From Propionibacteriales bacterium (lineage in GTDB: Bacteria > Actinomycetota > Actinomycetes > Propionibacteriales > Nocardioidaceae): a stretch of DNA of 38,290 nt. The stretch is from positions 1-38,290 of the forward strand of contig WHTJ01000041.1 of assembly GCA_009377795.1 (NCBI GenBank), given 5' to 3'. The translations under genes were made by a program, and so were the position numbers. Positions 1-38,290 of this stretch are shown here, piece by piece. Positions within the stretch are counted from its first letter, which is position 1, and each line of letters begins with the position of its first letter. A model generated the notes under the pieces. That model was not told where the DNA came from and searched no databases. It saw only the letters and a program-made list of their open reading frames with translations.

Positions 1-58
1 GATCCTGGAACAGGCGGACCGCCCTCGCCCTCATCTCCGGGTCGTACTTGATCGACAT
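1..58 (-). CDS. Transposase OrfA, N-terminal fragment (runs off the window)
   Basis: On the minus strand an ATG at 58-56 opens a frame reading MSIKYDPEMRARAVRLFQD to the window edge. This is the typical beginning of the helix-turn-helix OrfA protein of IS3-family transposases, where a basic K/R-Y-x-P-E-x-R-A-R-A-V motif starts the first DNA-binding helix. Only 19 residues are visible, too short to tell an intact gene from a remnant. The terminal-repeat-like sequence just upstream (89-109) supports the call. Confidence 0.6.
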   Translation of the reverse strand, partial: MSIKYDPEMRARAVRLFQD

Positions 59-109
59 CGTGCCATCCTTCCCAACTTGGGAGGTGCGCACAAAACCCGG
101 GGCGGTTCA
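1..109 (-). mobile_element. End of an IS3-like insertion sequence, cut by the window edge
   Basis: The outer end appears to be at about 109. Read on the minus strand from 109 it starts TGAACCGCCCCGGGTTTTG, the kind of terminal inverted repeat seen on many actinobacterial IS3-family elements. About 50 bases inside it starts a transposase-like reading frame that runs off the window. A short palindrome (TCCCAA-C-TTGGGA, around 70-82) lies between the terminus and the transposase start and may be part of its promoter. The other end and any target duplication are outside the window, so the family assignment rests on the terminus and 19 codons. Confidence 0.6.
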
Positions 110-198
110 ACGAGACCCTGACACCTACTTCAAGATCCCCTTGGGCAAAAACGATCAAGGGCTGGCCCTGGAGGGGGCAGCTCCGGCTCCGGAACGCC

Positions 199-234
199 CG
201 AACCAAATGGTTCGCACACTCCCACCTATGGTGG
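199..234. repeat. Two small adjacent inverted repeats in non-coding sequence
   Basis: CGAACCA (199-205) pairs with TGGTTCG (208-214) around a 2-base centre, and CCACC (222-226) pairs with GGTGG (230-234) around TAT. They lie between the insertion-sequence end (109) and the stop codon of the DUF4143 ATPase (365). They could form small hairpins 3' of that leftward gene, but there is no T tract to make a convincing terminator. Nothing else recognisable lies in 110-364. Confidence 0.3.
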
Positions 235-364
235 ACCGGAGGTTACGGCATACGAACACCCTGGCCGTCACGAGAGGCCCTGAGCTGCGGCTACCAATAG
301 CAAGGGAACGGCAGGCAGCCTGGGCGTCAGAAATCGGTTCAACGGCTCGCGATGGGGGATCCAG

Positions 365-1633
365 TCATTGACCGAATAGCGCCAGCGGGATGACGGCGAC
401 GTCGTCGCGGCGACGGTAGGCGTGCTCGCCAGCGTAGATGACGATAGCGTCGATCAGGTCTCTCCCGATCCTCTTGCGAAGCCAGTGCAGGTGCTTGACG
501 TCGGCGTCCTCGACCCGGTCGGCCAATTTGACCTCGATGCCAAGCACCCGGGCGTCAGGGCGCTGGACTATCAGGTCCACTTCGTGGTCGTTGTTGCGGG
601 TACGAAGGTGGCCCACGCGCGCCTCGGCCGCCTCGGCGTAGGTATGGATGCTGAGCGCGGCAAGGTGTTCGAAGAACGCACCGAGGATCGTGCCCTCCGA
701 CAGGTCCGTGCCGCCCTGCTCAGCACGCAGCAGCGCGGAGTCATCGAGCCCGAGCAGTCGGGCGGCCAGCGCGGGGTCGGCCAGGTGGTGCTTGGACGAC
801 TGGCCGAGCCGGTCAAGGTGGTTGCGGCTGGGGATCCACGGCGGTATCGCATCGAGCAGCCACAATGACGATAAGGCGTCGCGATAGGCAAGCGTGGTCT
901 CCTTGGCCGGCTTGTTTGCCAGCCCGGCGGTGGCCGCGTCCAGGATCTTCGAGTAGGCCGCCGTGGTCGATGTCGCAGCGGCGTAAGCGGCAAGCCAGGC
1001 ACGCAGCACGGCCGGCCTGCGGACCGGGTAGCCCTGCTCGGGGAACTCCCGCTGTACTACGTTGTCCAGGTACGCGTCCAACTCCGCCCGTCGTACGCGT
1101 GGCGGCAGACTGCGGATGGCAGGAAAGCCTGACGCGGTGATCTCCTCGACATAGTCCGCCAGGCGGAGCTTGGTGGCTCCGGTAACGTCGCGGTTCCCAG
1201 TGAGCAGCGTAGCCAGGCTCACCGTCGGCGTCTCGATGCCACGTTCAGCCACACTCAGCGGACGCATTCGCATCGGCACGATCCGGCCGGCGCCTGAGTG
1301 GACCACCTCGCCTCGGGGTGCCGAGCTGCCGGCGACGATGAAGTGGCCAGACGGTGAGCCGGCGTCGACCGCATGTCGCACGTGGTCCCAGACCTCGGGA
1401 AGACGCTGCCACTCGTCCACCAGCACCGGCCCGGGCAGGCGGGTGAGGATGGACGGGTCAGCCGAGACGATCTCACGCTGGCCAGCAAGGCTGAGATCGA
1501 TGACTGATGCGGCGCGCTGCGTCGCGGTCGCGGTCTTGCCGACCCCCTTCGGCCCATGGATGGACAATGCGCGAAGATGCGGCTGAAGCTCATCCAGTGT
1601 GTCGTCCAGGATGCGGCGCCGGTACTTGACCAC
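365..1633 (-). CDS. AAA-type ATP-binding protein with DUF4143 domain
   Basis: This 422-residue protein has a Walker A motif GPKGVGKT at residues 27-34, a Walker B-like stretch PVLVDEW near residue 73, and a C-terminal DUF4143 region ending in a PD-(D/E)xK-like pattern (EVDLIV followed by GIEVK). Proteins of this build are common, mobile and functionally obscure in actinobacteria; proposed roles include defence and toxin-antitoxin-like systems, none proven here. The start is GTG at 1633-1631; no better in-frame ATG lies near. It stands alone, 640 bp from the next gene, and is not tied to the catabolic genes. Three phased 21-bp repeats lie immediately upstream (1635-1701) and probably form its control region. 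Confidence 0.85.
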   Translation of the reverse strand: MVKYRRRILDDTLDELQPHLRALSIHGPKGVGKTATATQRAASVIDLSLAGQREIVSADPSILTRLPGPVLVDEWQRLPEVWDHVRHAVDAGSPSGHFIVAGSSAPRGEVVHSGAGRIVPMRMRPLSVAERGIETPTVSLATLLTGNRDVTGATKLRLADYVEEITASGFPAIRSLPPRVRRAELDAYLDNVVQREFPEQGYPVRRPAVLRAWLAAYAAATSTTAAYSKILDAATAGLANKPAKETTLAYRDALSSLWLLDAIPPWIPSRNHLDRLGQSSKHHLADPALAARLLGLDDSALLRAEQGGTDLSEGTILGAFFEHLAALSIHTYAEAAEARVGHLRTRNNDHEVDLIVQRPDARVLGIEVKLADRVEDADVKHLHWLRKRIGRDLIDAIVIYAGEHAYRRRDDVAVIPLALFGQ

Positions 1634-1634
1634 G

Positions 1635-1701
1635 CGACTACTCTACCAAACGCAGAAGATCTAGTCTCCCGATCGCAGAGACTCTAGCCTGCCAGTCGCA
1701 G
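1635..1701 (-). repeat. Three phased 21-bp direct repeats upstream of the DUF4143 gene
   Basis: On the minus strand three imperfect copies occur at 1701-1681, 1678-1658 and 1655-1635, exactly 23 bp apart (about two helical turns). All share CTGCG at the start, then GG-x-AG, then a TAG core (CTAGA in the first two, GTAGT in the third). The last copy ends next to the GTG start codon at 1633. Regular phasing on one face of the helix suggests an operator array or promoter element for the ATPase gene. That the gene controls itself is inference. Confidence 0.6.
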
Positions 1702-2276
1702 ATGCCGGTCCGCGCGCTGGCCGGCGGCCTCCTGCCACCTGAGTGGCCGGACGTGCCAGCGGGCGGCGGGCCCCGGGCGATGCCTGCCGGAGCGCCGAGG
1801 TCGTCGCCCGGCCGCCGCAACCAGCGATCGCCAGGCATCAGCCAGCTTGACTCGGCCGTCAGCTGGTATCGGGCATATCACCCGGAGGTTACGTACGAAC
1901 ACCTGAGATCGGCCGTACTGACGCCTGTTTATGCTGGTCAGCGGTCCCTGAGCAGATCCGGAGACGTCGGGTACCGAGCGATTTCTTCGCGACTGTCCGG
2001 TTGTGGGCCTGACGCAGCAGAATGCGAGAACGATCATCCACGTGCCCGGCGACCCGCTCCCGGTGGGAATGGCCAGGTCGCGACGCACGCCATTTGTTCA
2101 GAGCCGGTGCTGAGCCGGTCGCGAGGCACCCCAGCAGCATGCGTCGTCGGCTGCCGTTGTCGGTACCTACCGGGTGCTGCTGGGCCCGGTGCCGGCTTCG
2201 GTTGATCACGAACTGGAGCAGACTCAGCCGGGTCACCGCAGCCGGTACCCGCTTCCCGGCCGGTTGTGCGCCGGCT
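1702..2276. other. Gene-free stretch between DUF4143 ATPase and aldehyde dehydrogenase
   Basis: About 575 bp with no reading frame that resembles a protein: frames on both strands are short, arginine- and proline-rich and give no recognisable motif. A GC-rich inverted repeat (AGCCGG at 2240-2245 with CCGGCT at 2271-2276) directly follows the aldehyde dehydrogenase stop codon on the minus strand and might act as a weak 3' hairpin, but no T run follows. This gap separates the ATPase/insertion-sequence part from the catabolic region. Confidence 0.5.
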
Positions 2277-3779
2277 TCACACGTCGTCCCACCCCGGACT
2301 GGTGCTCTGCGAACCGTACCGGATAGAGATCCGCTTGAGTCTGGTGTTGCCCTCGATCGCGCCTTCGCCCGAGGCGTTGCCGATCCCGCTGCTCCGGAAG
2401 CCGCCGAAGGGTAGAGCCGGGTGCAACAGTCGGGCGGTGTTGCCCCAGATCGTTCCGGCCAGCAGGGCGTCAGCCAGCCGAAGCATCCGGCCGACATCCC
2501 GTGTCCAGATGGCGGCCGAGAGCCCGTACTCGACGTCGTTGGCCAACGCGACAGCGTCGTCCTCGGTCTCGAAGGTGAGCACGCTCAGCACTGGACCGAA
2601 GATCTCCTCCTGGGCGATGCGCATGCTCGACGCGACGCCGGTGAATACCGTCGGCGCGACGTAGTAGCCGGGTCCTTCTGCGTGCTCGGTCGGTCGCCCG
2701 CCCCCCACCGCCACGGTCGCGCCCTCGTCGCGGCCGATCTGCAGGTAGCCGGTGACGATCTCGTAATGCCGGCGCGACACGAGCGGACCAAGGTGCACTT
2801 CAGCGCTGGTCGGATCCCCGACCCGGACCCGCTGCGCCCGCTGCGCCAGCCGGGCCACGAAGTCGTCGGCGATGCTGCGTTGTACGAGCAGCCGCGTGCC
2901 GGCCACACAGGCCTGACCGGAGTTGTGGAAGACCCCCCAGATGGAGCCGCGAAGCGCGGCATCCAGGTCCGCATCGGCGAAGACGATGCTCGGTGACTTG
3001 CCGCCGAGCTCCAGGACCGTCTTCTTCAGGGCTCCGCCCGCGGCCGCGGCGACCCGACGACCGGTGGCGACGCTGCCCGTGAACGAGATCCCGTTGATGC
3101 CTGGGTGCTCGATGAGCTGGGCACCGGTCCGGCCGTCGCCCGGAAGCACGTTGACCAGCCCTGGCGGCAGGCCCGCCTCGCCTGCGAGCTCGGCCATGCG
3201 GAGGGCACTGAGCGGGCTGAGCTCGGACGGCTTGACGACCACCGCATTCCCGCAGGCGAGGGCGGCTGAGACGCGGTTGACGAAGCTGGAGATCGGGCCG
3301 TTCCAGGGCGTGACGACGCCGACGACGCCGAGCGGGTCGCGCTTGACGTAGGACAGGTGACCCGGCACCACCGGCACCTCGTGGCCAAAGATCTTGTCGG
3401 TCATGCCAGCCCAGTACCGCATCCGGCCGATAGTGCCAGGCGCCTCGCGCTGCGTGTCGGCCAGCGGCTGACCCATGCACGCGGTATCCATCGCGCCCAG
3501 GGCCGGCGCATGCTCGGTGATCAGCTCCGACCAGCGCCACATCAGCTCGCCACGACGGTTGGGCGGCATCGCCAGCCAGGCGCGGTGAGCGGACCACGCC
3601 TGGTCGACCGCGGCCGCGACGTGGTCTCGGTCGGCGTTGACCACGGTCGCCACCTGCTGCTCGGTGGCGGGGTTGACGACCGGCAGCGTCTCACCGCTGT
3701 CGCGGGGGTCACGCTCGCCGCCGATCAGCGGCGCGACGCGCTCCTCCAGCCGGGCCTGGGCCCGCTCGACCATCCTCAT
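2277..3779 (-). CDS. NAD(P)-dependent aldehyde dehydrogenase
   Basis: A 500-residue member of the aldehyde dehydrogenase superfamily, which oxidises an aldehyde to a carboxylic acid. Visible motifs are TPWNGP with the oxyanion Asn (about residue 160), VLELGGKSP with the general-base Glu (about 257) and NSGQACVAG with the catalytic Cys (about 291). The length is normal. I start it at ATG 3779 because GGTGGAG lies just upstream; an upstream in-frame ATG (3905) would run across the operators and lacks homology. It is transcribed away from the mutase gene. A copy of the shared 27-bp operator lies at 3817-3843. The likely role is oxidation of an aldehyde made from the imported substrate, for example after ring opening; the substrate is not knowable from sequence. 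Confidence 0.93.
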   Translation of the reverse strand: MRMVERAQARLEERVAPLIGGERDPRDSGETLPVVNPATEQQVATVVNADRDHVAAAVDQAWSAHRAWLAMPPNRRGELMWRWSELITEHAPALGAMDTACMGQPLADTQREAPGTIGRMRYWAGMTDKIFGHEVPVVPGHLSYVKRDPLGVVGVVTPWNGPISSFVNRVSAALACGNAVVVKPSELSPLSALRMAELAGEAGLPPGLVNVLPGDGRTGAQLIEHPGINGISFTGSVATGRRVAAAAGGALKKTVLELGGKSPSIVFADADLDAALRGSIWGVFHNSGQACVAGTRLLVQRSIADDFVARLAQRAQRVRVGDPTSAEVHLGPLVSRRHYEIVTGYLQIGRDEGATVAVGGGRPTEHAEGPGYYVAPTVFTGVASSMRIAQEEIFGPVLSVLTFETEDDAVALANDVEYGLSAAIWTRDVGRMLRLADALLAGTIWGNTARLLHPALPFGGFRSSGIGNASGEGAIEGNTRLKRISIRYGSQSTSPGWDDV

Positions 3780-3816
3780 ACGCGCTCCACCGTCCCCTCG
3801 CCACAACCCGTCACAG

Positions 3817-3843
3817 TTCCACAAAACGGAGTGTGCCTCCACA
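3817..3843 (-). promoter_or_regulatory. Shared 27-bp operator, site H (aldehyde dehydrogenase)
   Basis: Read on the minus strand: TGTGGA (3843-3838), a middle part with a degenerate ACTCCGT, then TTGTGGAA (3824-3817). It is the weakest in the middle half-site, but both outer half-sites match the other copies. It lies 38 bp upstream of the aldehyde dehydrogenase start and 14 bp from site A, facing it head to head. Confidence 0.65.
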
Positions 3844-3849
3844 CCCTGG

Positions 3850-3878
3850 TTGACATGTGTGGAAGGTACTTCTACGTT
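3850..3878 (+). promoter_or_regulatory. Promoter of the acyl-CoA mutase gene
   Basis: A perfect TTGACA -35 box (3850-3855) is followed after 17 bp by TACGTT (3873-3878), a fair -10 box. Transcription would start near 3885, about 20-35 bp before the candidate start codons. Operator site A lies between and over these boxes, a layout that suits repression. Confidence 0.55.
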
Positions 3879-3884
3879 GTGGAG
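3858..3884 (+). promoter_or_regulatory. Shared 27-bp operator, site A (acyl-CoA mutase)
   Basis: TGTGGA (3858-3863), ACTTCTAC (3868-3875) and TTGTGGAG (3877-3884) form three half-sites in the order direct, inverted, direct. The first two make a palindrome with a 7-bp centre; the last two make a second, overlapping palindrome (CTTCTAC-GTT-GTGGAG). Seven other copies occur in this window at promoters, including that of the IclR gene. Confidence 0.8.
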
Positions 3885-3903
3885 TAGTTGACAATACCAC
3901 GCC

Positions 3904-5478
3904 ATGCTGGAGCAGAACGTGACGAGGCAGCGACGATACCGGCCAGAGGATCTGGCTACCCGCAGGTTCAGCTATGAACAGGACCTCGGCGATCCCGGCA
4001 CCGCACCGTTCACCCGAGGGATCGACAGCGATCTGTACAGCGACCAGCCGTGGATCATGGGCCAGTACTCCGGCTTCACCTCGGCCCGGGCGACCAACCT
4101 CCGGTTCAGGCAGCTGCTGGCTGACGGCCAGACCGGCTTCTCCATCGCCTTGGACCTGCCGACGCAGGTGGGGCTCTCCTCGGACGACGCACTGGCCGCA
4201 GGCGAGGTCGGCAAAGTCGGCGTCCCGCTCAACTCACTGCACGACATGCAGACGCTGCTCGACGGCATCGACCTCGCCTCCGTCCGGCAGATCCGCACCA
4301 CCGCAAACGCGATCGGCCCGATCTTCGCGGCCATGGTGATCGTCTGCGCGCAGCAGCGAGGTATCGATCCCAACTCGATTCGCATCATGATCCAGAACGA
4401 TCCGCTGAAGGAGTACATCGCCCGCGGCGCCTACATCCTCCCCCCGCGGTACGCGCTGCGCTTCGCCTGTGATCTTGTCGAGTATGCGGTCGAGCACCTG
4501 CCGCGGTGGGAGCCCATCGAGTTCTGCGGATATCACATCCGCGACTCCGGCACCGATGCCTACCACGAACTGGGCATCACCATGGCCAACGCATGCGAGT
4601 ACCTCGACGAGTTGCACGGGCGGGGGGTCGATATGGAGCGGGCGTGCGCCCAGGCGGTGCTGTTTCTCAGCGCCGATGTGCGGGTCTTTGCCGAGGCGGC
4701 CAAGTTCCGGGCCGCCCGGCGGATGTGGTCCCGTCTGGTGCAGGAGCGGTACGGGGTCAGCGCCGCTGGCTCCCGGGTCGCGATCTTCTGCTATACCCTC
4801 GGCGGCTCCCTGACCGCGCAGGAGCCGATGAACAATGTCGTCCGCGTCGCCTACCAGGCCCTGGCCGCGGCGCTCGGCGGCGTCCAGACCCTGGCCACTT
4901 CCTCCTACGACGAAGCGCTGGGCCTGCCCAGCGAGGCGGCGGTGCACCTCGCGCTGCGCACCCAGCAGATCCTCGCATACGAGACCGATGCAATCGAGTC
5001 GGTCGATCCGCTCGGCGGCTCGTACTTCGTGGAGAGCCTCACCAGCGAGGCTGAGGAGCGGGCCGGCCAGGTGCGCGCGCTCATCGATCAGCAGGGCGGG
5101 TCGGTGGCCGGGATCGAGTCGGGGTATCTGCATCGCCTGATCGCCGACATGTCGTACTCGGCCCTGCAGTCGCTCGAGGAAGGCAGCGTCACCCGCGTGG
5201 GGGTCAACCGGTTCGTCGCCGGCGGGGACAAGGGCACGCGCATCGAACCGGCGCGACAGTCCGATGGGACGGACGACGCGCTGGCATCGCTCGCGACGGT
5301 GCGGGCGATGCGTGACGAGGCGGCAGTGAAGGCGGCATTGGCCCGTCTGGACGCCGCCGCGGCCGGCACCGAGAACACCATGCCGGCGCTGCTGGAGGCG
5401 GCCCGCAGCTACGTCACGATGGGCGAGATGTGCGCCGTCCTGCGTAGACGGTGGGGTCGATGCCAGGTGACCTACTGA
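3904..5478 (+). CDS. Acyl-CoA mutase, substrate-binding (large) subunit without B12 domain
   Basis: This 524-residue protein covers only the TIM-barrel, CoA-substrate half of B12-dependent acyl-CoA mutases (methylmalonyl-, isobutyryl-, 2-hydroxyisobutyryl-CoA mutases), which rearrange carbon skeletons of CoA esters. Signatures include QPWIMGQYSGF (45-58), DLPTQVG, IQNDPLKEY and CGYHIRDSG. Aligned by eye with methylmalonyl-CoA mutase, Y55, R174 and H211 match its Tyr89, Arg207 and His244, whereas Gly53 replaces Arg87. Arg174 would suit a carboxylated substrate. The cobalamin-binding domain (DxHxxG) is absent and no small subunit is encoded in the window. ATG 3904 has a poor ribosome site; GTG 3919, preceded by GGAG at 3909-3912, is a good alternative start. 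Its 3' end overlaps the convergent ligase gene by 7 bp. Confidence 0.88.
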   Translation: MLEQNVTRQRRYRPEDLATRRFSYEQDLGDPGTAPFTRGIDSDLYSDQPWIMGQYSGFTSARATNLRFRQLLADGQTGFSIALDLPTQVGLSSDDALAAGEVGKVGVPLNSLHDMQTLLDGIDLASVRQIRTTANAIGPIFAAMVIVCAQQRGIDPNSIRIMIQNDPLKEYIARGAYILPPRYALRFACDLVEYAVEHLPRWEPIEFCGYHIRDSGTDAYHELGITMANACEYLDELHGRGVDMERACAQAVLFLSADVRVFAEAAKFRAARRMWSRLVQERYGVSAAGSRVAIFCYTLGGSLTAQEPMNNVVRVAYQALAAALGGVQTLATSSYDEALGLPSEAAVHLALRTQQILAYETDAIESVDPLGGSYFVESLTSEAEERAGQVRALIDQQGGSVAGIESGYLHRLIADMSYSALQSLEEGSVTRVGVNRFVAGGDKGTRIEPARQSDGTDDALASLATVRAMRDEAAVKAALARLDAAAAGTENTMPALLEAARSYVTMGEMCAVLRRRWGRCQVTY

Positions 5479-7073
5479 GCTGGCCGGCGGCGGCGTGGGT
5501 CGGGCCCGCGGTCCAAGGCGCCGTCGCCCAGCGGCTGTTCCGCCAGCCGGTACTTCTCCACCCGTCCGCTAGGCGTACGGGGCAGCTCGGCGAGCACCTC
5601 CAGGTACCGGGGGACCATGAAGTCCGGCAGCCGCTGCTCGCAGTAGCGGGCAACCTCCACCAGGTCCACGCTCGCCCCCTCGGCCGGGCTGATGACGACG
5701 CGTAGGTCGTCGTCGCCGACCTCGGACGGGTGGGGCAGCGCCGCCGCCTCGCCGACTCCGGGGTGCTCCCGGATCACCTGCTCGACCTCCCACGCCGATA
5801 TGTTCTGGCCGCGGCGCCGGATCATGTCCTTGATCCGTCCTTTATAGAAGTAGTAGCCCTTCTCGTCCATCGCCGCCAGGTCGCCGGTGTGCAGCCACAG
5901 ATCGCAGGTCGCGGCCGCCGTCGCCTCGGGCTTGTTGAGGTAGCCCATCATGATGCGCTGCGGCTGCCGCGGCCGGATGAGGATCTCGCCGACTCCGCCG
6001 ACCGGCACCTCGTTGCCGTCTGGGTCGGCGAGCCGGACGTCCCATTCGTCGGAGACCTGTCCGCACGATTCCGGCACCGGCGGCTGTTCGACCCGGCTGA
6101 AGATGGCGTTGCCGGCCTCGGTGAGTCCATAGCCTTCGATGAGCCGCACGCCGAACCGCTCGGTGAACCCGGGGTCGTGGCGGGCGTTGTACATGCAGCG
6201 AAGCTTATGGTCCCGGTCGCGCGGAGTCAGCGGGGCGGTGATGAGCATGCGGGGCAGGCTGAACACCGAGTGCGCCACGGTGACGCTGTGCTGGCGAACG
6301 TCGTCCCAGTAGGCGCTCACGCTGAACCGGTCCCGCAGCACGATGCTGGCCCCGAGCAGCGCGACGGAGAGCACGCCGCGCAGCAGCCCCATGCTGTAGA
6401 ACAGCGGCAGCGGTGAGTAGAGGACGTCGGAAGCGGTGAACTGGCAGATGCGGATGACCTCGAACGCCTTGGCCACCGCATGTCCATTGCTGATCATGAT
6501 GCCCTTGGACGGGCCGGTCGTGCCGGAGGAGTAGACGACGCAGTGCAGATCCGCGTAGCCCACCTCGAGGTCGGGCTCGGCCTCGCCCGACCCGGACACG
6601 GCGGCGGAAAGGTCGACGACCTGGTCGCCTTCGGGCGTGGACGTCCCCGCTCCGCCGGTGACCAGAATCCGCCGTAGCGCACCCAGGCCCGGCTGCGATT
6701 CCCGTACCGCCGGAACCAGGTCGGAGTCGACTACCATGACCTGGCAACCGGCGTCGTTGAGCACGTACTCCAGCATGTAGCCGCGAAAGGCCGTGTTGAC
6801 GAGCACCACGGCAGCACCGCGGTAGACCAGGCCGAAGTAGACGGCGATGTAGTCGATACTGTTCTGCATCATGATGGCGACAAGATCGCCACGCCCCAGG
6901 CCGACGCTCTGCAGAGCCGAGGCGTATCGCTTCGCCCGCCGGTGCATCTCGCCGTATGTCACCACCGCATCGCCGAACCGAACGAACGGGGCGTCGGGTG
7001 TGGTCGCGGCGCGGCCGGCGAGCAGCTTGGCAACGACCATCTCCGGCAGGGGTCGGTCGCTGTACGACATCAC
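5472..7073 (-). CDS. Acyl-CoA ligase (AMP-forming)
   Basis: A 533-residue adenylate-forming enzyme that activates a carboxylic acid to its CoA thioester using ATP. It carries YSSGTTGPSKG (phosphate loop), GYGLTE, HTGDLAAMDEKGYYFYKGRIKDM split over the A7-A8 region, and TPSGRVEKY with the C-terminal catalytic Lys. Similarity is to the carnitine/crotonobetaine-CoA ligase and fatty-acyl-CoA synthetase branch, but substrate cannot be read from the motifs. It is the last gene of the leftward operon starting at 13907, and its ATG overlaps the upstream MmgE/PrpD stop codon by 4 bp. Its end overlaps the mutase gene on the other strand. A second ligase lies at 31649-33211. Confidence 0.92.
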   Translation of the reverse strand: MMSYSDRPLPEMVVAKLLAGRAATTPDAPFVRFGDAVVTYGEMHRRAKRYASALQSVGLGRGDLVAIMMQNSIDYIAVYFGLVYRGAAVVLVNTAFRGYMLEYVLNDAGCQVMVVDSDLVPAVRESQPGLGALRRILVTGGAGTSTPEGDQVVDLSAAVSGSGEAEPDLEVGYADLHCVVYSSGTTGPSKGIMISNGHAVAKAFEVIRICQFTASDVLYSPLPLFYSMGLLRGVLSVALLGASIVLRDRFSVSAYWDDVRQHSVTVAHSVFSLPRMLITAPLTPRDRDHKLRCMYNARHDPGFTERFGVRLIEGYGLTEAGNAIFSRVEQPPVPESCGQVSDEWDVRLADPDGNEVPVGGVGEILIRPRQPQRIMMGYLNKPEATAAATCDLWLHTGDLAAMDEKGYYFYKGRIKDMIRRRGQNISAWEVEQVIREHPGVGEAAALPHPSEVGDDDLRVVISPAEGASVDLVEVARYCEQRLPDFMVPRYLEVLAELPRTPSGRVEKYRLAEQPLGDGALDRGPDPRRRRPAQ

Positions 7074-8440
7074 CGCGCTCCCACCGAGAGCAACCGGGTG
7101 ATCTCCGCCACATCCGGGACAGGCTCCACGCTGGACATCGTCCCGATCAGCCGGTCGATAGCGGCCGCCGCGAGGCGCGGCGAGCAGCAGTCGCGCACCT
7201 TCTCGGTGAGCTCGTCAAGGCTCAGTGGCAGCTCTGGGTAGCCGCGTTGCACGTCCACACGCTCCGTGCGCCGCTCGCCGTCGGCGAGCTCGACGGTAAC
7301 CACCGAGGCGAAGTAGGCGAGGTTCACCGGCAGCGACTCGTCGACGACGAAGTCGACCAGGTGCATCAGCCGGATCAGCTCCGGGTCCGCCGCCACCTCG
7401 TCGGTGTACTGGGACAGCCCTGCCCGCCCGTGCAGGAGGTAGACCGCGAGACTGAACTCCAGGCTGAACTTGCCCTCCAGCCCCGTCGTGGCGTCGTGGT
7501 GGACCAGGATGCTGGGCGCCAGATCGTTCATCCGCGCCTCGATACGCACCACGTTGTCCGGCCGGACTCGCGGGTCGGCCGTCAGGCGCTCCATCGCGTC
7601 CAGGGCCGGATGCAGCGCGCCGCAGCAGGCGTAGCGCTTGATACCGATGCCCGACACGACCAGCTCCATTGGCGCGCCGGGAGCGAAGGCCGCCCGCATC
7701 GCGTCACCCCTCTCCGGCGTGGTGAACACGTCAAGATATCCGTTGCGGCCATCGAAGATCTCCGGGTCCGCCGTGAACCCACGCAGGGCGAGTTCGGCGG
7801 CCTCAACCCCGTGCATTGCCGAGTGTCCCGCGTGCAGCGGCTTGACCATGGTGCCGAAGTTCTTGCGGATGCCTTTCGCCGACGCGGCGGCGATGCCGAT
7901 GGCGTGGGTCATGCGGTCGGCGTCGAGACCGAGCAGTCGCCCCACGCCGGCAGCCGTGCCGAGCACGCCTACCGTGCCCGTCGTGTGCCAGCCGCGGGCG
8001 TAGTGCTCCGGGTTGATCGTGGCGCAGATGCGGGCCTGGACCTCGAACCCGGCGGCGTAGGCCGCCAGCAGCTCCGCGCCCGTGCGATGCTCCCGCTCCG
8101 CGACCGCGAGCAGAGCCGGTACGAGCGTCGCGCTCGGGTGGATCATTCGCAGCGACACGTCGTCGAAGTCGAGCGCATGCGCCGCGGTCGCGTTGGCCAA
8201 GGCGGCGAAGGCGGCCGGCGCCCGCACGGGCGTCCCGAGGATCGCTGAGTGGGGCGAGCCGCCGAGATCCCGCACCCAGTCGGTGATGACGCGGGCACAC
8301 TCGTCGTCGGCCCCCGCCACGGTGCAGGCGAGCAGGTCCAGCAGGGCGAACCTCACCATCTGCTGGCTGGGCTCCGGCAGGTCGCCGAACTCGACGTTCA
8401 GGGCGGTGTCCACGATGCTTCGGGTCAGCGTGTCGGTCAC
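7070..8440 (-). CDS. MmgE/PrpD family protein (first of three)
   Basis: A 456-residue member of the family that includes 2-methylcitrate dehydratase, cis-aconitate decarboxylase and iminodisuccinate epimerase, enzymes acting on small polycarboxylates. The family core is clear: NATAAHALDFDD with the following MIHPSATLVPALLAVAE, then GTAAGVGRLLGL, KPLHAGHSAMHGVEAA and KRYACCGALHPALDA. The start is GTG 8440, preceded by GGAGGAG and overlapping the DUF35 stop codon by 4 bp; a longer frame to 8515 reads through the neighbour. The other two copies (10388-11821, 13969-15402) differ widely, so these are not recent duplicates and probably act on different intermediates. Confidence 0.92.
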   Translation of the reverse strand: MTDTLTRSIVDTALNVEFGDLPEPSQQMVRFALLDLLACTVAGADDECARVITDWVRDLGGSPHSAILGTPVRAPAAFAALANATAAHALDFDDVSLRMIHPSATLVPALLAVAEREHRTGAELLAAYAAGFEVQARICATINPEHYARGWHTTGTVGVLGTAAGVGRLLGLDADRMTHAIGIAAASAKGIRKNFGTMVKPLHAGHSAMHGVEAAELALRGFTADPEIFDGRNGYLDVFTTPERGDAMRAAFAPGAPMELVVSGIGIKRYACCGALHPALDAMERLTADPRVRPDNVVRIEARMNDLAPSILVHHDATTGLEGKFSLEFSLAVYLLHGRAGLSQYTDEVAADPELIRLMHLVDFVVDESLPVNLAYFASVVTVELADGERRTERVDVQRGYPELPLSLDELTEKVRDCCSPRLAAAAIDRLIGTMSSVEPVPDVAEITRLLSVGAR

Positions 8441-8901
8441 GATTGCCGCTCCTCCACTCGCGTTTGCTCGGTGACGGTGAAGTAGATGAGGGACTGCCCG
8501 TCCGGCAACGCCCACGGCGCGGCGACACCGCGCAGGCCGACGCGGATCTCGTCCGGCGAGCTATCCGCCACGTTGGTGATGAGCTCCGGACCGGAGTCGA
8601 GCACGACCAGGGCGACGACGTAGGGCACCAGATCCGCGAACGGCGCGGTGAAGGCCCGGCGGTATACGCAGAAGCTCCAGATCTCGCCCGCGCCAGAGTC
8701 GGTTACCCAGCCGGCGTCGCGGCTCAGGCACTCCGGGCACAGCGGGGCCGGCGGGTAGCGCAGGTACCCACATCGCGCGCATCGCTGCAAGACCAGCTCG
8801 CCACCCGCGCTCCGTCGTCGCATCTCCACGACGTCGGCGGCGGGTGTAGCGTCGGCGAGGACACGTGCCCCGGCGGCGAGCAGATCGTTCACAGTGGTCA
8901 T
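8437..8901 (-). CDS. DUF35 OB-fold protein with intact zinc ribbon
   Basis: This 154-residue protein has a rubredoxin-like zinc ribbon with Cys41, Cys44, Cys55 and Cys58 (CARCG ... CPEC), followed by an OB-fold. Such proteins bind acyl-CoA and pair with thiolase-like proteins, as in the steroid side-chain aldolase (Ltp2 with the DUF35 part of ChsH2). The likely partner is the thiolase-like protein at 11836-13014 in the same operon. Overlaps of 4 bp at both ends point to translational coupling with the flavoprotein and the MmgE/PrpD gene. A second DUF35 protein at 29542-29973 has lost these cysteines. Confidence 0.85.
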   Translation of the reverse strand: MTTVNDLLAAGARVLADATPAADVVEMRRRSAGGELVLQRCARCGYLRYPPAPLCPECLSRDAGWVTDSGAGEIWSFCVYRRAFTAPFADLVPYVVALVVLDSGPELITNVADSSPDEIRVGLRGVAAPWALPDGQSLIYFTVTEQTRVEERQS

Positions 8902-10391
8902 GCCGGAGCTCCGGCGGTCAGCGCGAGCGCACGCCGGGCGGCTTCCTCGCCGGCGATGCGTCCGAAGACGGTACCGCGTATCAGTCCCGCCCCGGCCGGG
9001 TAGTTGTGGTAGAAGAACCCGCCAGTGATCTCCCCGGTGGCGTACAGGCCAGGCATCGGATGACCGGCACTACTGAGCACGCGGGCGTGCGCGTCGACCC
9101 CGACGCCGCCGTAGGTGAACGTGATTCCACAGGTGACCGGATACGCCACGTACGGCGGCTGGTCGATGCGCTGGGCCCAGTTGGACTTCGCCGGCACCAG
9201 GCCGTCCGTGCCCTTGCCGTCGAGGACGGCGGCGTTGAACTCTCCGTCCCGGACCGACGCGTTGTACTCGGCGATCGTCGACGTGAGAGCGGCCCGGTCG
9301 ACGCCGATACCGCCGGCGAGTGCCTCGATGGTATTCGCCACCACCGACGTCGAGCCGAGCTCGTACCGTGGCTCGATCAGGCCGACCGTGCGCTGGTCGA
9401 AGATCTGGTAGGCACGGCCCTCCGGTTGGCGGAGCACCTCGCGGCCGATCTTCGCGTACGTCAGCAGCTTGAAGTCCGAGCCCTCGTCGACGAAGCGATG
9501 TCCATCCACATTGACCATGATGCCGTACGGGTAGGAGAGCCGGGTCGTGAGGGCACCGACGCGTAGGTCCCCCACGTCGGCCGACCCAGCGTCGACCGGA
9601 ACGGCGTGGGCGCCGGACCAGTGGCCGACCGGGGCCGCACCCATCGCCAGCAGCTGCGCGAGGATCTCGCCCGTGTTGTGCCGGGTGCCCCGGGCCTTGG
9701 CCAGGTCCCACGACGGCCCCAGGTACGACGCTCGCGCGGCGGGGTTCGCCTCAAACCCGCCGCTGCCCAGTACGGCGGCGGCGGCATCCACGGCGGAGGG
9801 AGTCCCATTGAACCGCACGGCCAGCTGGACCCGCTCCCCGGGCGCCTCGACGCCGACCACCTGCGCGTCGTAGCGAATGTCGACACCATGCCGCTCCGCC
9901 GCGGCGAAGAGCGCCGCCACCAGACCTTCGCCACCTCCCCGCACCTTGACCATGGCGCGGTCGGGCCAGTTGATGCGCCCCGCGTGCTCGACGTACTTCT
10001 CGTACAGCTCGTAGGTGACGCCATGCTTCGCGAGCCATCGCACCGCGTCGTTCGACCCGGCGGCCAGCATCTCGATGAGCGCCCCGTCGCACCGCCCGCC
10101 GGACAGGCGGCTGACGTCGGCGACGTACTGCTCGGCCGGGTAGGGTCCCGCGTCTAGCTGCTCCGGAGTGAAGCCGCTCAGATCCTCGAGGATGCCCAGG
10201 ACATCCTCCTTGGACGGAAACGCGAAGCGGAGCAGGCCGCCGGTGAACCGGCTGTTCCCGCCCCGCTCGGCGTAGGGCGCCTTCTCCAGGACGAGCACCC
10301 GCGCCCCCGCCTGCGCCGCGGTGATTGCGGCGCACAGCGCCGCGTTGCCGGCGCCGACCACCGCGACGTCGGTGTGGATCACTTCGCTCAT
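8898..10391 (-). CDS. FAD-dependent oxidoreductase, tricarballylate dehydrogenase-like
   Basis: A 497-residue flavoprotein of the fumarate reductase/succinate dehydrogenase type (FAD_binding_2). The N-terminal dinucleotide motif is VAVVGAGNAALCAAITAAQAG, followed by a Glu in LVLEKAP and RGGNSRFTGG; the C-terminal flavin motif is GLYATGEITGGFFYHNYPAG. The closest known style is TcuA, which oxidises tricarballylate to cis-aconitate, and related ketosteroid dehydrogenases. Placed between MmgE/PrpD genes, whose family acts on aconitate-like acids, a role in introducing a double bond next to a carboxylate is plausible. No electron-transfer partner such as TcuB is encoded nearby. It overlaps both neighbours by 4 bp. 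Confidence 0.87.
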   Translation of the reverse strand: MSEVIHTDVAVVGAGNAALCAAITAAQAGARVLVLEKAPYAERGGNSRFTGGLLRFAFPSKEDVLGILEDLSGFTPEQLDAGPYPAEQYVADVSRLSGGRCDGALIEMLAAGSNDAVRWLAKHGVTYELYEKYVEHAGRINWPDRAMVKVRGGGEGLVAALFAAAERHGVDIRYDAQVVGVEAPGERVQLAVRFNGTPSAVDAAAAVLGSGGFEANPAARASYLGPSWDLAKARGTRHNTGEILAQLLAMGAAPVGHWSGAHAVPVDAGSADVGDLRVGALTTRLSYPYGIMVNVDGHRFVDEGSDFKLLTYAKIGREVLRQPEGRAYQIFDQRTVGLIEPRYELGSTSVVANTIEALAGGIGVDRAALTSTIAEYNASVRDGEFNAAVLDGKGTDGLVPAKSNWAQRIDQPPYVAYPVTCGITFTYGGVGVDAHARVLSSAGHPMPGLYATGEITGGFFYHNYPAGAGLIRGTVFGRIAGEEAARRALALTAGAPA

Positions 10392-11821
10392 CGGGTTCCC
10401 CTTCCCGCCATGAGGGTGGTGAGCGCCCGGACGTCATCGCCGCGCTCGAGGTGGACGATCAGGTCGAGCAGTGCCGCCACACCCCGGTCGTCGAGCGCGT
10501 GGGCGGCCAGGCGCCGGTACTTGTCGATGATCGCGGTCGGCGGCACCGGGTCGTCCACGCCCCCCCGACGCCGGCCCCGGTCGCCGCTCAGCGTCACACC
10601 GGTGCCGGTCAGCACCTCGACCCGCACGGCGTGCCGGCCGTCGGCGCCGAGCTCGTCGAAGCGGGTCTCGGGCGTGACCTCGACCCGCGCGGCGAGCTTG
10701 AGCAGGTCCGGCTCGGCGAGCAGGTCGTCGGCGAACTGGTCCACCGCGACCGCGCCGAAGATGAGCATCGCCGCCACGCAGTACTGGAAGCTCATCTGCG
10801 CCGCGGTAGCGCCCTTTGGCCGGTAAGGAAAGCCGCAGTGCAGGAAGGCGTGCGTGGTGCAGCGCACGCGTACCGACGCCACGTCGGGCGCCGCCACCTT
10901 GTGCTTCGCGATGAGGTCCTCGAGCACGTCCAGACTGCTGTGGATGGCGGCGCAGGCGGCGTGCCGCTTGAACTCGATCTCGCCGGAGTGCCACACCGTA
11001 CCGAGGCCGGCCGTCAACCGCGCGGGGTCGGAGGCGGGGGTACCCAACGTCGTGAGCAGGCCGCCGAAGGTCGCCTCGAAGACGTCTACTATTCCGGTGA
11101 ACCCCTCGGCGGCCAGGGCGGCGGCACGGACCCCGGTCTGCCCGGCCAGCCCAGCGTGCATGCGCTTGACCATCGCGCCCTCCTGGGCCGCCATCAGGCC
11201 GGACGCCTGCGTGCCGGCGATGCCGAGGGCGTGCACAGTGCTCCCCGGGCCGAGGTCGCGCAGGCGGGCCGCGGCAGCGGCCGCACCGAACACCCCGGCC
11301 GTCCCTTGTGGGTGGTATCCGGCGGTAAAGTGCCCCTGGCCCAGCGCTGCCCCCACCCGGGTGCACACCTCGTATCCCGCGACGATCGCGGTGAGCAGCT
11401 CCGCGCCGGTGACCGTCCTCGGCAAAGACTCCGCGACGGCCAGCGCCGCCGGCACGACCGCGGCGCTGGGATGATGGAACGAGGCCTTGTGGAGATCGTC
11501 AATCTCGGCCGCGTGGGCCGCCGTCCCGTTCGCCAGGGTGGCGAGTGTGGCGCTCGTCCGCAGCGTGGTTCCCCAGAGCGTCGCGGCCGGTCCCGCCTGC
11601 TCGGACCGGACGTACCGGTGCGCCAGCTGGGTCCACGGCAGCGTCGTGCCGTAGAGGGCGCATCCGAGCAGGTCAACCAGGGCGAGCTTCACATGCTCGA
11701 TAACGGATGACGGGATATCCGCGAAGCTCAGCTGGGAGACGAACGTGGCCAGCCGGGCGGTCGGGCCCTCGTCCGTCGCTGCGACCGCGCCGGTACCGGG
11801 ACAGGTGTCGGGGACGGTCAT
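10388..11821 (-). CDS. MmgE/PrpD family protein (second of three)
   Basis: A 477-residue member of the MmgE/PrpD family. Core motifs are GTAAHAAEIDD and FHHPSAAVVPAALAVAE, then GAAAAAARLRDL, KRMHAGLAGQTGVRAAAL and KRHAACAAIHSSLDV. The usual DFDD is EIDD here, which sets it apart from the other two copies. The start is ATG 11821, with GGGAGG upstream and 14 bp after the thiolase-like gene. The upstream extension to 12106 is thiolase sequence in another frame. It may be a dehydratase, isomerase or decarboxylase for a carboxylated intermediate; the exact reaction cannot be assigned. Confidence 0.91.
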   Translation of the reverse strand: MTVPDTCPGTGAVAATDEGPTARLATFVSQLSFADIPSSVIEHVKLALVDLLGCALYGTTLPWTQLAHRYVRSEQAGPAATLWGTTLRTSATLATLANGTAAHAAEIDDLHKASFHHPSAAVVPAALAVAESLPRTVTGAELLTAIVAGYEVCTRVGAALGQGHFTAGYHPQGTAGVFGAAAAAARLRDLGPGSTVHALGIAGTQASGLMAAQEGAMVKRMHAGLAGQTGVRAAALAAEGFTGIVDVFEATFGGLLTTLGTPASDPARLTAGLGTVWHSGEIEFKRHAACAAIHSSLDVLEDLIAKHKVAAPDVASVRVRCTTHAFLHCGFPYRPKGATAAQMSFQYCVAAMLIFGAVAVDQFADDLLAEPDLLKLAARVEVTPETRFDELGADGRHAVRVEVLTGTGVTLSGDRGRRRGGVDDPVPPTAIIDKYRRLAAHALDDRGVAALLDLIVHLERGDDVRALTTLMAGRGTR

Positions 11822-11835
11822 GGCGCACGCCTCCC

Positions 11836-13014
11836 TCAGCTGGGAACCGCTGTGCCGAGAATCGATACAGCGGCCTTCTCGAAAGCCTTCGCGGAGCAGT
11901 ACTGGGCGACGTGGGCGTCGGCGACCTGCCGCGCGCCGCACTCCCCCCGCAGCTGGCGCACCGCCTCGCACAGGTGCAGCCAGCCCCACATGTAGCTCTC
12001 GGAGAGCTGCCCGCCGCTGGTGTTGACCGGGAGGTCTCCGCCCAGGCGGGTGTGACCCGCGGCGACGAACGGGCCGGACTCGCCCACCGCGCAGAAACCG
12101 AACCACTCGAGCATCTGCAGCACATAGACACTGGTTGGATCCTGGATGTACAGCACATCGACGTCATCCCGGCGCACGCCGGCCCGGGGGTAGATGGCGT
12201 CGCCGAGCGACCGGATCCACGGGCGTAGCAAGTTGTCTGGATTCTGGTGCAGCCGCAGCCCGGTGACCTCGTCGATGCCGAGCACGTACACGGGCGGGCG
12301 TGGCCGGTCCCGCGCTGCCTGAGCGGTGGTGACGATGAGCGCGGCGCCACCATCCGAGATCATGCACACGTCCGGCCTGCGCAGCGGCTCGACAAGGTAA
12401 GGCGCGGCCAGATAGTCCGCAAGGGATAGGTCCTGGGTGAAGATGGCGAGCGGGTTCAGCTTCGCGTTGTGCCGTTGGTTCACCGCGATGTGCCCCAGCT
12501 GCTCCTCGGTGGTGCCGTACAGGTGGGCGTGCCGCTGGAAGGCCAGGGCCGCGGGACCCGCGATGTTCACGAACCCGTGCGGCTCGTAAAGGGCGGAGCC
12601 CGCCCCCGCCCCGGTGGCGAACCGGTTGCCGGCCGTCCGCTGGTTGGTGCCATACAGGATGGCGATCGTGTCGGCGAGGCCGCTGGCGATCGCCATGACC
12701 GCCAGGTGCAGGGAGAAGTTGCAGGTGCCGTAATCCAGCGTGGCGCCGTAGCGCGGATTCAGCCCGGCGAGCCGCCCGATCTCGGTGTCGATGCCGAAGT
12801 CGCCATGCGACCGGCAGGTGATGAGACCGTCGATGTCGGCCTTCTCGAGCCCGGCGTCGGCGAGGGCCAGAGCGAGTGCCTCGATCGCGATCTCGTCGGC
12901 ACCGCGCCCCGCAAGCTCGCCCTGCTGCGTCGTGCCGACGCCCACGATCGCTGTCGCGCCGCGCAGCGCGGCCCACCGGTCGTTCGCGCCCCCGGCGCGG
13001 TGTTCACCGGTCAT
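11836..13014 (-). CDS. Thiolase-like protein (SCP-x/lipid-transfer type), possible retro-aldolase
   Basis: This 392-residue protein belongs to the SCP-x-like thiolase branch: IVGVGTT near the N-terminus, DYGTCNFSLHLAV at the position of the thiolase nucleophile loop, and the diagnostic GGDLPVNTSGGQLSESY near residues 330-350. A Cys is present in the nucleophile loop (about residue 98), unlike the paralogue at 28340. Members either cleave 3-ketoacyl-CoA or, like Ltp2 with a DUF35 partner, split 3-hydroxyacyl-CoA by retro-aldol reaction. The DUF35 gene three positions downstream fits the second role. Its ATG overlaps the stop codon of the cyclase-family gene by 4 bp. Confidence 0.85.
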   Translation of the reverse strand: MTGEHRAGGANDRWAALRGATAIVGVGTTQQGELAGRGADEIAIEALALALADAGLEKADIDGLITCRSHGDFGIDTEIGRLAGLNPRYGATLDYGTCNFSLHLAVMAIASGLADTIAILYGTNQRTAGNRFATGAGAGSALYEPHGFVNIAGPAALAFQRHAHLYGTTEEQLGHIAVNQRHNAKLNPLAIFTQDLSLADYLAAPYLVEPLRRPDVCMISDGGAALIVTTAQAARDRPRPPVYVLGIDEVTGLRLHQNPDNLLRPWIRSLGDAIYPRAGVRRDDVDVLYIQDPTSVYVLQMLEWFGFCAVGESGPFVAAGHTRLGGDLPVNTSGGQLSESYMWGWLHLCEAVRQLRGECGARQVADAHVAQYCSAKAFEKAAVSILGTAVPS

Positions 13015-13907
13015 GTGACCAGCAACGGGTTTACCGGGCTGCCCACGCCACGGGAGATGCGCAGGGGGGCTACGACGAGCATGCCGGTGGTGACGCCGGC
13101 CATCGCCGGCTGGCGCAGGTCGAGCATCTCGATGAGCGTGACCCCGAGCTCACACACCAGCCGTGCGTGCAGCGGTGGCAGCGCACCCCGCCGCCCGGGA
13201 GCCTCGACCGCGATGTTGTCCGCCCCGACCACGGCGATGTCATGCGCCGCGAACCAGTCTGCCGTCCCGGGAGCGACGACGGCGAACCCGCGCTCATGAA
13301 GCGGCTCCGCCGCCAGCGCGGCGTCCATCCAGCCGGTCCGGAACAACAGCGCGTCGCCGGGCTCCGGTCGGGCGCCGACCCGGGCGAAGTGTGCCTCGAT
13401 GTCATCTACCGTGATGTCGCTGTTGCGGTCGCCGGCCCGATCCGCGAAGTCCAGCAGATGGGCGGTGGTGACGATGCCGCCGAGCTTCTCCACGCCCAGC
13501 CGCCCAGCCCCGCTGCTGCGCACCTCGCGGTACGAGAAACCGTTGTAGAGGCGCCCCCCCGACCACATGTGGGCCAGCCCATCGATGTGTGTCGTGCCCT
13601 GCGGATAGAGAGTGAGGTAGTCGTCGGCGGTGCCCCAGTCGTGACGCTCCAGCGCCGCGAAGTCGCCGCCGTCGTGGACCATGAAGTGCATCGGCGCGGT
13701 CCGCTCACCACCGACGGGTGCGTTGCGGCGCAGCTCAATCCCGAGCTCGTAGACGCCACCCTGCCGAGGCCCGCGGCAGGCGGCCAGGACGCGATCGCCG
13801 GTAATGAGGTTGACCGCGCCGCGCTCGTCTTCCGCCCCCCAGCGGCCCCAGTTTCCGGGGCCTCGCACCGGGTCCAGCGCGCCGACCGGGTCGTCCGCTC
13901 CCGCCAT
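13011..13907 (-). CDS. Cyclase-family metal-dependent hydrolase
   Basis: A 298-residue protein of the cyclase superfamily, which includes bacterial kynurenine formamidase and isatin hydrolase. The metal-binding signature is GTTHIDGLAHM, with His107, Asp109 and His113, replacing the usual HxGTHxDxPxH. These enzymes hydrolyse amides or lactone-like rings using a divalent metal. It is the first gene of the leftward operon ending at 5472. The promoter and operator site C lie in the 61-bp gap upstream. Possible job: opening a ring or hydrolysing an ester or amide in the pathway. The substrate is unknown. Confidence 0.83.
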   Translation of the reverse strand: MAGADDPVGALDPVRGPGNWGRWGAEDERGAVNLITGDRVLAACRGPRQGGVYELGIELRRNAPVGGERTAPMHFMVHDGGDFAALERHDWGTADDYLTLYPQGTTHIDGLAHMWSGGRLYNGFSYREVRSSGAGRLGVEKLGGIVTTAHLLDFADRAGDRNSDITVDDIEAHFARVGARPEPGDALLFRTGWMDAALAAEPLHERGFAVVAPGTADWFAAHDIAVVGADNIAVEAPGRRGALPPLHARLVCELGVTLIEMLDLRQPAMAGVTTGMLVVAPLRISRGVGSPVNPLLVT

Positions 13908-13924
13908 GTGCCTGCGCTTTCACG

Positions 13925-13951
13925 TGTGGATAAAGCTTCCACATTGTAGAC
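13925..13951 (+). promoter_or_regulatory. Shared 27-bp operator, site C (cyclase-family operon)
   Basis: TGTGGA (13925-13930) and TCCACA (13937-13942) form a perfect palindrome around 7 bp; TTGTAGAC (13944-13951) gives the third half-site. It covers the -10 box and start of transcription of the seven-gene leftward operon. Unlike most copies its orientation is opposite to the gene it controls. Confidence 0.8.
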
Positions 13952-13972
13952 GGCATCAAAGTTCCGTGTCAA
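13943..13972 (-). promoter_or_regulatory. Promoter of the leftward cyclase/PrpD/ligase operon
   Basis: On the minus strand TTGACA (13972-13967) is followed after 18 bp by TACAAT (13948-13943), close to consensus. The -35 box overlaps the stop codon of the upstream MmgE/PrpD gene. Transcription would start near 13936, about 29 bp before the ATG at 13907. Confidence 0.65.
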
Positions 13973-15402
13973 CCCCGGCGAGGCGTACGCCGTAGCGCCG
14001 CGGTGAGGGGCTCGACCGTCGGCAGCGTCTCCAGCTGGTCGAGCTGAGTGACGAGCCACGCCACCTCGGGATCGGCCAGCCCGCCCCAGCGGGCGCAGTC
14101 GGCGAACTTCGCGAGCAGCTCGCGTTCGGGCAGCAGTTCACCGAACCCCCGGCCGGCGGGGGCATCGACGGCTGCGCTTGCCGCCGAGCCGTCGGTCCCC
14201 ACCACGCGCAGGACGCATGGCCAGCGCATGTCGGGTCCGGCGGCCGCACCGGCTCGGTCGCGCACCCGCACCCGGCTGGCGAGGTCTCGCACGCGAGGGT
14301 CACCGACCCGCTCGTCGCTGAACTGCGCCATCCCGACCATCCGGTCGACGAGCGCGACCGTGACGCAGTGCTCGAGGTTGAACCGCGCCTCGGTGCCGGT
14401 CCGCGGCGGATGGGTGATGACCAGCCGCCGGACGTACGGGTCAACCGTGCAGATAATCTCATCGATCTCTTCGGACACCCGCTCGGTGGCGGCGAGCCGC
14501 AGCGCCGCTTCGATCGGCGCCTGCGTGACGCCGCACGAGGGGTACCGCTTGATGGAGAGTCCCCCCACGGCGGCGGTGAAGGAGCGGTCGAGCGCGTGCG
14601 ACAACCGCAGCGCCCCACCGCCGTGAGCCTCGACGAACCCCGCGAGGACGCCGGACCCTCCGGTGAACCCGCGCTCGGCCAGGGCCGCCGCCAGGATTCC
14701 CGTCTGCGCGGCGGTGCCCGCGTTCATCGCCTTGCCCATCGAGCCGAAGACGCTGCGCATCCCGCTGGCACGGTTGGCTGCGATGGCAACGGCGTGGGCG
14801 GTCCGCTCGGCGGTGTGGTTCAGCAGCCTCGCCACGCCGAGAGCGGCCCCGATAGCCCCGATGGTCGCGGTGGGGTGCCATCCGGCCGAGTAGTGATCCG
14901 GATTGATCCCGCCGGCGATCGCGGTGGCGGCGTCCAGCGCGTACAGGTAGGCCGCGATGAGCTCCGCGCCACTGCTGGCCCGCTGCTCGGCCACCGCGAG
15001 CAGTGCGGGCAGCAGCACGGCGGTCGGATGCGTCATCGACGGGTGGTGGGAGTCATCGAAGTCGAGCGCGTGCGCGGTAGTGCCGTTGACGAAGGCGGCG
15101 GCCGCGGGCGAGGTCGTGAACCCGCGACCCAGCGCGGTACTCGTGCCGACGGCCGCCTCGGCGCGCACCTGGTCGGCGACGATCCGGCCCGACGGCTCCG
15201 CCAGCCCGGCGAGGATCACGCCGAGGCAGTCCCGGATGGCGAGCTTGGCGACCCGGACCGCGGGCGCGGGCAGCCGGTCATACCCGCCGCCTGCCACGTA
15301 CGCCGCCACCGCCGCCTCGGTCGCGACCGGATCCCCGTCGCCACCGGCGATGACCGGAGCCCGGCCGCTGCCGACGGCGGCGGCCGGGCGGTCTCCGGTC
15401 AT
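13969..15402 (-). CDS. MmgE/PrpD family protein (third of three)
   Basis: A 477-residue MmgE/PrpD protein with GTTAHALDFDD, MTHPTAVLLPALLAVAE, KAMNAGTAAQTGILAAAL and KRYPSCGVTQAPIEA. It resembles the first copy more than the second in the DFDD motif but is clearly distinct from both. Its ATG overlaps the P450 stop codon by 4 bp, so it is cotranscribed with the P450 from the operator G promoter rather than with the other two copies. This suggests that it acts near the oxidative steps. Function within the family (dehydratase, decarboxylase, isomerase) cannot be settled. Confidence 0.92.
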   Translation of the reverse strand: MTGDRPAAAVGSGRAPVIAGGDGDPVATEAAVAAYVAGGGYDRLPAPAVRVAKLAIRDCLGVILAGLAEPSGRIVADQVRAEAAVGTSTALGRGFTTSPAAAAFVNGTTAHALDFDDSHHPSMTHPTAVLLPALLAVAEQRASSGAELIAAYLYALDAATAIAGGINPDHYSAGWHPTATIGAIGAALGVARLLNHTAERTAHAVAIAANRASGMRSVFGSMGKAMNAGTAAQTGILAAALAERGFTGGSGVLAGFVEAHGGGALRLSHALDRSFTAAVGGLSIKRYPSCGVTQAPIEAALRLAATERVSEEIDEIICTVDPYVRRLVITHPPRTGTEARFNLEHCVTVALVDRMVGMAQFSDERVGDPRVRDLASRVRVRDRAGAAAGPDMRWPCVLRVVGTDGSAASAAVDAPAGRGFGELLPERELLAKFADCARWGGLADPEVAWLVTQLDQLETLPTVEPLTAALRRTPRRG

Positions 15403-16613
15403 CGCCGGTGCAGCAACAGCGGCAGGCGCTGGAAACCGCAGTGCGTCGCGGCCGCGGCGATCCGCACGCTGGGCGTGATCCCGGGCTTGATAGAGGTATA
15501 ACGGTCAAGCACAGCGTTGAGGCTGATTCGGGCCTCCAGCCGGGCAAGCGGCGCTCCGATGCAGAAGTGGGCGCCGTGGCCGAAGGCCAGGTGCGCGCGG
15601 CGCGCCCGGCTCGGTTCGAAGTCGTCGGGATCGGCGAAGGCCTCCGGATCGCGGTTGGCCGCGCCGTAGCACAGCAGCACCTGCGCCCCGGCGGGGATCG
15701 TCGTTCCGCCGAGGGTGACCTGGCGGGTCGTGATGCGAGCCATCCACTGGACGGGACTCTCGAAGCGCAGCACCTCCTCGACCACCGCTTCGACGAGCGA
15801 CCGGTCCGCGCGCAGCCGGTCGACCCAGTCGGGTCGGTGGGCGAGCAGGTTGAACAGGTTGCCGAGCAGGTTGGTGGTGGTGACGTTTCCGGCGACCAGC
15901 AGGAGCGCGCAGATGCCGGAAACCTGCTCCTCGGTGAGGTGCTCCCCGTCCACTTCAGCCTGGACCAGGGCGTTGATGAGGTCCGGCCGAGGGTCTGCCC
16001 GCCGCCGGTCGGCCTCCATGACGAAATATTCGACCAGCGCGGAGTTCGCCGCCCGCGCATGGCTCAGCGAGTCCGCGAGGGCCGGATCCGTCTCGGCGCC
16101 CGAACCGCTGGCCCCGATGAGGTACGTGCGCTGGTCGGACCACTCCTTCAACTGAGCGAGGTCAGCTTCCTCCACACCCATCATCCGGCCGATCACGGCC
16201 ATCGGCAGCCGGTCGCAGAAGCCGGCGATCATCTCGACCTCGCCCGAACCGAGCTCCCCGAGCATCCGGACCGCGGTGGCGACCACCCAGTCCTCCAGCG
16301 CGGCGACCCGCCCGGGTGTGAAAGCCGTGTTCACCAAACGCCGGTGCTTCGTGTGCCACGGCGGGTCCTCGAAGATGATCGGAGTCTGGCTCAGCGCCGG
16401 GTTGTTGGAGTTGCTGTGGTCCGACGAGAACGTCGCCGGGGCCGCCACCGCTCGCATGACATCCTTGTGCCGCAACACAAGCCAGCGGTCGCCCGCGAGA
16501 ACGGGGCCCCGGTTGCGCAGCCGGGCGTACTGGGGGAACGGATCGACCACCCACTCCGGCGAGAGCACGCCCACCCCGTCCCCACCGGATTGGGCAGCCG
16601 GACCACTAACCAT
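15399..16613 (-). CDS. Cytochrome P450
   Basis: A 404-residue soluble bacterial P450. The heme ligand is Cys351 in FGHGAHFCIGAPLARLEA; ExxR is EVLR in EEVLRFESPVQ; the I-helix reads LLVAGNVTTT. The conserved acidic residue before the I-helix Thr (Asp251 in P450cam) is Val here, which is unusual and may alter proton delivery. No ferredoxin or reductase is encoded in the window. I start it at ATG 16613, where the protein (MVSGPAAQSG) begins about 3-4 bp after the expected transcription start; the longer frame to 16712 crosses the promoter. It probably hydroxylates the imported substrate. Operator site G ends 3 bp upstream of the start codon. Confidence 0.92.
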   Translation of the reverse strand: MVSGPAAQSGGDGVGVLSPEWVVDPFPQYARLRNRGPVLAGDRWLVLRHKDVMRAVAAPATFSSDHSNSNNPALSQTPIIFEDPPWHTKHRRLVNTAFTPGRVAALEDWVVATAVRMLGELGSGEVEMIAGFCDRLPMAVIGRMMGVEEADLAQLKEWSDQRTYLIGASGSGAETDPALADSLSHARAANSALVEYFVMEADRRRADPRPDLINALVQAEVDGEHLTEEQVSGICALLLVAGNVTTTNLLGNLFNLLAHRPDWVDRLRADRSLVEAVVEEVLRFESPVQWMARITTRQVTLGGTTIPAGAQVLLCYGAANRDPEAFADPDDFEPSRARRAHLAFGHGAHFCIGAPLARLEARISLNAVLDRYTSIKPGITPSVRIAAAATHCGFQRLPLLLHRR

Positions 16614-16615
16614 CA

Positions 16616-16642
16616 CGTGGTCATGTATACCATAATGTGGCA
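16616..16642 (+). promoter_or_regulatory. Shared 27-bp operator, site G (P450 / SDR divergent promoter)
   Basis: CGTGGT (16616-16621), TATACCAT (16626-16633) and ATGTGGCA (16635-16642) match the three half-sites with changes in the first and middle ones. This single copy lies between the divergent P450 (start 16613) and SDR (start 16701) genes and could control both. Confidence 0.7.
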
Positions 16643-16652
16643 GACTTCTCAA
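16624..16652 (-). promoter_or_regulatory. Promoter of P450 and third MmgE/PrpD gene, apparently leaderless
   Basis: On the minus strand TTGAGA (16652-16647), 17 bp, then TATACA (16629-16624). A start 7 bp downstream would be near 16617, leaving at most about 4 bases before the ATG at 16613, so the message is probably leaderless. No ribosome site is visible. Confidence 0.5.
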
Positions 16653-16700
16653 GCGCCCGAGTCTCGTCCGGCACGGGCCAAGCGACGAAAGGAGCACACG

Positions 16701-17492
16701 TTGGTCGAGCATAGTGGACAGTTTCAGAGTCGGGTTGTCGCCGTCACCGGGGGTGCCCAGGGGCTGGGCCGGGCGATCGTCGCAGCCCTCGCGGCTCAGG
16801 GCGCATCACTGGCCGTCCTCGACCGCAACGGCGACGGCGCGCAGACGGCGGCCGCGGAGACGGTCACAGGCGGGGCTACCGCGATCGGCGTCACCTGCGA
16901 CGTCACCGACATGAACGCCGTCGAGGCCGCGGTCGCGGAGGTGACCGCGCGGTTCGGCCGCGTCGATGCGCTCGTCAACAACGCGGGGATCCTGCCCCGA
17001 CGGCCGCTTGCGGAGGAGACCGTCGAGACCTGGGAGGAAACCCTCCGCGTCAACCTGCGCGGGCCGTTTCTCTGCACCCAGAAGTTCGGGGCCGTCATGA
17101 AGGCACAGGGCGGCGGGGCGATCGTGAACATCGCCTCCATCGGCGGCACCGTGCCGACCGTCGACGCCGGCGCCTACTGCGCGAGCAAGGCCGGCGTCCT
17201 CGCCCTCACCCGGCAGACCGCCCTGGAGTGGGGCGAGGCCGGCATCCGGGCCAACGCCGTCAGCCCGGGCTACATGCAGACCGCGATGACCGAGGACCGC
17301 TACGCCATCCCGGGCCTGAAGGAGCTGCGCGCGTCGGTGGTCCCGCTCGGTCGGGTCGCGGGCCCCGAGGACGTCGCCGGCGCCGTCGTGTTCCTGCTCA
17401 GCGACGAGTCCTCATACATCAACGGCCATGAAGTTGTCGTCGATGGCGGGCTGACGCTCACCACCACGCGGCGCGTCTCCCCGCCGACCTGA
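16701..17492 (+). CDS. Short-chain dehydrogenase/reductase (classical)
   Basis: A 263-residue classical SDR with the nucleotide motif TGGAQGLG (about 18-25), VNNAG, the catalytic Ser in NIASIGG and the YCASK active site. FabG/BadH-like proteins of this type interconvert alcohols and ketones with NAD(P). The start is TTG 16701: AAAGGAG at 16688-16694 lies 6 bp upstream, and the protein would begin just before the Rossmann fold. The longer open frame to 15408 is an artefact of high GC. It faces away from the P450 gene, and the obvious job is oxidation of the alcohol made by the P450. It is convergent with the next SDR gene after 45 bp. Confidence 0.9.
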   Translation: MVEHSGQFQSRVVAVTGGAQGLGRAIVAALAAQGASLAVLDRNGDGAQTAAAETVTGGATAIGVTCDVTDMNAVEAAVAEVTARFGRVDALVNNAGILPRRPLAEETVETWEETLRVNLRGPFLCTQKFGAVMKAQGGGAIVNIASIGGTVPTVDAGAYCASKAGVLALTRQTALEWGEAGIRANAVSPGYMQTAMTEDRYAIPGLKELRASVVPLGRVAGPEDVAGAVVFLLSDESSYINGHEVVVDGGLTLTTTRRVSPPT

Positions 17493-17494
17493 GC

Positions 17495-17506
17495 GGAGCG
17501 CGCTCC
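17495..17506. terminator. Palindrome between convergent SDR genes, possible 3' hairpin
   Basis: GGAGCG directly followed by CGCTCC forms a perfect 12-bp palindrome in the 45-bp gap between two convergent genes. It could form a small GC hairpin on either transcript. There is no T tract, so intrinsic termination is doubtful. Confidence 0.3.
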
Positions 17507-17537
17507 CCGCCCCGGGCAGCCGCTCCGGGCAGAAGTC

Positions 17538-18353
17538 TCAGCTCGCCGGCATCGACGCGACGGCGCCGGCCATCGTCTCGGCGATGGCGTCGAGTGACCA
17601 GCCGGACGGGGTCGGAAGTGCCACGGGCCGGGCTCGCTGTACGAGCTCGAGTCGCACGCCGTCGAAGCCGAGCACCGCGCCATTGAGATGCGCCGAACGG
17701 TCGTCGAGCAGGTAGGCGACCAGCGGAGCCACCTCCTCCGGAGGACGGGCGCCGGGGCGCGGCGCTCCGCGCACCCGGCTCATCCTGGTCAGCGCGCGCG
17801 GCCGGACGCAGTTCACGCGCACGCCGGTGCCGGTCAGGTCGATCGCCCAGCTGTAGGTGAGCGACATGATGGCGCCCTTGGTAGCCGAGTACGTGGAGGC
17901 GCCAGCCAGGCCGAGCGCCGCGCTCGACGTCGTCGTGACGATGGCGCCGCTGCCGGCGCGGACCATGTGTCGCATCGCCCGCACGCCGATGTGCAGCGTG
18001 CCAAGCAGGTTGCTCTCCACGCTCGCCCGGATCTGGTCGGCCGTCTCCTGTTGAGCCGGGACCACGTGATATAGACCGGCGTTCGCCACAACGCCGTGCA
18101 CCGACCCGTACTCGGCCACCGTCCGGGCCACGAGCTCGCCGGCGAAGTCCCAGTCGCTCACCGAGCCGACCACGGCCAGGGCGTCGCCGCCGGTGGCGCG
18201 GATCTCGCCGGCGACACCGTGTGCGTCCTCGTCCCGGTCGTTCACCACCACCCGCGCGCCGAGCCGGGCCAGGTGCCGCGCGTAGCTACGACCAAGGCCG
18301 CGCCCGGCACCGGTGATGATGACCGCCCGTCCGACCAGGCTCGTGTCACTCAT
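17538..18353 (-). CDS. Short-chain dehydrogenase/reductase
   Basis: A 271-residue SDR with TGAGRGLG (about 15-22), VANAG, Ser in TTTSSAALG and YSATK as the catalytic Tyr/Lys pair. The GAGRGLGR motif and the ND-x-D stretch after the second strand resemble 3-hydroxyacyl-CoA dehydrogenases of the multifunctional-enzyme-2 type, so oxidation of a 3-hydroxyacyl-CoA is one option and steroid-like alcohols another. It is the last gene of the leftward operon that begins with the importer; the gap to the serine hydrolase gene is 17 bp. Confidence 0.9.
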   Translation of the reverse strand: MSDTSLVGRAVIITGAGRGLGRSYARHLARLGARVVVNDRDEDAHGVAGEIRATGGDALAVVGSVSDWDFAGELVARTVAEYGSVHGVVANAGLYHVVPAQQETADQIRASVESNLLGTLHIGVRAMRHMVRAGSGAIVTTTSSAALGLAGASTYSATKGAIMSLTYSWAIDLTGTGVRVNCVRPRALTRMSRVRGAPRPGARPPEEVAPLVAYLLDDRSAHLNGAVLGFDGVRLELVQRARPVALPTPSGWSLDAIAETMAGAVASMPAS

Positions 18354-18370
18354 TGCTGCCCCGCAATCAA

Positions 18371-19519
18371 TCAGTACCTATGGCTACGGATCGCTGCGAC
18401 GGTGGCCGCGACGATTCGCTGCAGGCTGGGATCCCGCCAGCCCTCCGGGGTGAGCCGGTTACGCAGTACCGCGAACCCCGCGCCCAGGTCCACGTCCGCC
18501 CACGCGATGCTGCCACCAGCCCCCGGATGGCCGAAGCGCCCGTGCGCCCCGTCCAGCGGCGCGGACTGGGGCGCGCGGGTCGAGCCCGATACCCAGAAGC
18601 CCAGCCCGCGCGGCACCGCCCGCCCGACCACGGCGTCGGGCCGCTCCTCCCAGATGCTCGCGCCCCGCGCCGTCCAGCCCGCCGGCGTCGCCCGGGTGAG
18701 CCAGTCGTAGACGCGGGCCAGGGCGAGGGCGGTGCCGACCGCGCCGGCCCCGGGCAGGCACGCCTGCCGCACGTCCGAGCGCCCGTACACCTCCGGTCCG
18801 GTGTCCAGGTGCTCCGGAATCGCCCGGCGGTACAACGCGGCGTCCGTGCGCTCGCGACCGCGCATGCCGACCAGGTCGACGATCCGGTGCTCCTGCTCGG
18901 CCGGCACGCCGAGCCAGACGTCCTGCGCCCCCGCCGGATCCAGGACCAGGCGACGCACGATGGCGTCCACGCCGGATCCGGAACCGTCGGTTCGACGGAG
19001 CACCTCGCCGACGAGCCAGCCGTACGTGTAGGCGTGGTAGGCGACCTGACTCCCGGGCGGCCACAACGGAGTCAGCGCCGCGACCGCCGCCGCCATGGCG
19101 TCCCAGTCACACATGGCCTCGACCGTGGTGCCCTCCGGCATCTGGGGTATACCCGCCGTGTGCGTGAGGATGTGCCGCAGGCTCACCTGGTCCTTGCCCG
19201 CCGCGGCCAGCTCGGGCCAGACCCGGGCCACCGGCTCGTCGAGTCGCAGCGCTCCGGCATCGAGCACGGCGAGGCAGGCCGCAGCGACGATCCCCTTGGT
19301 GGCCGAGAACATGGGGAACAGTGAGTCCACCGTCACCGGGCGGCGCCTCGGGAAGCCGGTGAAGCCGCCGACGACGTGGACGACCACCCGGCCGTCGACC
19401 ACGGCCGCGACCTGGACGCCGAGCTCCTCGCCCCCGGCCAGGGACTCCCGTACGGCGGCACCGACCAGATCATCCACATCGGACACGGTGGTGACGGGGG
19501 GCTCGGTGTCCATGATCAT
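18371..19519 (-). CDS. Serine hydrolase of the class C beta-lactamase/esterase family
   Basis: A 382-residue protein of the beta-lactamase superfamily (EstB-like esterases). The nucleophile motif SxxK is SATK in LFPMFSATKG, the Tyr motif is YTYGWLVGEV, and the C-terminal HPGAGG box takes the place of KTG. No signal peptide is seen, so it is probably cytoplasmic, unlike true beta-lactamases. Such enzymes hydrolyse esters and lactones. Next to a BVMO regulon the likely job is opening the ester or lactone product. ATG 19519 overlaps the preceding SDR stop codon by 4 bp; a second ATG 6 bp later is possible. The upstream frame to 19870 is spurious. Confidence 0.88.
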   Translation of the reverse strand: MIMDTEPPVTTVSDVDDLVGAAVRESLAGGEELGVQVAAVVDGRVVVHVVGGFTGFPRRRPVTVDSLFPMFSATKGIVAAACLAVLDAGALRLDEPVARVWPELAAAGKDQVSLRHILTHTAGIPQMPEGTTVEAMCDWDAMAAAVAALTPLWPPGSQVAYHAYTYGWLVGEVLRRTDGSGSGVDAIVRRLVLDPAGAQDVWLGVPAEQEHRIVDLVGMRGRERTDAALYRRAIPEHLDTGPEVYGRSDVRQACLPGAGAVGTALALARVYDWLTRATPAGWTARGASIWEERPDAVVGRAVPRGLGFWVSGSTRAPQSAPLDGAHGRFGHPGAGGSIAWADVDLGAGFAVLRNRLTPEGWRDPSLQRIVAATVAAIRSHRY

Positions 19520-20310
19520 TGCGGCGGGACGGGCGGGAACTCCACGTTGGGGCTGATGCGCAGGGGGAACGACCCGCCATTGATGTGGATGTCCTGGCCC
19601 GTGATGTAGGCGGCGTGCTCGCTCGCCAGCCACCAGCACAGCTCGGCGAGCTCGTCCGGCTCGCCCTGGCGTGCGACTGCGGTCGCCGCGACCAGGTACT
19701 CCCGCATGCGCTCCCACTCCGGGTAGATCGCCGGATCCCGAGGAGTCCGGAAGCTGCCGGGCAGCACGGTGTTCACCGTGATGCCGTAATGGGAGAACTC
19801 TACCGCGACGGCCCGGGAGAGGCCCTGCAGGCCGGCCTTGGCCACCGTGACATGGGACCGGTTTCCCCACCCCCAGTAGGCGTCCAGGCCGGAGATGTTG
19901 AGCACCCGTCCGAACCCCTGGGCCCGCATGCCCGGCAGCACCTGCTGTAGGCAGCGCACCGCACCCAGCACGTTGGCGCTGAGCACCCGCGTCCAGTCCT
20001 CCTCGGCGAGGTCCAGGAACGCGCCGATCGGCCGGTAGGCGGCGTTGTTAACGAGCACGTCGACGGTCGGTGCTTCCCGCAGCACCTCGCCGAAGGCTGC
20101 CGCTACCGACTCCGGGCTCTCCAGGTCGATGTGCAGCGGCCGCCCCGTCCCGCCGGTGGCGCCGATCTCGACGACCAGTTTCTCGACCCGCTTCCGCCCG
20201 TTGAGGTAGCCCAGGTAGACCAGGTCGCCACCGGCGGCGAACCGCCGTGCGATCGGGCCGCCCAACCCGCCACTGGCGCCGGTCACGACGACGACGCGCT
20301 GCCTGTCCAC
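19516..20310 (-). CDS. SDR-family protein lacking the catalytic tyrosine
   Basis: A 264-residue SDR fold: TGASGGLG at 10-17, VNNAA at 87-91, Ser140 in LNISG, and a C-terminal GQDIHINGG. At the active site, where YxxxK is expected, the sequence is HVTVAK, with Val154 in place of Tyr and Lys158 kept. 2,4-dienoyl-CoA reductases also lack the usual Tyr, so a reductase or isomerase role on an unsaturated CoA ester is possible, as is a non-catalytic role. It follows the permease gene by 41 bp in the leftward operon. Confidence 0.87.
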   Translation of the reverse strand: MDRQRVVVVTGASGGLGGPIARRFAAGGDLVYLGYLNGRKRVEKLVVEIGATGGTGRPLHIDLESPESVAAAFGEVLREAPTVDVLVNNAAYRPIGAFLDLAEEDWTRVLSANVLGAVRCLQQVLPGMRAQGFGRVLNISGLDAYWGWGNRSHVTVAKAGLQGLSRAVAVEFSHYGITVNTVLPGSFRTPRDPAIYPEWERMREYLVAATAVARQGEPDELAELCWWLASEHAAYITGQDIHINGGSFPLRISPNVEFPPVPPQ

Positions 20311-20351
20311 CTAAAAACCTCCACGATTGTCGGTGCTGGGCCACGTTCTGA

Positions 20352-22139
20352 CTACTTTGACTTAGGGGTCGCTCGGTTCGCGCCGGGGTTGGCGATCGCC
20401 ATGCCGGCGGTCAGCTTGCTGAAGCTGGCTAGGACGAGGCACGCCACGGCGACGATGATGAGCGCGAAGGCGGCCGCGTCCGTGATAGAGCCATACTGCC
20501 AGCGCAGGAACAAGACGGGCGTCGCTACCTCGTACCCCGGCCCGGACAGGAACACGACCAGCGAGAGCTGGCGGATCGTGGCGAGGAAGACGAAGGCACC
20601 ACCGGCGATCAGCGTCGGCCACAGCAGCGGCACCAGGATGCGTCGCACCACGGAGGTGGGGTTCGCACCGGCGACACTCGCCGCCTCCTCCAGCTCCGGG
20701 TGCAGCGAGATGACCCCGGCATGTCCGTAGCGCATACCATAGGGCAGGTAGTGAATCACCAGTGCGATCAGGATGATGTACTCGGTTCCGTACAGACCAA
20801 TAGGGATTGTCAGGGAGGTACGTAGCACGGCGAGACCCAGCACGAGCCCTGGCATGACCAGCGGCAGGGCCATAATGAAGTCGAGGCTCTTGGTGACGTT
20901 GTTGCGACGCCGCACCAGCTGCCACGCGGCGAGACCGGCCAGCACCATGACCGCCACGGCGGCGCCGGCGCCGAGCACCACGCTGTTGATGAGCGAGCGG
21001 ACCACCTCCGGATCCCGCGCGACGGCGGCGTACGTGGCGGTCGTGAGGTCGCCGAACGCACTGAGGCTCGGCGGCTTGTACCGCTCGAGGAATGACGCCC
21101 AAACGATCATGAGAACCGGCGACACCTTCAGCAGCGGCACACCGACCGCGAACACCGCGGCGACGTACTTCCACCGGCCGAGGTCCACCCGCGACGGTCG
21201 GTACGCCTTGCCTCGCACCGTCGCGTACCGATGGGACCGCGCGGTCGCCCGCTGGTAGTTGATCAGGCCCGCGATGGTGATGATCATCATGATGATCGAG
21301 AACGCCGAGGCCGCTCCGTAGTCGGCGACGCCACTGCGGATCTCGGCAAAGATCTCGGTGCTGAGCACGGTGATCCGCGCCGGGGACCCGATGAGCGCGG
21401 GGACCTCGAACGACTCGATGGTCAGGATGGCCGAGAGGAACAGGGCCGCCAGCACCGCGGGGCGGATCAGCGGCAGCGTGATCTTCAGGATCGTCTGCAC
21501 CCGCGAGGCGCCCGACATGGCCGCGGCCTCCTCGAGCCCCGGATCGGCGCTGCGCATAGCCGGGACGATGAGCAAGAAGATGACCGGGAGCATCGTCATG
21601 GCCTGAACGAAGATCATCGACCCCATCGTGTAGATGGGGAACTCGAAGTCACTCCCGGTCAGGCCCTGTACCACGGAGTTGAACAGGCCGGTACCCGGGC
21701 CGAGGAAGAGCAGCCAACCCATGCCCTGGATGAACGTGGGCACCGCGAACGAGATGATCAGGAGGGCGTAGACCGCCCGCCGGCCAGGGGTGTTGGTGCG
21801 CTCCACGAGCCACGCCAGGATGGTGGCGACGGTCACGACCGTGAGCGCGGCGCCGACCCCGAAAATCACGGTGTCCTTGATGGACATCCAGGCGTGTTCG
21901 TCGGTGAGGACGTCGGCGAAGTTCTCCCAGGTGAACTCGCTGTAGCGCAGCGTCCGCCCATCGGCGAAGGCGGACATGACGAGGATAACGACCGGCGGGA
22001 GAACGAGAAGCCCGACGACGAGCAGCAGGAACAGCGAGAGCGACCGGCTGCGCAGGCGACGCCCGACCGAGGTGAGCGTGCGAGGCGGCCGCGAGGGTGG
22101 CCCGGCCGCCGGGGCGGGTCGAGTCGTCGTGACGGTCAT
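20352..22139 (-). CDS. ABC importer permease, two fused membrane domains
   Basis: A 595-residue permease of the iron/thiamine/putrescine type (FbpB/ThiP-like), with two BinPDT1 halves of roughly six helices each. The EAA-loop signatures are LEEAAAMSGASRVQTILKI (first half) and LEEAASVAGANPTSVVRRI (second half), which dock on the ATPase. A basic, proline-rich 30-residue tail precedes helix 1. Fusion of both permease halves is standard in this subfamily. The ribosome site (GGAGG) sits inside the palindrome CCTCCGCGGAGG at 22147-22158. Neighbours encode the ATPase and the lipoprotein receptor. Confidence 0.93.
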   Translation of the reverse strand: MTVTTTRPAPAAGPPSRPPRTLTSVGRRLRSRSLSLFLLLVVGLLVLPPVVILVMSAFADGRTLRYSEFTWENFADVLTDEHAWMSIKDTVIFGVGAALTVVTVATILAWLVERTNTPGRRAVYALLIISFAVPTFIQGMGWLLFLGPGTGLFNSVVQGLTGSDFEFPIYTMGSMIFVQAMTMLPVIFLLIVPAMRSADPGLEEAAAMSGASRVQTILKITLPLIRPAVLAALFLSAILTIESFEVPALIGSPARITVLSTEIFAEIRSGVADYGAASAFSIIMMIITIAGLINYQRATARSHRYATVRGKAYRPSRVDLGRWKYVAAVFAVGVPLLKVSPVLMIVWASFLERYKPPSLSAFGDLTTATYAAVARDPEVVRSLINSVVLGAGAAVAVMVLAGLAAWQLVRRRNNVTKSLDFIMALPLVMPGLVLGLAVLRTSLTIPIGLYGTEYIILIALVIHYLPYGMRYGHAGVISLHPELEEAASVAGANPTSVVRRILVPLLWPTLIAGGAFVFLATIRQLSLVVFLSGPGYEVATPVLFLRWQYGSITDAAAFALIIVAVACLVLASFSKLTAGMAIANPGANRATPKSK

Positions 22140-22146
22140 GATGCCG

Positions 22147-22158
22147 CCTCCGCGGAGG
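22147..22158. promoter_or_regulatory. Palindrome containing the permease ribosome-binding site
   Basis: CCTCCGCGGAGG is a perfect 12-bp palindrome. On the minus strand its GGAGG lies 7 bp before the permease ATG (22139). A 13-codon frame (22177-22136) spans the gap, starting on the ATPase stop (ATGA) and ending on the permease start, so translation of the two genes may be coupled. Confidence 0.35.
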
Positions 22159-22173
22159 TACGTACGTCGGCGG

Positions 22174-23337
22174 TCATGCCAGCGCCCGCTCAGCCGCCTC
22201 GTCGACCGGCGCCTCGGCCCGGTCGTCGCGAAGCACTAGGCATCGGCCTGGGGTGATATTCAGCGCGAACCGGCTGCCGGGTTGGTACTGCGTCGCGCCG
22301 GCGGGCACCCGGATGCGCAGCTCCTGTCCGAGGGTCTCCACGAGCAGGTCGACCGACTCGCCCAGGAAGACCCGCGACCGCACCGTCCCGATGAGCGACC
22401 CGTCTGCGGCCGATCCACTGGGTAGCGGGGACGTCCGCACGGCCTCGGCCCGCACGACGAGGACAACCGCCTCGCCAGCGACGAGCTTGCCGCTAGCGGA
22501 ACCGACGACGCTGACGTCCCCACCGAGTGCCACCGTGACCGGCGCATCCTCGTCCGCGGCCTCGGTCGCGGTTCCGGGCAGGAGGTTCGCCGACCCGACG
22601 AAGTCGGCCACGAAGCCCGACTGGGGCCGGTTGTAGATGTCGTCCGGCGTTCCCCGCTGGACGATGACGCCGTCGCACATGATCGCAATCTCGTCCGAGA
22701 GGCCGAGCGCCTCGCCCTGGTCGTGCGTGACGTAAATGGCGGTGATCTCGATCTCGGTCTGTAGTCGCTTGATCTCGAAACGCATCTGCTCGCGGAGCTT
22801 CGCGTCGAGGTTGCTGAGCGGCTCGTCGAGCAGCAGGAGCCTGGGCTTGCCGACGATCGCCCGGGCGAGGGCGAGCCGTTGCTGCTGCCCGCCGGAGAGC
22901 TGGGTCGCCGACCGCTTTCTCAGATCGGCCATGTGCATCATCTCCAGCGCCTCGGCGACGAGGCGGGAGCGCTGCGCGGCGGGCAGCCGCAGCTTGCGGG
23001 GGCCGACGGTGAGCGGGAACTCCACATTCTCCCACGCGGTCATGTGCGGCCAGATGGCGTACGACTGGAACACCATGCCGATTGCCCGCCGGTGGGCCGG
23101 GACCACTAGTCCGGCCTCGCGGTCGTAGACATCGACACCGTCGATCGTGATGCGCCCGGAGTCCGGGTGTTCCAGGCCTGCCACACACCGCAGGGTGGTC
23201 GTCTTGCCGCAGCCGGACGGGCCGAGCAGGGTGAAGAAGCGCCCCGCCGGCACATGGAACGAGACGTCGTTGACAGCTGCGACCCGTCCGCGTTCCTGGG
23301 CGGTGAAGGTCTTGAACAGGTTCTCGGTGCGCAGCAT
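22174..23337 (-). CDS. ABC importer ATPase
   Basis: A 387-residue ATPase of the PotA/FbpC/UgpC class. It has Walker A GPSGCGKTTT, Q-loop VFQSYAIWPHM, signature LSGGQQQRLALARA, Walker B LLLLDEP and H-loop YVTHDQ, then a C-terminal TOBE-like regulatory domain of about 120 residues. It powers the fused permease. The start is ATG 23337 (MLRTENLFKTF); the frame upstream to 23496 overlaps the hairpin and the receptor gene. A long hairpin (23365-23422) separates it from the receptor gene and may lower its level relative to the receptor. Confidence 0.93.
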   Translation of the reverse strand: MLRTENLFKTFTAQERGRVAAVNDVSFHVPAGRFFTLLGPSGCGKTTTLRCVAGLEHPDSGRITIDGVDVYDREAGLVVPAHRRAIGMVFQSYAIWPHMTAWENVEFPLTVGPRKLRLPAAQRSRLVAEALEMMHMADLRKRSATQLSGGQQQRLALARAIVGKPRLLLLDEPLSNLDAKLREQMRFEIKRLQTEIEITAIYVTHDQGEALGLSDEIAIMCDGVIVQRGTPDDIYNRPQSGFVADFVGSANLLPGTATEAADEDAPVTVALGGDVSVVGSASGKLVAGEAVVLVVRAEAVRTSPLPSGSAADGSLIGTVRSRVFLGESVDLLVETLGQELRIRVPAGATQYQPGSRFALNITPGRCLVLRDDRAEAPVDEAAERALA

Positions 23338-23364
23338 GAGCGGCCTCAACGGTCGGGGCTCGGA

Positions 23365-23422
23365 GGCTCGGGCCGCCGGTGGAACGCCACACGCGGGCGC
23401 CGTTCCACCGGTAGCCCGAGCC
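23365..23422 (-). terminator. Long intercistronic hairpin between receptor and ATPase genes
   Basis: Arms 23365-23386 and 23401-23422 pair over 20 of 22 positions (GGCTCGGGC and CCGGTGGAACG against CGTTCCACCGG and GCCCGAGCC, with one 2-base mismatch) around a 14-base loop. It begins 7 bases after the receptor stop codon. There is no T tract. In ABC import operons such a structure commonly stabilises the upstream receptor message or causes partial termination. Confidence 0.7.
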
Positions 23423-23428
23423 ACGTGC

Positions 23429-24547
23429 CTAGTTGCGGATGAACTGGTTGCGGAAGTCTTCCAAGTGCGCAGCGGCGGCCTCAGGGTAGTCGTCAAAACC
23501 CTCCACGATAGACGGTTCTGAAGACGGAATCACGTTCCAGGTGGACTGGTCGGTACCCTCGATCTCGAAGTACAGGCGCGGACCGTCCTTCAGCGGCGAG
23601 AGGGCGCCGTACTCGTGCCACACCTCCTGGCCGCCTCCTGGCTGGGTGTCGATCATCCAGTCGACCAGCAGGGTCGCGGCGCACGGGTGCGGTGCGTGTG
23701 CGGAGATCGAGAAGTCCGAGTAGAAGCCGACCATCGGATCGAGCGAAACGAACCGGAACGGCAGACCCTGGGCGAGGAAGTCGTTCTGGTGGTAGCTCGC
23801 CGAGACGCTCCACGCGATCGGGAACGTACCGGCCTCCATGAGGTCGGCGACACCGCGAGAGGAGACGCCCTCGGTCACGGCGACGTTGTTGGAGAACTCC
23901 TCCATGAACTCGTCCCCCAGCGTGGCCCTGGCCACCGCGTAGGTGACCGGCGTGCTCGTGTCGTAGCCGCCCGCGATCTTGCCCTCCCACTTGGGGTCGG
24001 CCAGGTCCTCATATGAGGTCGGGATGTCGTCTCCCGTGACGAGGTCGGGGTTGTAGGCGGCGCCCATGATGAACCCGTTCGCCGACACGGAGTACGGTGT
24101 CACCAGATCGTCCAGCACCGCCTCCGTGTTGGGCGAGCTGTAGCGGGCGAAGTAGGTCGAGTCGCGCACGATGTTGCCGTAGATGTCGCCGTAGACATCG
24201 AAGTTGTGGACGTCCGCCTCCTCCTCCTCGATGATCTGCTGCACGAGCTGGTTGGTGGCGGTGTTCACCTCCATCTCCACACCCTGGTACTTCTCCTCGA
24301 AGGCCGGAGCGAGCAGGTCCTCGGCCACGGACGAGCTTGTGTAGAGGGTGACGCTGCCCTCGGTCTTGGCGCAGTCGAACAGGTACTGCTCGCGATCTGC
24401 GTCTGAGTAGTTGGTGATCTGTTCAACCTCGGAGAACGGGGCGTCCGCAGACACGGCCCTGTCGGGTTCCTCGGCGCCACATGCGGAAGCCAACAAGACG
24501 GCGCCTGCCAAGGCGACCGCTGGTTGGAGCTTTCGTAGATCCTTCAC
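23429..24547 (-). CDS. Extracellular substrate-binding lipoprotein of the ABC importer
   Basis: A 372-residue receptor with a lipoprotein signal: basic start MKDLRKLQ, hydrophobic AVALAGAVLLA and lipobox LASAC, with lipidated Cys at about residue 23. The mature part resembles family 1 iron/thiamine/2-aminoethylphosphonate-type receptors (YTSSSVAEDLLAPAFEEKY; YNPDLVTGDDIPTSYEDL; DPKWEGKIAGG). It captures the solute outside the membrane. Control by the catabolic operator argues for an organic substrate rather than iron. The start is GTG 24547, with GGGAAGGA 7 bp upstream. Confidence 0.92.
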   Translation of the reverse strand: MKDLRKLQPAVALAGAVLLASACGAEEPDRAVSADAPFSEVEQITNYSDADREQYLFDCAKTEGSVTLYTSSSVAEDLLAPAFEEKYQGVEMEVNTATNQLVQQIIEEEEADVHNFDVYGDIYGNIVRDSTYFARYSSPNTEAVLDDLVTPYSVSANGFIMGAAYNPDLVTGDDIPTSYEDLADPKWEGKIAGGYDTSTPVTYAVARATLGDEFMEEFSNNVAVTEGVSSRGVADLMEAGTFPIAWSVSASYHQNDFLAQGLPFRFVSLDPMVGFYSDFSISAHAPHPCAATLLVDWMIDTQPGGGQEVWHEYGALSPLKDGPRLYFEIEGTDQSTWNVIPSSEPSIVEGFDDYPEAAAAHLEDFRNQFIRN

Positions 24548-24621
24548 GGACGAATCCTTCCCGGCTCAGTGGGGCGCGCACTCGGGCGTTGCTGGCGGCC
24601 GGCCCGGGTCCATCGGCCACT

Positions 24622-24636
24622 GCCCCCTCCGGGGGC
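24622..24636 (-). repeat. Perfect GC hairpin in the importer leader
   Basis: GCCCCC (24622-24627) and GGGGGC (24631-24636) pair around TCC. It lies in the roughly 100-base untranslated leader of the receptor message, just after operator B. Its role (mRNA stability or attenuation) is not known. Confidence 0.45.
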
Positions 24637-24639
24637 GAC

Positions 24640-24666
24640 TTCTACGTTGTGGAAGTATTTACCACA
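24640..24666 (-). promoter_or_regulatory. Shared 27-bp operator, site B (ABC importer operon)
   Basis: On the minus strand: TGTGGT (24666-24661), ACTTCCAC (24656-24649), ACGTAGAA (24647-24640). Its second part is almost identical to site A: the 15 bases TTCTACGTTGTGGAA here differ by one base from the corresponding bases at 3870-3884. Confidence 0.8.
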
Positions 24667-24682
24667 TGAATCGCACTGTCAA
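24654..24682 (-). promoter_or_regulatory. Promoter of the ABC importer operon
   Basis: TTGACA (24682-24677) is followed after 17 bp by AATACT (24659-24654), a mediocre -10 box lying within operator B. Transcription from near 24648 would give a leader of about 100 bases. Confidence 0.5.
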
Positions 24683-24784
24683 GAGTTCACACGGAGGAAA
24701 CCGCCCGGACATAGGGCACGAATCGGTAACGGCGCAGTGCAACCCGCCCAGGTCACTCCGGTGACGGCCGCCGACTGCCGGCGG

Positions 24785-24813
24785 TTGACAAGCCGTGGCC
24801 GTCTCATCATGAT
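24785..24813 (+). promoter_or_regulatory. Promoter of the CoA-transferase operon
   Basis: A perfect TTGACA (24785-24790), a 17-bp spacer and CATGAT (24808-24813). The predicted start near 24820 falls inside operator E, about 37 bp before the ATG at 24857. Confidence 0.5.
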
Positions 24814-24815
24814 GT

Positions 24816-24842
24816 GGTGAAAATAGCTTTCACTATACGGTA
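24816..24842 (+). promoter_or_regulatory. Shared 27-bp operator, site E (CoA-transferase operon)
   Basis: The core GTGAAA-ATAGC-TTTCAC (24817-24833) is a perfect palindrome that aligns with the first two half-sites of the other copies; the third (TACGGTA) is degenerate. It is the most divergent copy but is positioned the same way relative to the promoter. Confidence 0.6.
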
Positions 24843-24856
24843 GCGACGGTAAACTG

Positions 24857-27358
24857 ATGACGAACGATCTGCTGGACGGGGACCAGGTCTTCTCCGATCT
24901 GCGCATCATCGACCTGTCGCGGTGGGTGGCCGGAGAGTTCGCCACCAAGCTCTTCGCGGACTTCGGCGCCGACGTGGTCAAGGTGGAGCGCCCGGACGAG
25001 GGCAGCCTCACCCGCGCCTGGGGGCCGTTCCCGAAGGAGGTTCCCGATCGCGAGCGCAGCGCGCTCTTCCTGCACCTCAACACATCCAAGCGGTCGGTCG
25101 CCCTCGACTTGGCCGACCGCGGCGACCGGGCCGTGCTGCTCGACCTGGTCGCGGGGGCGGACGCGGTCGTCGAGTCCTTCCGGCCGGGCGGCTTGGAGCG
25201 TCTGGACCTGGGGCCCGCGACCCTGCTCGCCGCCAACCCGGCCCTGGTGTTGACCCGCATCACTGCGTTTGGGCAGAGCGGACCGTACCGTGACCGCGAG
25301 GCGACCGGCCTGGTGCTGCAGGCAATGGGCGGTCCTATGCACTCCACGGGTGACGCGCACCGCGCACCGCACCGCAAACCGGGCAACCTCGAGCACTACT
25401 CCATCGGACGCTATGCGGCCGAGGCGACCCTGGCCGGGCTCATCCACGCGCGGCGGGCCAGCACGGGCTGCGTGGTGGACGTGTCGGGACAGGAGGCCCT
25501 GCTCGCCAGTGGCGACCGACGCGCCTCGTACCTGCTCGCCGCGTCGTACGCCGCCACCAACGCGCCCCGGGGCATTCGCAGTGCCCACCGTGGGCAGTCC
25601 AAGCTCACCGGCCCTTTCCCTACCAGGGACGGGTACGTGATGGTCTACGTGACCAACCAGGCCTTCTCGGACCGCCTCGTGGACCTGGTCGGCGAGTCGG
25701 ATCCCGACTTTCGGGAGCGCTACCACGACGTGGAGGTGCCCCGCGAGGACTGGGCGGACTTCACCGGCCGTCTCGCGGCGTGGTTCGCGCGCCAGGACAA
25801 GCTCGACCTGATGAGCCGGGCTCAGGAGCGGCGCATCCCGCTCACGGCCTTCCTCGAGATGCACGAGCTGCTCCACCATTCGCACTTCCGTGCGCGTGGC
25901 TCGTTTGTCACCGTGACCCATCCGGTCGCGGGCACCCTGGACTACATCGGCGCCCCCTGGCGCATGGAGGGTGGCCATCGCATCCGATCGGCGGCGCCCA
26001 CTCTGGATGAGCACGCCAACCAGATCCGGGGCGAGGCAGCGCGGGCACTACGGCCGCCGCGCCCGCGCTGGGACTGGCCGCACACCGGTCCTGGGCCGCT
26101 GAACGGAGTCCGCATCGTCGACCTCACGGTCGTCTGGGCCGGTCCGGGCGGCACGGCACTGCTCGGTGACCTTGGCGCCGAGGTTATCCGCCTTGAGGGC
26201 AACAACCGCATCTCCCGGCAGGCGTCGGCCCACCTGACCCGCCAGCAGCTCGCCGTGACCGGCTACCGCGCCGCCATGTTCCCGGACCGCGAACCACAGC
26301 CGCGGCCCTACGACCGTAGCGCCATTTTCAACTGGCACTCCCGCAACAAGCTCTCCGCCTGCGCCAACCTCGATACGCCCGAGGGGCATCGGGCCGCGCT
26401 GGACCTGATCGCGAAGAGCGACGTGCTCATCGAGAACAATGCCCGAACGACCCTGGAGAAGCTCGGACTCGGCCACGAGGAGCTGCTCGCCCGGCACCCC
26501 CGCCTGGTCGTCGTCCGGATGCCGCCCATGGGGATGAGTGGGCCGATGAGCGACTACCTCGGGTACGGGCCGAACTTCAACGCCCTGGTCGGCATCGCGG
26601 CGATGGACGGCTACGAGGGTGAGACGCCCGACAGCGCGGGCGACAACTACCACATGGACGAGGCCACGCCGCCGGGCGTCGCGTTCGCCGTCATGGCCGC
26701 GCTGTGGCGCCGCGAACGCACCGGGCTGGGCGGGCTCGTCGAGTTCGCGCAGGCGGAGAATGTCATGCAGGACGTCGGCGAGTTCGTCCTTGACCGGCAG
26801 CTCAACGGGCGCAACCCGGCGATCCTGGGCAACAGCGACCCGCACCTGCTGCAGGGCGTCTTCGCCTGCGCGGGAACGGACCGCTGGGTGGCCATGTCGA
26901 TCCGCGACGACCGGGACTGGCAGGCCCTGCGCACGGTGGTAGGCGACGCCTCCTGGCTGGGCGACGGGACCACGGCGGAGTTGCGCCGGCGCAACTCCGC
27001 GAGCCTGCGGGCGCGACTGGCGGCGTGGATCGCGCCCCAGCAGTGCGAGGCGGTCGTCGCGGCGCTCGTCGCGGCCCGGGTGCCAGTCGGCGAGGTGATG
27101 ACCGAGCTACGCCTGCTCGAGGATCCGCACCTGGACGCGCGAGCGTGGTTCGTCACCCGGTCCCATCCGGCCGTCGGCACGCATAAGTATCCCGGCCATC
27201 CGTGGCAGGTGACCGGCTTCGACGTTGTCTTCGGCCGCCCGGTGCCGTCCTTCGGCGAAGACAACGAGTACGTGTACCGGCGGCTGCTGGGGTACCCGCA
27301 GGAGCGCTATGACGACCTGGTGCGGCGGTGTCTCGTGACCACCGAACAGTTCGCCTGA
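24857..27358 (+). CDS. Tandem-fused family III (CaiB/BaiF) CoA-transferase
   Basis: An 833-residue protein made of two complete CaiB/BaiF units: residues about 12-395 (VFSDLRIIDLSRWVAG) and 415-833 (LNGVRIVDLTVVWAG). Family III enzymes move CoA between carboxylic acids through an enzyme-aspartyl anhydride. Counting to the conserved helix by eye against formyl-CoA transferase, the second unit keeps the catalytic Asp (Asp601), while the first has His180 at that position. So the first half is probably structural or CoA-binding, and the fusion acts as an internal heterodimer. It heads a five-gene operon; AAGGAGG for the next gene overlaps its stop codon. The ribosome site at its own start is weak. 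Confidence 0.92.
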   Translation: MTNDLLDGDQVFSDLRIIDLSRWVAGEFATKLFADFGADVVKVERPDEGSLTRAWGPFPKEVPDRERSALFLHLNTSKRSVALDLADRGDRAVLLDLVAGADAVVESFRPGGLERLDLGPATLLAANPALVLTRITAFGQSGPYRDREATGLVLQAMGGPMHSTGDAHRAPHRKPGNLEHYSIGRYAAEATLAGLIHARRASTGCVVDVSGQEALLASGDRRASYLLAASYAATNAPRGIRSAHRGQSKLTGPFPTRDGYVMVYVTNQAFSDRLVDLVGESDPDFRERYHDVEVPREDWADFTGRLAAWFARQDKLDLMSRAQERRIPLTAFLEMHELLHHSHFRARGSFVTVTHPVAGTLDYIGAPWRMEGGHRIRSAAPTLDEHANQIRGEAARALRPPRPRWDWPHTGPGPLNGVRIVDLTVVWAGPGGTALLGDLGAEVIRLEGNNRISRQASAHLTRQQLAVTGYRAAMFPDREPQPRPYDRSAIFNWHSRNKLSACANLDTPEGHRAALDLIAKSDVLIENNARTTLEKLGLGHEELLARHPRLVVVRMPPMGMSGPMSDYLGYGPNFNALVGIAAMDGYEGETPDSAGDNYHMDEATPPGVAFAVMAALWRRERTGLGGLVEFAQAENVMQDVGEFVLDRQLNGRNPAILGNSDPHLLQGVFACAGTDRWVAMSIRDDRDWQALRTVVGDASWLGDGTTAELRRRNSASLRARLAAWIAPQQCEAVVAALVAARVPVGEVMTELRLLEDPHLDARAWFVTRSHPAVGTHKYPGHPWQVTGFDVVFGRPVPSFGEDNEYVYRRLLGYPQERYDDLVRRCLVTTEQFA

Positions 27359-27369
27359 AGGAGGCATGG

Positions 27370-27897
27370 ATGACGGAGCTGAGCGAGGCGGAGGCGCTGA
27401 TCGGCGACGATGCGCGCGCGGTGATCGGGCACGAGCTGAACCGTACGGTGGGGACCGTACGCAGACTCGAGTTCCAGCGCTGGGCGGCCGCGGTCGGCGA
27501 CCGTAACCCGCTCTACTTCGACGCGAAGTACGCGCGGGCCCACGGGTACCGCGATGTCGCGGCACCGCCACTGTACCTGGCGTACATCGGCGCAAGTGTG
27601 GTCGACCTCGACCAGCTGCGCCCCGACGGACTGGCGCGGCAGTCAGGCTCGGGCGTCGTGCCGCTGCCGAAGTGCCCGCGACGCATGGCCGGCGGCGACG
27701 ACTACACGTTCCACGAGCCGGTCTACGACGGCGACGTCATCACCACGGTGCGGCGTCTGGCCGAGCTGGAGCCCAAGGCCGGCCGCTCGGGACCGTTTGT
27801 GCTCATGCGCTTCCACACGACCTTCACCCGCGACGACGGCGTGCTCGTCGGTGAGGTGGCGGGGTCACTCATCGCTCGACCGGCGAAGGGGGCTTGA
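27370..27897 (+). CDS. MaoC-like dehydratase, N-terminal hot-dog (FAS1-like) type
   Basis: A 175-residue single hot-dog protein of the N-terminal MaoC type: VRRLEFQRWAAAVGDRNPLYFD near the start and AAPPLYLAYIG, then YTFHEPVYDGDVITT in the middle. Such proteins pair with a second MaoC protein to form an enoyl-CoA hydratase heterodimer; the partner is the next gene. The start is ATG 27370 because AAGGAGG (27358-27364) lies 5 bp upstream; an ATG at 27366 is in another frame. Confidence 0.87.
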   Translation: MTELSEAEALIGDDARAVIGHELNRTVGTVRRLEFQRWAAAVGDRNPLYFDAKYARAHGYRDVAAPPLYLAYIGASVVDLDQLRPDGLARQSGSGVVPLPKCPRRMAGGDDYTFHEPVYDGDVITTVRRLAELEPKAGRSGPFVLMRFHTTFTRDDGVLVGEVAGSLIARPAKGA

Positions 27898-27899
27898 CA

Positions 27900-28343
27900 G
27901 TGGACGACCAGGTCTACTTCGAGGACGTGACCGTGGGCGCGGAGATCCCCCCGCTCTGCCTAGCGGTAAGCCGCGTGCAGATGTTCTTCTTCAGTGCCGC
28001 CACCTACAACGGGCACCGCATCCACTACGACGTCACGTGGGCCCGCGACGTCGAGGGGTACCCGGACATTCTCGTGCATGGCCCACTGCAGGTGGCGTCG
28101 CTGGCCCGGGCGCTCACCGACTGGGCCAGCGGAGGTGGCCGCCTGATCCGGTACGCGGTGCAGAACCGCGGCACCGCGCACCCCGACGAGGAGCTGCAGT
28201 TCCGCGGGTTGGTGACGGCGCTCCGGCCGGATGGTGACCGCGGGCTGGTGGAGCTGGAGATCCGGGGCGAGAAGGGCGGTACTGTGCTCATGCCCGGCAC
28301 GGCCACGGTGAGCCTGCCCCGGCGAGGGAAGGCAGGCGAATGA
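27900..28343 (+). CDS. MaoC-like enoyl-CoA hydratase
   Basis: A 147-residue hot-dog protein with the hydratase pattern ATYNGHRIHYD and the following ILVHGPLQVASLAR, where the His (in RIHYD) and the polar residue before it stand for the hydratase motif. It should add water to a 2-enoyl-CoA, with the preceding MaoC-like protein as the other half. The start could be TTG 27894, overlapping the upstream stop, or GTG 27900, which is preferred because an AAGGGGG-like ribosome site lies 7 bp before it. The stop overlaps the thiolase-like ATG by 4 bp. Confidence 0.87.
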   Translation: MDDQVYFEDVTVGAEIPPLCLAVSRVQMFFFSAATYNGHRIHYDVTWARDVEGYPDILVHGPLQVASLARALTDWASGGGRLIRYAVQNRGTAHPDEELQFRGLVTALRPDGDRGLVELEIRGEKGGTVLMPGTATVSLPRRGKAGE

Positions 28344-29542
28344 CCGGCCTGCGGGGTGAGGCCGCGATCGTCGGCTACGTGGAGCGGGCGCCGACACGAA
28401 ACCCGAGCCGCCCACAACGATTCTCCATCGAGCAGTGGGCTCAGCTCGCCGCGGAGGCGCTGGCCGATGCCGGCATCGGGGCCCGACGGGTCAACGGCAT
28501 TGTGACCAATCCCATCGGTGAGTCCGACCGGTTCGCGTCCGCGACCCTCGCCGAGTACCTCGGTATCCCGATCAACTTCGGTGAGGTCGTCGACCTGGGC
28601 GGGGCGACGGCCGCCGGCATGGTGTGGCGGGCCGCGGCCGCCGTGGAGCTCGGCCTCTGCGATGTCGTGCTCGCCATGCTGCCCGGCTCGCGTGACTACC
28701 CGCGGTCCGCGCGGCGGCCTGCCGCCGATCGGGGGTGGTACGGCGCCTCCAGCAACATCTATGGCTCGCCGCAGGCCGAGTTCGAGATCCCGTACGGCAA
28801 CCTCGGCCAGAATGCGCCGTACGCGCAGATCGCCCGGCGGTACGCGGCCGAGTTCGGTTACAACGCGCGCGCCACGGCCAAGGTCGCGGCGGACCAGCGC
28901 AGCAACGCCAACGCGACGCCCCACGCGGTCTTCCACGCCACGCCGCTGACCATCGACGACGTGCTGGCAAGCCCGATGGTCGCCGACCCGATCCACATGC
29001 TGGAGATGGTGATGAGCTGCCATGGTGGTGCGGGCGTGGTCATCGCCAGTGGCGACGTGGCGGCCCGCGCCCGCCACCGTCCTATTTGGGTAAAGGGCTT
29101 CGGTGAACGGATCGCGTTCAAGACACCGACCTACGCCGAGGATCTGCTGCGCTCGCCTATCGCCGAGGCGGCCGAGGCCGCGTTCGGCTCGGCCGGACTG
29201 TCCCGCTCGGACATAGACATGGCTTCCATCTACGACTGCTACACGATCACGGTTGTGATGAGCCTCGAGGATGCGGGGTTCTGCGAGAAGGGGGGCGGCA
29301 TGAGCTTCGTCGCGTCGCACGACCTGACCTATCGAGGCGACTTCCCGCTCAACACGTCGGGCGGCCAGCTCTCCTTCGGACAAGCCGGTATCGCCGGCGG
29401 GATGCACCACGTGTGCGACGCCGTCCGCCAGCTCACCGGCCGGGCGGGGGCGGCGCAGGTGCGCGACTGCAACACCGCGTTCGTCAGCGGCAACGGCGGC
29501 ATCATGAGCGAGCAGGTCGCGCTGATCCTGCAGGGGGCCTGA
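28340..29542 (+). CDS. Thiolase-like protein (SCP-x/Ltp2 type), probable non-thiolytic lyase
   Basis: A 400-residue SCP-x-like protein with EAAIVGYVERAPTR at the N-terminus, MEMVMSCHGG mid-chain, SIYDCYTIT, DFPLNTSGGQLSFGQ and the C-terminal SGNGGIMSEQ. The loop that carries the thiolase nucleophile reads DLGGATAAG, with no Cys, so classical thiolysis is unlikely. Together with the MaoC pair upstream and DUF35 gene downstream this is the gene order of steroid side-chain hydratase/retro-aldolase systems, so cleavage of a 3-hydroxyacyl-CoA (often with a tertiary alcohol) is the best guess. The stop and next ATG share one base. Confidence 0.86.
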   Translation: MTGLRGEAAIVGYVERAPTRNPSRPQRFSIEQWAQLAAEALADAGIGARRVNGIVTNPIGESDRFASATLAEYLGIPINFGEVVDLGGATAAGMVWRAAAAVELGLCDVVLAMLPGSRDYPRSARRPAADRGWYGASSNIYGSPQAEFEIPYGNLGQNAPYAQIARRYAAEFGYNARATAKVAADQRSNANATPHAVFHATPLTIDDVLASPMVADPIHMLEMVMSCHGGAGVVIASGDVAARARHRPIWVKGFGERIAFKTPTYAEDLLRSPIAEAAEAAFGSAGLSRSDIDMASIYDCYTITVVMSLEDAGFCEKGGGMSFVASHDLTYRGDFPLNTSGGQLSFGQAGIAGGMHHVCDAVRQLTGRAGAAQVRDCNTAFVSGNGGIMSEQVALILQGA

Positions 29543-29973
29543 TGACCGCGCCACCACCCGTGCCCAAGCCGATGCCGGAGCCGACCCCGGTCACCGCGCC
29601 GTTCTGGGACGCGCTGCGCGAGCACCGTATCCGCATCCAGTACTCGCCGTCGGCGGGTCGCTACGTCTTCTATCCCCGCCTGCTCGCTCCGGGCACGCTC
29701 GCGGACGACTTGGAGTGGCGCGAGATCTCTGGCCGGGGCGTGCTCTATACCTTCACGGTCGCGGCGCGCCCGACGGCCCCACCTTGGTCCGACGCCCTTC
29801 CGCAGCAGCTCGCTGTGGTCGAGTGGGACGAGGGGCCGCGCTTCAGCACCGAGCTGACGAATGTGCATCCCGCTCAGCTGCGCGTCGGCCTCCGTGTCCG
29901 CCCGGTCTTCTGCGACTACCCCGAGCATGGCGTGACGCTGCTGCGCTACGAGCCGGACCCCGAGAGTGCTTGA
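29542..29973 (+). CDS. DUF35 OB-fold protein without zinc ligands
   Basis: A 143-residue protein that aligns with acyl-CoA-associated DUF35 proteins: an N-terminal helix TAPFWDALREHRIRIQY, a proline-rich linker where the zinc ribbon should be (YSPSAGRYVFYPRLLAPG) and an OB-fold with GRGVLYTFTVAARP and PQQLAVVEWDEG. All four zinc-binding cysteines are missing. The lost ribbon does not rule out the partner role, because the OB-fold makes the acyl-CoA contacts. It is coupled to the thiolase-like gene by a one-base overlap and ends the operon; the next promoter begins inside its last codons. Confidence 0.83.
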   Translation: MTAPPPVPKPMPEPTPVTAPFWDALREHRIRIQYSPSAGRYVFYPRLLAPGTLADDLEWREISGRGVLYTFTVAARPTAPPWSDALPQQLAVVEWDEGPRFSTELTNVHPAQLRVGLRVRPVFCDYPEHGVTLLRYEPDPESA

Positions 29974-29999
29974 CAGTCCTCGAAGAACAGTAGTACCGT
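29970..29999 (+). promoter_or_regulatory. Promoter of the BVMO operon, apparently leaderless
   Basis: TTGACA (29970-29975) overlaps the DUF35 stop codon; 18 bp later TACCGT (29994-29999). Transcription would begin about 30006-30010, on or next to the BVMO ATG at 30010, and no ribosome site is visible, so a leaderless message is likely. Confidence 0.6.
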
Positions 30000-30001
30000 G
30001 T

Positions 30002-30028
30002 TGTGGATTATGCTTCCATATAGTGACA
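30002..30028 (+). promoter_or_regulatory. Shared 27-bp operator, site D (BVMO operon)
   Basis: TGTGGA (30002-30007), GCTTCCAT (30012-30019) and TAGTGACA (30021-30028). It covers the expected transcription start and the start codon of the BVMO, so bound regulator would block initiation directly. Confidence 0.75.
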
Positions 30029-31659
30029 GCGCCGGGGGAGGGCTCGCCGATGACCGACTCGACCGACCACCCGATGTCGACGTCATCGTCGTCGGAGCCG
30101 GCTTCGCCGGTCTGTACGCGATCCTGCACCTAGTCGAGTGCGGGTTCACGGTTCGCTGCTTCGAGTCGGCCTCCGACGTCGGCGGCGTCTGGTACTGGAA
30201 CCGCTACCCGGGTGCGCGCTGCGACGTGGAGAGTGTCGACTACTCCTACTCCTTCTCGCCGGAGCTTGAGCAGGACTACGAGTGGACCGAGCGTTACGCC
30301 GCCCAGCCCGATATCCAGGCCTACCTGAGCCACGCCGCGGAACGGTTCGACCTCCGGTCGCGCATCCAGTTCGACTCACCGGTCACGAGCTCCCGCTTCG
30401 ACGAGGAGCGTCGGCTGTGGCGGGTGACGATCGCCGACGGCGCCAGCGCGTCAGCTCGCTTCCTCGTCCTCGCCACGGGGCCTCTCTCCGTGCCGCTCGT
30501 GCCGTCGCTGCCCGGCATCGACAGCTTCGCCGGTGCGGTCTACCACACGAGCCGGTGGCCAAGCGAGCCCGTCGACTTCACCGGACGCCGGGTTGGCGTG
30601 ATCGGCACCGGCTCGTCGGGGATCCAGTCGATCCCGGTGATCGCCGAGCAGTGCGAGCACCTGTACGTCTTCCAGCGCACGGCCAACTTCAGCATCCCGG
30701 CGCAGAACCGGCCGATGACGCCGGAGGCGCTCGCGGATATCAAGGCCAACTACCGGGCCCGACGCGCCCTGACCCTTCTCACGAAGGGTGGCTCGCCGTA
30801 CCAGTACCGCACCGACAGTCCGGTCGCGCTGGCGGAGGACGAGCGACGCCAGGCGTTCGAGGCGGCCTGGGAGCGTGGCGGCACGCACTTCCTCAAGTCG
30901 TTCGGCGACCTGGTCACCAACGAGGAGTCGAACCGACTCGCGGCCGAGTTCGTCGCGGAGAAGATCCGCTCCATCGTCGACGACCCCGCCATTGCCGAGC
31001 TGCTCATCCCATCGGACCATCCATTGGGCAGCAAGCGCATCTGCGCCGACACCAACTACTACCAGGCCTTCAACCGCCAGAACGTCACGCTGGTCGATCT
31101 GCGCCGTACCCCGATCGCCGAGGTCACACCGTCCGGTATCCGCACCGAAGGGGGGGAATACGGCCTCGACGACCTGGTGCTCGCCACCGGCTTCGACGCC
31201 ATGACAGGCTCGTTCCAGGCTGTCTACCCGCGCGGGGCCGGTGGTCTGTCCCTGCGCGACGCGTGGCGGGGCGGCCCGCGGACGTACCTGGGAGTGGCGG
31301 TAGCGGGTTTCCCGAACCTGTTCCTGCTCTCCGGACCCGGCAGCCCCTCCGTGCTGGCGAACATGGTGCGAACCGCCGAGCAACAGGTGGACTGGCTCGC
31401 CGGCCTGCTGCGTCACGTCGTCGACCAGGGCGCCACGTTGGTCGAGGCCGACGTGGCCGCGCAGGACGCGTGGGTGCGGCATGTGAACGACGCGGCCGAA
31501 GGAACCATCCACCTGCGCGCCAACAACTGGTACCTCGGCGCGAACGTGCCGGGCAAGCCGCGGGTCTTCATGCCCTACGCCGGCGGCCTCGACGTCTACC
31601 GGCGGGAGTGCGACGAGATCGCCGCTGACGGGTACCGGGGGTTCGCCGTTGTCGACTAG
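30010..31659 (+). CDS. Type I Baeyer-Villiger monooxygenase
   Basis: A 549-residue flavoprotein monooxygenase that inserts oxygen next to a carbonyl, turning ketones into esters or lactones with FAD and NADPH. It has two Rossmann motifs (GAGFAG at 29-34; GTGSSG at 199-204) and the type I BVMO fingerprint FxGxxxHxxxWP as FAGAVYHTSRWP at 173-184. Length and layout match cyclohexanone and phenylacetone monooxygenases. ATG 30010 is the only usable in-frame start near the first strand; an ATG at 30050 is out of frame. Its ligase neighbour starts before its stop codon, so the two are coupled. Confidence 0.94.
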   Translation: MLPYSDSAGGGLADDRLDRPPDVDVIVVGAGFAGLYAILHLVECGFTVRCFESASDVGGVWYWNRYPGARCDVESVDYSYSFSPELEQDYEWTERYAAQPDIQAYLSHAAERFDLRSRIQFDSPVTSSRFDEERRLWRVTIADGASASARFLVLATGPLSVPLVPSLPGIDSFAGAVYHTSRWPSEPVDFTGRRVGVIGTGSSGIQSIPVIAEQCEHLYVFQRTANFSIPAQNRPMTPEALADIKANYRARRALTLLTKGGSPYQYRTDSPVALAEDERRQAFEAAWERGGTHFLKSFGDLVTNEESNRLAAEFVAEKIRSIVDDPAIAELLIPSDHPLGSKRICADTNYYQAFNRQNVTLVDLRRTPIAEVTPSGIRTEGGEYGLDDLVLATGFDAMTGSFQAVYPRGAGGLSLRDAWRGGPRTYLGVAVAGFPNLFLLSGPGSPSVLANMVRTAEQQVDWLAGLLRHVVDQGATLVEADVAAQDAWVRHVNDAAEGTIHLRANNWYLGANVPGKPRVFMPYAGGLDVYRRECDEIAADGYRGFAVVD

Positions 31660-33211
31660 GACATCGCTGATCGCCTCGCTTGCCGCCGTGGAGCGGGAGT
31701 CCGCAACCCGTACAGCGGTCGTCGATGGCTCCCGCCGCCTCACCTTCGCAGCGGTGGCGGACCGCTCCAACCGCGCGGCCCACGTGCTGCGAGGCATGCT
31801 CGGCGCGGAGGTGGCCAACGTGGCGCTGCTGGTGGGCAACGCCGCCGAGGCGGTGGAGCTCGACGTCGCCTGTGTCAAGGCCGGGCTCGGCCGGGTGAAC
31901 CTGAATCCGCGGCTGGCGGAGGACGAGCGGCGGTACGTCCTGGGAGATGCTCGAGCCCGGATGCTGGTCTACGACACGGAGTACGCCGACTTCGCGGCGG
32001 CGCTGCACCAGGCCGAGCCGGGTGTCGGCCTGCTCCGGATTGGCGGCGCCGGCCCGGGCCGCTCGTACGAGGACGAACTGTCGCGAGCCTCGTCGGCCTA
32101 CCCCACGCTTCGGCCCGACCCCGACGCGCCGAGCCTCATCATGTACACCTCGGGTACCACGGGGCGGCCGAAGGGTGCGGTGTGGACGGTGGCTACCCGT
32201 ACCGCGGCGGTGCGCAACATGCTGCTCAACGAGCTGGACCGGGCGGCCGTGGTCGGCATGGTGCACGCCGGGTCGGTCTCGCACGGGAGTGGATCCAAGA
32301 TTCTCCCCATCTACCTTCGCGGCGGAAGCAACATCTTGCTGCGCAAGTTTGAACCGGCGGCGTTCTTCCGCGCCGTCCAACAGGAGCGTGCGACCGCGAG
32401 CTTCATGGTACCGACCATGGTGCAGATGCTCGTCGACGAAGCCGATTCGCTGGCCGAGGCCGCCATGGGCTCGATGGTCCAGATCACGTACGGCGGGGCG
32501 AAGATGCCGCTACCTACGATCCGGGCCGCGCTCGACCGGTTCGGCAAGAAATTTACTCAGGTATATGGCTCATGCGAAGCCCCCCACCCGGTCCTGATCC
32601 TGCCCCGACACGAGCACACCCTGGACGACCATGTGCTCTCGGTCGCCGGGCGGCGCTCCCTCGGCACCACGATGCGGTTCGGTGACCCTGCCGCCGAGCC
32701 GGAGCCGGGCGCGACGGGTGAGCTCCTGGTCGGCGGCCCGCACATCTTCGGCGGCTACCACGCCAACCCGGACGCGACCGCGGAGGTACTGGTGGACGGG
32801 TTCTTCCGAACCGGCGACGTGGCAACCCTGCACGCGGACGGCTACGTCGAGATCGTGGGCCGCACCAAAGACATGATCATCTCGGGTGGGTTCAACGTCT
32901 ACCCGGCCGAGGTCGAGCGCGTGCTGCTGGAGTACCCGGGGGTGACCGGCGCCTGCGTCTACGGGATTCCAGACGACCAGTGGGGCGAGCGGGTCGTCGC
33001 GGCGATCACCGTGGCCGCGGACCAGATGATCCACGTGGCATCCGTGGCCTCCGCGTGCCGGGCCAAGCTCGCCGGCTATAAGCTTCCTCGCATGATCCGC
33101 ATCGTCAACGGGTTCCCGGTCGGGAACACCGGGAAGGTACTCCGCGCCGAGGTGCGGCGGCTCCACCTGGCGCTGGACGCAGGCGCATTGACCACGCAGC
33201 CGCAGTATTAA
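31649..33211 (+). CDS. Acyl-CoA ligase (AMP-forming), second copy
   Basis: A 520-residue adenylate-forming enzyme with MYTSGTTGRPKG, YGSCEAPHP in place of the usual YGxTE, FRTGDVATLHADGYVEIVG and the Lys motif GNTGKVLRAEV. It makes a CoA thioester, probably of the acid released after Baeyer-Villiger oxidation and hydrolysis. It is only distantly like the ligase at 5472-7073 and probably takes a different acid. The best start is TTG 31649, overlapping the BVMO stop by 11 bp; GTG 31688 is an alternative. Confidence 0.91.
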   Translation: MSTRTSLIASLAAVERESATRTAVVDGSRRLTFAAVADRSNRAAHVLRGMLGAEVANVALLVGNAAEAVELDVACVKAGLGRVNLNPRLAEDERRYVLGDARARMLVYDTEYADFAAALHQAEPGVGLLRIGGAGPGRSYEDELSRASSAYPTLRPDPDAPSLIMYTSGTTGRPKGAVWTVATRTAAVRNMLLNELDRAAVVGMVHAGSVSHGSGSKILPIYLRGGSNILLRKFEPAAFFRAVQQERATASFMVPTMVQMLVDEADSLAEAAMGSMVQITYGGAKMPLPTIRAALDRFGKKFTQVYGSCEAPHPVLILPRHEHTLDDHVLSVAGRRSLGTTMRFGDPAAEPEPGATGELLVGGPHIFGGYHANPDATAEVLVDGFFRTGDVATLHADGYVEIVGRTKDMIISGGFNVYPAEVERVLLEYPGVTGACVYGIPDDQWGERVVAAITVAADQMIHVASVASACRAKLAGYKLPRMIRIVNGFPVGNTGKVLRAEVRRLHLALDAGALTTQPQY

Positions 33212-33227
33212 GAATAGAGATGGAGCG

Positions 33228-33842
33228 ATGGGACAGGAGCCGTACGCCTCGGACCGCCAGCTCTTCTTCCCGGGCAGCGGCTTGTCCGCAGCCGAACGGG
33301 CGCGCATCGACGCCCTCGACATCGCGATCGACGAGGTGACCATAGACCACCTCATCTACAGCATGTCGAAGCAGATCGAGAACAACTTCCAGACGTTCTT
33401 CAGTGTCGCCCAGGACGTCGTCGGGGAAGAGAAGGCCCGCGAAATCGCGTACGAGATCGGCCGGCGCTACGGGGGGCAGGGGTACGCTAAGCTGCTGCAG
33501 GCCGAGGGCAAGGAGTCCGGGGAACCGCGGGACATGGCGATCTACCAGGACCTCGTGCACTCGATCCGGGGACCCAAGCACGCCAGCGCACTCTTCGCCG
33601 AGCACAACGACTCCCGGTGTGTGGTCAAGCGCCAGCAATGCATCTACTACAGCGAGGAGCACCCGGAGAACGGCAAGTACACGGGCGCCTTCGAGTCGGG
33701 CTGTTTCGAGGGGTATAAGCAGGCTGATCCGAACCTGCTCCGGGTGGAGGTCCACCGGTGCCGGTGGAAGGGCGACTCCGCATGCGAACAGCACTGGGTC
33801 TACCAGGAGGACGGCATGCAGCCGCCGGAGACCGTCATCTGA
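33228..33842 (+). CDS. Small cysteine-containing protein resembling ATC hydrolase / V4R-like domains
   Basis: A 204-residue protein, largely helical in its first 120 residues, with five Cys (131, 138, 159, 178, 186). The end reads LRVEVHRCRWKGDSACEQHW, like the Cys-containing tail of L-2-amino-thiazoline-4-carboxylate hydrolase-type proteins and of V4R (vinyl-reductase-related) domains, where such residues bind metal or small molecules. Either similarity is weak by eye. It lies 16 bp after the ligase gene and 24 bp before the thiolase gene, so it shares their operon. The role is unknown: a hydrolase for a ring-opened intermediate or a sensor/carrier are both possible. Confidence 0.55.
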   Translation: MGQEPYASDRQLFFPGSGLSAAERARIDALDIAIDEVTIDHLIYSMSKQIENNFQTFFSVAQDVVGEEKAREIAYEIGRRYGGQGYAKLLQAEGKESGEPRDMAIYQDLVHSIRGPKHASALFAEHNDSRCVVKRQQCIYYSEEHPENGKYTGAFESGCFEGYKQADPNLLRVEVHRCRWKGDSACEQHWVYQEDGMQPPETVI

Positions 33843-33866
33843 CCGACCGGCTCAACGGGAAGGCCC

Positions 33867-35060
33867 ATGAACCACGACAACGCTGAGGATGTCGTCCTCG
33901 TCTCCGCCGCCCGGACGCCGTTCGGCAAGTTCGGCGGGGCGCTCCGGTCCTTCTCGATCCCTGACCTGGCGGGCCTCGCCGGGCACGAAGTGCTGCGGCG
34001 AGCCGGCGTCGACCCCGGCGACGCCGAGGAGTTCGCGCTCGGCGTCAACCTGCCCGGCTCGGACCGCTCGCTGGCCCGGCAGGGTCTGCTGCGCGCCGGC
34101 ATCCCGGACGACCGCAATGCCTATACAGTGGACCGTGCCTGCTGCTCGTCGCTGACGGCGATCACCATGGTGTCGCGCTCGATCCGGCTCGGGGAGATCA
34201 CGGTCGGGCTGGCCGGCGGGGCCGAGAACCTCAGCCGGGTGCCGTACTACGTGGAGGACATGCGCTGGGGACGCCCGCTGGGCGACGTCGTGCTCAAGGA
34301 CCAGCTCGTCATCTCCTGCCCGCACACCCACGCGCCACGCGCCGTGCAGGCCTCCGACGAGGCGCTCGCCTTCGGCGTCACTCGGTCCGAGCAGGACGCG
34401 TGGGCGCTGCGCAGCCAACAGCGGTACGCGGCCGCGGAGGCGGCGGGCCGGCTCGCGGAGGAACGGTTCCCGATTACCCTCGACGACGGTGTCCGGTTAA
34501 CAACGGACGAATCGCCGCGCTCGGAGACGAGCATCGAGAAGCTCGCCAGCCTTCCCACCGTGTATGGCAGCGAGACCGTCACGGCCGGCAACGCACCCGC
34601 CCTCTCCACTGGGGCGTCCGCCGTGGTGCTGATGTCACACGCCGAGGCGCGACGCCGGGAGCTCTCGCCGCTGGCAACCGTGCTCGCTACCGCCATGGCC
34701 TCGGGCCATCCGGCCGGCATCGCTTCGATCCCCGCCGCCGCCGCGCTAGCGGTCCTGCGCAAGGCCGGGCTCACGCTGGCTGACGTCGATCTGATTGAAG
34801 TCAATGAGGCCTTCGCTGCGGTGCCGCTGGTCACCACCCTGGTCCTGGCCGGCAAGGACGTGCGGGCGGCGGATCTCCTGCGCGAGAAGGTCAACGTCAA
34901 CGGCGGTGCGATCGCAGTCGGCCACCCAACCGGCGCCACCGGGGCGCGGCTCGTGATGGCTCTGACCAACGAGCTGCGCCGGCGGGGCGGCGGTCTCGGG
35001 CTGGTGACGATTTGCGGCGGGATCGGTGAGGCCGAGGCCCTGCTGATCCGGGTGTCGTGA
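33867..35060 (+). CDS. Acetyl-CoA acetyltransferase (thiolase II)
   Basis: A 397-residue classical thiolase with all catalytic residues: nucleophile Cys93 in RACCSSLTAI, NEAFA, His353 in AVGHPTGATGAR and Cys383 in TICGGIGEAEALL. It should cleave 3-ketoacyl-CoA with CoA to release acetyl- or propionyl-CoA, the last step of chain shortening. A GGGAAGG ribosome site lies just before ATG 33867. It ends the BVMO operon, and the convergent regulator gene ends 2 bp beyond its stop codon. Confidence 0.93.
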   Translation: MNHDNAEDVVLVSAARTPFGKFGGALRSFSIPDLAGLAGHEVLRRAGVDPGDAEEFALGVNLPGSDRSLARQGLLRAGIPDDRNAYTVDRACCSSLTAITMVSRSIRLGEITVGLAGGAENLSRVPYYVEDMRWGRPLGDVVLKDQLVISCPHTHAPRAVQASDEALAFGVTRSEQDAWALRSQQRYAAAEAAGRLAEERFPITLDDGVRLTTDESPRSETSIEKLASLPTVYGSETVTAGNAPALSTGASAVVLMSHAEARRRELSPLATVLATAMASGHPAGIASIPAAAALAVLRKAGLTLADVDLIEVNEAFAAVPLVTTLVLAGKDVRAADLLREKVNVNGGAIAVGHPTGATGARLVMALTNELRRRGGGLGLVTICGGIGEAEALLIRVS

Positions 35061-35062
35061 GC

Positions 35063-35938
35063 TCAGCTGACTGCGTTGGCGGCCCTACGCTTCGTCGCCG
35101 CGCCGCGCCGCGCGATGGCCGCCGGGTGACTGGCGCCGAGTTGCTCGCTGATCGTCGCCGCCGTCTCCAGCAACTGCGGTACCACCGCGTTCATCGCCGC
35201 CCGGGTCCACCGGACCGCCGGGCCGCCGATGTTGATCGCAGCCTCCATGCCGCGCGGGCTGAAGACCGGGGCCGCGATGCCCGCCGCACCGGCCACGGCC
35301 TCACCCTCGCTCGTCGCGTAATGGTCCTCCCGCACCGACAACAGCTCCCGCTTCAGGCGCGACAGCGCGAGGACAACCGAGCTTGCAGGCAGGACCAGCT
35401 TTGTCTCGCCACCGAGGATCTCGTCGAGAGACTCATCGCTCATCCCGCTGAGCAGCGCCTTGCCGGCCGCACCGGCATAGAGCGGAAAGACCCGCCCCAC
35501 GCCCATGGCCATGCGGACGACCTGATGGCTTACCACCTCTGCGATACAGACCCGGCTGCTGCCGACCGCGACATGCAGGCTGACAGTCTCGTCGGTAAGG
35601 TCGCGAAGCGCCTCCAGGTGCGGCATCGACAGGGTGAGCAACTTGTCCTGCTCACCACGCAGCAGCACCACCTGAGCCAGCTTCATCACCGATGGGCCGA
35701 GGCTGTAGTGCCCGGTGATTGGATCGTGCATCACATAGCCTCGCGACTGCAGCGCCCGGACCATCCGATGGGCCGTCGGCACAGTGAGACCCGCGAACTC
35801 GCTGATCTCCGTCAACGTCACGGAGGGGTTGACGGTTGAGAACACCTCGAGGATCGTCAGAGCCCGGTGGATCGCCTGCGCGCCGCGCTCCTCCATGCCG
35901 GCGTCGTTGTCCGCCGGCGCTCCCGAACGTCGTGCCAT
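35063..35938 (-). CDS. IclR-family transcriptional regulator
   Basis: A 291-residue regulator. A winged helix-turn-helix occupies about residues 22-80 (TLTEISEFAGLTVPTAHRMVRALQSRGYV), followed by the IclR ligand-binding domain (LSMPHLEALRDLTDETVSLHV; FPLYAGAAGKALLS; GVAGIAAPVF-like GAAGIAAPVFSPRG). IclR proteins sense small aromatic or organic acids and act on palindromic sites. The eight shared operators, one 34 bp upstream of its own ATG, make it the likely regulator of the whole region; this is inferred. The start is ATG 35938 with GGAGG upstream. A C-terminal Arg/Ala-rich tail of about 20 residues is unusual for the family. Confidence 0.93.
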   Translation of the reverse strand: MARRSGAPADNDAGMEERGAQAIHRALTILEVFSTVNPSVTLTEISEFAGLTVPTAHRMVRALQSRGYVMHDPITGHYSLGPSVMKLAQVVLLRGEQDKLLTLSMPHLEALRDLTDETVSLHVAVGSSRVCIAEVVSHQVVRMAMGVGRVFPLYAGAAGKALLSGMSDESLDEILGGETKLVLPASSVVLALSRLKRELLSVREDHYATSEGEAVAGAAGIAAPVFSPRGMEAAINIGGPAVRWTRAAMNAVVPQLLETAATISEQLGASHPAAIARRGAATKRRAANAVS

Positions 35939-35971
35939 GGGTCCCTCCTGGTCCGCGGATCATCGCCGCGC

Positions 35972-35998
35972 TGCCACCATATGGTATCGCATTCCACA
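35972..35998 (-). promoter_or_regulatory. Shared 27-bp operator, site F (IclR gene / AbrB transporter)
   Basis: On the minus strand: TGTGGA (35998-35993), GATACCAT (35988-35981), TGGTGGCA (35979-35972). The inner ACCATATGGT is a perfect 10-bp palindrome. It lies between the IclR gene and the divergent membrane-protein gene and could control both, giving autoregulation. Confidence 0.72.
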
Positions 35999-36139
35999 CT
36001 TGGCAGGGTGCCGTGCTCGGCTCCGGTTTCGGCCGACTTGAATGAGTCCCCCATCGGTGGCCGCACCCGGCGTGGCCGCGGCCGCCCCCATTCGTTGCCC
36101 TCGATCAACCGAGCCAGTCGCGGAAGAGATCAACAGCTC

Positions 36140-37189
36140 ATGCGCCGAACGCTCAAGCTCAGCGCCTCCCTCATTGTCCTTGCCGGAACGGCGATCGTGG
36201 CCCTGCACGTGGTCCACGCACCAGCACCGTTCCTCATCGGCGGCCTAGTCGGCGGGGCGGCTTTCTCACTCCGGTTCCGCACTCCCTGGACGGTTCCCGA
36301 ACTGGCCCGGAACCTCGGCATCGCCACGATCGGCGTCGGAGCGGGAACGTTTATCGATCAGACTGTGATCAGCGCGGTCGCCCGCTCACCGGTCGAGATC
36401 GTCGCGGGTGTTGTCGTTGTCATTGTCTTCACTATGGCCACGGGCCTGTTCCTCATGGCCTCGCCGCACGTGAACGCGTCCACCGCGCTCTTCGCCTCGC
36501 TGGGCGGCGCAGCCGCGGGCGTCACGGCGGTCGCCCGGGAGATGCACGCGGACGAGGCGGTGGTCTCCGCCGTCCAGTACGCCCGCGTCGTCCTCGTCAT
36601 CATCTCGGTGGCCGTCGTCGCTCCGTTCCTCGGCGGCGGCGCTTCGACCGCACCGGCCGCGACACCGGCGGAGACCACGCCACTCCCGAACCTGGCCTTC
36701 GCGGTGACTTGCATAGGTGGCGGACTGCTGCTCGCCCGCGTGGTCCGGTTCAGCGGAGCACGCCTGGTGATGCCCATGGTGCTGTCGATGGGCGTGATGC
36801 TGATCAACCCGGAGTCGTTCGCGGTCCCCGGGCGCCTCCTCGACGTGGGCCTCCTGCTCACCGGCATCGCCGTGGGGTTCTCGTTCACGACGGATACGAT
36901 CAGGCGTCTGACGCGGCTATTCCCACTCGTCCTCCTGCAACTGCTCGCCAGCATCGGCGGCTGCGCCGTCCTCGGCATCCTGTTCGCTCGAACGATCGGC
37001 ATCTCGGATCTCTCGGGTTACCTGGCGATGGCACCGGGCGGCCTGCCGGCAGTCGCGGCACTCGCCCTTGAGGCAGGCAATGACATCGGCCTCCTCGTTA
37101 CCATGCAGGTCGTACGGCTCCTCGCCGCGATCCTCTTCGCATCGATCATCGGCAGCGTCATTCGCTGGCGGGGCCGGGCCCGCGACTAG
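36140..37189 (+). CDS. AbrB-type (ammonia monooxygenase-like) membrane protein, putative transporter
   Basis: A 349-residue membrane protein with about ten hydrophobic segments in two similar halves (FLIGGLVGGAAFSLRFR; GARLVMPMVLSMGVMLINP), as in the AbrB duplication family once misnamed ammonia monooxygenase. Family members are poorly characterised; some are linked to transport or regulation. The start is ATG 36140 with GGAAGAG upstream; the longer frame to 35867 crosses the IclR promoter. It is divergent from the IclR gene and may share operator F, suggesting a second uptake or export route for a pathway compound. Confidence 0.8.
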   Translation: MRRTLKLSASLIVLAGTAIVALHVVHAPAPFLIGGLVGGAAFSLRFRTPWTVPELARNLGIATIGVGAGTFIDQTVISAVARSPVEIVAGVVVVIVFTMATGLFLMASPHVNASTALFASLGGAAAGVTAVAREMHADEAVVSAVQYARVVLVIISVAVVAPFLGGGASTAPAATPAETTPLPNLAFAVTCIGGGLLLARVVRFSGARLVMPMVLSMGVMLINPESFAVPGRLLDVGLLLTGIAVGFSFTTDTIRRLTRLFPLVLLQLLASIGGCAVLGILFARTIGISDLSGYLAMAPGGLPAVAALALEAGNDIGLLVTMQVVRLLAAILFASIIGSVIRWRGRARD

Positions 37190-37226
37190 GCTAGCGTCCT
37201 CCAGGACCACGACACCTGCAAAGTGG

Positions 37227-37243
37227 GGCGGCAAGACGCCGCC
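37227..37243 (+). terminator. GC hairpin downstream of the AbrB-type gene
   Basis: GGCGGC (37227-37232), loop AAGAC, GCCGCC (37238-37243), 38 bp past the stop codon. A moderately T-rich stretch (GATTTCTTGTCGTTTG) follows some 27 bp later. It is a plausible but not classic intrinsic terminator. Confidence 0.4.
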
Positions 37244-37347
37244 GATAGCCGCCTACGCCACCCGATGAAGTGATTTCTTGTCGTTTGTTGGTCGCATCGA
37301 CGGCGAAGCCGCCGGCCACGACGCTGTGACCAGCGACTTTGCACGAG

Positions 37348-37389
37348 TGGGGCGGACGGGACTCGAACCCGTGACCTATCGATTATGAG
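37348..37389 (-). tRNA. 3' half of a tRNA gene with CAU anticodon (attachment-site scar)
   Basis: Read on the minus strand from 37389 this is the anticodon loop CTCATAA, the 3' anticodon strand TCGAT, the variable loop, a perfect T arm (ACGGG, TTCGAGT, CCCGT) and the acceptor strand CCGCCCC plus discriminator A. No CCA is encoded. The 5' half (acceptor, D arm, 5' anticodon strand) is absent from the sequence beyond 37389. Isolated 3' halves of tRNA genes are the usual product of site-specific integration at tRNA genes. It would be elongator Met or the Ile tRNA with a CAU anticodon. It is not a functional gene. Confidence 0.7.
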
Positions 37390-37517
37390 GTGGCGGTATC
37401 GCCGCTCCCCCGCTGTCTACCAGGAACTTTGCTGCCACAGATCGTGGCTTCATGGTCTCCACGGTCACGGGGCGGCGGTGCTTCGCTCCACGAATGGCTC
37501 CACGCCCAGCGGAACGC

Positions 37518-37922
37518 CTACCGGGTGTCGAACAGCTGCAGGCCGTCGTGCTCGGCGAAGTCGGCGAAGTCTTTGGTGTTGAAGGTGGCCAGCGGGAGCT
37601 GATCGACCAGGCAGCACGCGGCGATCCAGGTGTCGTTAACCGGCCGGGGCCGGCCTCGCATCCTGGCGCGGGCCTGTAGCTCCCCCCAGGCGGTCGCCAC
37701 GAGTTCGCTGTACGGAAGCAGCACGACCCGGCTGCGCCAGCTCTCCAAGCTCGCCCGACGGCGCGGCCCCCAGCTGCGGATGGCCGTCCACTTGACCAGC
37801 TCGCCCCAGGTCACGAACGTAATGCTCGCCGTCCGGCCAGTCAGGCGAGCCGCCAGGCTGACCGGAAGACGCTCCCGAAGACTGGCCGAGGCAACATCGG
37901 TGTCCAGGACAACGAGGCTCAC
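37518..37922 (-). CDS. PIN-domain ribonuclease toxin (VapC-like)
   Basis: A 134-residue PIN-domain protein with the acidic metal-binding residues in place: Asp7 (VVLDTD), Glu41 (TWGEL), Asp97 (PVNDTWIAA) and Asp118 (FNTKDF). VapC toxins cleave specific RNAs when freed from their antitoxin. Its ATG overlaps the upstream gene's stop codon by 4 bp, the usual toxin-antitoxin layout. It lies on the far side of the tRNA scar from the catabolic genes and is unlikely to be part of the pathway. Confidence 0.88.
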   Translation of the reverse strand: MSLVVLDTDVASASLRERLPVSLAARLTGRTASITFVTWGELVKWTAIRSWGPRRRASLESWRSRVVLLPYSELVATAWGELQARARMRGRPRPVNDTWIAACCLVDQLPLATFNTKDFADFAEHDGLQLFDTR

Positions 37923-38116
37923 GCCAGCTCGGCCCGGCGGGACGCGTACAGGTCAGCGAGGAACTCGTCCAGCTCCTCGTCCGAGTCGAACACCCCAGGC
38001 TGACCCAGCTCGGCAGCGGACTTCAGCGGCCGGACACCCTGGCGCCGAGCCAGCTCCTCGGCCGGCACGTGCCCCGGCTCCGCCGACGGCTCCGGTAGCC
38101 GCTGTGCTTCGGCCAT
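37919..38116 (-). CDS. Antitoxin of the VapC-like toxin
   Basis: A 65-residue acidic protein preceding and overlapping the PIN-domain gene. It has no recognisable DNA-binding domain at its N-terminus; the C-terminal half (PGVFDSDEELDEFLADLYASRRAEL) is an amphipathic acidic helix of the kind that threads through a PIN active site, ending in Arg residues. Assigned by position and shape. GGGAGGT lies just upstream of ATG 38116. Confidence 0.72.
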   Translation of the reverse strand: MAEAQRLPEPSAEPGHVPAEELARRQGVRPLKSAAELGQPGVFDSDEELDEFLADLYASRRAELA

Positions 38117-38290
38117 CGTCCACCTCCCGGTACCTGCAAGCTACACAGCCCATGATCTCACACCAGACGCAGTCGCAACCGCGGTGGGTTCGCCTCCCGC
38201 CGGGTGGTGGCCCCAGCGGAACCGGCGGCGTCGTCTTACGCGCCCGAACTCCGGGAAGGCATGCTGATTTGAAGCGGCGCTGGTTGCTGG
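38117..38290. other. End of window, no gene seen
   Basis: These 174 bp hold the ribosome site of the antitoxin gene and otherwise no supported feature. A GC-rich, possibly foldable stretch occurs around 38180-38235. Confidence 0.4.

Follow-up and report, generated by a model that had tools for sequence, protein, structure and literature searches.

A predicted IclR-family operator at the likely transcription start of a Baeyer-Villiger monooxygenase gene whose start codon probably lies beyond it

In Escherichia coli, the binding motifs of the IclR-family regulators IclR (TGGAAATNATTTCCA) and AllR (KTTGGAAWAWTWTTCCAAC) share a GGAA-N5-TTCC core, and tandem IclR sites are reported at distances of 18–22 nt in the available text of PMC8222616. 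An operator placed over the promoter of a leaderless transcript has likewise been described in the accessible part of PMC3017554, where the acuR-acuI-dddL mRNA of Rhodobacter sphaeroides was found to be leaderless by 5′ RACE and an inverted-repeat operator overlaps its promoter. For the position of leaderless starts, the available portion of PMC3160421 places the bacterial TANNNT signal so that its first T lies about 12 bp before the start, and mycobacterial starts at +1 are favoured over those at +2 to +5 according to the available portion of PMC4633059.

We analysed a window comprising one entire contig of 38,290 bp from a GC-rich Propionibacteriales genome (4.58 Mb, 182 contigs). The contig carries a catabolic gene set that includes a Baeyer-Villiger monooxygenase (BVMO), a cytochrome P450, short-chain dehydrogenases, acyl-CoA ligases and thiolases, together with three MmgE/PrpD-family proteins, a CoA-transferase, a mutase subunit and an ABC transporter. 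The three MmgE/PrpD-family genes (7070–8515, 10388–12106 and 13969–15402, all on the minus strand) could be a clue to the substrate. Towards the cluster's end, positions 37345–37385 resemble by eye the 3′ part of a tRNA gene; ARAGORN found no tRNA genes in the window. The genes and promoters on which the argument turns are the following.

29970–29999, plus strand: predicted BVMO promoter, with -35 TTGACA (29970–29975), an 18-nt spacer and -10 TACCGT (29994–29999)
30010–31659, plus strand: type I BVMO, frame as sequenced, matching structures 4aos and 1w4x
15399–16613, minus strand: cytochrome P450
16611–16652, minus strand: predicted P450 promoter and start, with -35 TTGAGA (16652–16647), a 17-nt spacer, -10 TATACA (16629–16624), GTG 16616 and ATG 16613
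35063–35938, minus strand: IclR-family regulator gene, with a canonical Shine-Dalgarno sequence (SD) AGGAGG and its own putative operator upstream

Type I BVMOs are recognised by the hallmark motif FxGxxxHxxxW. The translation of the BVMO frame carries this motif as FAGAVYHTSRW along with both Rossmann motifs (GAGFAG and GTGSSG), which identifies the predicted product as a type I BVMO. The closest solved structures are a steroid monooxygenase (4aos) and phenylacetone monooxygenase (1w4x), to which the protein is alike over nearly its whole length. Identity to the 80 genomic relatives among the matches listed ranges from only 49 to 57%, and one plasmid record outside the listed rows is counted in the 60–80% identity band. 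Footprinting of the BVMO promoter was ruled out because the best relatives reach only 55% identity across 58 genomes and 57% among the 80 loci listed. No second genome of the genus occurred among the 58 genomes with BVMO relatives, and the species itself yielded no further sequence.

To describe the palindromes near these promoters, we seeded an operator matrix with three sites (24648, 30002 and 16616), for which the maximum over 30 shuffles was 15.2. The putative operators on the contig are as follows; none is assigned to a strand.

3858–3876 and 3878–3896: tandem operators at the promoter TTGACA-17-TACGTT (3850–3878), before the mutase ORF 3904–5478
13925–13943: operator of a cyclase-family gene (13011–13907, minus strand), its first base coinciding with the last of the -10 TACAAT; not a seed site
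16616–16634: operator G, overlapping the P450 -10 in the divergent region between the P450 and a short-chain dehydrogenase gene; one mismatch; seed site
24648–24666: operator of an ABC-transporter binding-protein gene (minus strand), overlapping the -10 AATACT; seed site
24816–24834: weaker operator GGTGAAAATAGCTTTCACT, 3 nt 3′ of the -10 of the CoA-transferase gene 24857–27358
30002–30020: core of operator D, TGTGGATTATGCTTCCATA, an exact match to TRTGGWN7WCCAYA
35980–35998: operator before the IclR-family gene, in the divergent region shared with an AbrB-family membrane protein; not a seed site

The matrix recovered two strong sites that had not been used as seeds, at 13925 (23.3 bits) and 35980 (20.6 bits), and site D, itself one of the three seeds, scored 23.3 against the shuffle maximum of 15.2. 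The tandem pair, whose centres are 20 bp apart, scored 15.4 (3858, marginal against that same maximum) and 16.2 (3878). The 24816 site scored 8.2 bits, within the shuffle range, and is assigned by position only. A weak pattern at 16636–16654, 20 bp from G and also within the shuffle range at 6.4 bits, could be the degenerate second member of a tandem pair. With up to one mismatch, TRTGGWN7WCCAYA occurs six times in the window against 0.29 expected. Four exact matches exist in the 4.58-Mb genome, all on this contig, which makes up less than 1% of it. Since the pattern was written from the window sites, after they had been seen, the informative part of this count is that the rest of the genome contains no exact match. 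Allowing one mismatch yielded 26 places in the genome, six on this contig and 20 elsewhere; the latter look like chance, as a reversed-pattern control gave 19. We take the putative operators on this contig to be real and to belong to one family.

The likely cognate repressor is the product of 35063–35938, although both the pairing and repression as such are predictions. IclR_C (PF01614) matches above its cut-off at 35147–35644, one of 19 such matches in the genome; IclR-family NCBIfam models match below their equivalog cut-offs, and PDB entries of the family match as well. A search of 341 genomes of the family, this one included, gave no orthologue of the regulator at E 1e-45 in any of the other 340. 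A regulator encoded alongside its presumed targets and a shared IclR-type palindrome at several of their promoters are what an IclR-family regulon would be expected to display. The position of the operators at the -10 or +1 suggests repression, a sign read from geometry; the site at 35980–35998 makes autoregulation of the IclR-family gene probable, and the regulator likely controls the whole cluster. With the operators and the IclR-family gene, this uncharacterised BVMO/P450 catabolic cluster gains a regulon that can be tested.

The first-pass annotation had proposed that the two oxygenase genes share a leaderless design, with the operator at the very start, unlike the other operons of the region. 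The operator positions speak against a shared geometry and against one peculiar to these two genes. Site D begins 3 nt 3′ of its -10, as does the weak 24816 site; the 13925 and 3878 operators start on the last base of their -10 elements, and the tandem partner at 3858 also covers part of the -10 at 3878; G and the 24648 site of the transporter binding-protein gene overlap theirs. The genes behind the 24816, 13925 and 3878 promoters encode the CoA-transferase, the cyclase-family protein and the mutase. BVMO and P450 thus fall in different geometry classes, each common to non-oxygenase genes. Because the two geometries differ, D lying just 3′ of the -10 and G over it, and because the position of D recurs at 24816, 13925 and 3878 and that of G at 24648, a shared design peculiar to the oxygenases does not hold.

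At the BVMO gene, the proposed promoter, TTGACA-18-TACCGT followed by ATG 30010, was found where the first-pass annotation had put it, with 10 nt between the -10 and the ATG. An operator does lie over the apparent start of the gene; its core covers 30002–30020 rather than the 30002–30028 first given, and it spans the predicted +1 at about 30006–30007. Promoters of the form TTGAC-N17..20-TANNNT occur three times in the window (0.28 expected; none of 100 shuffles reached three), while a sigma-70 scanner placed both the BVMO and the P450 promoters below threshold. The ChsH2-type OB-fold ORF upstream ends at 29973, and its stop codon shares bases with the BVMO -35. We consider it very improbable that the BVMO is expressed mainly by read-through from the upstream genes (24857–29973), the promoter at 29970–29999 being weak or inactive. 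Those genes do share its strand, their last ORF does end inside the -35, and the SD at 30037 is the one that a read-through mRNA should use, although read-through is compatible with either BVMO start codon. Nevertheless, the gap between operator and -10 here equals the one at the 24816 promoter, a placement that would be pointless at a dead promoter.

The choice of start codon at the BVMO gene involves three further features.

30010–30012, plus strand: initial ATG of the BVMO frame in the present sequence, lacking an SD and separated from the -10 by 10 nt
30037–30052, plus strand: SD GGAGG (30037–30041), 8 nt, then ATG 30050, reading MTDSTDHP, one base out of the BVMO frame
30068–30079, plus strand: inferred frame break, where codon scores per frame show the coding signal moving from the ATG 30050 frame to the BVMO frame

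ATG 30010 had been described as the only usable start codon. That description is not borne out by the sequence 3′ of operator D, GGGGGAGGG-CTCGCCG-ATG (30050): ATG 30050 has GGAGG 8 nt upstream and looks like the beginning of a coding region, albeit out of frame as sequenced. All eight codons from ATG 30050 end in G or C, compared with four of seven in the BVMO frame over the same stretch. Scored with a codon table for this genome (211 long ORFs within 396 kb), these eight codons reach +5.9 against -3.2 for the BVMO frame; a table made from the window genes alone gave +4.7 against -1.3, and the seven codons that follow the ATG scored +4.9 bits against -3.4. Beyond about 30074, the BVMO frame is clearly coding. 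Among 9,884 coding windows, a +1-shifted frame was as good in 0.5%, and the difference between frames was as large in 0.7%. Out-of-frame combinations of SD and ATG numbered 16 in 68,542 coding codons, corresponding to about 0.005 expected over the 22 codons concerned here; an equally good stretch followed none of the 16, and it followed five of 562 out-of-frame ATGs of any kind. Conversely, the first 21 codons from ATG 30010 scored -8.9, a value as low as that being found in three of 98 SD-led genes.

Comparison with homologues favours the same codon, with the reservation that the procedure, which covered 86 rows including the window and searched 7–60 codons upstream of GAGFAG, itself favours SD-led starts: 62 of 85 homologue loci have such a start 10–27 codons before GAGFAG, and ATG 30050 lies about 15 and ATG 30010 28 codons before it. 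The second residue is N, T or S in 59 of the 85 chosen homologue starts; it would be T from ATG 30050 and L from ATG 30010. The homologue L007, of the same family, carries an SD and reads MTSHHTPDHDVIVVGAGFAG, the gene itself having been matched in two pieces, and another, L079, has ATGs without an SD at 24 and 33 codons. Comparison of the N-terminal protein sequences with homologues was uninformative in either frame (the best score had a shuffle P of 0.37 in the 30010 frame and 0.20 in the 30050 frame), and the RNA structure of the putative BVMO leader showed nothing unusual (z 0.89).

Because ATG 30050 is one base off the BVMO frame, a frame break near 30068–30079, by assembly error or mutation, is the simplest reading. 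Programmed frameshifting was considered and set aside, as inspection revealed no classical slippery heptamer between 30050 and 30079. A real and recent break, with ATG 30050 as the ancestral start and a BVMO that is now non-functional or rescued from ATG 30010, falls within the probability given to a leadered gene and is in itself doubtful: it draws on the same frame statistics, and the BVMO is intact through 31659 and aligns over nearly its whole length with solved enzymes, as would be consistent with continued use, but here it is inseparable from an assembly error. No further broken genes were seen among the window ORFs with Pfam matches. A frame break beside the true start is easily overlooked by automatic annotation.

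The alternative takes ATG 30010 as the BVMO start on a leaderless or near-leaderless mRNA, the operator doubling as the first codons. In its favour, no stop interrupts the enzyme's reading frame from 29998 onward, and the promoter puts +1 at about 30006–30010. Architecture of leaderless type, moreover, is common in this genome, in which TTGAC-N17..20-TANNNT followed by an ATG at 4–14 nt was found 20 times against two in the reversed-pattern control. The same architecture with GTG showed a modest excess (19 against 13 in the control). The 20 ATG cases are distributed over spacings of 4 nt (two), 5 (three), 6 (four), 7 (three), 8 (two), 10 (three), 12 (one), 13 (one) and 14 nt (one), so that 14 lie at 4–8 nt and six at the six spacings of 9–14 nt; a further 12, against three in the control, lie at the eleven spacings of 15–25 nt, some of them at the same promoters and one in this window. 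The 10 nt of the BVMO gene is off the 4–8 nt peak, in a range no denser per spacing than 15–25 nt, and one of the two other 10-nt promoters also has a GTG at 7 nt. Since the counts at 9–14 and at 15–25 nt both exceed their reversed-pattern controls, the BVMO spacing is merely disfavoured. In addition, mycobacteria use starts at +2 to +5 less than +1 (available portion of PMC4633059), the codon scores of this reading are poor, its 28 codons to GAGFAG exceed those of all 62 SD-led homologues (by one codon only), and the SD with a well-coded ATG 30050 would have to be a coincidence.

Leaderless-looking starts also occur in seven of 85 BVMO homologues, with spacings of 6–8 nt. Two Pseudonocardia homologues, L101 (about 1636–1670) and L111 (about 746–782), share an upstream element, ATTCTGACGG..TGTGCATTAGTGT, that ends 6–7 nt before the ATG, and both are apparently leaderless. 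L111 resembles the BVMO N-terminus in a PYSD sequence, a likeness that was followed up and rejected: by eye, its DNA shares no operator, and the two Pseudonocardia genes have TAGTGT 6–7 nt before the ATG instead. Several general properties also temper the case for ATG 30050. By itself, GGAGG-N5..10-ATG is no rarity in the window, with 12 occurrences against 8.5 expected. The absence of an SD at ATG 30010 is not unusual, because only 98 of the 211 long ORFs are SD-led by our own rule. In the 30010 reading, the alignment with phenylacetone monooxygenase extends back to residue 8, and the ATG 30050 frame as sequenced stops after 27 codons. Given the common GGAGG-ATG pattern, the proportion of SD-led ORFs, the phenylacetone monooxygenase alignment and the seven homologues, translation from ATG 30010 keeps a minority chance of some weight; a leaderless BVMO is nonetheless unlikely. 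The fuller arrangement, in which an IclR-type operator also encodes the BVMO N-terminus (MLPYSD...) and the repressor site and the starts of transcription and translation fall within 20 bp on a near-leaderless mRNA, is more doubtful still. Were it true, ATG 30050 would be a relic or the start of an overlapping short ORF competing for ribosomes on read-through transcripts. For practical purposes, BVMO expressed from ATG 30010 could carry an N-terminal extension absent in most homologues. A search of the available literature found no paper joining baeyer-villiger monooxygenase, leaderless and promoter.

Our preferred model, which we regard as probable as a whole, combines an IclR-family repressor on site D, a leadered BVMO starting at ATG 30050 and a frame break. 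Site D would be one of seven or eight 19-bp palindromes of the TGTGGAa-N5-tTCCACA type bound by the regulator encoded at 35063–35938, most likely a repressor of this catabolic regulon. On site D, its dimer would occupy the transcription start of the BVMO gene, just 3′ of the -10, and so prevent either open-complex formation or promoter escape; an inducer, which may be a metabolite of the pathway, would release it. The mRNA most likely begins at about 30006–30007, which would give it a leader of the ordinary kind, about 43 nt long, with GGAGG as the ribosome site ahead of the start codon ATG 30050. Soon after that codon, the frame break would make the open frame seem to begin at ATG 30010, inside the operator; the apparent open frame from there would then create the illusion of a leaderless gene.

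The second oxygenase gene fared differently. For the P450, the first-pass description of TTGAGA-17-TATACA with ATG 16613 and site G ending 3 bp away was confirmed, with the qualification that the -10 lacks a T at position 6 and so is no TANNNT. There is no SD at the P450 start, and the distance from the -10 is 7 nt to GTG 16616 and 10 nt to ATG 16613. ATG 16613 lies 23 and GTG 16616 24 codons before DPFP, the next in-frame starts downstream only 10 and 8. Of the 54 other genomes that gave a match, 29 supplied one homologous locus each, several of them near-identical; these loci have an ATG 16–17 codons before DPYP, without an SD in 10 of 29 by our rule, and by that measure, the downstream starts of the window P450 are short. 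Caution is warranted by the first 15 codons, which score poorly (-5.6). Given the absence of an SD and a GTG 7 nt past the -10, a leaderless P450 mRNA starting at GTG 16616 or ATG 16613 is plausible. The idea that both oxygenases are leaderless can therefore be kept as a prediction for the P450, which has no SD and a -10 at the right distance, whereas for the BVMO it is opposed by the spacing, the codon scores and the SD-led ATG 30050.

Compared with actinobacterial TANNNT-led leaderless genes, in which about 12 nt is typical, the BVMO has 16 nt from the first T to ATG 30010 (available portions of PMC3160421 and PMC4633059). The P450, like actinobacterial leaderless genes, has a -10 followed after 7 nt by GTG without an SD, an arrangement that other genes of this genome fit; counted from its first T, the distance is 13 nt, but the -10 is without the last T of TANNNT. 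The acuR-acuI-dddL promoter offers a precedent for the arrangement proposed at the BVMO, an operator over a leaderless promoter (accessible part of PMC3017554). There, however, the regulator belongs to the TetR family and the transcript starts exactly at the AUG, whereas here an IclR-family regulator, a predicted start and an off-peak BVMO spacing are involved (same part of PMC3017554). With acuR-acuI-dddL already known from that source, a leaderless BVMO, even if true, would add one more case to a principle already described.

Unlike those of the IclR and AllR sites, the outer bases here are TGTGGAA/TTCCACA, and neither general consensus given in the available text of PMC8222616 is matched letter for letter; a further difference is the target set, here a predicted one comprising BVMO, P450, MmgE/PrpD-family and mutase genes. 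Like the E. coli IclR and AllR regulons, on the other hand, the cluster has an IclR-family gene within it and GGAA-N5-TTCC-type palindromes at the promoters of its predicted targets, and it resembles IclR-family regulons in its tandem pair 20 bp apart and in the operator before the regulator's own gene. By analogy with these systems, the overall architecture is that of an ordinary IclR-type repressor regulon.
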